Below are positions 1 to 47,479 of a stretch of DNA of 47,479 nt, piece by piece. The stretch's first letter is position 1; each line of letters opens with the position of its first letter. A program made the translations under genes and the position numbers. Source of the stretch: a virus; the IMG/VR virus record IMGVR_UViG_3300018080_008428, positions 1 through 47,479 of that record, one strand, 5' to 3'. The notes beneath the pieces are model-generated. The model searched no databases, had not been told where the DNA came from, and saw only the letters and a list, made by a program, of their open reading frames with translations.

Positions 1-513
1 TCAAATATTTGATAAATGTAGATTAAACTCTGTGATTGTATTTTGTGTCAAATTAATGATTTGCTTAATACGAAATCCATGATAAGAAAGAGATACTGGT
101 TCTAATATAATTGCAGGTAAATCACTTTTTTCCAGGAAAAAGTTGTGCCGATACCCTGCCTCTTTGGTGTTATAAATTTCGCAGGGAGCGTACTGACGCA
201 AAATCTGTTGTAAGGTGTAGGCAAACCCATAACTACGGACAGATTTATGCTGATACGTGATAGATGCGAAATTACGACTACTGGTATCACTAAATGACAA
301 GTTCAGGTCAACTGCACAATCATATTCATTTTTGTGTTGTTGTATAAACTTAACTTTCTCTACGATGAAGTCTGTGTAGGCAAGATCATACCCTTGAAAT
401 AAATCTAAATCAAGGTTCTGGAGAACAGTTCGAGCAAGGCGATGCTCCGTCCAGTCTTGACGGGCATTGCCCTGCTCGATCTCTGAATGTCCGGCGAAAT
501 ATAACGCCTTCAT
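1..513 (-). CDS. amidase_3-fold protein with altered active site
   Basis: 170 aa, unannotated by name. The layout follows N-acetylmuramoyl-L-alanine amidases of the amidase_3 family: a GH pair at the N-terminus (H9), a Glu at the start of the first helix (E23), a hydrophobic strand VDLNLSFS at about 68-75, and a C-terminal strand LPAIILEPVSLS with a Glu at 138. Aligned by eye with the canonical phage amidase at 12905-13546, H9, E23 and E138 are kept, but the third zinc ligand (His in LHCNS) is Asn71. It is therefore either inactive, a binding protein, or uses another ligand. It lies 12 nt after the coiled-coil gene and is the last gene in the window. The family is inferred from pattern only; a de-amidating or peptidase role cannot be excluded. 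Confidence 0.6.
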   Translation of the reverse strand: MKALYFAGHSEIEQGNARQDWTEHRLARTVLQNLDLDLFQGYDLAYTDFIVEKVKFIQQHKNEYDCAVDLNLSFSDTSSRNFASITYQHKSVRSYGFAYTLQQILRQYAPCEIYNTKEAGYRHNFFLEKSDLPAIILEPVSLSYHGFRIKQIINLTQNTITEFNLHLSNI

Positions 514-525
514 AAACTGGCGTTG

Positions 526-873
526 TTAGTCTTTCTTTTCGCCATCCTTTGTGTCGGGTTGTTCAGGTTCGGACTGCTCATCCTTCGCAGGCTCAGAGGT
601 TCCCTGCTCCGATTCTGGCTCAGGCTCAAGTTGTGGATCATTTACCATGTCCGGAAACTTCTCCCGGGCTTCCTGCACGATCTCTTCACGTTCTCGATGC
701 AAATTGTCGAGTTGCATCTTCGCCGCTTCGATCCGTTGAGTTACAAGATCATACTTCAACTGGATGTTCTCACGTGCCAACTGATCGTTTTTCGACAGCA
801 GCTTCTCAGTCTGCTTTTCCCGAATATCAGTAATCTTTGGGTTCTCAGGTGCATTATCCTGCCTTTTGCTCAT
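526..873 (-). CDS. small acidic coiled-coil protein
   Basis: 115 aa from the ATG at 873, which has a GGAGG box 4 nt upstream; a longer in-frame reading exists but lacks a binding site and overlaps the promoter region. Residues about 20-75 (EKQTEKLLSKNDQLAREN and following) form a long charged helix with heptad-like spacing. The last 35 residues are Glu/Asp/Pro rich and end in GEKKD. There is no signal peptide or membrane segment. The gene has its own late-type promoter (917-945) and is followed 12 nt later by the altered amidase, so the two may work together. No family is recognised; a scaffold, regulator or structural accessory are all possible. Confidence 0.65.
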   Translation of the reverse strand: MSKRQDNAPENPKITDIREKQTEKLLSKNDQLARENIQLKYDLVTQRIEAAKMQLDNLHREREEIVQEAREKFPDMVNDPQLEPEPESEQGTSEPAKDEQSEPEQPDTKDGEKKD

Positions 874-916
874 GTCGCCTCCACTGTGTTTAGATTTACT
901 GTTAATGCAATATACT

Positions 917-945
917 TTATAATAAAAGCACAAACAACAAAAAAA
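917..945 (-). promoter_or_regulatory. late-type promoter of the left-end gene pair
   Basis: On the minus strand TTTTTT (940-945) is separated by 17 nt from TTATAA (917-922), the latter inside TGCTTTTATTATAA. The same A/T tract, spacing and box occur at 15.85, 23.55, 29.02, 30.63 and 36.10 kb. It sits between the nucleotidyltransferase stop and the coiled-coil gene. Confidence 0.5.
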
Positions 946-947
946 CA

Positions 948-1403
948 TTATTTACGGTATAACGGATACATATCCGGATTGCTTTCAATGACCGTAACGA
1001 TTTTATGAATAGTATCAGCATCCACAGGCTCCCCCTCAACTGCATTTTCCAGTGTATGTGTCCGAAGATTATATCTTGGCAAACTATCTACTTCTGGCGT
1101 TAATAATTCCCGGCGAACCAATAAAAAATCTATTCCACCATTCTGGAGTCGCTTTTGGTAAAATCCCACTCTGACCTTGCCAGCCAGTGCTTCAAAATCT
1201 TCAACTTGCTCCCCATCCACTACAATCAAAATATCTAAATCCGTCGGCTGTACAGGACGAAGAAACAAATATGATCCCACAATAAAGTAGTCAGCAATTG
1301 TGAGCACTGGATCAATTTGATCTAATACTTTTGGAATTTTATACCGTAAACAAAACGGAATTTTTGTGTAGTAATCTTGTGAGTTAGTTCGGAATTTTGC
1401 CAT
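948..1403 (-). CDS. minimal nucleotidyltransferase (pol-beta superfamily)
   Basis: 151 aa. The core signature of stand-alone (MNT-like) nucleotidyltransferases is visible: GS at 43-44 after a hydrophobic strand, then DLDILIVV with D55 and D57 as the metal-binding pair, and a third acidic residue in GGIDFLLV (D92). Family knowledge: such enzymes transfer a nucleotide to a small molecule, RNA or protein. Its substrate cannot be inferred. It follows the last fibre gene with a TAATG stop/start overlap, so it is translated with the fibre genes. That position suggests modification of fibre or host surface, or a lysogenic-conversion gene. No HEPN partner was seen beside it, although such partners are common for MNT antitoxins. 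Confidence 0.7.
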   Translation of the reverse strand: MAKFRTNSQDYYTKIPFCLRYKIPKVLDQIDPVLTIADYFIVGSYLFLRPVQPTDLDILIVVDGEQVEDFEALAGKVRVGFYQKRLQNGGIDFLLVRRELLTPEVDSLPRYNLRTHTLENAVEGEPVDADTIHKIVTVIESNPDMYPLYRK

Positions 1404-4015
1404 TATATTTTCTCCATATAAAATCGTGTGCCTGCTCCAGACACATTCACATTTGTCGATCCGGAATACACTTCCGCTTCCACCGTGATATAATCATTTG
1501 CGGCACAGGAGACTATCAATGTGGCGCTGGCTGTATTATACCCTTCAGTTACTTCTCGGTTATACATCCATCCATACCCTCCTGTAAGTGTTGACCCATT
1601 TTTTAGAATACGAAACCGAGACTGTGTTCGAGTCGTGGTTGAGTATTGATAGGATGTGACATCGACCGTGATTTTATAATCGCCCGACGCATTAACATAG
1701 ATACGAGTCCCGGCACTACTATCCCATGTAAATGCTGCATCATTTCTCTTTGCTGTATCCCACGGTAATTCAACCCACGACGTAGACAATGGTATATTTG
1801 CCCCCATTGTCAGACTAATATACCCGTCCGAAAACTCTTTCCAACCATCAGCCTTGATATCTCCGCCATCGGTGAAATCGACAATCTGTGAACCGCCCTG
1901 ATAAAACCTATGGGCTGCAACCGATCCTCCATTCGAGTGGTACTCTATTCTACCACTACCAATTCCGATTTTGTATGTACCACCGTATAAATCGAGTTTC
2001 GTTCCGGTCGTATTCGAGAAATCAATCTCTCCCCACCCAGTTGTACTCTTTGCTGCTGATTGCGCTTCGCTGTCTGTATAACGACTATGATGTGCACTGG
2101 CACTGTTTTGATGATCATACGCCCAATTAGATGAGATAGATTGCGTTGTTACACCATTTACAGGTGAATCATCAATTCCACGCCACGTATTTGTATCATT
2201 ACAGGAGATTGTGACGGTAGTGCTTCCTGTACTATTGGATTGGCTAACACTTACATCGCCGCCACCCTGAATCGTAACGACATCACCGCTTCCAACACCC
2301 AATGTACTACCTGCACTTAATGTCCATGAACCATAATTGTCGTAACTATGTGAGTGGGATGCAGACGCAAAATCACTAATCTTTTTTCCGGAACTCCGCA
2401 TGTATCCTTGACCATCTGATTCCAATAAATAATCAGCAGCAATTTGATGGAATCCCATATAATTATGCGTATGCCCGGTATTAGACTTTCCGCTTAACAG
2501 ATTATCCACTTCTGTTTCAGTGTAATAGCGTCCATCGTGGGTATGCCCCGTACCTGACTTATCGCCCAACGCTGCCGAAAGCCAGCCATTAGCAGATGTC
2601 CAGAGATCCCCACTCGTTTTCAAAAGCATAAGCCGATCACCAGACGCATTTCCACCGTACATCCAAACAAAGGGATAACCACCTACACCAGTTGAATATT
2701 CCGTTGTCCCATCTGTCCGGAACGCCATCTGTCGGCTGTTGCCGTAGAGTTTGACATTGGCGTTGTCTCCATTATCCCGGAGCCACGAATTATTCACATT
2801 GTAGGTGTGGTTATGGCCCGATGTGGCAGCCCCGATGTTTGCAGGCGTAAGACTTCGTGTGGAGATGCCAGTCACGTGTCCGGCACTATTTACAGCAATT
2901 CCACTAACAACATCATCACCGGATAAATTCGATACAGAGTTCCCACCATCAGACGGGTGTGAGTAGTTATTGTAATTAGAGGACACCCAAGAACGAGTGG
3001 CGATAGTGCCTGTGTCAACCGAAAATGTTACAGGCGTAGAATCTTTCCCTTTTCCGCCAGAGATATTGATTCCAGTACCAGCACCAACATTTGCTGCATC
3101 CAAAACAGCATAATAAGTATCTCCTGACTGAAATCCGTCTTGCTGTGTCCGTCCAATAAGTAACCCCATTGAACTATCGAACAAGAGCCGTCCATCCGAA
3201 AGCGAGTAAGTATCTGCTTCATTGTTTTCAAATCCAACATAATCAAGACTGGACTTGATCGCACCACGGGCATCTCCGTCGGTGTATTTGGTGTGGTGAG
3301 CAGAGGCATTATTCGCATGATCGTATGCCCAGTTGGATGAAATAGATTCCCCGGTCACTCCATTTGAAGGACTATCATCCACAGGACGCCACGTATTCGT
3401 GTTGGTATCTGTGCAAGAGATAGTAACTGTCCCACCACTTTGACTTACGGAGACATCCCCACCGCCCTGTATCGTTACAACACCACCGCTACCTATTCCA
3501 GTTGCACTTCCCGCATTGAGCGTCCATGATCCGTAATTATCATAATTATGCGTATGTCCAGTGTTTGACTTTCCGGCAAGCTTCGTATCAATTTCAGATT
3601 CAGTATAGTATCTACCGTCGTGAGTATGACCCGTATTTGATTTCTCCGAAAGTTCATTGTTGATTTTATACGCACTCCACAAATCTGTGTCAGCCGTCCC
3701 TGAATCATTGACAGCGCCACCAATCACATTGAGCGCATCCGAATCATCGTAATAATTATTCGATGTCCAGGGTGTCGATCCGTTGTCCAGTTTGCCAGCA
3801 CGGAGATTATTTACCTCTGTTTGGGTAAAATCATCAGCAGCAATGACCGATGTATAAGCAATAGACGGCTTATTTGAGAAGTTGTTATAGTCAAGATAGT
3901 AACTCCCTTGCTGTCCATCTAAAAGGTCTGCATCCAGCCCTGAGCCGGCACCATGATTGCCAGCGTGCCAGATTGTATGTCCGCCTACCGTTGAACCACT
4001 ACGTAACTGTGCCAT
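1403..4015 (-). CDS. tail fibre with repeated GHTH/YYTESE motifs and C1q-like tip
   Basis: 870 aa. The N-terminus (IWHAGNHGAGSGLDADLLDG) is a motif common in phage fibres. The middle carries several SNTGHTHDGRYYTESEID-type repeats, and a longer unit (DNYGSWTL ... GVVTIQGGGDVSVSQS ... SSNWAYDH) occurs twice, near residues 165-240 and 555-640. The last 130 residues, ending TRFYMEKI, look like a C1q/TNF-like jelly roll (alternating strands, GDYKITVDV). Such tips normally mediate receptor contact, so host binding is the likely role. Start ATG overlaps the upstream stop as TAATG. Its own stop overlaps the nucleotidyltransferase start. The repeat-rich build favours recombination with the upstream fibre gene at 6372-9521. 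Confidence 0.8.
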   Translation of the reverse strand: MAQLRSGSTVGGHTIWHAGNHGAGSGLDADLLDGQQGSYYLDYNNFSNKPSIAYTSVIAADDFTQTEVNNLRAGKLDNGSTPWTSNNYYDDSDALNVIGGAVNDSGTADTDLWSAYKINNELSEKSNTGHTHDGRYYTESEIDTKLAGKSNTGHTHNYDNYGSWTLNAGSATGIGSGGVVTIQGGGDVSVSQSGGTVTISCTDTNTNTWRPVDDSPSNGVTGESISSNWAYDHANNASAHHTKYTDGDARGAIKSSLDYVGFENNEADTYSLSDGRLLFDSSMGLLIGRTQQDGFQSGDTYYAVLDAANVGAGTGINISGGKGKDSTPVTFSVDTGTIATRSWVSSNYNNYSHPSDGGNSVSNLSGDDVVSGIAVNSAGHVTGISTRSLTPANIGAATSGHNHTYNVNNSWLRDNGDNANVKLYGNSRQMAFRTDGTTEYSTGVGGYPFVWMYGGNASGDRLMLLKTSGDLWTSANGWLSAALGDKSGTGHTHDGRYYTETEVDNLLSGKSNTGHTHNYMGFHQIAADYLLESDGQGYMRSSGKKISDFASASHSHSYDNYGSWTLSAGSTLGVGSGDVVTIQGGGDVSVSQSNSTGSTTVTISCNDTNTWRGIDDSPVNGVTTQSISSNWAYDHQNSASAHHSRYTDSEAQSAAKSTTGWGEIDFSNTTGTKLDLYGGTYKIGIGSGRIEYHSNGGSVAAHRFYQGGSQIVDFTDGGDIKADGWKEFSDGYISLTMGANIPLSTSWVELPWDTAKRNDAAFTWDSSAGTRIYVNASGDYKITVDVTSYQYSTTTRTQSRFRILKNGSTLTGGYGWMYNREVTEGYNTASATLIVSCAANDYITVEAEVYSGSTNVNVSGAGTRFYMEKI

Positions 4016-6375
4016 TAGAGCGTTGCTCCTTCTTGAATTTGATCGCCTACCAACACACTTGAATTTTTCATTCTCATTGGTATCTCATTCGTTGGCAATT
4101 CCCGAACAAATATTTGTATCGTTTGAAACTCCCGTGGCGTAATCTGATATGTTCCGCCTTCCCGAAAATCATTGTTATTCATATAGTGAACGTAGTTATC
4201 AGTGTCACCGTAATAATTTCCCCAGTCGTCTTTATGGATGTAAGAGGGAACTGCTCCTAAATACATATAATCATAACTTCCAGTAGTGTAATGCACTGGC
4301 GTTGTCTTTCTCCAGCTATTCCCATACCCCCAAAACATATTCGTTTCCTGTACAAACCCTACATCTTGCACATCGTCCAGCCCGTGGAACTTCATACGGG
4401 GGCTGCTACCATCCGATTGTGCGAACAGCCACTCCATATACCATTTGATGCTGTATTTCAATTTAGCTTTTTCAGTAGTTTGGGCTGTTACTTTGTAGTC
4501 CCAGTACGGACAGTAGATCATCATTTCATCGAAAATGAGATCATCACCATTGAGGTTGAGTCGTTCCATAAAATCATATGACTCATACGACAACTGGGTA
4601 ACTAAACCATGAAAAATCATTTTCCATTTATAGTGCTCATCAAGCGTAGGCGTGATAAGGGTTCCAGTATCACGCATCGAGACACTTTTTTCCGGAATAG
4701 ACACTTTCTCGCTATCAGTTAATGCCCTGTCGTAAACAGACACGTAATGATGTATGCCATCCCACAAATCGTCATTTCCGAATCGAAGTGTATCAAGACG
4801 TGCATCTACTGGAACGGAATGATTGTGAGAGCCTTTCCATCCGTTTTGATATAACTCTAATTCGAGTTTATCACCCTCTTTTCGGAGTACCCAGTATAGC
4901 GGTACGCCCGCCTCAATTTCATAAGCCTTATGAATATGGCTTGTCGTGTAATATCCATTGCAATCAATAAATGGTGCTGAACTTGAATCATTGTGCCAAT
5001 ACCTGAAAAAATAACTTCCGCCATTTGCTTCATCGGTTACACAGAATAATGCCGACTGGTTCGTAGTGTAGGTATAAGCATCTGCGTTGGAAAATGGCGT
5101 GTGAGGCGTGAATTTGCCAACCACAGTGTAATCGCTTCCCACTGTGGGAAAGTCAAACCGTACCGATCCTTTGGAGTGTGAATTCGGAACAAACGCTGTT
5201 GGGAATCCACCTTTTTCAAATTGAATATTATCGTAATACCAGTCGTAGGAATTATTCTTATATCCGGATGAGAATCGCAGATAAGCACCACCAGCAGTTG
5301 TAATAGTAAATCTATAACATCTACGCTTCCATCCATTCTCTAAGTCTATTTCATATAAAAATTCCCGTGTCGCGGTACCGTCATTCTTCCATCCATCTTG
5401 ATACAGTATTGCACCGTTGGGTATATCCGTCCCACTATTCACCCGATAATCATAAGCCAGGCAATACTCCTCACCTACTTGGGTGTTTGCAATTCCAGAT
5501 TCCCGTATAATAAAATCAAGAGTTCGGTCATTTTTTGTCCTATCATATTGCACATGCAAAACATCTTTACGGCCAGCAGCAGCCTTGATAAATTCATGGT
5601 AACACGATTCGTAGTTTTCACCATACGTTGTTATCCCCAAACTGGAAGAACCATCACACTCCCCACCACTCTTCAAGTTTGTCGTAGAATTATTTACAGC
5701 AAGCCCACTATCGAATATAAGAGTATTAGAACCGTCAGACTCTTCAACCCATAAGCGGATATCCTTGACCCACATCTTATTTCGAGTCGTTACGGTATGG
5801 TTTGTTAAAAACATTGGTCGGACATATTCTACACCGGATTCCGGAATGTATGTACCTTGATATACCTTCCAATTAGTAGGTGGATTAGTGTTTGCGACCA
5901 CAAAATACCTGTGTCCATCATTTGAGCCAATATACGCCTTATTACCATCTTGCTGAGTAATCCCACAATACAAATCATCGTCCCCGTCTGCCCCTTCACT
6001 TTTTCCAGTACAGGTCATGTGATACGTCCGCCCGGGCTGCACCTTGATATACCCGTTAAACTCCCAATAACTATACGAACTTGCATCATGCAGTAACGAA
6101 TCTTCGGTAGAATCATAAGTTAATGACCCGCTACCTGCTCTACCCCTACTCCAATTAGCAGGATCGTTAGCATACCCACCAACAGGTGTTATTAAATCAA
6201 TACCAGTGTAAAGTGGATCGGTCGGTGTAATTCCGTTAATCGGATCAACAACACCACCTTTGCCGTCAAATGGAAAGTGAGCGTACAGCCCATCTTGAAT
6301 CACAGGAAGTCGCTCATTGACCTCATCAACCAATAATAACTCTTCAGTATTTTTTAATCGTGCTACGGTCGTCAT
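4015..6375 (-). CDS. adhesin with LamG- and carbohydrate-binding-like domains
   Basis: 786 aa. After a short N-terminus, DGLYAHFPFDGKGGVVD begins a LamG-like unit that appears interrupted by two carbohydrate-binding (CBM_4_9-like) units; the segment WYYDNIQFEKGGFPTAF is a typical end of such a domain. A second LamG-like part ends with HHYVSVYDRALTDSEKVS near residue 555. The last 200 residues (rich in Trp, Tyr and Asn) are not recognised. Concanavalin-like and CBM folds bind glycans, so recognition of capsule or LPS sugars is likely. ATGA overlap with the upstream fibre and TAATG overlap with the downstream fibre show a single translationally coupled adhesion operon. Confidence 0.7.
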   Translation of the reverse strand: MTTVARLKNTEELLLVDEVNERLPVIQDGLYAHFPFDGKGGVVDPINGITPTDPLYTGIDLITPVGGYANDPANWSRGRAGSGSLTYDSTEDSLLHDASSYSYWEFNGYIKVQPGRTYHMTCTGKSEGADGDDDLYCGITQQDGNKAYIGSNDGHRYFVVANTNPPTNWKVYQGTYIPESGVEYVRPMFLTNHTVTTRNKMWVKDIRLWVEESDGSNTLIFDSGLAVNNSTTNLKSGGECDGSSSLGITTYGENYESCYHEFIKAAAGRKDVLHVQYDRTKNDRTLDFIIRESGIANTQVGEEYCLAYDYRVNSGTDIPNGAILYQDGWKNDGTATREFLYEIDLENGWKRRCYRFTITTAGGAYLRFSSGYKNNSYDWYYDNIQFEKGGFPTAFVPNSHSKGSVRFDFPTVGSDYTVVGKFTPHTPFSNADAYTYTTNQSALFCVTDEANGGSYFFRYWHNDSSSAPFIDCNGYYTTSHIHKAYEIEAGVPLYWVLRKEGDKLELELYQNGWKGSHNHSVPVDARLDTLRFGNDDLWDGIHHYVSVYDRALTDSEKVSIPEKSVSMRDTGTLITPTLDEHYKWKMIFHGLVTQLSYESYDFMERLNLNGDDLIFDEMMIYCPYWDYKVTAQTTEKAKLKYSIKWYMEWLFAQSDGSSPRMKFHGLDDVQDVGFVQETNMFWGYGNSWRKTTPVHYTTGSYDYMYLGAVPSYIHKDDWGNYYGDTDNYVHYMNNNDFREGGTYQITPREFQTIQIFVRELPTNEIPMRMKNSSVLVGDQIQEGATL

Positions 6376-9300
6376 ACCACTACGAAATCCAATGAGTTTT
6401 CAGTTGAATTATACACGATCTGGAAATTCCCGAACACGGCTTTATTTCCGCCAAAATCCAAGTCGCCCGTCATAGTGTCTCCTGATTCTTTTACATAGCG
6501 TGAATCATGTGTATGTCCGGCATTTGCGTAATTGGAATCGCTCTGTGATTTAGTGTAGTATCTACCATCATGGTTATGTCCTGAAGATGCAAAATCGCTC
6601 GGTGAATTTCCCTGCCATGTGCTTTTATAGTCACCGCCACTATCAATAAGCACAGCACCGTTAATGCCTACTGAGTAATCAAAGTCGAGTGTCCGGGCAA
6701 AGATACTACCAAAGCGTGATGTTCCTCCGCCGATATTAACCTGATCGCCAGTTGGTAATAAATCGCCCGTAAGAGTTCCACCACTAAGCGGTAAATAGGA
6801 ATGAGTGTGTCCTGTATTCGATTTACCAGCGAGTTTAGTATCTATTTCTGATTCCGTGTAATACCTGCCATCGTGGGTATGTCCAGTGTTAGATTTATTA
6901 GATAACTCATTATTTATCTTGTAGGCACTCCATAAATAAGTGTCTTGTGTGCTGGAGTCGTTTATCGTACCACCAACGGCAGAAATAGCCTCAGAATCGG
7001 TATATCGGGAGTGCAGATCGGTTATGTCGGCTTCGGTATGTGAATGACCAGTATTCGATTTACTATTAAGTTTTGTATCGACTTCGCTTTCTGTGTAATA
7101 TCGTCCGTCGTGATTGTGGCTATCATCAATTTTAATAACATTATTAGCATCATCGTGCGTAATTGAAACGTTACCACTGCCGCTCAGAGCAGCAGCGACA
7201 ACATCTCTCACCTCTTCATCTGTATAACGGGAATGATGAGCATCCGAATCACTCTGGTGATTAGCAGCCCAATTGGAGGAAATAGAGGTAGTCGTATGAC
7301 CGCCGATAGGCGAACCATCAATTGGTCGCCACGTGTTTGAGGCTGCTTCCGTTCCTATACGCTCAATGATAAATTCGCAATCTGAACCAACGATATATTG
7401 CGTTCCATCTTCGTTGTGTGCGTAGTTCCATATCTCTATTGTATCGTTCGCAGAGAGACTCAGTACGGTATAGACACTATTATTTGAATACTTGCCGTAT
7501 GATGAACCTCTGTCGTAATCAGCCGTCCTTGTGGACGTAATTTCAACCCCGTTAACCTTGATATAGGTAATTGGGGTATTTCGTGCGCTCCCAGTAGTAT
7601 TCTCGTACATCATATTGGCATATATTTTATATACGCCAGCAGTATCAACGGTTACTGTACCAGTATTCGTAGAGGTTGAATGCGTATAAACATCAGAATC
7701 AATGTACTCCTGCTGATTCCATGAGACGGCGAACGCATTAGATGAACCCTGCACCATTCCTGCGGTAGTGGTGGTTGTTAGGTGAATACGCTTAACCGCA
7801 ACGGAGTCAACATCGAGTGCAGAACCATTCCAAGTCATGCCTGAGCCAGCAAGACTACCTGGGCTTGAAGATCCCTTCCATAGGCCCAGATAATCGCCAG
7901 AGGATGTAATTAATTGCGATGTCCCCTGATCTATCCTCCCGCTACGATGAAATGCTAGAAACTCGTTTCCGAGATTTTTAAAAATGAGTTTACCGCCGGA
8001 ATCACCATTCAACCCATCATACATCATTTCAAGATGGATATTGGAACCAGCGTTCTCTGAAAACTGAATCCCGCCAACATCAGACTTATTCGTATTCGTA
8101 TTAAAGAACCGTAAGCGCTTTCCATTGTCCCCATCATGGAAAGTAAGGTTGCCAGTCATGGTATCGCCGGATTCGTTCACATAGGCGTGGGCATGACCAG
8201 TATTAGATTTTCCGCTAAGTGCATTATCTACCTCAGTTTGTGTATAATACCGTGAATCGTGAGTATGGGACTTTACCGCAAACCCATCATCAACTTCTGA
8301 TTGCAAGTAGTATCGAGAATCGTGATTATGCCCAGCCTGAGCAACCCCAGTAACGGCAATTGCTAATTGTCCTTGTTGTGCTTCACTGAGATCAATATTG
8401 CTCCCGCCAACCAAATTAAGATAGCCACCACTCCCAACTTGCGGTAATGAGGAAAAATTAACAGCATCATTACTATATCTTGGTGTCCAGCCACCATAAT
8501 TATCGTAGGAATGAGTATGCCCGGTATCAGCCTTCCCTGATAAAAGAGTATCAACCTCTGATTCAGTATAATACCTGCTATCGTGATTATGGGAATCACC
8601 AGCCATATCTCCCCAATATACCTGACCTTGCCCATCTGTAACTAAAATTTGATTGGCATTTCCATCGCCCACCGGCAATGAATAGCTGCCTCCAATAACC
8701 CCAGTATCAATCGTGACTTCCTGCATGAGCCGGATACCTGCAAGTGTCTGCATATCTGACATCCGGAGTATCTCCCGCCCGTCCGATCCAAAAAACCGAT
8801 ATAAATCGGTGTTTTGATGGTAATTCAGATAAAACTGCATGTGTCCCGGAACGGTGGTGTTTGGATCACGTGGTGTACTATCAGCCCACTGAAAAGCAGC
8901 AGCCCTTATTCCGCCTGAATCAATAAATTCTAATGCATCAGTTGTGCCATTTAACTGGACATTCATACCAGAACTGGATGTCCTGATTATCCCGCCCTCA
9001 ATAATAGTTGAATCCGCTAACGAATGAGTGCCGGTAATAACACCAGATGAATCTAATCCGGTCCTTGCTCTGGTTGCACCCTCCTTAATATTCGCAGTAG
9101 CCTCAGATTCGATTGTTCCGGCAAAATCACCCTCAGAGGATAAACCACGATTTGTAATTTCCGTCTTAGCATTGGATTCAGCCGTATTAGCTTTCGACTG
9201 TGCTCCGGATGTCGTTTCAATCGTTTTACTACCGTCATCTGTAACAGAAATGTTTGTGCTGACACTCCAGCCAGATACACTCCCCTCAAATACTGTCTGA

Positions 9301-9521
9301 ACGTGCAAAGAATAAGTGTTTGAGGTGTCTGATACTACATCATATAGGATATACTGGACTGGTGAGGAAAACGGATCCGCAGCCTCTACAAAAGCAGACT
9401 GTATTGCCTCTGTTTTGGGATCATTGCCAGAAAGGGTAATCGCTACATTAAAGCCTTTGAGATTGGTCGTACTTCCGGTGTATTCCCAACTAAATGTTAT
9501 ATCTTTAAGGGTGCGTGCCAT
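6372..9521 (-). CDS. long tail fibre with incomplete N-terminal FN3 domain
   Basis: 1049 aa. The N-terminus (MARTLKDITFSWEYTG) begins directly at what should be strand B of a fibronectin-III domain; strand A is missing and a candidate is at the C-terminus of the preceding protein (9542-11470). Next comes the GAQSKANTAESNAKTEITNRGL-like module also found in that protein. A C1q-like domain lies around residues 570-720, and at least five GHTHDGRYYTESEVD-type repeats are spread through the middle and C-terminal half. The C-terminus ends NSLDFVVV. Probably a trimeric receptor-binding fibre, assembled onto the proteins encoded just before it. The start has only a weak AGAGG about 14 nt upstream. 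Confidence 0.75.
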   Translation of the reverse strand: MARTLKDITFSWEYTGSTTNLKGFNVAITLSGNDPKTEAIQSAFVEAADPFSSPVQYILYDVVSDTSNTYSLHVQTVFEGSVSGWSVSTNISVTDDGSKTIETTSGAQSKANTAESNAKTEITNRGLSSEGDFAGTIESEATANIKEGATRARTGLDSSGVITGTHSLADSTIIEGGIIRTSSSGMNVQLNGTTDALEFIDSGGIRAAAFQWADSTPRDPNTTVPGHMQFYLNYHQNTDLYRFFGSDGREILRMSDMQTLAGIRLMQEVTIDTGVIGGSYSLPVGDGNANQILVTDGQGQVYWGDMAGDSHNHDSRYYTESEVDTLLSGKADTGHTHSYDNYGGWTPRYSNDAVNFSSLPQVGSGGYLNLVGGSNIDLSEAQQGQLAIAVTGVAQAGHNHDSRYYLQSEVDDGFAVKSHTHDSRYYTQTEVDNALSGKSNTGHAHAYVNESGDTMTGNLTFHDGDNGKRLRFFNTNTNKSDVGGIQFSENAGSNIHLEMMYDGLNGDSGGKLIFKNLGNEFLAFHRSGRIDQGTSQLITSSGDYLGLWKGSSSPGSLAGSGMTWNGSALDVDSVAVKRIHLTTTTTAGMVQGSSNAFAVSWNQQEYIDSDVYTHSTSTNTGTVTVDTAGVYKIYANMMYENTTGSARNTPITYIKVNGVEITSTRTADYDRGSSYGKYSNNSVYTVLSLSANDTIEIWNYAHNEDGTQYIVGSDCEFIIERIGTEAASNTWRPIDGSPIGGHTTTSISSNWAANHQSDSDAHHSRYTDEEVRDVVAAALSGSGNVSITHDDANNVIKIDDSHNHDGRYYTESEVDTKLNSKSNTGHSHTEADITDLHSRYTDSEAISAVGGTINDSSTQDTYLWSAYKINNELSNKSNTGHTHDGRYYTESEIDTKLAGKSNTGHTHSYLPLSGGTLTGDLLPTGDQVNIGGGTSRFGSIFARTLDFDYSVGINGAVLIDSGGDYKSTWQGNSPSDFASSGHNHDGRYYTKSQSDSNYANAGHTHDSRYVKESGDTMTGDLDFGGNKAVFGNFQIVYNSTENSLDFVVV

Positions 9522-9541
9522 TTATAGAATCAGCCTCTAAG

Positions 9542-11470
9542 TTAACTAATGGAAACTAACGACACATTTGTCGGATCGGGGACAGTAAGGCGATTGGGCG
9601 TGTCTGAATAATTCTTCGCATTGGTTTCAGCCGTACTTGCTACTGTATCTGCATGCCCTTTTGCATTAGTTTCGGCTGTAGACGCCTTGCTCGATGCCCC
9701 AGTTTCGGTTTCAAGGGTATTTCCATCCTTGTCCGCCACAGTCCGATCAATTTTTCCACTTGTCGTATCCAATGCCGGAATATTCGCTGCAGCTTTATCC
9801 AAAGGCACATTAACAATCACCGCACCAGTTGTTTGGTCAAGCCCAGTTCTTGCACGTGCAGCACCGTCTTTAATGTTCGCAGTAGTTTCACCACCAACCG
9901 TACCAGTGAAATCCCCTGTCCCATCTAACCCACGATTCGTGATTTCTGTTTTAGCGTTAGACTCAGCCGTATTTGCCTTTGATTGCGCTCCGGCTGCGGA
10001 TTCAAGCGTGTTCCCGTCTTTATCGGTAACTGTCCTGTCAATCTTACCAGTAGTGGTGTCAATGGCAGGGATATTCGGTACAGACTTATCCATCGGCACT
10101 AAGACAGTAACTGCCCCAGTAGTCGGATCAAGACCTGTCCTTGCCCGACTTGCACCATCTTTGACATCCGCAGCAGCATCACCATCAATACTTCCAGTAA
10201 AGTTTCCTGCATTGTCTAATCCACGGGACGTAACATCCGCAGCAGCATTGGTTTCCGCAGTAGCCTGCACCTCAGCATTAATGAGTGATTGCAGGCTATC
10301 ACGCTCGCTGTAATAGGTGGAAAATTTTGTATCAAATACGGTACGGTCGATTGTAGTGGTTATGTCTGTACTAATATCGGCTGTATTGTTTAAATAGCCA
10401 ATTAAATCGTCCTTAGCATTTGTGTATGATGTATAGGATATTCCGTACCCGGATGCCTCAGTCGATAATTCAGAATACTCATTAAGAATCTGCGTTTTTT
10501 CACGCCGTAATGAAAGTTTCTCTGATTTCGTTAATTCGGAATCTGAGGATATTGCATTAATCTGATCCATTGCAGCACTTGATTCGGAGACATCAATGTA
10601 TTCGCAGACATCGAAATACACCGAATCGCCACTAACAGTTGAACCAAGTGTCTGTAATGAGACTTTCCAGTAGGCAGCGTTAGCGTGAGACGTAAATATA
10701 TCAGTTTCTATCGTCTCCCATCCATCGTTTACGCCCGTAATTTCTTCTATGGTTGTCTGTAACGATACGCCTGATTTGTCAAACTCCTGTACCACTAATC
10801 GCACAGTAGCGTTAGCCGTAGCATTGTCAGCACGTGTACGCACACGGAGTTTATAATCGTGTGAGGGTATTGGTGAATGAACCTCCGCTAAGTGAATACC
10901 ATGATAGCCGCTGTTTGAGGCATCTGCTGAATCACTATTGATAATCTCAACGGATTTAGATCCGGTGAACTTAGTCGTAGTAGAGGGTGCAGAGGTCACG
11001 TCCCCACTATCATCAATCCATCCAGTTAACCCGTCCTCAAAATTACCATTCGGTATATTAACAGGGTGCGTCGCTATTTCAATAGCAGTATTGGCAGCAC
11101 TCTGAGCAGCAGCAGCGTCGTCAACACCCTGCTGTGCTTTTGCGTCAGCAACATCTAACTGAGATTTACTTGCGATTGTGGCTGTTCCATCATCAGAAAC
11201 AGAGGCATTCCCCTGACTTACCCAACCTGAATCGCCGCCAACATATACAGCTTGTACCCATGCTGTGTAGTTGTTAGATGTGTTAAGTACAATTTCTTTA
11301 AAGGTATAGGATTTGGTCGATGAGGCCGCAACGAATTGCTGCACGATTGCATCATCATTCGGGTCTCCGCCATATTCAGTGAGCGCAACGTTAAAACCTC
11401 GTATTAATGCGGGATTATTCGGATCATTCCAATCCCATGAAATCTGAACATTTTTAATTACACGTGCCAT
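9542..11470 (-). CDS. fibre shaft protein, partial FN3 at N-terminus and FN3 first strand at C-terminus
   Basis: 642 aa. It opens with MARVIKNVQISWDWNDP, a fibronectin-III domain without its first strand, much like the next fibre gene. Residues about 130-270 are a CBM-like beta domain (NGNFEDGLTGWIDDSGD opening). A helical segment follows (LTKSEKLSLRREKTQILNEY). Then two copies of a module are seen (ARTGLDPTTGAVTV and ARTGLDQTTGAVIV, each followed by KIDRTVxDKDGNTLE). The C-terminus, TPNRLTVPDPTNVSLVSIS, reads as the first strand of another FN3 domain and resembles the end of the preceding protein. AGAGG lies 5 nt before the ATG. Role: rod-like spacer of the tail fibre, inferred. Confidence 0.7.
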   Translation of the reverse strand: MARVIKNVQISWDWNDPNNPALIRGFNVALTEYGGDPNDDAIVQQFVAASSTKSYTFKEIVLNTSNNYTAWVQAVYVGGDSGWVSQGNASVSDDGTATIASKSQLDVADAKAQQGVDDAAAAQSAANTAIEIATHPVNIPNGNFEDGLTGWIDDSGDVTSAPSTTTKFTGSKSVEIINSDSADASNSGYHGIHLAEVHSPIPSHDYKLRVRTRADNATANATVRLVVQEFDKSGVSLQTTIEEITGVNDGWETIETDIFTSHANAAYWKVSLQTLGSTVSGDSVYFDVCEYIDVSESSAAMDQINAISSDSELTKSEKLSLRREKTQILNEYSELSTEASGYGISYTSYTNAKDDLIGYLNNTADISTDITTTIDRTVFDTKFSTYYSERDSLQSLINAEVQATAETNAAADVTSRGLDNAGNFTGSIDGDAAADVKDGASRARTGLDPTTGAVTVLVPMDKSVPNIPAIDTTTGKIDRTVTDKDGNTLESAAGAQSKANTAESNAKTEITNRGLDGTGDFTGTVGGETTANIKDGAARARTGLDQTTGAVIVNVPLDKAAANIPALDTTSGKIDRTVADKDGNTLETETGASSKASTAETNAKGHADTVASTAETNAKNYSDTPNRLTVPDPTNVSLVSIS

Positions 11471-11478
11471 TTTTGCCT

Positions 11479-12246
11479 CTACGTTATAGGTGATAAAGTT
11501 ACGTTTGACGGTTCTGGTACACTAATCCGATTCGGTGTGTCCGCATACACTTTTGCTTCATCTCTGGCTGCCTCCGCTTTTGCTTGTGCTCCAACAGGAG
11601 TTTCTAATGTGATTTTCTCTGCAAAGATTTGGTTTGAATCGCTCACATCATGGATTTCGTACCAATCAGATACAACATCAGCATCGTTTACCAATCGGAC
11701 ATAGAAATATGAATCGCTAATTAAATTCCAAGTGTGCTGTGACTTTTTAGTAGTAGTGAATAGGTTCGCATCAGTCTCGATATTCGTGTACGTTCCTGCA
11801 TAATCGTAATTGGACATTACCCATTCATATGCACACTCTTTCGCACCTTCCCCTAGATGAATATCCTCAATTTTTAATTCTATGGTATTTTCTTTTCGTG
11901 TCTGGGTAACCTCAATTGCTCCCATATTTACATTGTTTAAATACGGCTTTAAGGGTGTGAATTGGATCGTCTTAGTAATAGACTCCCATGTACCTTGATT
12001 ATCGGACTGCGTAATTGCCCGATATTGGACAGTAAGGTTTGCGCCCAAAGGGTATTCGCCCAAATCAACAAGATCCGCATTAGTAACTTCAAACGTTAAT
12101 TCCTTGAGGTCGTTAACAGATACTTTGTTAATGGTCTCGCCATTTTCAAGTATCTCAACCTCAAAGAGCCTGAGATTGAAATCCCGACTGCGTAATACTT
12201 CCGGTGGAATTAACGCCTGAAATCGCTCTTGGGCAATAACAGACAT
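11479..12246 (-). CDS. fibre-attachment protein ending in an orphan FN3 strand
   Basis: 255 aa, no close family recognised. The bulk looks like beta-sandwich (Ig/FN3-like) domains; YFYVRLVNDADVVSDWYEI near residue 185 resembles the end of such a domain. A short Ala/Glu-rich helix (GAQAKAEAARDEAKVYA) leads to the C-terminus TPNRISVPEPSNVTLSPIT, which matches the beginning of FN3 domains and the C-terminus of the next protein. The next gene starts 8 nt after the stop with an FN3 domain lacking that strand. Starts 3 nt after the upstream stop, with an AAAGGA about 13 nt upstream. Probably links baseplate and fibre; inference. Confidence 0.6.
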   Translation of the reverse strand: MSVIAQERFQALIPPEVLRSRDFNLRLFEVEILENGETINKVSVNDLKELTFEVTNADLVDLGEYPLGANLTVQYRAITQSDNQGTWESITKTIQFTPLKPYLNNVNMGAIEVTQTRKENTIELKIEDIHLGEGAKECAYEWVMSNYDYAGTYTNIETDANLFTTTKKSQHTWNLISDSYFYVRLVNDADVVSDWYEIHDVSDSNQIFAEKITLETPVGAQAKAEAARDEAKVYADTPNRISVPEPSNVTLSPIT

Positions 12247-12249
12247 CGA

Positions 12250-12912
12250 CTATTCGATTTCCTTTCCTTTATACACCTTTCCACTCAAACGACCGTTTAA
12301 TCCATGCAGGGTTTTCTCTGCATCAATCAGCGTATCCCAAAAGACCATAAGACATGCATCGAGTATTGCAACGTCTCTGGAATAGAAAGAACTATGGAAA
12401 TCGGAATTTGCGATTTGCGATATACGCTTAATCATACTCTCAACTCGATACGAGTTAAATTCATTAAAGATCTCAAACCACTCATCCGGAGCATCAATTT
12501 TTCTCCATTCTTCCTCATATTTCTTTGTGGCTTGAATCACTACGTTAATCCAAAATTTTTCATAAGCAGCGGCACTTTCTTTTAAATGCCGCCTATCAAC
12601 TACTGCTTCCGCAATTCGTTGTTCATACGTATGGAATTGGATGTCGAGCGTATCAATAATGAGTTTTCGCCTTATAGGTCTATCAATCGGTAAGTATGGT
12701 ATCCGACGTGTACGCCATTCCGACATTCGAGTAAAAAACGGGTGGTCGATGAGCGCACCAGACATCTTCGGTTTGTTTAGGTAGTGAGAAAGTATTATCG
12801 GGGTAAACTTTTGTGCAATCCACAAAATTACTCCTGCAAGTACCAGCATACTCGCAGCGACCAATCCTTGTGTTTGAAGTACGTTCATTATGAGTTCGAG
12901 AAATTTAGCCAT
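12250..12912 (-). CDS. single-pass membrane protein of the lysis-like cassette
   Basis: 220 aa. One hydrophobic segment at about residues 12-34 (LVAASMLVLAGVILWIA) is followed by a basic patch and a long, mostly helical, charged cytoplasmic-type domain with many Trp, Arg and Glu. The ATG overlaps the end of the amidase by 8 nt, so it is made with the lysis genes. The size and large soluble domain are unusual for a holin. It might be a membrane regulator of lysis or a superinfection-exclusion protein. No family is recognised. Confidence 0.6.
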   Translation of the reverse strand: MAKFLELIMNVLQTQGLVAASMLVLAGVILWIAQKFTPIILSHYLNKPKMSGALIDHPFFTRMSEWRTRRIPYLPIDRPIRRKLIIDTLDIQFHTYEQRIAEAVVDRRHLKESAAAYEKFWINVVIQATKKYEEEWRKIDAPDEWFEIFNEFNSYRVESMIKRISQIANSDFHSSFYSRDVAILDACLMVFWDTLIDAEKTLHGLNGRLSGKVYKGKEIE

Positions 12913-13546
12913 GATTCAATCCAATTTGTCGCAGATCAGTTATGAGTTTACGTTGACGTCTTACATCGCCCTGCACTCCCTTATCAAAATAATTGTCAAT
13001 TCCCGCTAATATCTGCTCAGCAGCCTCAATCTGATATGCCGGATTTACCAGCAACGCCTCACCAGCAGAGTTACTGATATAATCCAACTCTACCAATACA
13101 GCCGGGCATACAGTTTTTTTGAGTACATAATAATTGTGGTTCTCTTCGACCCTGCTCCACTTACTTACGCCGCCATCAAGCGGACTTAATTGATCGAAAA
13201 TACATTGAGCCAGTCTCTTACTCTTTTGACTTGTCTGCCAATGATACACCTGCAAATCATGTGGCGATTCACTCACAAATGAATTGCAATGCAAAGAGAT
13301 AAAGATGTCGGCATCCAGTCTATTCGTAATTTCAGTGCGCTCATTTAGAGAGACAAAATGATCCTTACGCCTGGTCATTAAGGGGATGTAATCATCCAAA
13401 CGCTGCATTAAAAGATGTTGCAAACGTTGTGCGATAGTGAGAACTATCGTTTTTTCATCAGCAAACGCCCCCTGTGCGCCAGAATCATATCCACCATGCC
13501 CGGCGTCAATACATACTAATTGTTTTGAGATTTCCTGCTTTTCCAT
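12905..13546 (-). CDS. N-acetylmuramoyl-L-alanine amidase (endolysin)
   Basis: 213 aa from the ATG at 13546, which has AAGGGA 8 nt upstream; an ATG two codons earlier has poor spacing. A complete amidase_3 domain: CIDAGHGGYDSG (first zinc His), EKTIVLTIAQRL (zinc Glu), ADIFISLHCNS (second zinc His) and CPAVLVELDYISN (catalytic Glu). It cleaves the bond between the glycan strand and the stem peptide. No signal peptide is visible, so it needs a holin to reach the wall. It overlaps the upstream anchored protein by 31 nt and the downstream membrane protein by 8 nt. A second, altered relative is at 1-513. Confidence 0.9.
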   Translation of the reverse strand: MEKQEISKQLVCIDAGHGGYDSGAQGAFADEKTIVLTIAQRLQHLLMQRLDDYIPLMTRRKDHFVSLNERTEITNRLDADIFISLHCNSFVSESPHDLQVYHWQTSQKSKRLAQCIFDQLSPLDGGVSKWSRVEENHNYYVLKKTVCPAVLVELDYISNSAGEALLVNPAYQIEAAEQILAGIDNYFDKGVQGDVRRQRKLITDLRQIGLNHG

Positions 13547-14142
13547 GACCATAATCCCTTAATGTCAAATGTTCGCATATATCCAAGTTCAATCGAGTTC
13601 GCATTTGTGGTTTTTATGAGGAGGTAATTGCTTTTCAAACCAATACCAGCAAAAATGCTCACACGCTTATATCCGATAAATCCCCCAAAAACGGCTTTAA
13701 CGCCATCTTGTTGTGTAGGGATTGTAGTATTCTGAGTTATTTGGGAGTGATACCAAATGTTAAACGGTTGTAGGGAAAGACCGGGCGCAGTGTGTACCGA
13801 TGTATCCGTCTGGACACTTGCGTTGATAGAGAATCCAACAGAATCAAAATCAAACTCTTTGGTATAGCGAAAATCATGCTTACCTCTGGACGAGTCCACA
13901 TACACCGTTTCAATGGATGCCCGAAATACTGTATCTTCCACCACATCAATGGAGTCGGTTCCCACAGTGGAACTATCATCTGGTATCCATAAATCGAAAT
14001 CAAATGGATTAGCAATTACGGTTGTAGAGGTATCAGATTCGGTAACCGTTGTGGTGGTTTTCGGATAAAAATATTCATGTCCGAAAAAGCCACCACCAAG
14101 TCCAAAAAGAAATACCAGTATGTAGAATATAAGGTATCGCAT
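13516..14142 (-). CDS. N-terminally anchored envelope protein, spanin-like position
   Basis: 208 aa. A hydrophobic N-terminus (YLIFYILVFLFGLGGGFFG, residues 3-21) acts as anchor or signal. It is followed by a Thr/Ser/Asp-rich stretch and a beta-rich domain (FGGFIGYKRVSIFAGIGL near 150) resembling outer-membrane or periplasmic strands. It sits between the holin-like gene and the amidase with overlapping reading frames (TAATG at its start), so a job in lysis, for example as an i-spanin-like or unimolecular spanin-like factor, is reasonable but not shown by any lipobox or coiled coil. Similar anchored small proteins of unknown role occur in lysis regions of many phages. Confidence 0.6.
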   Translation of the reverse strand: MRYLIFYILVFLFGLGGGFFGHEYFYPKTTTTVTESDTSTTVIANPFDFDLWIPDDSSTVGTDSIDVVEDTVFRASIETVYVDSSRGKHDFRYTKEFDFDSVGFSINASVQTDTSVHTAPGLSLQPFNIWYHSQITQNTTIPTQQDGVKAVFGGFIGYKRVSIFAGIGLKSNYLLIKTTNANSIELGYMRTFDIKGLWSWKSRKSQNN

Positions 14143-14342
14143 TACTTAATCGTAAAATATTGACCGATGTTTGCGCCTAAATAAAACAGTGATAAGGATT
14201 TGAGGATTGACTCAAATGCTCCGGCATCAATCCATTCTAATCCCAATGCTGTAAACGACATAGCAAAGGCGAGTAAAATCACTTGCCCTTTTTTGGATTT
14301 CCAGAGTTTCTCTCTGTTCACTGTTTTTTGCCCTTCTGTCAT
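14142..14342 (-). CDS. holin-like small membrane protein
   Basis: 66 aa from the ATG at 14342, which overlaps the upstream stop as ATGA and has GGAG 7 nt upstream; six further in-frame codons upstream are unlikely to be used. Lys-rich N-terminus (REKLWKSKKG), then two hydrophobic segments (VILLAFAMSFTALGLEW and ILKSLSLFYLGANIGQYF) with a short acidic turn. This two-helix, under-100-residue build beside an amidase is typical of holins that form the membrane lesion for lysis. No family-specific motif is visible, so the call rests on topology and context. Confidence 0.6.
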   Translation of the reverse strand: MTEGQKTVNREKLWKSKKGQVILLAFAMSFTALGLEWIDAGAFESILKSLSLFYLGANIGQYFTIK

Positions 14343-15790
14343 ATCATTGCTCCTGCCCATTCGAGTTTTTTAGCCATATCTGAACGAATCTCATCTGTTC
14401 GGGTTTGCCCGTGATAGATTTCGCCCAAGAAAATGGCTGCACTTTGTTTATAGTCTATTTCAATTGGATAGATTTTGAATAACTCACCATCTGGCTGGTA
14501 TTCAACCCATCCAAGAGCCTGTTGCCAATTATGTCGTGGACTATATGCCGGAACACGCCCGTCAAGATGAGCGATAGTTCCTGGCGAGAACACATAAATC
14601 GTATCCATACCAAACGGCATACGAGTGGTGTGTGCGATATATTCCAATCGGTGAATATGTCCGGCTATCACAGAGAACTTGGCTTCATTAAGTATCGCAC
14701 GTGATGTTGCACCAGACCCTTTCCGAGCCGTTTCGCCGTGCATGGCCATCAATTTTTCATTTAACCAGACTTCGCCTTCCGGATACGTGCCGTGATACTC
14801 AATCCCTAAATTCTCAAGTCCTACCCAGTATGGAATAGAGTGATGAGGTACTGACTCATAATACTGTACATCCGCAGGACGAATATTGTACGATTCCGGT
14901 ATATTCTTGATAAATGCGTTCGTTACCCTGACTTCGTGATTCCCTTCAAGGTAATCCTGCTTGGAGCGTGGATTCACGCTACGATGTTGATTAAGCCACC
15001 AATTCAATTCGTATATAGTCGGCTGTGAGGTAAAGAGAAATTCAGGCTTGTTGATATATTTATCGCTGAATCCAGCAGCGTCAAACATATCTCCCAAATA
15101 GATTACCCTGTTCGGTTGGTGCTTTTTGGAAATTTGAACACTTATATCCCACGCCCTGCGATCATGTAGCGGTTTGAGTTTTCCGGTGAACGGATCACGC
15201 TCAAATCCATTTTGGGAATCCGGCACAATAAGAGCGGTTTCAAAACGCTTGAAAATACTTGGGGCTGGAAACTTCTGAGGCGTTGGTTCACTGCGTATCG
15301 GCTGCGGAGTTGGAAACTCCTGCTTAATTGGCCTCTTACGTTTGAGCCATAACTTGATCTGGAGTAATTCTGTGATTCGTACTGTGCCGTCCGGATTCTT
15401 TGTGCCGACTTCCCATTTATTGACCAGTTTTCGATCAATCTCGAAATCGTCCAGACTGGTATCTGTCTCACGGAGTAAATCTTCTTCGCTTTTTATTGTG
15501 CGTGTCGGTTCCTCATTTTCCTCTGTGAAAGAGTTCCGGTCTGTACGGTAATTAATCTCCGCCTCATTGCCTTCTTCTTTTAATGAAACTTTACCAAGAT
15601 TCTCAAGGGCTTTAGCATCTTCGTCCAAATCATCAATGGTATGCGGATCAACAGTTTTGTACCCACAATCTTCATCAGCGCATTTCCATCGTTGTTTTTT
15701 CTCACCATTCTTATATTTATGGAAACCTTTTTTATAAACAGAAGAACCGCATTTCGGGCAAAACAAACCGTGTTTAGTGTCAGAATTCAT
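14339..15790 (-). CDS. zinc-ribbon plus calcineurin-like metallophosphoesterase
   Basis: 483 aa. N-terminal four-Cys ribbon (C11-x2-C14 and C37-x4-C42, with KYKNGEKKQRWKC between), of the type seen in IS1 InsA N-termini. A charged linker and a possible helix-turn-helix-like stretch (about 105-150) follow. The C-terminal half carries the calcineurin-like signature in order: VPDSQNG (usual DxH replaced by DSQ), YLGDMFD, EGNHE, AMHGE and AGHIHR (GHIH at 377). Substrate unknown: DNA ends, nucleotides or phosphoproteins are possible. It is the first gene after a late promoter and is coupled by ATGA to the holin-like gene. The combination of a DNA-binding-type ribbon and a phosphoesterase suggests a nuclease; inference. 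Confidence 0.75.
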   Translation of the reverse strand: MNSDTKHGLFCPKCGSSVYKKGFHKYKNGEKKQRWKCADEDCGYKTVDPHTIDDLDEDAKALENLGKVSLKEEGNEAEINYRTDRNSFTEENEEPTRTIKSEEDLLRETDTSLDDFEIDRKLVNKWEVGTKNPDGTVRITELLQIKLWLKRKRPIKQEFPTPQPIRSEPTPQKFPAPSIFKRFETALIVPDSQNGFERDPFTGKLKPLHDRRAWDISVQISKKHQPNRVIYLGDMFDAAGFSDKYINKPEFLFTSQPTIYELNWWLNQHRSVNPRSKQDYLEGNHEVRVTNAFIKNIPESYNIRPADVQYYESVPHHSIPYWVGLENLGIEYHGTYPEGEVWLNEKLMAMHGETARKGSGATSRAILNEAKFSVIAGHIHRLEYIAHTTRMPFGMDTIYVFSPGTIAHLDGRVPAYSPRHNWQQALGWVEYQPDGELFKIYPIEIDYKQSAAIFLGEIYHGQTRTDEIRSDMAKKLEWAGAMI

Positions 15791-15843
15791 TCTTTACCAA
15801 TTAAATCAATTCTTGTTACATTATTAATATAGCGCATCCTGCT

Positions 15844-15872
15844 TTATCAGACAAACATAGTGGGTAAAAAAA
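15844..15872 (-). promoter_or_regulatory. late-type promoter before the phosphoesterase/lysis genes
   Basis: Minus strand: TTTTTT (15867-15872), 17 nt beginning TACCC, then TGATAA (15844-15849) inside TGTTTGTCTGATAAAGC. An alternative sigma70 reading is TTGTCT-17-TATATT further downstream. The 105-nt gap between two genes otherwise holds only this element and a weak GTGGG/CCCAC pairing. Confidence 0.55.
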
Positions 15873-15895
15873 CTAAAGTTCCCACCGAGTCCCAC

Positions 15896-17341
15896 CTACT
15901 GCGGTTCCGGTAATTTCGTTTTAATTCGACCACTTTTTTCTAATACTCTCCTCACACGCTGAGGAATACCTGCATCCTTTACGTTTTCCGGTGTAAATAC
16001 CTCAGTATCATTGAGTCCATACACCTTTCCGGCAACTCGATTATGTTGAGATTGTATCGGTTGCTCGAATTGCATATAAGAGGTTATATCGGATAATTCT
16101 GCAGGATCACGAAAGTCAGGGACAATAAAAGCCGACCGTAAATATCCTATTTTTGTACCAGCATCAGAAAAGATAAATTTTAACGCATCTCCAGTATCCG
16201 CTACCGGAACATCTAAGGATGTCTCGGCTACAATACCACCGTTAATTGACAGGTACGATAATTGATTTTTACGGGAATGCGTTGCCCCTATTGTAATACT
16301 TCGATTCTTATCGGCTGTGTAGAGATCACTTTTTACCATCGTGTGAAAAATACTCACACCGCTATCATTGGCATTTGGATAAAATCGAATCTGTACATTA
16401 TCTCCACCAGGGTCTTCAATCTCGACACGAAAATAATCCAACGAAAACAGTGATCCGTAGATACCAAAGAGCCGAGTGATGCCAGCAGGTGGCTGGACAT
16501 TCATTAGTGTGCACACCACAGTCAATTCGCTATCAGTGCCACCGTTATCGTCAATTAATACATTAGTTCTCAGCGTTGCGTCATTACCTGCCAACGTTCC
16601 CGTACTTATCTGGTATGTCAACTCCTTACCGAAATCCACACCCAAGACATCTCGCTTTTCCTGAATACCTACGCTCAGTGGTGCGGTTGCATTAGGCGAT
16701 CCCAGTAAGTCGTGAACAAAATCGAATATGGCTGCATCCTGATTAGGTTCAATCCCTACATCACCGACATCCTCAAGCAGTAGCCCCACATCAAAGTGTC
16801 CGGAATTATATACATTTTGAAAGAAAGCACTCTGGCTCTCCGGATTCCCGTTTGCGTCATATGCTACCGCCCAAACATAATGATACTTTCCGTTACGCCA
16901 CCCCTGCCATTCAGCACGTGTGAGTATAAACTTATGTCGCTCACCATCTTCAAATAGCGACCAGTCAGATGTGTTAAATTCCGGAACGAGGATAACTTTT
17001 CCGTTCGGCAACGGATCCATACTCTCAACTGGAATAAAGGTGTAATTACTATCAATATCAGTTGACCGGATTGAGGCTTGCAGTCGAACATCATCCACAG
17101 CAAACCCTAGTGAGTTAAGAGTGTTTAAATCTGTGAACGAATCTTGAATAGTTACTAGTGGAAGCAAGGACTCAACGCTAATATTCTCTGCCTGTGAAAA
17201 ATCACGGGAGCCATCGGGAATAGGTTGTGTAGAGAATTGACAGAAAAACCGATAAGACTTTAAATGGTTTTTCACGTGTTCGTCATTTGCATTAAAGTCG
17301 ATAGCCCCGTGAATAGTGAACTTGAGTGTTTTTTTCGCCAT
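15896..17341 (-). CDS. baseplate/fibre protein: partial FN3 plus LamG-like domain
   Basis: 481 aa from the ATG at 17341 (TAATG overlap with the upstream stop); five upstream codons are in frame but unneeded. The N-terminus MAKKTLKFTIHGAIDFN starts at strand B of an FN3-like domain and lacks strand A, which can be supplied by the C-terminal PPQNTQKIDWTLE of the preceding protein. A second FN3-like end is YHYVWAVAYDANGNPES near 180. The C-terminal half, with RSITIGATHSRKNQLSYLSINGG and a closing DFRDPAELSDI, resembles a concanavalin/LamG fold. Likely a peripheral baseplate or fibre-base component with glycan-binding ability; inference. Confidence 0.6.
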   Translation of the reverse strand: MAKKTLKFTIHGAIDFNANDEHVKNHLKSYRFFCQFSTQPIPDGSRDFSQAENISVESLLPLVTIQDSFTDLNTLNSLGFAVDDVRLQASIRSTDIDSNYTFIPVESMDPLPNGKVILVPEFNTSDWSLFEDGERHKFILTRAEWQGWRNGKYHYVWAVAYDANGNPESQSAFFQNVYNSGHFDVGLLLEDVGDVGIEPNQDAAIFDFVHDLLGSPNATAPLSVGIQEKRDVLGVDFGKELTYQISTGTLAGNDATLRTNVLIDDNGGTDSELTVVCTLMNVQPPAGITRLFGIYGSLFSLDYFRVEIEDPGGDNVQIRFYPNANDSGVSIFHTMVKSDLYTADKNRSITIGATHSRKNQLSYLSINGGIVAETSLDVPVADTGDALKFIFSDAGTKIGYLRSAFIVPDFRDPAELSDITSYMQFEQPIQSQHNRVAGKVYGLNDTEVFTPENVKDAGIPQRVRRVLEKSGRIKTKLPEPQ

Positions 17342-17964
17342 TATTCTAACGTCCAATCAATTTTTTGAGTGTTTTGTGGTGGTACTAAGTCCTCACCACG
17401 ATCAATTTCCTGTGTCGTGTAAGATACGATATTAGAATATTCACCTTTTTGCCCTACCTTATTGACACCGCACACCCTGAACTTATAGGTTGTGTTTGAC
17501 TCGACTAACGGTAGTTCCACTGTGAGGTTTGATAAGTTTTCAGCTTCAAGTGCCCACGTATTTCCACCATCAATCGACACCTCAACGTTCCAATCACTCT
17601 TGACACGGTTCTCTTCCAGATGCCAGTATAGACGTACCATGATTGCTCCCACCGTAGAACGCACATCGTAATTACTGGGAATAGGGTGTAAGATAGGCTT
17701 TTCAGGGATAGCATGACGTATCCTGTCAACCCAGTTATCCGGATTCCCGACATCATCATAAATCGGTCGGCTCAATCCACGGAATACGATACAATACCTG
17801 CTCTCTCTGTCAGTGAAATAAGTGCCAATACCATCATCATCAACGGTACAAACACCAATTTTCTCATTGACCTGCTTATCCCCCAAGTCAATGTAGGACA
17901 TGGTATCAACTACCACGCCCTGTTTTCCGATAGCGGAATTACCAACGTTCAGTGTGCGTTTCAT
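17341..17964 (-). CDS. FN3-domain baseplate/fibre protein
   Basis: 207 aa. Residues about 95-185 form a complete fibronectin-III domain (VRLYWHLEEN, WNVEVSIDGGNTW, TTYKFRVCGVNKVGQKGEYS, IVSYTTQE). After a linker (IDRGEDL) the protein ends PPQNTQKIDWTLE, which reads as the first strand of a second FN3 domain; the rest of that domain begins the next gene. The first 90 residues are not recognised. TAATG overlaps at both ends bind it to its neighbours. Probably part of the fibre base. Confidence 0.6.
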   Translation of the reverse strand: MKRTLNVGNSAIGKQGVVVDTMSYIDLGDKQVNEKIGVCTVDDDGIGTYFTDRESRYCIVFRGLSRPIYDDVGNPDNWVDRIRHAIPEKPILHPIPSNYDVRSTVGAIMVRLYWHLEENRVKSDWNVEVSIDGGNTWALEAENLSNLTVELPLVESNTTYKFRVCGVNKVGQKGEYSNIVSYTTQEIDRGEDLVPPQNTQKIDWTLE

Positions 17965-19919
17965 TACGCTGTCTGCACCTGATTGATTTTCTGCACCAGT
18001 TCAGTCTTATCAACCTTGTCGGCATACGCTACCTGCAAGTCGAATAACTTATCTTCGACTTTCCGGTTCACCTTTTCTGCTTCAATAGCCTGCTTTTTCT
18101 CCATAAGAGTTTTGCGATCATCAACGAACTCTTCAAAAGTCTTTCCTGTCTGTCCGTCAATAACCTCAGCAGGTAAATCGAATACAACTGGATCACTCCA
18201 TTGCCCCACAACATCAAACTCTGTAATCGGTGCAATAAAGCAGACCAACTTCTGCCCGGATGTTACTTCTACGGTTACTTCCCTGTTTTGCGTAGTATCA
18301 GCATAAACAACCTCACCGTTAGACACCTGTTTGGGTTTCCGGTCTGTTTCGAGTAGCGGTTCAGGTTTTTCAAGATAGGTGCTGCGTTGATCGATGAGTT
18401 TTTCGGGCGTATTAATGTTCGCAGTTTTCAAATCTGTACTGGTTTCGGTAAACCCTAACTTCATGCGACACAATTTTACCTTGAACCCAACAATCTCTTC
18501 GTTGTCTACCAGTGCAGGCTCACCCCACCAAATTTTCAGTTTCCCCGTTGGATGTGTAATAGGCTCAGGCTCAATGGAACGCATCTCTTTTGAGACTTCT
18601 GATTCGTAGGACTCGATATTCGCTATGGCGGTTTGCTTTGCCGTGTTTTTATCACCGATATAGCCACTATCCTCATCACCGACCAGCGTAGGAACTTCAC
18701 TGAGCGTAGCGGTATCTCGGATATAATCAGCCTGTGAGGAATCCAATGCCCCAAGACTCTCACACTCATTGACCTTCGGCGTAATTTCGGTTTTATCCGC
18801 AGCAGTCACAGCAGCACTTTTAAGTTCTTGCAATTTCAGGATATGCGTGTTCAGTGCGGATTTATTTCCGATTTCAGCCTCACGTAATTTCATACGATCA
18901 AATAACTGATTCGCAATATCCAATGTATCAGGTGTGAGGGTATGCGCGACTGTCGTTGTATCCACCTTATTCGGCATAGACGGCACTTTGTCTGTTGTAA
19001 CTGTCCGCAAGCCATGACCATCTTCCAAGTCGATTGTGAGGTTATTTACGAGCATTTTTAATCGGGAGATTTCAGTCGTATTGAGCTGGTCAATAACAAT
19101 AGGATTCTGTAAGATATCGTCAACTCGCTGCACATAATCAACCGCAAACGGATTGCCCGATACGCCGATTTCTCCAAAAGCAATAGAGAGGTGTCCGGAT
19201 ACGCTCGGCATGTTGTTTATGTCGGATACGGTAGTGAACTCATATTCCAGTTTCAGTGCCTTGGGACTTGGATCGTTAAACTCACCCTGACCCTGAATGT
19301 AATGCCCTAACGCCCCGTCCTCATTCCGGTCTACTTCACGGAATGAGATATCCATGACAACAATGCGAGATTCCCCTTCACTTAAAACAAAATTCTTTGT
19401 TTGGGTGTTAATGTTTACATCATACCCGTTGACGCTAACCAGTCCGGGAGATATTGTGTATTGCGATCCATCATAACTCAGACCACAACCATTATAGCGA
19501 ATTGCATTATTTGCAATCACAGTGACCGAATCATTTACACTTGCTTCGGGATTGAGATACCCACATATCCCAGTACCGGTAATGTCCTCTATAGGCTTGA
19601 GTCCTGAAGTTTGATTCGATGTAAGCGTTATAGAGGTTGCAGCCCCACCATTTACTAACACATCCAGAGTATCAGACGCAGTAAGGGTAAAGGTGTATTC
19701 ACCGACAGACGGGGCAGAGGCATCATCGTATAAATGGGTAAACAGCACTCCCGTTTCACTTACACGTTGTTTCGATGTACCAATGAGAGATTGGATGTGT
19801 CTCCGGAGCGAATAATCCAGAATTTCTTGACGATGATTTTGATCTTGCGGGAAACGCAATTCACCGTATCCGTGCACGAGCATACGATAATTCTTTGTCG
19901 GGTTGAATACAGATTCCAT
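17964..19919 (-). CDS. large baseplate-associated fibre protein
   Basis: 651 aa. The first 100 residues (including LVHGYGELRFPQDQNHR and RRHIQSLIGTSKQRVSETG) look like a baseplate-binding head. A beta domain with repeated Thr/Ser strands follows (about 70-200). Residues 330-440 contain helical segments (LDIANQLFDRMKLREAEIG). An FN3-like region follows (KLKIWWGEPALVDNEEIVGFKVKL, ending SGQKLVCFIAPITEFDVVGQWSDPV). The final 60 residues form a charged helix (EFVDDRKTLMEKKQAIEAEK), a likely coiled coil for trimerisation. It follows a hairpin at 19947-19972 and begins the block of fibre genes after gpI. Family not recognised. Confidence 0.6.
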   Translation of the reverse strand: MESVFNPTKNYRMLVHGYGELRFPQDQNHRQEILDYSLRRHIQSLIGTSKQRVSETGVLFTHLYDDASAPSVGEYTFTLTASDTLDVLVNGGAATSITLTSNQTSGLKPIEDITGTGICGYLNPEASVNDSVTVIANNAIRYNGCGLSYDGSQYTISPGLVSVNGYDVNINTQTKNFVLSEGESRIVVMDISFREVDRNEDGALGHYIQGQGEFNDPSPKALKLEYEFTTVSDINNMPSVSGHLSIAFGEIGVSGNPFAVDYVQRVDDILQNPIVIDQLNTTEISRLKMLVNNLTIDLEDGHGLRTVTTDKVPSMPNKVDTTTVAHTLTPDTLDIANQLFDRMKLREAEIGNKSALNTHILKLQELKSAAVTAADKTEITPKVNECESLGALDSSQADYIRDTATLSEVPTLVGDEDSGYIGDKNTAKQTAIANIESYESEVSKEMRSIEPEPITHPTGKLKIWWGEPALVDNEEIVGFKVKLCRMKLGFTETSTDLKTANINTPEKLIDQRSTYLEKPEPLLETDRKPKQVSNGEVVYADTTQNREVTVEVTSGQKLVCFIAPITEFDVVGQWSDPVVFDLPAEVIDGQTGKTFEEFVDDRKTLMEKKQAIEAEKVNRKVEDKLFDLQVAYADKVDKTELVQKINQVQTA

Positions 19920-19946
19920 GTGTCCTTTACTCTTTTTGAAATTAGA

Positions 19947-19972
19947 GGGGCAACCTTCATGTCAGTTGCCCC
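19947..19972 (-). terminator. GC hairpin between fibre genes
   Basis: GGGGCAAC (19947-19954) and GTTGCCCC (19965-19972) form a perfect 8-bp stem with a 10-nt loop in the gap between two minus-strand genes. No clean T-run follows on either strand, so it may attenuate transcription or protect mRNA ends rather than fully terminate. Confidence 0.5.
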
Positions 19973-20001
19973 TATTTATCTCTTCTCAGCGCATCACTTA
20001 C

Positions 20002-20370
20002 TTAGACGTTCAGGACAATCCACGCACCATTACCACTGTCAAGATCGGCATTGTACGCCACCTGATACGATCCGTTTGCGACCAAATCGTCAAGTGCAAT
20101 CTGCGTTGACTGGTCAGATGCCTTGATAAGTTTGAGTGCGCCCAGTCCGTTGACATTCAGTGTCGCAGCACCAGCCGAATTAGCAGCGGGCATTTTCACG
20201 TTCAGCACCAATCCCTCTTCAAGTGAATCGAGATGTTTCTCACCAAGCGTGAGGGTGTACGCTGCATTGTCGGCTGTTCCCAGTACACCGAAATTGAAAA
20301 TCTGTGCCAAGACATCTTCGTTGAAATACTTTGGCACGTTTACAGGGCGATAATTTGAATATTTAGACAT
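20002..20370 (-). CDS. small tail-fibre-domain protein
   Basis: 122 aa from the ATG at 20370, which has AAGGAG 7 nt upstream; the longer reading would use a TTG. The C-terminal half carries SAGAATLNVNGLGALKLIK and a closing GNGAWIVLNV, a beta domain widely found in phage fibre and adhesin proteins (typically as repeats with a variable ligand-binding edge). Here it stands alone after a 70-residue N-terminal part. It follows gpI by 16 nt and precedes the large fibre-like proteins, so it may be a small decoration or connector at the fibre base. Confidence 0.65.
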   Translation of the reverse strand: MSKYSNYRPVNVPKYFNEDVLAQIFNFGVLGTADNAAYTLTLGEKHLDSLEEGLVLNVKMPAANSAGAATLNVNGLGALKLIKASDQSTQIALDDLVANGSYQVAYNADLDSGNGAWIVLNV

Positions 20371-20386
20371 ATCCAATCTCCTTATG

Positions 20387-20965
20387 TTAGACGGTTATGA
20401 TTTCATAGTTAATTGGAAGTGAATACTTTTTTATCAGGTACTCCATTACCTCCAGTTTGCGGTCCCTACCATCAAAGTTTTGTATTTCATACGTGACTTT
20501 GGTATGGGTGTAAGAGGGATCATACCCGTAGGCTGCTATATCATTCGCTGTGCCGATATTTTGATCCATAAGAGCATTGTTAGGGTTATACCCGACACTG
20601 TGTGGATCGCCGGACACATCCAGTTTTTTTGCATAATAAATCGACACGACCACATCGTACCCTATTATGAGATGAAATAAGAATCTCAGCGTATTCGGAT
20701 TACCTTTGTGTCGCAAAATAGGTGCAGCATGTCGGAACAATGTGCGCTTTGTCTTATCGTCAACATCAAATGATTCAATGCTCCGGTGAGATGCCAGCAA
20801 ATCAAGGTTAGACGATAATGCGTTATCCGGATTCCGTGTAAGCATCTCATCACAGTATTGCTTAAAATCCGCTATCGTTTCATCAAAGACCTTGATAAAC
20901 TTTTTCAGATGCCCGTCAGTGTCCCGTACCTTTTCAGCGTCAGGTAGAAAATCCCAAATTTTCAT
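20387..20965 (-). CDS. baseplate wedge protein, gpI/XkdU-like
   Basis: 192 aa. Tail protein I-like build: an N-terminus with DFLPDAEKVRDTDGHLKKF, a central conserved stretch RTLFRHAAPILRHKGNPN followed by TLRFLFHLIIGYDV, and a C-terminal half with DGRDRKLEVMEYLIKKYSLP. In P2- and PBSX-type phages this protein connects the baseplate wedge (gpJ) to fibres. It starts 3 nt after the gpJ stop. Position and motif together make the assignment fairly safe. Confidence 0.75.
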   Translation of the reverse strand: MKIWDFLPDAEKVRDTDGHLKKFIKVFDETIADFKQYCDEMLTRNPDNALSSNLDLLASHRSIESFDVDDKTKRTLFRHAAPILRHKGNPNTLRFLFHLIIGYDVVVSIYYAKKLDVSGDPHSVGYNPNNALMDQNIGTANDIAAYGYDPSYTHTKVTYEIQNFDGRDRKLEVMEYLIKKYSLPINYEIITV

Positions 20966-20968
20966 AGA

Positions 20969-22906
20969 TTACCGAACCTCACTGCTTAGACGTACATTCA
21001 ACTCTTTCGCTGGCTGTGAAATCACACGACCAGAACTCTCATTCAGCATCGGATTTTGTGCATCAATCGCCAAACTGGTAGCCACCTTCGGAATCTGGTT
21101 GCCGTTCATTGGAATATCTGTAACGTCTGCCTGATAGAACTTTAATCCAGCCTCATCAATCTGAAAGAGATCGGACTGATTCAGGAACTTGATTTCCATT
21201 TCGGTATCGCTGGTAATCCCAATGATTTTGACAAACAGGTTATTGCCGGAGTTGCTACCATACAATTTGATAAGATCACCTGTATCGAGTTCTGTAAACT
21301 CCGTATTTACACCAGTTAGGGTAGTGCTGCCAGCCAAGACACCTACCGTACCGGCCAATGGTTCACGTGTAGTAAAGTTGAGGATTTTTGCGTTCTTCAC
21401 ATACGATAACGGTATATTATCAAGTGCGCTATACATACCGTACAACGTGTACTCTCTGTTTTTACCCTGCGTGATTCGCTGTGCAGAGGCAATTGGTGAG
21501 AAGTAATCCTCAATCGCTTTCTCAACGTTCTGTTTAACTCCCTTGTAGATAACCGGATCGGTACTCACAGTTTCCGCAGAGTCGAAAACTGCATCCGCAC
21601 TTTTTTCAACCTGAATCACTACATCCACGTTAACGAACTCCGGATCATGCAGCAGGTATTTCGTGAGTGAGATGTTTCGGTCGTTAATCATGGTCTGTAA
21701 TTCGGATTTTAATGCACTGGGCATCGCTTCACCGGAAACGGTTAATGCCACCACATGCACAATGTCACCAATGGTATAGGCACGGCTCCAAGCGATTGCC
21801 GGATGGCTTAACACAAAGGATTCGTAATCCTCTTCTGATACGATTTTCCCATGTGTTCTGCTCATCATTATTCCATTATATCGTATGTCGTCAATCGTCT
21901 CCAAGTCAGCACCCTTGACTAATCCCTGAGTATCGCTTGAAACGGTTACATCTATAGGAATATCGTAATTAATTCCAGATACACCCGTGAAAGAGGTAGC
22001 CGTTTTCGCGGTGTAGAAAAATGCAATATCACCAACATACGCCGTGCCAGAATCCGTGAATCCCTTAGTGGATTCAACGTGCAGGGCGGTATCCCCAACC
22101 ACAAACTTTGCTTCAACCTGCGTGTTTGCTACCCGAACATTTGTTACGCTATCAACCCCTGCGAGCGAATTAACTAATTCAGTGATCGTACCATCTTCGA
22201 CATTACCCAACTCGCCATCACCTATCATGTACTCCACTGTGATAGTCGATCCGTTTGCAGGGATTTTCCCATTAGAGCCTGTACCAAATTCCAATACTCC
22301 ACGCCCTAATTCATCGGAGTAATACATAAAAACATTTTCGTTTAAGTCTGCATCGACTATATCTCTTACCGCTTTATACTCACCCTCAAGTTCAACGCTT
22401 ACGGAGATTGATCCCTCAACAAATGGAGTATTGGAAAGAAAAAAGCGTTGGTTCGGGGTTCCATCACTCACAAACGGCTCTGTGTGGGATTGCCCCTGTG
22501 TCGCATAAACCTTTCCTGTGCCTGCACCGCTAAAAACCAGGTCACTCTCCGTTTCAAAGATGACATCATTTTTCGTTTTTACCTGAAAGCCAGCAGGAAT
22601 CGTCATCGCCTGTGTTACAGTAAAAATGAGTAGTTGCTTACTGGATACAACACCACGTGGACGATACCCTCTGCCGACTGCCTCATCAATAAGCATAGCC
22701 CTGTCGGTGGAGGTTGTGAAAAAAAGATTACGGAAAAGTCGATTTACCCAGTCAGCAAGGAATTTGACCACCACCGCCATGATCCACATCAGCATAACGC
22801 CAAAATCCCGCTTATCCCGTGTCGTGTACTCCGGGAACTCAGCATCGCGCTTACTGAGAATTTCATTAAATATTTTCGTGATTTGTGGTTTGTTAAAGTC
22901 GAACAC
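20969..22906 (-). CDS. baseplate J-like wedge protein
   Basis: 645 aa, GTG start at 22906, 10 nt after the upstream stop. Typical Baseplate_J features: AVVVKFLADWVNRLFRNLFF in the N-terminal region, DEAVGRGYRPRGVVSSKQ (a conserved GxRPxGxxxA-like turn), PANGSTITVEYMIGDGELGNV, and SRTHGKIVSEEDYESFVLSHP, the segment joining the two core domains. The C-terminal third contains an extra beta part (TVGVLAGSTTLTGVNTEF). It forms the wedge of contractile baseplates together with the gp25-like and gpI proteins on either side. Confidence 0.85.
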   Translation of the reverse strand: MFDFNKPQITKIFNEILSKRDAEFPEYTTRDKRDFGVMLMWIMAVVVKFLADWVNRLFRNLFFTTSTDRAMLIDEAVGRGYRPRGVVSSKQLLIFTVTQAMTIPAGFQVKTKNDVIFETESDLVFSGAGTGKVYATQGQSHTEPFVSDGTPNQRFFLSNTPFVEGSISVSVELEGEYKAVRDIVDADLNENVFMYYSDELGRGVLEFGTGSNGKIPANGSTITVEYMIGDGELGNVEDGTITELVNSLAGVDSVTNVRVANTQVEAKFVVGDTALHVESTKGFTDSGTAYVGDIAFFYTAKTATSFTGVSGINYDIPIDVTVSSDTQGLVKGADLETIDDIRYNGIMMSRTHGKIVSEEDYESFVLSHPAIAWSRAYTIGDIVHVVALTVSGEAMPSALKSELQTMINDRNISLTKYLLHDPEFVNVDVVIQVEKSADAVFDSAETVSTDPVIYKGVKQNVEKAIEDYFSPIASAQRITQGKNREYTLYGMYSALDNIPLSYVKNAKILNFTTREPLAGTVGVLAGSTTLTGVNTEFTELDTGDLIKLYGSNSGNNLFVKIIGITSDTEMEIKFLNQSDLFQIDEAGLKFYQADVTDIPMNGNQIPKVATSLAIDAQNPMLNESSGRVISQPAKELNVRLSSEVR

Positions 22907-22915
22907 GATTACCCA

Positions 22916-23269
22916 TTACTCATTTGAGTTAAAAGTATATTCCTGCATTTCAGTCTCGCCATCTACGAAATAGAATACTGTTATATCTACACCGTTCTCT
23001 GCCGATTTGGTCTGAACGTTTACCCGTGACACTCCATCTATTGACAACACGGCATCTTCAACAGTGGATCGCAAAAACGTTTGGACACCCTTTGAAATAT
23101 CTGGTGCAAAAACGGCATTATTCGCCCCTGAGCCAACTTCTGTACTATATGGTAAGTCTTGGGTCGAGTAATGAATTGCACGTTTGAGACGCTCCTTTAG
23201 GGATTCCAATCCATCACTTGTGTCAACCTTGCCATCAATAACCTGAAACGGAAATGCTACGCCTCTCAT
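22916..23269 (-). CDS. gpW/gp25-like baseplate wedge protein
   Basis: 117 aa. Shows the gpW/gp25 layout: MRGVAFPFQVIDGKVDTSDG, a central helix ESLKERLKRAIHYSTQDLPYS with the GSGANNAVF turn, and ending strands for DGVSRVNVQT and DITVFYFVDGE. In contractile machines this small protein bridges sheath and baseplate. The ATGA overlap with the gene before it and the direct continuation into baseplate J support the call. Confidence 0.8.
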   Translation of the reverse strand: MRGVAFPFQVIDGKVDTSDGLESLKERLKRAIHYSTQDLPYSTEVGSGANNAVFAPDISKGVQTFLRSTVEDAVLSIDGVSRVNVQTKSAENGVDITVFYFVDGETEMQEYTFNSNE

Positions 23270-23526
23270 GTTTTATCAACTTCAACTGGTGTCGGATTCT
23301 TGGTTCCTGCCGCCTGTCCTGTTACCGTATCAACAAAACTCATTGCTGGTACTTCAAAGACAACGCTATCCACATAAGCAGAAATAGCATCAGCCATCGC
23401 CGTTGCCTTTTCACCGGCAATTCGATCCATCGCCTCTTCCGGAGATTCATTCTCCCCAGTCGAGCCGGATGAGGTAAGAATCGACTTCAATTCGGATTTC
23501 AGGGCATCATAATTCCCTAAAGCCAT
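23266..23526 (-). CDS. small baseplate-region protein of unknown function
   Basis: 86 aa. A helical N-terminal two thirds (NYDALKSELKSILTSSG, SPEEAMDRIAGEKATAMADAI) is followed by a short beta/Pro segment ending VEVDKT. Ala-rich middle segment, no Cys. It has its own late-type promoter just upstream and couples by ATGA to the gp25-like protein. In related phages the slot between spike and gp25 is often held by a PAAR or XkdR-type protein; this one matches neither. Confidence 0.6.
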   Translation of the reverse strand: MALGNYDALKSELKSILTSSGSTGENESPEEAMDRIAGEKATAMADAISAYVDSVVFEVPAMSFVDTVTGQAAGTKNPTPVEVDKT

Positions 23527-23539
23527 AAATCAATCTGCT

Positions 23540-23568
23540 TTCTTAGTAAAACACTCATGGTAAAATTT
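23540..23568 (-). promoter_or_regulatory. late-type promoter before the baseplate wedge genes
   Basis: AAATTT (23563-23568), 17 nt beginning TACC, then TAAGAA (23540-23545) inside TGTTTTACTAAGAAAGC, close to the TGCTTAACTAATAA boxes at 29.0 and 30.6 kb. The promoter would serve the 23266-23526 gene and the wedge genes beyond it. Confidence 0.45.
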
Positions 23569-23569
23569 T

Positions 23570-24271
23570 TTAGTCCGTTGTCACTTTAGTTGATAAGATG
23601 GAGTCGAGCTGCTGATATGATGTTAATATGGTATCCAGAAACGGGGCTTGAGCAGCCGGGCTTCCAACAGGGTGGTTGTGCGTTTTGAGCCAATTAATTA
23701 TGTCCCCTAATAGTGCATTAAGTTCATTCCCAAGCACAACGGGTTCTGCGCTGTCATCCTCAGACCCAAGCGAGATTGAATCAGATATAACAGAAAACTT
23801 GCCCGTTGCATCGCTTATCAACCATTGGTCCTCATTTAATTCAATACGACTGCCATTATTATGCTCTATAACTAATGTAGTGGAATCTTCCTTATCATTG
23901 AAGGTAATCCGGTGTCCGGAGGGTGTTTTTATGATATGTTCCACGGTGGAACTCTCCTCTGATTTCTCAGGCGGAGATTGACTGTTCCAGAACTGCCCGA
24001 TGTATTCTGGTGTATTGACATTACACCCTTTAAAAAGGATTTTAACCTCATCGCCTACTTGCGGAATAAAGGACACACCGTATCCGTCACCGGCAAACGG
24101 AACAATCGGTGTAGCCCAGTTCGTTTCAAAATCACCATACACACTTTTTACTTGTGCTTTAATTCGGTTCTTGTTTTCAGGGTCCTCATTATTCGTTACA
24201 ACCCCATCGAAAGAACCGGCATAGGCTACCTTGCTCTCTAATACCTCAAGACGTTGTAAAACCTCTTTCAT
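23570..24271 (-). CDS. baseplate spike, gpV/gp5-like OB-fold protein
   Basis: 233 aa. A helical start (LQRLEVLESKVAYAG) leads to an OB-fold (residues about 25-105: NRIKAQVKSVYGDFETNW, VPFAGDGYGVSFIPQVGDEV, KILFKGCNVNTPEYIG). Then repeating short strands (GHRITFNDKEDSTTLVIEHN, GSRIELNEDQWL) form the start of a beta-helix needle. The C-terminus ends in a helix and SPAAQAPFLDTILTSYQQL. This is the central membrane-piercing tip of contractile tails. An exact 15-bp palindrome, shared with an upstream region of an early gene, lies within it at 23938-23952. Confidence 0.8.
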   Translation of the reverse strand: MKEVLQRLEVLESKVAYAGSFDGVVTNNEDPENKNRIKAQVKSVYGDFETNWATPIVPFAGDGYGVSFIPQVGDEVKILFKGCNVNTPEYIGQFWNSQSPPEKSEESSTVEHIIKTPSGHRITFNDKEDSTTLVIEHNNGSRIELNEDQWLISDATGKFSVISDSISLGSEDDSAEPVVLGNELNALLGDIINWLKTHNHPVGSPAAQAPFLDTILTSYQQLDSILSTKVTTD

Positions 24272-25683
24272 TATTCCCCTATAATAAAATTTCTATCTAC
24301 GGTCAGTTTAGTCGAAAATCCACCGCTACCAATCGAACGCCGTACCTTTGAGATGTTGTATTCACCGCTAAACCGTGTACCATATTGACCAGAGCCTAAA
24401 AATATTGCATCAAGTTTCATCCAAGTTCTCCAAATATTTGAACCAAACTGCAAGTCAATGTCGCCCTGGACGAAACGGCGTGACGTGGTACGGAGATAAT
24501 CTTTTGCCCATGCTTTGGCTGCTTCTGCCGTCAACATCATGTGATTGGTTTTTACTGCAATCTTTTCCCCTGAGTCAATTCGGGCAAGGATTTCATAATA
24601 GAACTTCTTATTATTTTTCACGGCTTCCGAAATCTCGGCCGTCCGTGATTCAATTTGCTCTTTGGCTGGATTATACTCAGTCTCCAAAAAGTGTGTTAAA
24701 ACAGATCTATCAAATTCACCGTTCTCTACGCCCTCTTCCATATTAGCCTTTCGTCCTTCAAGTGTCTCCATTGTGGACTGAAAAGGGGCGGTTTTATACT
24801 CAACCAAGTCCTTCGCCTCTTCCGCCTCAATCACTTCACCTTCACCGATTTTTCCGGCACTTACCACCTCAACCTTGTCAGTAAGATTCCTGATATTGGT
24901 CTGGAGTCGTGCCGTATTGATAACAAAACTATCCCCAATAATACTACGCTTAATCGCTGGCGGGTAATAAGATAACGGACGTTTTGGTTTGTATCGCTTT
25001 TTGACCAGTTTCAGAACTTTATTTTGGAGTGATAACGTCATGCCAGTTTGCTCGGCAATCTCTAAAAGCATCTGATAATCAGTTTTACCCTTGCCCTTGC
25101 GCATCTTCTCTTCCAGAATAAATCCAGGCTCATCTATAACGTGTTTCTCAATAGCGTTTGGGTATTTATCCATCAATGCAACTACCAAATGAGCAAGCGT
25201 CTTTCTGCTTTTTTGAGATTCTCCGGATAAGAGGGATTTGAGATCACCAATCAACTCTTTCATCTCTTCGGTGAACTCATAAGCATATTCCTTAAATCGT
25301 TCAACTATGGACGTATCAGCACTCGAATCAACCTCAACCGCCTGCTCATTATAGTCTAACACCATCATCTCTTCAAAGGCTTCCACCATAAGCTTTGCCT
25401 TGTCAGAAAAAATAGAGCGCACGGTTTTAACGTATCCGTAAAACACATCCTCATATCCAGTTACTTTGCCTTGCTCCCCTGTATAAAGCACAATGTGATC
25501 CCCTTCTTTCAGGAATATCTCATCAGGCGGATTCTCGCTTGGAAGTGTGATATGGATTCGGCATACGTCTAATTCCTGCTCATTCTCTTCCTGTTCGATG
25601 TGGTCAATCATTTGCTTATACTCTTCATCGATAAAGCTCTCATTGACCGCCAAATCGAAGAACGTGGCAATATTATTATACAC
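24271..25683 (-). CDS. tail hub protein, gpD/XkdQ-like
   Basis: 470 aa, GTG start at 25683 overlapping the LysM gene end. Matches the hub of P2/PBSX-type baseplates: EGDHIVLYTGEQGKVTGYED then VFYGYVKTVRSIFS (conserved FxGxV strand), a mid-domain with YQMLLEIAEQTGMTLSLQN, and a C-terminal return WAKDYLRTTSRRFVQGDIDL, ending KLTVDRNF. An inserted helical block of about 110 residues (about 285-390) with KANMEEGVENGEFDRSVL is an extra. The hub carries the spike and begins the tube. Confidence 0.75.
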   Translation of the reverse strand: MYNNIATFFDLAVNESFIDEEYKQMIDHIEQEENEQELDVCRIHITLPSENPPDEIFLKEGDHIVLYTGEQGKVTGYEDVFYGYVKTVRSIFSDKAKLMVEAFEEMMVLDYNEQAVEVDSSADTSIVERFKEYAYEFTEEMKELIGDLKSLLSGESQKSRKTLAHLVVALMDKYPNAIEKHVIDEPGFILEEKMRKGKGKTDYQMLLEIAEQTGMTLSLQNKVLKLVKKRYKPKRPLSYYPPAIKRSIIGDSFVINTARLQTNIRNLTDKVEVVSAGKIGEGEVIEAEEAKDLVEYKTAPFQSTMETLEGRKANMEEGVENGEFDRSVLTHFLETEYNPAKEQIESRTAEISEAVKNNKKFYYEILARIDSGEKIAVKTNHMMLTAEAAKAWAKDYLRTTSRRFVQGDIDLQFGSNIWRTWMKLDAIFLGSGQYGTRFSGEYNISKVRRSIGSGGFSTKLTVDRNFIIGE

Positions 25684-25885
25684 GGTGATACATCTCCATA
25701 TCGTGCGGAAGTGTCAGCGTGTCGCCTACCGTGAATCCCTCAAACCAATCAATGTGTGGGTTCAATTCAACAATCAAGTCTATCAGGTTATCGTTATAGT
25801 ACCCGTAGTGCTTTATACAGATCAGATCTAAGCGGTTAACGTATTTCGCATCCCCAACAATAACTGTTTTTCGTTTACGAGCCAC
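25676..25885 (-). CDS. LysM-domain tail protein, gpX-like
   Basis: 69 aa, GTG start at 25885 inside the upstream gene. One LysM domain covers nearly all of it: DAKYVNRLDLICIKHYGYY, NDNLIDLIVELNPHI, FTVGDTLTLP. P2 gpX and the C-terminal part of XkdP/Afp7 are of this type and bind within the tail or baseplate hub. Here it is a separate gene from the adaptor domain at 25875-26435, which is usually fused to it. Confidence 0.8.
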   Translation of the reverse strand: MARKRKTVIVGDAKYVNRLDLICIKHYGYYNDNLIDLIVELNPHIDWFEGFTVGDTLTLPHDMEMYHRV

Positions 25886-26435
25886 GATAGTCTAAGTCTC
25901 CTGTTATGTTCAAGCGAATCTCGATTATTTTAGGCGTATTATCCGGATACGATTTATGGATTTTTACCTGATAGCGTTCAGCAACACCCACAAAAATTAA
26001 TTCGCCCCAAATGACGTGTATCTCTGGTGGTTTATTTGTTTTTAGCGTAGGCTGACACAACTCTTGCACGAATTTGATTACCTGCCCCATACTACCACCA
26101 AGCGGAATACTCCGATTGCCGTCAAGTTCGCTCCGGATATCCCGAATCACGAAAAAACCTAACGGAAATTTATCTAACTCGGAATTAACATACTCCATAA
26201 TCGGCTTTGCGCTTTTGGCTTTATGGTGGACATAATTCGCTCCACCAGAAAACGTGAGCATTTCCGGGGAATACTGAAAATTGAATACATCCGCACCAGT
26301 CTCATCTGTTAGGGCGGGATCGACAATAAATAACCCATTTTCCTTGTAGAATGTTGCGTCCTTTTCTTCAATAAACTCAAGGTTATTGGAAAGATGGATA
26401 AGGTCGGATGTTGGTATGTAATTGATTAATCTCAC
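25875..26435 (-). CDS. tube-baseplate adaptor domain (XkdP/Afp7 N-terminal type)
   Basis: 186 aa, GTG start at 26435 overlapping the tape measure stop as GTGA. Characteristic sequence features: VFNFQYSPEMLTFSGGANYVH, then LDKFPLGFFVIRD and IHVIWGELIFVGVAERYQVKI. In extracellular contractile injection systems and PBSX-type phages this domain (CIS-tube type) sits above the hub and is followed by LysM in the same protein; here the LysM part is the next overlapping gene. Confidence 0.65.
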   Translation of the reverse strand: MRLINYIPTSDLIHLSNNLEFIEEKDATFYKENGLFIVDPALTDETGADVFNFQYSPEMLTFSGGANYVHHKAKSAKPIMEYVNSELDKFPLGFFVIRDIRSELDGNRSIPLGGSMGQVIKFVQELCQPTLKTNKPPEIHVIWGELIFVGVAERYQVKIHKSYPDNTPKIIEIRLNITGDLDYRGS

Positions 26436-28993
26436 TGTGCTCTACCACGCTTCTCAGCGTCTAACCGATTCCGTTCATCAATGGCTTCCAGTGCCGCCTG
26501 TTTCATTGCCTCTTTGATACGCTCTTCCTGTTCAGGTGATACGTCTCCGTTGACATTCACTTCTGACTGTATGACCAATTTGGCATCATCGGACATATTT
26601 GACCGCACAGCATTAAGTTCATCCGGAGTAAACATATTGCCCCTATCAATACCTTTTTCACGTTTGGACTCGACATTGTTTGCCCAATCCAGTAGTGAGT
26701 TTCCCCCTGGTATGACATCAATTACGAATTGCGGTAACTTGCGAACCAGTGAAGCGATAAACCCGACAATCTCACTTTTTATTTTGGCTAAGTTATTGGA
26801 GATCCAATCCATCACTCCGCCGACAATGCTCTTCATACTATCCCACAAACCACTCCACCACGATTTGATTGAATCCCAATTTTTCACCAAGAGCCACCCG
26901 GCTGCAATTAAGCCAGCAATACCGAGCGTGATAGCGATAATGGGATTAGCATACATAGCTGCGTTCCATGCCAACTGTGCAGCCTCAAGTGCGAGCATGA
27001 CACCCTTAACGGCTAACATTGTACCTTTCCAGAGTACGTTCTTTGCAATCCAACCCGTAATCATGGCCATAGATTTGAGTCCAGCCCAGTAGAATTTCAT
27101 CATTCCACCGATAAGCATCACAAACGGCTTTACGGCCGTCCAAAGTACCGTTGCCCCCATAACTGCTATTTTACCAGTTAAGAACATAACGCCTTTGGTT
27201 GCAGACCAGATTGCTGCTGTACCAAGTTTGAGAAATGAGGGTATTGCCAGTACCAATAAGATTTTAGAAATAGTTTTTATGGCTGCTGTGTTTTCCTTGT
27301 AAAAGGAGCGTAGCGTATCTAACACATTACTAAAAACAGATACCACTTTATTCCAATTATTATATATATACGCCCCTGCTTTTATTAAGGCATTAATAGC
27401 TGTTAATAAAGGAGTTGCCAATATCAATAAAATGTCAGAAATAATATCAAAGAGTTTCTTGTTTTCTACATAAAAGGATTTAAGTGTATCCATAACATTA
27501 TTAAAAATAGAGACAACTCTATCCCAGTGACGGTACAGATATATTCCAGCACGTGCCAAGCCATAAACGGCTGCTGCTGCCGCAATAAACCACCCTGACG
27601 CAGACAACAGAGCAGAGAACCCGGTGGAAAGAAACCCAAACCCTACGAATGTCTTTAAGAGTCCTAACACTCCTGCAAGCATCGTAACGCTTCCGGCGAC
27701 AGTTAAGAACATCGCACCATACGCAGCCCACTTGGACAATCGCCCAACCAGTGCTTCATTATCCGCTACCACCGCAGCCAACTTCGCTAATTTGCCAACC
27801 ATCCATTCAAGCGGAGCCTGTTTCATGGTTTTCCAGGTATTCGCCATCGTGGTTCTAATAGACGCCCACAGACCTTCGAGCAGACTTAATTGTCCAGTGT
27901 GGGTAGCCAGTTGACGTTTTTTGAATCCAACCGCCATACCTTTATTCGCAGCAGCACTAAACGACCAGATATGTCGTTGCCACTGTTTAAACCCGCCCAT
28001 ATCTTCGACATTTTTCAGCAAGGCATTAAAAGCAGCAGTTGAGGCTTTACTTGGCAGCAATCCCTCAATAAGACGATCTGCCTCTTTCATTCCTACTTTT
28101 TTGCGTAACTCGATATACTTCTTACCTATGATGGTGAAAATCTCGTTAAACCCTTTTCGTGCTCCGGTTAAGGGATTACGGAAAGCGTTTTCCAGTCCGA
28201 GTTCCTTGAGGCGATCCATTTTCCCGAACTCCATTTGTGCCATACCCTGCCCCAACTGTTTAAGCATCATGCCTGCACGCCTGGATGAATTGCCCATACC
28301 CTTTAATGCGCCACCATACGCCACCATCTCTTCCGGCTTCATCTTAATACTGGCTTGGAAAGCAGCCACGTTTTTAATGAGATGTGAATATTCCCGCAAT
28401 CCCAACGATCCGGCTGTTAAGGCAGTGCGAGCTCGTCCGGCAAGCAGGACATCAGAGATGCTACGCATCTTATCGACAGGCAGATTAAAGAGGTTTCTCA
28501 TCTGCATTAATACCTGTCCGGCAATTCTCGGTACAGCATCCGCAGCAGTCGCTAACTCTAAGGTTGCCTCAGTTCCCGGTGTTAAATCTTTAGCAGTAGA
28601 GCCTAATCCCTTGAGCGCGTCAGCAGCGTTCATCACCTCTTCTTCTGTATATCGAGTCTCCCTGCCTATCGCTCGCAAATCACTTACTATGCTGTTGAAC
28701 TCTACGGTGGTTAGGCTCTGCATTTTTCCACGTAATCGAGTAGTGGCATCTTCCAAATCTCTGGACAACCCAATACTATCATCCATGAATCCCAGTGCTG
28801 ATGCCCCGACAAACGTCATTCCGGCACCAAGCATAGTTAATCCCGTGAAAGTTCGGATTCGTTTCTGCATCCGAGTCAGTTCGGTATCCACAGTATTAGA
28901 CAGACCCAAGACATTGCTCTTCGCCTGTGACAGCTTGTTCATGCCAAGCGTCTTAAAGTCTAATATTGCTCCAAATCCGAACTGTTTATACAT
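26432..28993 (-). CDS. tail tape measure protein
   Basis: 853 aa. N-terminal coiled coil and core domain of TP901-type tape measures (LSQAKSNVLGLSNTVDTELTR, then DLEDATTRLRGKMQSLTT, AIGRETRYTEEEVMNAADALKGLG). A middle region carries several hydrophobic helices (about 420-500, 510-620, 660-700). A duplicated segment (LYRHWDRVVSIFNNVMDTLKSF / IYNNWNKVVSVFSNVLDTLRSF, 16-residue cores similar) lies around 485-590. The C-terminus is charged. By the usual 1.5 angstrom per residue rule a tail of about 130 nm is expected. Directly follows the frameshifted chaperone. No Shine-Dalgarno motif; the late-type promoter at 29008 would leave only a very short leader. Confidence 0.85.
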   Translation of the reverse strand: MYKQFGFGAILDFKTLGMNKLSQAKSNVLGLSNTVDTELTRMQKRIRTFTGLTMLGAGMTFVGASALGFMDDSIGLSRDLEDATTRLRGKMQSLTTVEFNSIVSDLRAIGRETRYTEEEVMNAADALKGLGSTAKDLTPGTEATLELATAADAVPRIAGQVLMQMRNLFNLPVDKMRSISDVLLAGRARTALTAGSLGLREYSHLIKNVAAFQASIKMKPEEMVAYGGALKGMGNSSRRAGMMLKQLGQGMAQMEFGKMDRLKELGLENAFRNPLTGARKGFNEIFTIIGKKYIELRKKVGMKEADRLIEGLLPSKASTAAFNALLKNVEDMGGFKQWQRHIWSFSAAANKGMAVGFKKRQLATHTGQLSLLEGLWASIRTTMANTWKTMKQAPLEWMVGKLAKLAAVVADNEALVGRLSKWAAYGAMFLTVAGSVTMLAGVLGLLKTFVGFGFLSTGFSALLSASGWFIAAAAAVYGLARAGIYLYRHWDRVVSIFNNVMDTLKSFYVENKKLFDIISDILLILATPLLTAINALIKAGAYIYNNWNKVVSVFSNVLDTLRSFYKENTAAIKTISKILLVLAIPSFLKLGTAAIWSATKGVMFLTGKIAVMGATVLWTAVKPFVMLIGGMMKFYWAGLKSMAMITGWIAKNVLWKGTMLAVKGVMLALEAAQLAWNAAMYANPIIAITLGIAGLIAAGWLLVKNWDSIKSWWSGLWDSMKSIVGGVMDWISNNLAKIKSEIVGFIASLVRKLPQFVIDVIPGGNSLLDWANNVESKREKGIDRGNMFTPDELNAVRSNMSDDAKLVIQSEVNVNGDVSPEQEERIKEAMKQAALEAIDERNRLDAEKRGRAQ

Positions 28994-29007
28994 ATATGCG
29001 TATTCCG

Positions 29008-29036
29008 TTATTAGTTAAGCAGTGCGGGGAAAAAAT
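29008..29036 (-). promoter_or_regulatory. late-type promoter before the tape measure gene
   Basis: ATTTTT (29031-29036), 17 nt starting TCCCC, then TAATAA (29008-29013) within TGCTTAACTAATAACGG. It nearly repeats the box before the tube gene. A transcript beginning about 7 nt after TAATAA would start roughly 8 nt before the tape measure ATG. Confidence 0.55.
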
Positions 29037-29038
29037 TT

Positions 29039-29601
29039 TCAATTCTTCCCTGACAATGTTTTTTTCCAGAAGTCATAGTATTGCTTTGTCTCATCAGCCA
29101 CATACTCAACTAAGATTTTTCGCCGTGTGATTGACAGACCCATAATGCGGTTTAATTCCATGCTGGTATTGTGGAGTAGGAACGCCACATCCTTAAACAC
29201 AGAATCAAGTGCCTCGTTATTGAGTCCGCCATCCTCTAATTCGGCAAAAAATTCTCAACATCTCCTGACAGTTCTCTGATTGCACGACCAATAGCATTTT
29301 GGTCGGAACCACGAATTTTCATGGCTTCTTTCATGGTGAGCCTACGATACCGTCTGTCCTCTACTTCTGCATAATACAGTCGTTGAATCATCAGTAAGGC
29401 TTGATACGATTCGTTGCTTTTAGCACGAACATCGCCATTCACCTTCACCTGATCCTCCGTGGCGTATTCCCGGACGATACCCTTTTTTGTTCGGACTCCT
29501 TCGTCCTCGCCTTGAAGGTCAATGCCCCGTTTCAGATCGACATCTTCAACAAATTCAAATTCGTCAACGATTTCATCACGTGTCAGATATTCAGTCGCCA
29601 T
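29039..29601 (-). CDS. tail assembly chaperone pair made by -1 frameshift (XkdN/gpG-gpGT type)
   Basis: Two products share one start (29601). The short product is 121 aa and stops at 29236 (ends VENFLPN). At 29245-29251 the mRNA reads T-TTT-TTG in the zero frame, an ideal -1 slippery heptamer. Slipping there gives ENFFAELEDGGLNNEALDSV and continues without a stop to a TGA at 29039, yielding a 187-aa fusion ending FWKKTLSGKN. The C-terminal extension is predicted helical (VAFLLHNTSMELNRIMGLS). Such pairs wrap the tape measure during tail assembly in lambda, P2 and PBSX. Position directly before the tape measure confirms this. GGAG lies 11 nt upstream of the ATG. Confidence 0.85.
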
Positions 29602-29628
29602 AGTTCTACCACTCCCTTTTGTATTTAG

Positions 29629-30165
29629 TTACACGATTCCCAATATATTTTTCACTGTTTGAATGACTCCGCTGTTGGTGTCAGCTTCGTACTCAACTGG
29701 TTTATCCAGTTTAACACTACGCCCTATTACAACCTCTTGCACGGAGACATCATCTGTTTTGGAATTAAGATTCGGTGCTCTATATCGTTTGACATAGGCA
29801 TCGTATAAATCCCACCGATCCGCTTCCACGGGAATACCACGTATCAGCTTCAATTGAATGATGGAGATGTTTTTTCGGTAATCAGGTTGCCCTGGTTGCC
29901 AATCACGACAATCGGTGTACCACTGATAGAGTCTACTCCCAAAGACAATACCCTTCCGGAGCGTAACGTCTGGAAGAGCGATGCCGTTTGGAATTTCAGA
30001 CTCTATCGGAGAATTATACTCCTTGATACGATGAAAGATAATTGCCTCTTCCAATCCAGACACCTGCTTGAATCCTGAGTCCATAAATCCATCTATCTCG
30101 ACAGCAAAATTGCAAGCAAGTGCCGAATCAATTCCGAAACGTTCTGCCTCACGTAATAGGCTCAT
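29629..30165 (-). CDS. second gp19-type tube protein (tube initiator-like)
   Basis: 178 aa. T4 gp19-type tube family: ACNFAVEIDGFMDSGFKQVSG, then ALPDVTLRKGIVFGSRLYQW, and ISIIQLKLIRG for the closing strands, with VEADRWDLYDAYVKRYRAP. It is longer than the preceding tube protein and has an acidic/basic insertion after position 130. In injection systems one of two tube paralogues forms the first ring on the hub; that may be its role. It starts with a TAATG overlap to the first tube gene. Confidence 0.7.
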   Translation of the reverse strand: MSLLREAERFGIDSALACNFAVEIDGFMDSGFKQVSGLEEAIIFHRIKEYNSPIESEIPNGIALPDVTLRKGIVFGSRLYQWYTDCRDWQPGQPDYRKNISIIQLKLIRGIPVEADRWDLYDAYVKRYRAPNLNSKTDDVSVQEVVIGRSVKLDKPVEYEADTNSGVIQTVKNILGIV

Positions 30166-30599
30166 TACGAACGATCAAATCCTTCATGTGCCAGCGTGAG
30201 TTTCTCTACCTGCACATCGGTTTCGCTTGAAGAATCCATATCCTCAATCGGATCGAAGGCTTGCGGGAACGCCTCTACCAAGTTCCAACGCTTTACCTCT
30301 TCCTGATTGTGGTTCAACTGGACGATAGAGACAGAACGCCTGTCTCCACTATCATACCAGTCCTCCAGAAACCCGCTTTCCGAAGTCAGCCCACGTGTGA
30401 GCACCACATCGTCAAACGACTCCATTCCACGCTGTTTTCGCATCCGATTCGGTTCGTTGCCGTCTCGTTCCTCTACAACAGCGAACTCTTTGTGCAGACC
30501 CTCAACGTTTTTAAACGCTGTGTTGGCGATCCCGTCAACCTCCACAAAGAAGTTCATCTTCTTGTAGGCATCATTGGCTCTTTCTACATGCTCACTCAT
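30165..30599 (-). CDS. tail tube protein, gp19 family
   Basis: 144 aa. Gp19-type signature: MNFFVEVDGIANTAFKNVEG, a Glu/Arg-rich turn RDGNEPNRMRKQRGMESFD, then DVVLTRGLTSESGFLEDW and VSIVQLNHNQEEVKRWNLV, ending KLTLAHEGFDR. This protein stacks into the rigid inner tube within the sheath. It has its own late-type promoter and an AAGAGGA ribosome binding site 8 nt before the ATG, as expected for a highly made subunit. Confidence 0.8.
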   Translation of the reverse strand: MSEHVERANDAYKKMNFFVEVDGIANTAFKNVEGLHKEFAVVEERDGNEPNRMRKQRGMESFDDVVLTRGLTSESGFLEDWYDSGDRRSVSIVQLNHNQEEVKRWNLVEAFPQAFDPIEDMDSSSETDVQVEKLTLAHEGFDRS

Positions 30600-30617
30600 A
30601 AGATTAATCCTCTTGCG

Positions 30618-30646
30618 TTATCAGTTAAGCAGTTCACTCAAAAAAA
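30618..30646 (-). promoter_or_regulatory. late-type promoter before the tail tube gene
   Basis: TTTTTT (30641-30646), 17 nt, TGATAA (30618-30623) within TGCTTAACTGATAACGC. It fills the 48-nt gap between the sheath stop and the tube start. Confidence 0.55.
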
Positions 30647-30647
30647 G

Positions 30648-32189
30648 TTAGACGATGATTGTTTCCGCACCGCCATCCCACTGTCTTGACCGCACCCGTA
30701 TCACTTCGGCGGTATCGACAATCGAGATACCCCAATCAACGTTCACCACACCCTCTTCCTGATTATTCTGGTTGTTACAGACCACATAATAAGGCTTTTC
30801 AGTGGGGTTCTTTTTATTCCGGAGTGAACCATTCGGTACAATTCGCCTATCCTCTTTGCGGAAATAGTTGTTAATGATTCTGGTTATCTTACCATACAAC
30901 CCACCAGAACCACCGTCCTTCACTTCAAACAATGCCCAACTGAGACTACCCATGATTGAGGACGCATGTTTGAAGTACGTTCTCCGTTTATGGATGTATT
31001 TCCATTCCGGATCGCTGGTACGCAGACGAGCACCCATTACTCGATACCCGTTTGATTTGATGTTAGCATTGATGCCGACATCATTCAGTAGTTTGTGTTC
31101 GCCAGTCGTAACGTCTTCAAACTCCAACCCAATAACACCGTGGAGTGATTCATTTGCAGGAGCTTTATGTACGCCTTCCTCTCCAGAGTCAACGTCAGCC
31201 CACACACCAGCATCATCACCGTGTGGGGGGATAAGTTTTTCGTATCCGGTCAACGGATCAGTCACCTTAATCCAATTCCAGTACACAGCAAGATTCTTAG
31301 AGTCTAATGCCCATGTATCCAGAATTGTGGTTTTAGCGGTCTGAGCGTTTTCTCCCTGCGGAGTAACGGTTACATAGATCATGTAATCCTTGTTATCCAC
31401 ATACGACACCATTGCGGTATCCAGCTGATCCTGAGCAGCCGCATCGCCAGAATCTTTCACGTTGACATTATCGGGAACCAGCAGCGTCCGGATGGATCCT
31501 TCACCATCGAAAGCATAAACACCAGTTTTGTTTGAAAAACTACCCTGATAATCGGTCAGTTTCGGAGCATCATCAGCACCGCCAGAGAACGTTACGGTCA
31601 CTGAATCCACACTGGAAAATTCACCGTCAAAACTGGCTTTGTCGCTAATATTATCCGTAACAGTCAACCAATCACAGTTGGTGTTAAGGAATGTTGGGAT
31701 ATACTTTGCATCATTCGGATCAGACTTCAAGCCGTCTGTACCATATACCTCAAACCGATCACCATTCATCAGTGCGGTTAATGACACTTCGTATTCATCC
31801 CTCAACGGATTCTTGGTAATAACGAGTTCAAAGTTATCACCGTCCGTACCGGGACTTTGCAGTTCAAACTCAATCGTGTTATCAACACCACTTGTCGTTT
31901 CCGTAAGTGTGCCAGTGGCTTTCGCAGCAGCAGAACCAACCACACGATTCAGATACACCTGATTCGCTTTATGTCTCACCATCAACTGCTGCAAGACATA
32001 CATGGTATAACTTGACGGATCGAAATCTCCGAGATACTTCTGAGCCTGTTCAAAGGTTGTGACAAATTTCCGCCGGTTAGGAATACCCCGCTTCGAGTTT
32101 ATCAGTACAGCATAAACACTCGGAGATTTTTCCTGAACCGGTTTGTTGCCACTACTCTGTTCTTTGTGTACGAGTCCAGGGGCTTCCAT
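30648..32189 (-). CDS. tail sheath protein
   Basis: 513 aa. XkdK/phage sheath_1 type: N-terminal ESPSVYAVLINSKRGIPNRR followed by TTFEQAQKYLGDFD, and a central protruding region with DDAPKLTDYQGSFSNKTGVY. The C-terminal domain has AVYWNWIKVTDPLTGYEKLIPP, NANIKSNGYRVMGARLRTS, YIHKRRTYFKHASSIMGSL, and ends IVDTAEVIRVRSRQWDGGAE. The order is that of contractile sheaths. Begins with a TAATG overlap with the upstream small gene. It contracts to drive the tube into the cell. Confidence 0.85.
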   Translation of the reverse strand: MEAPGLVHKEQSSGNKPVQEKSPSVYAVLINSKRGIPNRRKFVTTFEQAQKYLGDFDPSSYTMYVLQQLMVRHKANQVYLNRVVGSAAAKATGTLTETTSGVDNTIEFELQSPGTDGDNFELVITKNPLRDEYEVSLTALMNGDRFEVYGTDGLKSDPNDAKYIPTFLNTNCDWLTVTDNISDKASFDGEFSSVDSVTVTFSGGADDAPKLTDYQGSFSNKTGVYAFDGEGSIRTLLVPDNVNVKDSGDAAAQDQLDTAMVSYVDNKDYMIYVTVTPQGENAQTAKTTILDTWALDSKNLAVYWNWIKVTDPLTGYEKLIPPHGDDAGVWADVDSGEEGVHKAPANESLHGVIGLEFEDVTTGEHKLLNDVGINANIKSNGYRVMGARLRTSDPEWKYIHKRRTYFKHASSIMGSLSWALFEVKDGGSGGLYGKITRIINNYFRKEDRRIVPNGSLRNKKNPTEKPYYVVCNNQNNQEEGVVNVDWGISIVDTAEVIRVRSRQWDGGAETIIV

Positions 32190-32440
32190 TAATTCTTACC
32201 TTCCTTATTGCTATCGGTTTTTGAATTTTTTTTCTTTTTTGATTTTGAGGGTTTTTTTGGCTTCGGCTTTGGGACATCCTCAACCGTGAGCATGTGCATA
32301 GCCTTGCTCTGCGCCTCATGTACCTGCTCATCTTTCACATCCACTTCAATCGTTTGGGCAGGTGAGATAATTCTCCGCCCCTTAGCAGTGTGAATTGGAA
32401 CTGGGGTAACATACCTATTCGTTATGCGCTTTTTACTCAT
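32189..32440 (-). CDS. small sheath-leading protein (DUF2635-like position)
   Basis: 83 aa. A short beta/N-terminal part (NRYVTPVPIHTAKGRRIISP) followed by an extended Lys/Pro/Ser tail (PKPKPKKPSKSKKKKNSK). Small proteins of this size and basic tail are usual between the tail terminator and the sheath in Mu- and PBSX-type phages (for example DUF2635). No enzymatic motif. It overlaps the upstream gene by 8 nt and the sheath gene by TAATG. Confidence 0.6.
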   Translation of the reverse strand: MSKKRITNRYVTPVPIHTAKGRRIISPAQTIEVDVKDEQVHEAQSKAMHMLTVEDVPKPKPKKPSKSKKKKNSKTDSNKEGKN

Positions 32441-32987
32441 ATACCTCTCCAGTCTGATTTATAGTTTCTACCACGTCTGTTATGCTGACCGCCATACTTG
32501 GGTCAACCAGGACATTAATTTGGGCTGTCCAAAACACGTGCAAGATGGCAGACGCATTATTCGGTCGTGGAGGATTCCAAGTGATTGGCAGTTCCAGCAC
32601 CGTACCCGACTCCATAACGACCTCCAACACCTTATCGCGCTGTCGTTTTTGTTCGAGTAATTCGTAGATGTGGTAAAAGTTAATCGGATTACGTCCCACC
32701 AACTCCAACACACATTCCAAGATGTACGGCTGAGGTCTTTCCTTTTTTTGTGCAGATTTCGCCTGCTCATCCACCTCATAAACATATTTTGTTCCGCTTT
32801 GCCGTGCTCCAGTATTCGGATAAAACCAGAAACTACGCAGATAGAAGTACGGATAAGTGGTGTCGTTGGCTTCGGTAGTCGTACCCTCTACATTGAACGG
32901 CAACGAGTTGCCACCCACTTTAAATCCATTGAGATACGCACCAAGCCCGTTAATAATCGGTTCGATATATTTGTTATGAACTTCCAT
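32433..32987 (-). CDS. tail terminator-like protein
   Basis: 184 aa. A mixed alpha/beta protein: NKYIEPIINGLGAYLNGFKV, then YPYFYLRSFWFYPNTGARQSG, then YILECVLELVGRNPINFY and a helix of EQKRQRDKVLEVV. The length and position between the HK97 gp10-like protein and the sheath fit the tail terminator (gpU-type) that caps the tube. No strict motif. Starts as TAATG with the upstream gene. Confidence 0.6.
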   Translation of the reverse strand: MEVHNKYIEPIINGLGAYLNGFKVGGNSLPFNVEGTTTEANDTTYPYFYLRSFWFYPNTGARQSGTKYVYEVDEQAKSAQKKERPQPYILECVLELVGRNPINFYHIYELLEQKRQRDKVLEVVMESGTVLELPITWNPPRPNNASAILHVFWTAQINVLVDPSMAVSITDVVETINQTGEVYE

Positions 32988-33457
32988 TAAAACGATTTCT
33001 GGATTATTCGCTTACCAACCTCTTTAAACTCATCTTCATTCTCTTTAAGTGAAGGGGAAATGGCATCACGGGCGGGGATGTTCATCCGCCTTCCATTCCG
33101 CGCGATTTTATTCACACCGTATGTGAGAATAGCAAAAATATTTGCCAACTTATTGCCCTCACGGTCTTTTGCTGTCCGGTGTGCACCCACCAAATATCCT
33201 TTTCCATCCATATCGTGAGTATCAATACTCCCGACTAAATCACCATCATCAACCAGTGGAGTCGAGCTACCCTTTTTCTCAATAGTGCTCGGTGCATTCG
33301 GTGCGAACTCAAATCGTTCAGTAGTAATGCCCGTCACCATTGAGAAGCGCACCTTTTCGGCTACGCCATGTAACTCTTTTTTGGCGTTACGCTCTATGCT
33401 TTGATTTGCACTTTCCATCATCGCCATAAATTTTTTCCAGTCTCCAGTCTTACGCAT
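32987..33457 (-). CDS. tail completion/HK97 gp10-like protein
   Basis: 156 aa using the ATG at 33457, just before the upstream stop; the longer frame reading upstream is a shadow of the preceding gene. Opening MRKTGDWKKFMAMMES then ELHGVAEKVRFSMVTGITTER; PLVDDGDLVGSIDTHD and VGAHRTAKDREGNKLANIFA (Gly-Ala-His turn) are typical for HK97 gp10-type neck proteins. Ends EVGKRIIQKSF. These proteins finish the tail-neck joint. Confidence 0.7.
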   Translation of the reverse strand: MRKTGDWKKFMAMMESANQSIERNAKKELHGVAEKVRFSMVTGITTERFEFAPNAPSTIEKKGSSTPLVDDGDLVGSIDTHDMDGKGYLVGAHRTAKDREGNKLANIFAILTYGVNKIARNGRRMNIPARDAISPSLKENEDEFKEVGKRIIQKSF

Positions 33458-33803
33458 CGGAGTAAGTCGCCTCACTGGTATCGTCAATAAAATTCTTAAT
33501 ACTAACCTTGTAATACACGCCACCTGCAATCGGTAGCACTTCCACAATCACAAATATTTCGCCTTCAATTTTCAGCCTATCATCGCCAGTGATATTAAAG
33601 CGGAGCATCTGTGGCTTACTCAAATTGAAGTATCCCTTACTCTGCTTAATATCACCCTCATCTGGCTTATCTCGCTTCTTCCATGTAATAAATGGCACGT
33701 AGATTTTTCCGGCACTATCAAACTGCGACATGGTATCATACCCAAAGGCATTACCACTGAGATCCGCACCAGGAGCCAGTCTTAATAATTCAATAGACGT
33801 CAT
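33450..33803 (-). CDS. head closure protein
   Basis: 117 aa. Small all-beta-type neck protein: DTMSQFDSAGKIYVPFITWKK, LRFNITGDDRLKIEGEIFV, and a VYYKVSIKNFIDDT ending. This matches in position and size the head closure/stopper proteins (SPP1 gp16-like) between connector and tail completion. ATGA overlap with the connector gene. Confidence 0.6.
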   Translation of the reverse strand: MTSIELLRLAPGADLSGNAFGYDTMSQFDSAGKIYVPFITWKKRDKPDEGDIKQSKGYFNLSKPQMLRFNITGDDRLKIEGEIFVIVEVLPIAGGVYYKVSIKNFIDDTSEATYSDA

Positions 33804-34444
33804 AGCGCGTACATCTTGATACTTTTCTTTTTATACGGGCGGTAATTCCAGCGGTAGTCGCTTAACAGTCGATCCGCCTCGATATTTCCAGTTGATTCAC
33901 CATACGGGGAATCCTTTACAGAAATACTCATCGCGTCAAACCCCACAGATGTCGCACGGGATTGCATCCGTTGATACATATCGCCGTACAAATAATCCTC
34001 AATGAGAATTGTTAAAGCCGTGTACACGTTGTTCGGTAATTCCTGTCCGTCTGGATACCCAAACGTCCCGACAACTTCAACATTCTTGTAGCCACGGGTG
34101 AATTCATTGTCCTTGTATTGGATATGTGAGGGATATTCCACGAAATCGGTGATTGGTTTCGTCTTACCATCAATCCGAACATTGGTGAGGGAAAGCAACC
34201 GGAACGGCATTTTGACACGATCCACTACACTACCATCGTAGATAAGCGTCATTGATTCCTCACTAAAAAATTGACCAGTGGCACGAAAGACGAGTCCGGA
34301 TAACGTATCAATTAATTTGCTTTTCCGATCCGGAGTCACTTCCGCAGGATCATAACCCTGTGCAGTGAGCAAGCCCTCAAGCTCGCTCACTGACATGATT
34401 TCAGGGATTCTATCTAAGGAGGGATTTACGTCAACAAACCGCAT
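33800..34444 (-). CDS. head-tail connector (gp6/YqbG-like adaptor)
   Basis: 214 aa. Helical N-terminus with LEGLLTAQGYDPAEVTPDRK and IDTLSGLVFRATGQFFSEE, then strands (YDGSVVDRVKMPFRLLSL), GYKNVEVVGTFGYPDGQE and a helix LTILIEDYLYGDMYQRM. The C-terminus DRLLSDYRWNYRP is the typical ending of HK97 gp6-type adaptors that ring the portal. Start ATG at 34444. Confidence 0.7.
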   Translation of the reverse strand: MRFVDVNPSLDRIPEIMSVSELEGLLTAQGYDPAEVTPDRKSKLIDTLSGLVFRATGQFFSEESMTLIYDGSVVDRVKMPFRLLSLTNVRIDGKTKPITDFVEYPSHIQYKDNEFTRGYKNVEVVGTFGYPDGQELPNNVYTALTILIEDYLYGDMYQRMQSRATSVGFDAMSISVKDSPYGESTGNIEADRLLSDYRWNYRPYKKKSIKMYAL

Positions 34445-34452
34445 AGTTGGGT

Positions 34453-35001
34453 TTATTCCTTATCCTTTTTGGTTTCGGAATTCTTCTCACCTTCAAGCGT
34501 CTCAATCCGGTCAAGTAAGTCAGCAATAGTGTCCTCAAATGCTTTCTTGGTTTTACCCAATTTCGTCTGTACACCACGCAACTTGCTCTGGAGATCTTCA
34601 TTCTCTTCTTGTAATGCCTTCAACTGCGAATCTCCGCCTTCCTCTTCATCACCAGAGTTTTCCCGGACCACAATCAGTCCGCTTTCGATAGCCTCTTCCA
34701 CTCTCTTAATGTAGTCGGGCTGACGTTTCAAATTCTCGGTGTCAATGCCGAGTGTCTCCAGCATCTCTTTCCAACGATTCGGGGAGAAATGTCGCCATCC
34801 GGATGCAATCGGATACTGTTGGATCTCAGTGTTAATTTTAAAAGTACCTACCCGTTCGTTTTCCGACAGACGTTGGATACGATTTGCAACCTCATCATCT
34901 TCAGCGAAATAGCGAGTCTTGTCTTTATGAAAAACAACCTTCTCACCGTTTTTACGAGTAAAAATTTTCTTTGCATTACTAATAAGAGTGATTTCAATCA
35001 T
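34453..35001 (-). CDS. coiled-coil protein next to the capsid gene
   Basis: 182 aa. A beta-like N-terminal part of about 50 residues (ITLISNAKKIFTRKNGEKVV), a middle with RWKEMLETLGIDTENLK, an acidic hinge (NSGDEEEGGD) and a C-terminal charged helix of about 55 residues (LKALQEENEDLQSKLRGVQT). Similar small proteins stand after MCP in PBSX-type phages (YqbF position). It may be a decoration or assembly aid. GGAG lies 9 nt upstream of the ATG. Confidence 0.6.
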   Translation of the reverse strand: MIEITLISNAKKIFTRKNGEKVVFHKDKTRYFAEDDEVANRIQRLSENERVGTFKINTEIQQYPIASGWRHFSPNRWKEMLETLGIDTENLKRQPDYIKRVEEAIESGLIVVRENSGDEEEGGDSQLKALQEENEDLQSKLRGVQTKLGKTKKAFEDTIADLLDRIETLEGEKNSETKKDKE

Positions 35002-35093
35002 CGCCCTATTCTCCTCGTTTTTTTATATGTTTATGTCAAACGCCAAATGGCCAAGCCCATAGGGGAAGTGTGAGACACATCCCTAAGCACATG

Positions 35094-35108
35094 CCCCACA
35101 CTTTGGGG
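35094..35108 (-). other. hairpin after the major capsid gene
   Basis: CCCCA (35094-35098) and TGGGG (35104-35108) form a short hairpin with a 5-nt loop, 25 nt after the capsid stop. No T-run. It may stabilise the capsid mRNA or be a partial terminator. The rest of the 131-nt gap shows nothing further. Confidence 0.35.
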
Positions 35109-35132
35109 TGGTGGCGACCACAGGGCGAATCA

Positions 35133-36059
35133 TTATGCAACGTCATACCCCAAGACGAATGCGTCTTCATTGGCAATCTGGAAGCCAATAGGCGCATAGA
35201 TTACCGCATCCAGTACACGTTCCACGATCCGAGTATCGAAACCACGTTCAATACCGGTCCGGTCGATACCATACGTCAAGTTTTTCGGGAACGTAAGGAT
35301 GATCACACCGGAGGGCATCTTCGGTACAGACTTAATCGGGACACCTTCATAGGGCGGATCAGCTTCGCCAGTCAGGTACGGCAGTGCGGCAGAAGTGTTC
35401 GTGCCTGCGATCTGACGGATGTACGCCTGTTTGATACCATCAGAGACATAGAACCGCAACTTGGATTTGTCTCTACGATACTTCTCCGGCAGCGAATCGA
35501 CCATGTTCGGGAATACCATATCCATGTAATCGGCACTTGCATTCGTATCATACACGATAGCATCGTTCTTAGCGATTTTAATCCAGCCGTCCGTAATGGA
35601 GAGGAAATCCACATCGGCGCTGGCATCAGCCGTATCACCGTTCAGTCCCAAATCCTCAATATCATTACCGAATTGCTGTGCAGCCAGCCGCATGATATGT
35701 TTCAGAAGACGACCTTTGATATTCCCATCGGATTCAACAGTCATCCGTTTCAGGGTACGCAGGTCGAGTTCCAACCAGAGTTTGCTTTCAGTCAGCGAAA
35801 TGGAACGCTGGTCGGACGTCACGCTTCCACTCGAACCCTTCTGACCTTTCGTGTGCTTCCTCATCTGACGCCCAGCAAAGGAGAGACGGTCAATCTCTTC
35901 CTCATTCGTAGTCATCTTACGCACATCGCACTCGGACAGGATAACCTGATCATTGATCTGGTAGTCAATGAAACGGTTAGCCTGTTTAGCGTTCAGGAGC
36001 CCACCTGCGTTAAAGGTGGATTCCTGTATCAAACTTTTAAATTCCATGTCAACACTCAT
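35133..36059 (-). CDS. major capsid protein, HK97 fold (XkdG-like)
   Basis: 308 aa. XkdG/P2 gpN-type layout: N-terminal arm (MSVDMEFKSLIQESTFNAGG), a long E-loop part, SLTESKLWLELDLRTLKRM, a spine helix KGRLLKHIMRLAAQQFGNDI followed by the LGLNGDTADASADVDFLSI motif typical of this family, and a P-domain/A-domain with KLRFYVSDGIKQAYI. Ends IANEDAFVLGYDVA. A late-type promoter and a GGAG box lie upstream. It forms the icosahedral shell; the arm may be the region trimmed by the protease. Confidence 0.85.
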   Translation of the reverse strand: MSVDMEFKSLIQESTFNAGGLLNAKQANRFIDYQINDQVILSECDVRKMTTNEEEIDRLSFAGRQMRKHTKGQKGSSGSVTSDQRSISLTESKLWLELDLRTLKRMTVESDGNIKGRLLKHIMRLAAQQFGNDIEDLGLNGDTADASADVDFLSITDGWIKIAKNDAIVYDTNASADYMDMVFPNMVDSLPEKYRRDKSKLRFYVSDGIKQAYIRQIAGTNTSAALPYLTGEADPPYEGVPIKSVPKMPSGVIILTFPKNLTYGIDRTGIERGFDTRIVERVLDAVIYAPIGFQIANEDAFVLGYDVA

Positions 36060-36091
36060 CTCGACATTTCTCCTTTATTAATCAATATGAT

Positions 36092-36120
36092 TTATTGGTT
36101 AAGCATTATTGGGAAAATTT
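36092..36120 (-). promoter_or_regulatory. late-type promoter before the major capsid gene
   Basis: AAATTT (36115-36120), 17 nt starting TCCC, CAATAA (36092-36097) within TGCTTAACCAATAA. The capsid mRNA leader would keep the AAAGGAG ribosome binding site. GGGAA/TTCCC pairing around the A/T tract may also be a weak terminator of the protease gene. Confidence 0.5.
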
Positions 36121-36121
36121 T

Positions 36122-37900
36122 TTATTCCCAAAAATCCTCTGGCTCATCGCCAAGCGGAACATCTACGCTTTTGGTTTCAACTTTCTCATCTTCGGCAACA
36201 TCCTGAGAACTGGGATTCACCTGTCCGCCCAATTCCTCAATCTGTGTATGAGCCGCCTTGAGGTCAGTCTTTGTTTTCTTGAGATCTGATTTCACCGCTT
36301 TCAAGCCCTGCCGGAGTTCGGCAACCTCATCGGGAGAGACAGACTTTTCGCCTTCCTCTTCCTCTTCCAATTCTTCCTTTTCTTCCTCATCGGCAGGCTC
36401 TTCCTCTTCTTCCGGCGCATCTGCCTCGTCAATCTTTTCCTCATCGGGCCCATCCTCCGCTATGTCCTCTTCCGGCTCTGGAGCCTCTTCTTCAACTTCT
36501 TCGACTTCCTCTTCCGGAGTGTCAGATGCCTTGCCGTCCTCGACAGGAGCATACTTCACTCCATCAATTACCACAGTTTTTCCGTCCACTGCTTCCTCCT
36601 TTGTTTCACTTTCTGATTTTACTGCTTTCTCATCCGGGGATTTTGTCACCATCGCAGCAAGGGTTTTAAAAGAACTCACCCAGTCGGATTTCGCAGCATT
36701 AAAAGCCTTGATCGCTTTAAGTTCTTTATCCTCAGCAGACAAGTCTTCGTTGTACAGGATGTTGTAGAGGACACCATCAAGCACATAGGCGATATTCCGG
36801 AGTTTTTCTTTCAGATTCCGGACATCTTCTAACTCTTCATAGTTTGTCCCATCCACGTCTCCCATCACTTCGTTCATCTCGATACCTTTACCCTTGAGAG
36901 CGCCTTTCATCGATTCCGCAAACTTCTTAAAAATCGAAGACTGGTTTCCTTGCTCTTTTCGGATAGCATCAAGTTCTGCTCGGAGTGTTTTAATGTCCGA
37001 TACTTCCATCTCTTCATACTCAGTTGCACCAGACCCAATTGTCTTGCTTTCCTGCGCTGGTTTTTCGTCCTCAGACTGCTCGCTGGCCACGGACCTGGCT
37101 TCAACATCATCTCCCAAAACCAATTCAGGAATGTCGCTACTATAATCGTCCTCTTCGAGTGCAGCAGAAATCGTTTTATAGATTTCTTTCTTTTCAGAGG
37201 ACTCCAAGTGAGCTATATCATCCTCACGATTCGAGTTGAGAATATTCAGGGATGCCACTGCTGCATCAGCATTGACTTTCCCACTTAAATCTTTGTACGG
37301 TAGAATACGGGTAAACTTGCCGTCCACCATTCCGACAAACCCAAAGGATTCATCGGGCATTTTTGCTTTATCTTCATTGTTTAGCACGTATGACATAGGC
37401 TGATCTCCTTCGACTTTGAATTGCTCCACTTTAAATTCCGTACCGTGTGATAAGAGGGCTTTGACATTCATCGGACGATCAACCACACTAATCTCAACCA
37501 ACTCAATGTCGGTTAATACTTTATGCCCCTGATCGTTGTAAGTGTAATCCCGTGTGAGGTATCCGATTGAAAACCCCTTATAGACACCGGCTTGTACTTT
37601 CTTTATGACATCATCATCAAACAATTCGGCTTCGAGCCAAAGTCCACTATCCTCAACGATTAGTACCTTAGCGACGCCCGCGCCACCAAGAAACGGGTTG
37701 TGCATTTGCCGAATATTTGAGAAACGAGCATAAGAATTCACCGCTTTACTAATTGTATCAACAGGTACAATCTCTTCCATGGTGTCGAGATTGTCCTTTG
37801 ACGCCCATCCAATGACTTTATAGCCACCGTCTTTCGTTTCCTTTTGGTCAATTATTTTCAGACCAATGACGTTAAGATTTTTATCGTCAACCTTGTTCAT
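36122..37900 (-). CDS. XkdF-like prohead protease fused to an acidic scaffold-like tail
   Basis: 592 aa from the ATG at 37900 (GGAG 6 nt before it); four extra upstream codons are in frame. Residues 1-145 resemble the XkdF/U35-type phage serine protease: KVIGWASKDNLDTMEEIVP, IRQMHNPFLGGAGVAKVL (His67) and GVYKGFSIGYL (Ser111), then VDRPMNVKALLSHG. Residues about 170-240 carry FGFVGMVDGKFTRILPYKD, usual in XkdF. The last 200 residues are very acidic (runs of EEE) and then coiled coil (RQGLKAVKSDLKKTKTDLK). Protease plus scaffold in one chain allows assembly and self-removal from the prohead. Confidence 0.75.
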   Translation of the reverse strand: MNKVDDKNLNVIGLKIIDQKETKDGGYKVIGWASKDNLDTMEEIVPVDTISKAVNSYARFSNIRQMHNPFLGGAGVAKVLIVEDSGLWLEAELFDDDVIKKVQAGVYKGFSIGYLTRDYTYNDQGHKVLTDIELVEISVVDRPMNVKALLSHGTEFKVEQFKVEGDQPMSYVLNNEDKAKMPDESFGFVGMVDGKFTRILPYKDLSGKVNADAAVASLNILNSNREDDIAHLESSEKKEIYKTISAALEEDDYSSDIPELVLGDDVEARSVASEQSEDEKPAQESKTIGSGATEYEEMEVSDIKTLRAELDAIRKEQGNQSSIFKKFAESMKGALKGKGIEMNEVMGDVDGTNYEELEDVRNLKEKLRNIAYVLDGVLYNILYNEDLSAEDKELKAIKAFNAAKSDWVSSFKTLAAMVTKSPDEKAVKSESETKEEAVDGKTVVIDGVKYAPVEDGKASDTPEEEVEEVEEEAPEPEEDIAEDGPDEEKIDEADAPEEEEEPADEEEKEELEEEEEGEKSVSPDEVAELRQGLKAVKSDLKKTKTDLKAAHTQIEELGGQVNPSSQDVAEDEKVETKSVDVPLGDEPEDFWE

Positions 37901-37914
37901 CGTGTTCTCCATAT

Positions 37915-38859
37915 TTAGGATCGAGTTACCGTTCTACGCATCGAGTCAACCACCAATACAGAACGACAATGAGGATGTAACGGCGGTGCTGCATACCCTT
38001 CCCCAGCTAAGTCAATCGCATCTTTCGTTATGCCCTCTGGATTCAATAACGCATCCACACTTTCAGGAAATGGTGAAATATCCGGCAAAGCCTCTTCGCC
38101 AGATTCCATAACTTTTTCCAAGTGCTCTACGATCCACGACACTTCAAATACTTCACCATTCATAGTGTCGCAGACTTCACTGGTGCGCTCATCCATCACC
38201 GCAACGAATCGCACAGTCGCTACATTGTTTTCGTGAAATGCAAATACCCGTGACCAATTCCGGACACGGTTTGCAGAGGTGCGAGCCACACGCTCATACT
38301 TCCAAAATTCTGTATTCACCACCCCGTTTAACTTCTCATAGATTTGACGGGCTGCTGCTTTTGCCCCCAATCCCTCTTCAAAAACTGCTTCCCGAATTAA
38401 TGTGGAAATATCATCGGAATACGAACCAAACTGTTTGCCAACATAGAAATAATCACTCTGTTTCAGGTACTCCATTGCCTGAAAATCACGGACGTTAAAA
38501 GAGGCGTTGAGCACAGCACTGGATTTAGAGGTATTATAAATTTCCTCAACGTACTGGTCGATAGTGCCAGACATCCGCTTGAGCATATTCCCGTTCCACT
38601 CTTTATTGGCAATACGATTGATGTGCTTAACCAGTGCCTCTTTATCATAATTCAGTTCCAGCCCAGTAATAATCTCATCAGTCTTATCCCTGATTTTCTC
38701 TACGCCGACAATAAAATCCTCAACGATAGAGGCTGCATACCCAAACTCCAAGTTCAGGAAGTCGTTATCGTCCAGCGGATCAGTTTCGGCTGAATCCGCA
38801 GCCTTAAATGCGTCCGCTAACTCAAGTTTACTGACTATATTTGCGTCGAATAGACTCAC
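37915..38859 (-). CDS. MuF-like minor head protein
   Basis: 314 aa, GTG start at 38859, overlapping the portal end by 32 nt. C-terminal MuF (SPP1 gp7-type) core: VARTSANRVRNWSRVFAFHE, FVAVMDERTSEVCDTMNGEVF and PPLHPHCRSVLVVDSMR with the conserved Cys and His residues. The N-terminal 150 residues are helical. Minor head proteins of this type sit with the portal in procapsids and may go with DNA into the host. No additional C-terminal toxin domain is present. Confidence 0.8.
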   Translation of the reverse strand: MSLFDANIVSKLELADAFKAADSAETDPLDDNDFLNLEFGYAASIVEDFIVGVEKIRDKTDEIITGLELNYDKEALVKHINRIANKEWNGNMLKRMSGTIDQYVEEIYNTSKSSAVLNASFNVRDFQAMEYLKQSDYFYVGKQFGSYSDDISTLIREAVFEEGLGAKAAARQIYEKLNGVVNTEFWKYERVARTSANRVRNWSRVFAFHENNVATVRFVAVMDERTSEVCDTMNGEVFEVSWIVEHLEKVMESGEEALPDISPFPESVDALLNPEGITKDAIDLAGEGYAAPPLHPHCRSVLVVDSMRRTVTRS

Positions 38860-40423
38860 TCAGTATATCCAGGGCTTTGGTTTCTGTTGGCGTTAATACG
38901 GTATCAATGACCTTATTTGCGTTTTCGTTGGCCTGATTGGATTTCGCCTGCTTTAACTCTTCAATTGCTCGTAACTTATCCTCACGCTCAAGGATATAGA
39001 TAGGTGTATCAGCAACATCATCATCCTCATATTCCGGTAAACCAATAAAGGCACGAATCTCGTTAAGCGATCCGGCTCTTGTGGATGCAGCACGGTCGGC
39101 TTTTTTCAGGTCTAAATCCGGATAAGAGATGTGCATCTTTTTCCACTGAAATCGAACTTTTACATCTTCGGAGTTGGTTTTACTCTTAATGATGTCCTGT
39201 ACAATGGTCTGATTGATCAGTTCATCAAATTCAACTCGCTCCGGATTAAAAACCTGCTCTTCGGCAATCTCTTTGGCTGCATTAGCAGAGGCACGATTCA
39301 CATTCTCTACGTCTCCAGTAATAATTGGTGACAAACGCCAGATCCTGCGAATCTTTTTATCGTTTGCCTCTTCATATTTTTTCCAACGAGCATCTTTCCA
39401 TTTGTTCATCTCAACAATCTGGATGCCGGCTCGCTGTAAAGGTTTAGTTGGATCGTAACCAGCATCTTCCCCTTCAACCTGCATTACCAGAAAACGGCCC
39501 GCACCGTCCGTCCTATTAAAATTCTCTTTCAGGTAGTTCTGTATATCATCTTCACCATCAATTATCTCACCGTTGGAAATAATCATGGCATAATCAGGTA
39601 CGTTATTATTCTTAAACCGATTGTTATTGGATTTCGCAGCGTAATGATTCCCGGTAATCGCTAATTCGGCTGGTATGTAACGGGGAACGCCATAGTAGGT
39701 AGAATGGGTATTATGAATCTTGACCATGATGAGTTCACTGGCTTGTCTTTCATACGGCACTTCTTTGTATTCACCAGTTTTCCGATCCATTATGCGGTCA
39801 TCGCCAAAATCCCTGTAAAACATAATTGGATCACCGCCACTCAGTTGCACGAATCCCTGCGGTTCCCGTTTACCATTAACTACTTTATCACGTCTTTTCC
39901 GGATATTCTTTGCCGGGCAGAAATAGACAGAGGCGATGTCACCTTTTCGGTTGCGTACAACCTCCATAAATCCGTGTCCAAAAGTTTCACGGTCACGAAT
40001 TATACGTTTGCCGATACTTACAAAATTTTCATGTCGAGTGTTCGGATCGGTTAAGACTTCCTTAATAGCATCCGCCTGTTTTTTAACTGCACCCTTCATC
40101 TTCTCTTCGGCGGACAATTCTTCATCTATTGCATTAATAAGCCATCCGAATCCCGCAACATTTTGTTCCATTGCAGTAATATTACCAGCAACGATCTCAC
40201 TCTTTTCCGGTACAACAGCCAGAGCGTGCATATCAAAGGGGGTCGGGACAATATTATGTTCATTCTCGCCCTCATAAATGGACGATTCCTTTTGTATCGC
40301 CTGCTTGGTTTCGGCCTTCTCTTTGTTATAGACAACCTTGCGGCCAAACAGGTTTAAAGCCTTGTCAATCTCATCTCTTGCCCCAGCTTTAATTAGTTTT
40401 GCTTTGACTTTCCCTTTTCCCAT
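38828..40423 (-). CDS. portal protein, PBSX type
   Basis: 531 aa. PBSX/XkdE-like portal: PEKSEIVAGNITAMEQNVAG at the start, FVSIGKRIIRDRETFGHGFME, VYFCPAKNIRKRRDK, IMVKIHNTHSTYYGVPRYIP (the conserved YYGxPxY motif), then AKSNNNRFKNNNVPDYAM, and a stem/wing part with RRIWRLSPIITGDVENVNRAS. The ring of 12 forms the DNA gate of the capsid. No terminase gene lies upstream: the neighbours on the right are small early-type genes. A strong sigma70 promoter lies upstream. Confidence 0.85.
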   Translation of the reverse strand: MGKGKVKAKLIKAGARDEIDKALNLFGRKVVYNKEKAETKQAIQKESSIYEGENEHNIVPTPFDMHALAVVPEKSEIVAGNITAMEQNVAGFGWLINAIDEELSAEEKMKGAVKKQADAIKEVLTDPNTRHENFVSIGKRIIRDRETFGHGFMEVVRNRKGDIASVYFCPAKNIRKRRDKVVNGKREPQGFVQLSGGDPIMFYRDFGDDRIMDRKTGEYKEVPYERQASELIMVKIHNTHSTYYGVPRYIPAELAITGNHYAAKSNNNRFKNNNVPDYAMIISNGEIIDGEDDIQNYLKENFNRTDGAGRFLVMQVEGEDAGYDPTKPLQRAGIQIVEMNKWKDARWKKYEEANDKKIRRIWRLSPIITGDVENVNRASANAAKEIAEEQVFNPERVEFDELINQTIVQDIIKSKTNSEDVKVRFQWKKMHISYPDLDLKKADRAASTRAGSLNEIRAFIGLPEYEDDDVADTPIYILEREDKLRAIEELKQAKSNQANENANKVIDTVLTPTETKALDILSESIRRKYSQ

Positions 40424-40459
40424 AACACCTTTGATGTTTATTTATTAATGCATTATGCT

Positions 40460-40503
40460 TTATCAATCAAACTAATTATATATATACAACAATAGGAAGT
40501 CAA
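40460..40503 (-). promoter_or_regulatory. sigma70 promoter plus late-type box before the portal gene
   Basis: Minus strand TTGACT (40498-40503), 17 nt, TATAAT (40475-40480), a near-perfect sigma70 promoter. Just after it lies GTTTGATTGATAAAGC with TGATAA at 40460-40465, the same box as in the late-type promoters. Two start points are therefore likely for the head operon. Confidence 0.65.
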
Positions 40504-40565
40504 TGCAAGTTGGTTACTTGACAATGGTACTCGAAAAGTTCCACGGTGGGAAAGATGTCGGTGGG

Positions 40566-40598
40566 AATAAAAAGACCCTGCAAGTCTCTTTACAGGCC
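40566..40598 (-). terminator. possible terminator of the early block
   Basis: On the minus strand an imperfect stem (GGCCTG ... CAGGGTC) is followed by TCTTTTTATT. It lies after the last early gene and before the portal promoter, where a stop would be expected. Stem pairing is weak. Confidence 0.35.
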
Positions 40599-40650
40599 TT
40601 TTCGACTACAACGTTTTTTCATTCAGGCGGTATTTGATAATGATGTTAAG

Positions 40651-40848
40651 TTAATATACTACAATGGTCGTCTCCTTTCGTTTGGTTCGAGATTGCACCT
40701 GTTTCTGATTACAAGCACAGTAAAGTGAATTAACCTTCCAGGGCATTTTTGGTTTCACTTTTTTACGTCCGAGTTGACTCAGAAATTTCGTGTGAAGTCC
40801 TTTAAAATCTTTCAGGATGTCTACCAACTCCAAATCGTTAAAACTCAT
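40651..40848 (-). CDS. small protein of unknown function
   Basis: 65 aa. N-terminal acidic helix (LELVDILKDFKGLHTKFLSQ), then basic (GRKKVKPKMPWK) and a CAC pair (LYCACNQKQ). No recognised family. No good ribosome binding site, but the start lies 9 nt after the stop of the possibly broken upstream frame, so coupling is possible. It is the last gene of the early block. Confidence 0.4.
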   Translation of the reverse strand: MSFNDLELVDILKDFKGLHTKFLSQLGRKKVKPKMPWKVNSLYCACNQKQVQSRTKRKETTIVVY

Positions 40849-40856
40849 CCAGACAT

Positions 40857-41061
40857 TCAGGCTTCGACCGCCTCCTCCGAGACTTTCAACTTTAGCACAT
40901 CGTTGACACTTGCTTTGTCTGGTAACTCCTCTTTATTGGCGTATAAACTACCGGACTCTGCTTCACGGCCACACTGCGTCTCACCCGAATCATCTTTGAC
41001 ATAATGTCACGTTCTCCCCGTTGCAAATACAGCAGGCAAAATCCCTTTTCCTTATCTTGTG
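40857..41061 (-). pseudogene. small Cys-rich gene, apparently frame-disrupted
   Basis: Two open frames on the minus strand join well only with a one-base skip near 40994-40999 (in the run CAAAG). The first reads KRDFACCICNGENVTLCQ, the second DDSGETQCGREAESGSLY and continues to a TGA at 40857 (ends VSEEAVEA). Together they would make a small four/five-Cys protein like its neighbours. Neither frame has a clear ATG; GGGGAG occurs within. It may be a decayed gene, a sequencing slip in an A-run, or a +1 frameshift. Confidence 0.3.
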
Positions 41062-41067
41062 TTATTG

Positions 41068-41292
41068 TTACGACTGTAACTCTTCTTCTAAAACTTCCGG
41101 CGACCACAATACACCACATAGCGGCTTTAATACCTCAATCGGTGCGTTCTTAGCGTGGGTGCACCGTAACACCCCATTGTCCATATTGAGTTTCTCACAC
41201 TTGTTCCCACGTGTTGGGTCAATCTGACACTCATCATACTTCAAATAGAAATTTTCCGGTGTCAGGTTTTTCCTGTCCGATTTCTTACTCAC
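41068..41292 (-). CDS. Cys-containing small protein, early block
   Basis: 74 aa, GTG start at 41292 overlapping the upstream TGA (GTGA), with AAGGAG and good spacing. The reading frame extends further upstream but only as a shadow of the preceding gene. Four Cys are spread as DECQIDPTRGNKCEKL, LRCTHAKN and PLCG, a possible zinc or iron-sulfur-type site. No family recognised. Confidence 0.6.
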   Translation of the reverse strand: MSKKSDRKNLTPENFYLKYDECQIDPTRGNKCEKLNMDNGVLRCTHAKNAPIEVLKPLCGVLWSPEVLEEELQS

Positions 41293-41612
41293 AAATCCTC
41301 TCCTTCCGCTGCCAGTTGAAATAAATTCTCTAACAGATACGTTTGTTTTGTTTGCTCTCTTACAAAATGGCTCGTAACCAGAAACCATCGGTACTTATCA
41401 TACCACGCCTTAATATTTATCACACCTAATCGTTCAGCGATTTTATGTAACAATCGCTTGGCATCCACCACATCATCAGGGAAATATGCAGCCCACGTAT
41501 GTCCACGATACTCGACAAAGTACCGTGGACGTGGTAAGGTGAATTTTTCGCCAGTGCGTAATGAAATATACCGTGCATTATCCCACTGCGTTTTCTGGAC
41601 GAATATGCTCAT
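41289..41612 (-). CDS. early-block protein of unknown function
   Basis: 107 aa. Mixed Arg, Trp and Tyr rich sequence with RPRYFVEYRGHTWAAYFPDD, then a helix DAKRLLHKIAERLGVINIK, WYDKYRWFLVTSHF and an acidic end. No domain is recognised. The ATG overlaps the stop of the upstream membrane protein (ATGA), and its own end overlaps the next GTG, so the three genes are one translational unit. Confidence 0.65.
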   Translation of the reverse strand: MSIFVQKTQWDNARYISLRTGEKFTLPRPRYFVEYRGHTWAAYFPDDVVDAKRLLHKIAERLGVINIKAWYDKYRWFLVTSHFVREQTKQTYLLENLFQLAAEGEDL

Positions 41613-41932
41613 TGTACCCTGTGACTCCTTCTCAACGAATCCATTTGAGCAAAAGAATCATCCGAAGAACGAAATGAGTGCGGTACAGGTGGGTGATTGA
41701 TTATATAGCGAGTCAGTTCCGTCCTGAGACGTATTGTGTTTTCCAATACGCCGGATGTCTCATCGACTATCTCATAGAATGAGTCATAGTACGTCTGTTC
41801 CCAACTCTCGATAATACTTTTCTGGTATTGGATCTTTACCCTTTGAGCAAAGATGATCAGTACGGCTCCCAACAACAAACCAGTAACTATCTGGCTTTTG
41901 TGTGAACCTTGTAACCATTTTTTCCAGCTCAT
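41609..41932 (-). CDS. single-pass membrane protein, early block
   Basis: 107 aa. Basic N-terminus (KKWLQGSHKSQ), one membrane helix at about 15-31 (IVTGLLLGAVLIIFAQR), then a soluble helical part (WEQTYYDSFYEIVDETSG). A small inner-membrane protein in the early region could serve superinfection exclusion or host takeover; there is no specific evidence. ATGA overlap with the next gene; 4-nt overlap with the previous one. Confidence 0.65.
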   Translation of the reverse strand: MSWKKWLQGSHKSQIVTGLLLGAVLIIFAQRVKIQYQKSIIESWEQTYYDSFYEIVDETSGVLENTIRLRTELTRYIINHPPVPHSFRSSDDSFAQMDSLRRSHRVQ

Positions 41933-42270
41933 GCTTCGGCTCCAGCCAATTCCTGAGCCTCTTCGATTGATGCGGTAACTTCCGCATCCTCATTATCCGC
42001 ATCCTCTGCAATTTCCTCATACACACGCGGAAATTGACATTTCGGGCAAACCACATCAGCACCAGTGGTGAGATTTGTGCCAACTTTACCCCGACCGTAA
42101 CATCCATCCTGTTTACAATTCGGATTAGGTTCCGGTGCATCGACTTCGATTGTATTTGGGAATTTCTCTACAAGTAGAGCCATTCCAAGACTATTTTGAA
42201 CAATAACCTGCCCATCATCATTGTAATCCAAGTGATCGCTTTGCGCTGCAAATGTCTGCAACTTCTCCAT
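41929..42270 (-). CDS. zinc-ribbon-like small protein
   Basis: 113 aa from the ATG at 42270 (AAAGGG 8 nt upstream); a second ATG two codons earlier is too close to the binding site. Central Cys pairs: NPNCKQDGCYGRGKVG and DVVCPKCQF form a likely zinc ribbon (C-x4-C and C-x2-C, with a GxG turn as in DnaJ-type fingers). The tail is Glu/Ala-rich (EEIAEDADNEDAEV). Could be a transcription or chaperone-like regulator; unknown. Confidence 0.65.
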   Translation of the reverse strand: MEKLQTFAAQSDHLDYNDDGQVIVQNSLGMALLVEKFPNTIEVDAPEPNPNCKQDGCYGRGKVGTNLTTGADVVCPKCQFPRVYEEIAEDADNEDAEVTASIEEAQELAGAEA

Positions 42271-42288
42271 CGACATTACCCTTTCTCT

Positions 42289-42627
42289 TTAGTGATTATT
42301 CAATAAATAGTAGCGTTGCTCACGCCACTCATCGTTCTCGTTCCAGTGTATTACTACTCCAATAAACCCCTCACTGAACATTCGCATACGAAACGTCTCA
42401 TCCCGTGCCAGACTACTCGCAAACATCTGCACCATCTTTTTCGTAGGTTCCTCTGTTGCATTTTGCGCTGATATGCCTAACGGTATTTCATAATCGTCCT
42501 CATGCCCCTGTTTCCACGGCTCTTCATCTGACTGGGATTGTACATCCGGACGCAGATTCTTTTGGCTCGGAGTCGTTAATACGATTGGGGCAAATAGTTT
42601 CTCAATTGGCTTCGGTGCTTTACTCAT
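42289..42627 (-). CDS. early-block protein of unknown function
   Basis: 112 aa. N-terminal half is unordered and Pro/Ser/Asp rich. C-terminal half is a helix plus strands (MVQMFASSLARDETFRMRMF, GFIGVVIHWNENDEWREQRY). GAAAGGG lies 4 nt before the ATG. Promoter of the early family just upstream at 42684-42712. No domain recognised. Confidence 0.65.
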   Translation of the reverse strand: MSKAPKPIEKLFAPIVLTTPSQKNLRPDVQSQSDEEPWKQGHEDDYEIPLGISAQNATEEPTKKMVQMFASSLARDETFRMRMFSEGFIGVVIHWNENDEWREQRYYLLNNH

Positions 42628-42683
42628 ATTACCCTTTCGCTTTACCTATATAACTTAATAGTTAAAAAAATATGACCACTTAT

Positions 42684-42712
42684 AGCATAACGAATAATGC
42701 GTTATTAGGCAA
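42684..42712 (-). promoter_or_regulatory. early-family promoter 3
   Basis: Minus strand TTGCCT (42707-42712), 17 nt, TATGCT (42684-42689), then ATAAG. Core GCATTATTCGTTATGC matches the two promoters at 44.6 and 46.4 kb. An overlapping alternative, TTGACA-16-TAATAA, also resembles sigma70 and the late-type box. Confidence 0.5.
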
Positions 42713-43348
42713 TCATTTATCCTTGTCAACCAGTTCGTACCCACGGATGTCAGCACACTCTTCACAACAGCGTTCACCATCGGTAAACTCAAGTGATAGT
42801 TTCGTCACTTTCAGCGGTTCATTAACAAATATCTCACCACAAAAAACGCAAAACCATTCCGACTTAACCGGAATCGCATAGTACCATTCTCCGGTCGGTG
42901 AGTCGTGGTGGAAATTATGAACTTTGATTCCTTTCTGATCGCCGTGTTCATATTCATAAATCTTGAATGAGCAGTCCGTTTCTGGAAGTATCTTGGACAA
43001 AAATTGCTGTCCATCATTCTTGCCATCCAGGGCAAGTTGAGCATGACCACCCAAATTTCTCCACCCGAAGTTACGTCTCTCGACATACCAGAGTCCGGGT
43101 TTCTCTTCGTTCTCCAATTCCTGTAAGGTGTATTTCAGATTTTCGGCAAGGCACTGCCATTCCCAATCGAAAAAACTCTGGCTCCCGAGGGTATTTTCAA
43201 ACGCCTCATCTTCATTTTCGTACACACCTTCATCCACCAATCGTTTGGCTTCCGCTTTAGCCAAATCAAGCGCACTCCAAGAGTGTCGGAGTATATCCTC
43301 ATCTCTGCGCTTCCTTATCCCTTCTTTAGCGTTGTTGATTTCTGACAT
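42713..43348 (-). CDS. zinc-finger-containing early protein
   Basis: 211 aa from the ATG at 43348, with GAGG about 5 nt before it; the frame remains open upstream to a GTG within a palindrome. Two thirds is helical and charged (ALDLAKAEAKRLVDEGVYEN). The C-terminus carries FCVFCGEIFVNEP and GERCCEECADIRGYE, a four-Cys finger (CxxC ... CxxC). A middle part, GWRNLGGHAQLALDGKNDG, is unrecognised. A 15-bp palindrome lies upstream, suggesting repressor control. Confidence 0.65.
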   Translation of the reverse strand: MSEINNAKEGIRKRRDEDILRHSWSALDLAKAEAKRLVDEGVYENEDEAFENTLGSQSFFDWEWQCLAENLKYTLQELENEEKPGLWYVERRNFGWRNLGGHAQLALDGKNDGQQFLSKILPETDCSFKIYEYEHGDQKGIKVHNFHHDSPTGEWYYAIPVKSEWFCVFCGEIFVNEPLKVTKLSLEFTDGERCCEECADIRGYELVDKDK

Positions 43349-43371
43349 CATTACCTCTTCCGTAATCTTGT

Positions 43372-43386
43372 GTTCCACGGTGGAAC
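43372..43386. promoter_or_regulatory. 15-bp palindrome GTTCCACGGTGGAAC, putative operator
   Basis: Perfect two-fold symmetric GTTCCAC-G-GTGGAAC in the short gap between two early genes. An identical copy is at 23938-23952 in the spike gene, and an imperfect copy (GTTCCACGGTGGGAA) is at 40538-40552 before the portal gene. The 14-nt relative GTTCCACGTGGAAC is known as a parS-like arrangement, but the extra central base differs. Confidence 0.4.
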
Positions 43387-43388
43387 GG

Positions 43389-43589
43389 TTATCGGCTTAT
43401 CATTGCGTGAATTTCAACACCACAATCATCTGTAATCATCCGGATTACTTCACGTAACCGTGATTCCGGCTCTTCGTCTCGATGAGCGTTACATTCACCA
43501 CACCAAATCTGACTTTGATGCTTGATGTAATCGTCCTTGCAGTTGCAGTCCCAAAACATAGGTGTTAAGACTAATTCGCTCTCAGGCAT
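43389..43589 (-). CDS. Cys-rich small protein
   Basis: 66 aa from the ATG at 43589, which overlaps the upstream stop as TAATG; the longer frame is a shadow. Cys pairs in WDCNCKDDYIKHQ and WCGECNAHRDEE make a likely zinc site. The C-terminal half is acidic and helical (SRLREVIRMITDD). Another member of the small Cys-rich set in this block. Function unknown. Confidence 0.6.
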   Translation of the reverse strand: MPESELVLTPMFWDCNCKDDYIKHQSQIWCGECNAHRDEEPESRLREVIRMITDDCGVEIHAMISR

Positions 43590-43810
43590 TACTCCATTCC
43601 TTTCTGTTTTGCAAGTCGCTCTGCATCCGCTACACAGCGACAATGCGGATTATTTTTTCCATACTTAGCCATAAATTTTGCACCTGCCATTGTCTTAAAC
43701 TCTCCAATGCAGTACAAATATTTATCGCCGTGTGCTCGTTCAGTAGGTTCGGAATCGCTTTCAAATATCTCATGTTTAAACGAATTTCTCTTAACTCCGA
43801 TGTAAATCAT
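43589..43810 (-). CDS. small early-block protein
   Basis: 73 aa. MIYIGVKRNSFKHEIFESDS, then a middle KYLYCIGEFKTMAGAKFMAK and a CRC pair (NNPHCRCVADAERLAK). The GAKFMAKYGKNNPHCRCV part resembles a compact nucleic-acid-binding or host-interaction fold, but there is no named family. ATG overlaps the end of a possible tiny upstream frame; AGG lies close by. Confidence 0.55.
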   Translation of the reverse strand: MIYIGVKRNSFKHEIFESDSEPTERAHGDKYLYCIGEFKTMAGAKFMAKYGKNNPHCRCVADAERLAKQKGME

Positions 43811-43817
43811 TTCAACC

Positions 43818-43898
43818 TCACTTTCGTGAAAATTTGTATGCCATCCGCCCGACCCGTGTTTTCCGTTTCATGCCTTTTTTGGAACTGGGAGTGAACAT
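43818..43898 (-). CDS. possible 26-residue basic peptide
   Basis: MFTPSSKKGMKRKTRVGRMA and so on, ending YKFSRK: eleven Lys/Arg residues. The stop lies 7 nt before the next start. No clear ribosome binding site. A second frame in the same gap gives a 34-aa peptide (43807-43911) ending in an ATGA overlap. One of the two, or neither, may be real. Confidence 0.3.
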   Translation of the reverse strand: MFTPSSKKGMKRKTRVGRMAYKFSRK

Positions 43899-43947
43899 CA
43901 AAGGAAAACATCTAAACGAAAACTCGTCTCCCGACTGATCAGCAAAT

Positions 43948-44334
43948 TTATTCTTCGGAATGCTGTTCCTGAAAATCCCTACCAATTGTTCGGTTGAAAT
44001 TTTTCAATATCTTAACCACTTGATCCAGTTGACCGCATTCCCGATCAAATTGAGTAGCGCGTCCCTGCAACTCACCTAAACTGTTATAGTTGGCGTCATA
44101 TCCATCTTCTTCTAACTTTTCAATTAAACGCCCCATATCTCGATGGATGCTTTCAGCTAATTGCCTCAAATTTGAAAAATGATATTCAGCCTCAATTTTC
44201 AGTTTATTGTACATATTAAACAATCCTGTAGTAGAGATAGAGACATCACCACCCTTACTATCAATTTCGGCTCGCATTAAACCTTCAAACATCTTCTCAG
44301 AATCTTCGCGTGTCTTCCTGTCTCGTAGGCTCAT
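43948..44334 (-). CDS. helical early-block protein
   Basis: 128 aa from the ATG at 44334 (GGAG 6 nt upstream); a longer frame is a shadow over the next gene. Almost wholly helical and charged: SLRDRKTREDSEKMFEGLMR, NMYNKLKIEAEYHFSNLRQ, AESIHRDMGRLIEKLEED and VVKILKNFNRTIGRDF. A coiled coil with two or three helices is likely. No motif. Confidence 0.65.
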   Translation of the reverse strand: MSLRDRKTREDSEKMFEGLMRAEIDSKGGDVSISTTGLFNMYNKLKIEAEYHFSNLRQLAESIHRDMGRLIEKLEEDGYDANYNSLGELQGRATQFDRECGQLDQVVKILKNFNRTIGRDFQEQHSEE

Positions 44335-44359
44335 TTTCATCTCCGTGTAAATAATAAAA

Positions 44360-44527
44360 TTAAACCATCTCCCAACTATTTCTCTTGGTTCCACAATACC
44401 GACACTTGTAAATATGGCCTGCCCCATACATCGTATCTATACTATCAGGATGTACGTCAAACAAACACAATACAGAATACAAAAGTGAGGAAATTTGAGT
44501 GCTTGATTTTCTCAGTTGGTTTTGCAT
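44360..44527 (-). CDS. 55-residue Cys-pair protein, first gene after early promoter 2
   Basis: Short gene with a perfect ribosome binding site (GGAG, 5 nt, ATG). MQNQLRKSSTQISSLLY, then FDVHPDSIDTM and YKCRYCGTKRNSWEMV: a half zinc finger (CxxC) at the end. The leader resembles that of the gene at 46007-46300. It lies 25 nt upstream of the next coding start. Function unknown; possibly a transcription or nuclease cofactor. Confidence 0.6.
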   Translation of the reverse strand: MQNQLRKSSTQISSLLYSVLCLFDVHPDSIDTMYGAGHIYKCRYCGTKRNSWEMV

Positions 44528-44573
44528 GATTTCTCCTTATTTGAAAAATAAGTATTTGATTATTGTTACTTAT

Positions 44574-44602
44574 AACTTAACGTATATTGCTTTAGTGTAC
44601 AA
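44574..44602 (-). promoter_or_regulatory. early-family promoter 2
   Basis: TTGTAC (44597-44602), 17 nt, TAAGTT (44574-44579), then ATAAG. Core ACTAAAGCAATATACGT closely matches promoter 1 at 46344-46372. It would drive the 44360-44527 gene and those after it. Confidence 0.6.
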
Positions 44603-44611
44603 ACATAAATG

Positions 44612-44651
44612 GCAATAAAAAGCCCCCACATCCAAAAAAATGTGGGGGCTT
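44612..44651 (-). terminator. rho-independent terminator of the ArdA operon
   Basis: Perfect 12-bp stem AAGCCCCCACAT (44620-44631) / ATGTGGGGGCTT (44640-44651) with an 8-nt loop, followed on the minus strand by TTTTTATT. It ends the 46300-44802 operon just before promoter 2. The 150 nt between the operon end and the stem show no gene. Confidence 0.85.
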
Positions 44652-44801
44652 GCTGTACCCTCAACAAATACGAGATAGATAAGCGCTGAAAACAATGGGC
44701 AACTAGCATGGTGAAGTGAATGCAATACTTAATCCACCTTACCGTCCCCCCAATAAATCTCGCATCCAATGTGTTTAATATATTTTATCTTCTTTTATAT
44801 A

Positions 44802-45056
44802 TCAACCATCATCAGACTCAATTTCATTAACCTGTTTTATATAAATCCCCGAACCGTCAACCTCTTCGACAACACCATCGGCAATTGAATTAATGGTATC
44901 CTCATTAATCCTTGCAGATTTGGCTACGCCGTGAATCATCAGCCGACTTACATAATGTCGAATTGCCCAGTACACATCATTGGACAGTTTTTGCTGATCC
45001 TCACTCATTTCCTTATGATGTTGCAGGTTCGGAAGCGTGTCTGGATGCTTACTCAT
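44802..45056 (-). CDS. small helical protein, last gene of ArdA operon
   Basis: 84 aa from the ATG at 45056 (AAAGGA 5 nt upstream), overlapping the stop region of the preceding gene. MSKHPDTLPNLQHHKEMSED, then DVYWAIRHYVSRLMIHGVAK and a C-terminus with VVEEVDGSGIYIKQVNEIE. No family recognised. Acidic end. Confidence 0.6.
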   Translation of the reverse strand: MSKHPDTLPNLQHHKEMSEDQQKLSNDVYWAIRHYVSRLMIHGVAKSARINEDTINSIADGVVEEVDGSGIYIKQVNEIESDDG

Positions 45057-45240
45057 CGGATTCCTTTCGTTGTTTTTTGACATGATGCCTGAGCAATTCA
45101 AATGCCCGTAATTCTTGTTTACCATCCAGTTGTGTAACGTGTAAAAATACTTCCATGCCGATACCCAGTGGTTTTAGCATAGCCGTAGATAATTCGTTTC
45201 GCTCAAGTTTCTCGTATGCCTCATCAAATGTTAAAGACAT
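45049..45240 (-). CDS. small protein downstream of ardA
   Basis: 63 aa from the ATG at 45240 (AGGGG 5 nt upstream), inside the end of ardA; the longer frame is a shadow. SLTFDEAYEKLERNELSTAM, then GIGMEVFLHVTQLDGKQELR and a basic end. Looks like a small acidic helix-plus-strands protein of the kind often found with antirestriction genes. No named family. Confidence 0.6.
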   Translation of the reverse strand: MSLTFDEAYEKLERNELSTAMLKPLGIGMEVFLHVTQLDGKQELRAFELLRHHVKKQRKESDE

Positions 45241-45796
45241 ATATACCCCTATCTGACATCGCACCGTCATCCACCACTTCATAAATGGCAAACTCTCCAT
45301 GATGAGCATCTCGATACACCGTTTCCCAATCAATGTAACTCCGGAGCCAATCATCTAACGGTACGCCTGTGATTCGGTCAAAGTATTCTCGACAGAAATC
45401 TTCCTTTTCGTTGAAGTGTCCGATAAACGCACTATTGAATCTATCTTCCGCCTCACCTGACTCAACGAATTGCAGGTGCTCTTCCGCCCACAGAATAAAT
45501 GCCAAGCCATGCTCTTCCATAAGATCGGCTACCTCAATCAAGTGCCATAACCCAACCTTAGTATAGAGGGAAGGACGAATACCGATTGTGTCAAAGACAT
45601 CCCATTCTTCATGCGGATACCCATCTTCGGCACTTGCCGGATATTCGTGTGATTCCATGAAATCATCAATTTCATCTTCAAATTCCCCTTTGCGCCTATC
45701 GGTTATCTCAAACCATTCTCCGACAAGGTGGCCATGATTATAACATTTCAGGCAACCGACCCTTACCGCAGGAACATCCGGTAATTCGTTACCCAT
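45224..45796 (-). CDS. ardA: ArdA-type antirestriction protein
   Basis: 190 aa. ArdA proteins mimic B-DNA and block type I restriction enzymes. Here: VRVGCLKCYNHGHLVGEWFE at the start (typical CLxxYNxGxLxGxWxD region), then EEWDVFDTIGIRPSLYTKVG, LIEVADLMEEHGLAFILWAE, and the C-terminal EDRFNSAFIGHFNEKEDF followed by WLRSYIDWETVYRDAHHGEF (conserved YIDWExxxRD). Negative charge is high overall. The CLKC pair is unusual. GGAGG lies 6 nt before the ATG. Second or third gene after early promoter 1, as suits a protein needed directly after entry. Confidence 0.85.
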   Translation of the reverse strand: MGNELPDVPAVRVGCLKCYNHGHLVGEWFEITDRRKGEFEDEIDDFMESHEYPASAEDGYPHEEWDVFDTIGIRPSLYTKVGLWHLIEVADLMEEHGLAFILWAEEHLQFVESGEAEDRFNSAFIGHFNEKEDFCREYFDRITGVPLDDWLRSYIDWETVYRDAHHGEFAIYEVVDDGAMSDRGIYVFNI

Positions 45797-45989
45797 GATG
45801 CACCTCCATTATCGTCTGGTGAATATCTTGATTCATCCGCATTTGGGAATACGGGTATTCATTTTCAATTTCCCGTATCTCAGCATGGACTTGTTCGTTG
45901 CTCTTGTATTTTCCGGAGTGCAACTTCGCATGAAGCTTGACGTATCGCTTGTACGCCCGTTCTTCTTTGTCTTGGAGTTGTTCTGACAT
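45789..45989 (-). CDS. small coiled-coil protein upstream of ardA
   Basis: 66 aa from the ATG at 45989 (AAAGGA 6 nt upstream); the longer reading needs a TTG. EQLQDKEERAYKRYVKLHAK, then EQVHAEIREIENEYPYSQ: a charged helical hairpin. It overlaps the start of ardA by 8 nt, so both are translated together. Function unknown. Confidence 0.6.
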   Translation of the reverse strand: MSEQLQDKEERAYKRYVKLHAKLHSGKYKSNEQVHAEIREIENEYPYSQMRMNQDIHQTIMEVHHG

Positions 45990-46006
45990 CTGCAATCCTT
46001 TCTGTT

Positions 46007-46300
46007 TTACGCTTCGACACCTAACAACTGTTTGAATATTGCACGGACAAATTCGGGGCGTGGGTGTCGCTCCACTTCCCGATACCGTGCAAACACATTT
46101 AAGTAGTGTGATTTTCCGTCCTTATCAGAAACGATAGCGAAGTATTCCTGCTCATCATCTCCTTCAACAAGCATGACTTCAATTTCGTCCTGGTCTTGCT
46201 CCAGATGCTTTGCGATTAAACTATGACAAAGCACGTGTTCATCTACCCCCCTACTCTGCATTTGGTGGGCAGCAATTTGATTCAAATAGTGGGTTTGCAT
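46007..46300 (-). CDS. first gene of the ArdA operon
   Basis: 97 aa. MQTHYLNQIAAHQMQSRGVD, then an acidic beta stretch (DEIEVMLVEGDDEQEYFAIV), KSHYLNVFARYREVERHPRP, and a helical end FVRAIFKQLLGVEA. GGAG lies 7 nt before the ATG. Directly follows early promoter 1. No family recognised; acidic character is shared with the following genes. Confidence 0.6.
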   Translation of the reverse strand: MQTHYLNQIAAHQMQSRGVDEHVLCHSLIAKHLEQDQDEIEVMLVEGDDEQEYFAIVSDKDGKSHYLNVFARYREVERHPRPEFVRAIFKQLLGVEA

Positions 46301-46343
46301 TGAGACTCTCCTTATATTTGAATAAGTGATTGAATCTATTTAT

Positions 46344-46372
46344 AACATAACGTATAGTGCATGAGTGTACAA
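46344..46372 (-). promoter_or_regulatory. early-family promoter 1
   Basis: TTGTAC (46367-46372), 17 nt, TATGTT (46344-46349), then ATAAAT. The spacer ACTCATGCACTATACGT matches promoter 2 at 12 of 17 or more positions. It faces left towards the ArdA operon. No clear promoter for the rightward gene at 46460 was seen. Confidence 0.6.
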
Positions 46373-46459
46373 GCATAATGTATTTAAAAGAATCGATATT
46401 GCTTACCCACACTAGTCCTGATACCGATATTATTACCAGTCAACTAACAGGAATCAGGG

Positions 46460-46666
46460 ATGAAAAAAATCACCCCTCTCATTCTATTCTTATTCCCAGT
46501 AATTGTACTCAGTCAGGTAGTCAAAAAGGCTGATTATTTTCCAGACATCAGCTCTACCGGATTGGCAACTAAATTTGATTTCAAGGCGATTGACTATGGC
46601 TCAGATTTGCGAACAGAGATTATCTCAGTAAAATCGGATCCCGGTAACTCGACCTTTGGATCATAA
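46460..46666 (+). CDS. small secreted protein at the prophage end
   Basis: 68 aa, the only rightward gene of the phage side. Clear signal peptide (MKKITPLILFLFPVIVLSQ), then about 48 residues with no known motif (PDISSTGLATKFDFKAID). Its stop codon TAA (46664-46666) lies within the tRNA-like sequence, so its 3' end would change upon excision. A position next to attR and opposite in direction to the phage genes is typical of a lysogenic-conversion gene, but the gene may also be a truncated remnant. Confidence 0.45.
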   Translation: MKKITPLILFLFPVIVLSQVVKKADYFPDISSTGLATKFDFKAIDYGSDLRTEIISVKSDPGNSTFGS

Positions 46667-46702
46667 ACTCAAAGATCAGCGGTTCAAGTCCGCTCCCCGC
46701 TA
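46659..46702 (+). tRNA. 3' tRNA fragment, probable attR core
   Basis: A perfect T-arm, AGCGG (46678-46682), TTCAAGT, CCGCT (46690-46694), is followed by CCCCGCT and A, the 3' side of an acceptor stem, then CTA (no CCA encoded). The matching AGCGGGG 5' side is absent upstream. The stretch TCATAA at 46661 could be a CAT (Met) anticodon loop, but its stem does not pair properly. It is a partial tRNA, as left by phage insertion into a tRNA gene. Confidence 0.6.
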
Positions 46703-46708
46703 CTACTG

Positions 46709-46750
46709 AAACCCCCGTCGTTACATGCTTTGCGGCGATAGGGGTTTTTT
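46709..46750 (+). terminator. terminator of the tRNA gene
   Basis: AAACCCC-CGTCG (46709-46720) pairs with CGGCG (46733-46737) and GGGGTTT (46741-46747) with a 3-nt bulge; it is followed by a run of six T. Placed 6 nt after the tRNA end, as expected for the native downstream end of the tRNA transcript. Confidence 0.7.
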
Positions 46751-46830
46751 CGTTTCTAGCGAATGCCAACAAACACTCTACTACGTATACGTTACACAGT
46801 TTCCTGTTTTTAGAATCTTGTTTTAAACGA

Positions 46831-46953
46831 CAACCTCACCCTTATTCCCTCTCCTTCGCAAGAGAGGGATGTGCGATTTCTAAACACTGAAGGTTAAAAA
46901 GTTGCTTTGTTAAGCCCCTTCTGATTCGAGGAGAGGGGTTTGTGGTGAGGTGA
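46831..46953. repeat. palindromic intergenic repeat
   Basis: ACCTCACC (46833-46840) and GGTGAGGT (46944-46951) bracket an inner hairpin TCCCTCTC/GAGAGGGA around 46846-46868 and a CCCCT/AGGGG pair around 46915-46937. Such nested CCTCACC...CCCTCTCC elements are widespread in bacterial chromosomes. It marks this part as host DNA rather than phage. Confidence 0.5.
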
Positions 46954-46978
46954 CGGCTTATTTCATCAATGATTTCGC

Positions 46979-47479
46979 TTAGATAATCCCCTGAGCAGCA
47001 ACCCACGAATTTAATGCTTTTTCAAACTGTTCTCCATGAATTGGATCTAAGGGCGAAAATAGATTCTCTTTTTCATCGTTAATGATATTAATGATTTCCC
47101 GTTTATCGGACTTATTGCTTACGGTTATAATATTTAACATAATGTTTGTCCATTTTTCCTTGTATTCTAGGGGAATATTTTCAAGCCATAACCACTTGAA
47201 AAACTTTAATGACATCTGGATTAAATTCTCTTTTGGGATATTTTCATTTCTCAATGAATTAAACGTTTTCAATACCTTTTTTGATGAATAGAAATTTACT
47301 GATTCAACTGCATGTTTAAGGGTTTCAGTGTTAATAATAACATGATGATAATTTAACGATATCATTTTAATTAACTTCGCATTAAATCCTTTCTCTGATA
47401 TAATACCATCTTTTTTTAGTTTAAGTAGTAATGAACTAGTTGAAAGCGAATCATGACCCCAATTTGACTTTAGTAACAT
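46979..47479 (-). CDS. host protein, partial, PIN-associated C-terminal-like
   Basis: 166 aa up to the window edge; the first ATG is at the edge itself, so the true start may lie outside. Opening NWGHDSLSTSSLLLKLKKDG then ISEKGFNAKLIKMISLNYHH and INTETLKHAVESVN resembles the C-terminal helical half of some PIN-domain or tetratricopeptide-associated proteins, but this is only an impression. The low GC and Lys/Asn/Ile richness differ from the phage genes, supporting host or other mobile origin. Confidence 0.45.
   Translation of the reverse strand: MLLKSNWGHDSLSTSSLLLKLKKDGIISEKGFNAKLIKMISLNYHHVIINTETLKHAVESVNFYSSKKVLKTFNSLRNENIPKENLIQMSLKFFKWLWLENIPLEYKEKWTNIMLNIITVSNKSDKREIINIINDEKENLFSPLDPIHGEQFEKALNSWVAAQGII

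Follow-up and report, generated by a model that had tools for sequence, protein, structure and literature searches.

Displaced 3' tRNA fragments with anticodon-centered crossovers are described as a usual mark of tyrosine-integrase islands (PMC4383910; PMC9897764). Of the 3919 mapped islands counted in the first of these accounts, 3760 have 3' fragments, and the crossover is anticodon-centered in 2083. Anticodon stem-loops are also reported to resemble integrase core sites, as set out in PMC8371274. The arrangement is common and well described, and the mechanism that we propose below for a phage contig is nothing new.

The window analyzed here, 47,479 bases long, covers one IMG/VR virus record from end to end, base 1 being the start of the record, where no border of the element is seen. 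Close to its right end stands the 3' part of a tRNA gene, with its start near the anticodon loop, phage genes to its 5' side and a terminator behind it; the features are collected in Table 1. A fragment starting near the anticodon loop, a terminator and mobile-element genes on the 5' side are together the expected anatomy of an attR. We accordingly read the site as the attR (the displaced tRNA 3' fragment) of a prophage or phage-derived integrated element, and put the probability of this reading at about 0.7.

Table 1. Features of the 47,479-base window bearing on the proposed attachment site
Feature	Position	Strand	Basis or remark
Phage genes	1..46300	-	Protein-family matches
ORF with metallo-phosphoesterase match	14339-15790	-	Residues 181-446, E 2.3e-32
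68-aa ORF	46460..46666	+	Start signal-peptide-like by eye
5-bp inverted repeat CTTTG/CAAAG around the anticodon loop	46654..46674		Read from the sequence
tRNA 3' half, CAT-anticodon (tRNA-Met-type)	46661..46705	+	tRNA-Met model, random controls, blastn
Intrinsic terminator hairpin and T-run, directly behind the tRNA 3' end	~46708..46748	+	-19.6 kcal/mol
Presumed host flank	46751..47479		Inverted repeat pair and low-G+C ORF
Inverted repeat pair, CCTCACC...CCTCTCC and inverted copy	Arms 46833-46855 and 46929-46951		In right flank
Low-G+C ORF reaching the contig end	46979-47479	-	29.5% G+C

The fragment comprises most of the anticodon loop, the 3' strand of the anticodon stem, the variable loop, the T-arm, the 3' strand of the acceptor stem and the discriminator. 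It is thus longer than the T-arm and acceptor strand first noticed, and extends back to the anticodon loop. The CAT anticodon occupies 46662-46664. The T-arm, AGCGG-TTCAAGT-CCGCT (46678-46694), has a fully paired stem, and the acceptor 3' strand CCCCGCT (46695-46701), which agrees with that of tRNA-Met genes, is followed by A46702; the terminus is CTA (46703-46705), and CCA is absent. (T-arm and acceptor positions were read by eye against a sequence ruler.) Relative to tRNA-Met genes there is one irregularity, a surplus base that lies past the anticodon and before the variable loop. The left part of the fragment would then either have come, in imperfect form, from the phage or have undergone decay. 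The inverted repeat around the anticodon loop is a possible candidate for the integrase core site, but counts for little alone because 57 repeats of this type with the same spacing occur in the window. The T-loop consensus GGTTCRANYCC, which occurs twice in the window (the other copy is at 16746) against 0.35 expected, is likewise weak evidence by itself.

How far does the homology extend? A covariance model built from six tRNA-Met genes gave a single match in the whole window (E 0.0002). Uncut, the match spans the full length including a 5' half and scores 25.0 bits; when the sequence is cut at 46655, 46661, 46667 or 46673, the scores are 36.9, 37.4, 35.4 and 32.9 bits, respectively. Because truncation of a match is allowed for only at a cut, what these scores give is an approximate start of homology, near the anticodon loop, without single-base precision. 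The best of the four cuts, 46661, is in the anticodon loop, a known crossover sublocation, and the exact base is approximate, the 46655 cut being 0.5 bits lower. Compared with the six tRNA-Met genes, 46661-46705 scores 32, whereas random 45-mers of the window (n = 6000, both strands) reach at most 7. The stretch 46661-46677 alone scores 8, a value equalled by four of 31,000 random stretches; 46655-46677 also scores 8 against five tRNA-Met genes, which was reached by none of 16,000, so that the left limit could be a few bases further left. The 5' half is equalled by 464 of 3000 random stretches and is therefore unsupported. The model scores and random-stretch controls thus confirm what the preliminary description had claimed, a T-arm and acceptor 3' half without a 5' half. 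The general Rfam tRNA model reaches 12 bits at 46673-46694 (E 0.52), which is under its cut-off.

A complete, degenerate tRNA at 46633-46705 was also considered, because GGTAACTCG is D-loop-like, the length fits and the model alignment is full-length. It was rejected: adding the 5' half cuts the score from 37.4 to 25.0 bits. The D-arm similarity is matched by 586 of 6000 random stretches, and with the model filters off the same region gives a weak 9.5-bit match on the opposite strand. ARAGORN finds no complete tRNA gene in the window.

In blastn comparisons with the tRNA-Met genes L002 and L006, the alignment begins at 46661. With 46650-46706 as query, blastn matched 10 plasmid and 48 phage records. 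Inspection of four of the 10 plasmid matches revealed three tRNA-Met genes (Azospirillum, 86% over 43 bases; Nocardia; Acetoanaerobium) and a Haloarcula tRNA-Ile(gat) matched over 19 bases. Among the 15 phage matches listed, three are annotated tRNA-Met genes of Rhizobium phages, and the other 12, of 22-26 bases, fall in other genes. A CAT anticodon is shared by initiator Met, elongator Met and Ile2 tRNAs, and the anticodon stem of initiators typically has three G-C pairs. Because these pairs are not evident in the anticodon stem of the fragment, no single isotype is assigned. The L002 gene has an identical 3' end (CCCCGCTA), which faces a CGCGGGG start; an unpaired first base is typical of initiator tRNAs. 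The intact tRNA may begin with AGCGGGG, as had been predicted, but given the start of L002 this is not certain.

Exact 36-mers and 27-mers of the fragment were not found in a collection of genomes from 84,980 species, nor was an exact 26-mer found in other viral contigs; such exact-stretch scans may omit records very near the window's own. A degenerate 25-mer retrieved one complete tRNA-Met from another viral contig. A 17-mer of the anticodon region hit four viral-contig stretches, none with the T-arm motif nearby, and these are taken as chance, as are seven Rfam matches within 46000-47479, all under the family cut-offs. No match to 46640-47000 was found in E. coli genomes.

A terminator right behind the tRNA 3' end had also been claimed, and is borne out by the strong hairpin and T-run listed in Table 1. 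Measured over 40 bases, its energy (-16.3) is the lowest of 188 T-run positions on the plus strand, and one of 88 on the minus strand lies lower (44621, -21.4 kcal/mol). When the T-arm and hairpin are folded together, 194 of 200 shuffles fold less well (z -2.19). A simple terminator scan did not list the 46708-46748 hairpin. The minus-strand hairpin at 44621 is near the stretch at 44346 in which the phage part has its lowest G+C content.

The 68-aa ORF that runs into the fragment does use tRNA bases for its stop codon, as first described: the TAA at 46664-46666 is inside the anticodon loop. The ORF matched no Pfam, PHROG or NCBIfam family and no phage record, and the tRNA fragment overlaps no conserved protein domain. 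One could imagine that the anticodon region is a phage-specific variant under selection, such that the gene for this possibly exported protein and the att site co-evolve in a phage lineage with no close relative in the collections searched; we regard this as quite improbable.

If the site is an attR, the target of the prophage or phage-derived element would have been a host tRNA gene whose anticodon is CAT. Strand exchange at or near the anticodon loop would have been the work of a tyrosine integrase, its gene presumably lying to the left of base 1. With a phage-borne copy of the 3' half, the tRNA would then be made whole again at the far (left) junction, and the original host 3' half with its terminator would be displaced to the right end of the element. 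The attR proposal of the preliminary description stands as far as the anatomy goes (3' fragment, terminator, phage genes on the 5' side), but the window holds neither a second copy of the core nor PF00589. No other copy of the 28-base core AGCGG..CTACTA was found within the 47,479 bases with up to 3 mismatches allowed, and neither the tyrosine integrase domain (PF00589) nor the serine recombinase domain (PF00239) was found in this 47-kb window, the left part of the element lying outside it. One ORF, 14339-15790, has a weak match to the phrog_95 'integrase' profile (residues 9-120, E 7.2e-05). The same protein is much closer to metallo-phosphoesterases (E 2.3e-32), has no Pfam match and showed neither recombinase domain.

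Is the DNA to the right of the fragment host or phage? To the right of the terminator lie 729 bases that are likely of host origin but look only weakly host-like. The main competing explanation is that the site is the attP of a free, unintegrated phage, that is, the phage's own copy of a tRNA 3' half, flanked on either side by phage DNA. We consider this unlikely. It draws support from a third-order Markov model, which finds no break between phage and right flank (z 0.31) and in which the right-hand ORF outscores most phage windows; the 228 bases before this ORF are also phage-like in composition (42.5% G+C). The ORF itself, however, is more A+T-rich than all windows of its size in the phage part, its G+C content being lower than that of every 501-bp window of 1-46650 (minimum 33.7%). 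The homology searches bear on both sides: no relatives of the ORF were found in the plasmid, phage and viral-contig collections, which lends its host origin no support, but it also matches no phage family, which argues against an attP. The ORF hits a cyclin model (E 0.0037) and, with E 0.012, an endoglucanase chain; both hits are weak and taken as chance. A defense-family scan of 10 right-end proteins found nothing.

Three further points count against an attP. First, neither integrase domain was found in the window. Second, the inverted repeat pair adjoins the right-hand ORF; its pattern occurs nowhere else in the window. Third, a terminator behind a tRNA end would be expected more of a chromosomal tRNA gene. 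As to the repeat motif, a similar but not identical one is present in 31 viral-contig stretches, nine of which have more than one copy; in none of the 31 loci (spacer 4-8) are both orientations found within 300 bases, unlike the window.

Somewhat less probable still is that the fragment is a decayed tRNA remnant unrelated to integration, either a phage tRNA now without its 5' half or a scar left by an older element. The irregular anticodon arm would fit such decay, as would a window without a recombinase domain or second core copy. Decay sits poorly, however, with a fully paired T-arm, a tRNA-Met-like acceptor strand and an intact terminator, and the break is near the anticodon loop, a standard crossover point, in a fragment that stands at the edge of phage genes. 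That phage and host sequence were artificially joined at the tRNA is conceivable for a record from an assembled virus collection but very improbable, since the join is at a biologically expected point and the 5' tRNA half is unsupported.

Protein families matched on the phage side include tail sheath, tape measure, baseplate wedge, portal, Mu-F-like protein, prohead protease, major capsid, tail tube, neck, endolysin and ArdA. The ArdA-type antirestriction gene (45224-45796, minus strand, Pfam E 1e-17) lies close to where the phage part ends on the right. A terminase was not recognized in the window with PF03237 and family scans, despite the portal, capsid and tail genes, and may be encoded beyond the left end of the record.

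Relatives of this phage are distant. The capsid matched 229 phage records, and the 15 matches listed are all Streptomyces phages, at 30.9-33.5% identity; to one virus contig the identity is 36%. Used as single queries in viral contigs, the capsid found two relatives and the portal none. A three-row capsid alignment gave at least 477 matches in viral contigs, of which 80 were kept (28-34% identity). When 22 window proteins were compared with these 80 contigs plus L004 and L005 (82), the best 15 of the 82 had matches beyond the capsid only to the portal, the protease, Mu-F, the sheath or gene 33800-34444. These relatives are too distant for a comparison of integration sites or to show how they integrate.

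The attR reading makes several predictions. If it is true, the intact cognate tRNA at the left border would end ...AGCGGTTCAAGTCCGCTCCCCGCTA. The fragment would mark the probable right border of the element, and the phage, for which only distant relatives were found, would be predicted to lead a temperate life. Given a genome with the intact tRNA, the tag of about 45 bases could also name the host.

Comparison with described elements places the locus as follows. In the mycobacteriophage tRNA-dependent lysogeny described in PMC10865867, a tyrosine integrase directs insertion into a tRNA gene, as would be the case here. In that description the sequence common to attP and attB is only about 10 bp long, and the phage carries a gene for a complete replacement tRNA; in the present window, which is part of an element, ARAGORN finds no tRNA gene. 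The element PYG1 of Pyrococcus yayanosii, integrated at tRNA-Gln, is archaeal and both of its repeat copies are known, whereas one is seen here; according to the published account (PMC9897764), it has a partial tRNA copy at one end, as here, and its repeats are 44 bp long compared with about 45 bases for our fragment. The islands and prophages of the Islander set, as presented in PMC4383910, differ in that here a single border is seen, with no cognate intact tRNA or integrase in view, but they likewise carry a 3' tRNA fragment that starts near the anticodon and stands at the edge of a mobile element.
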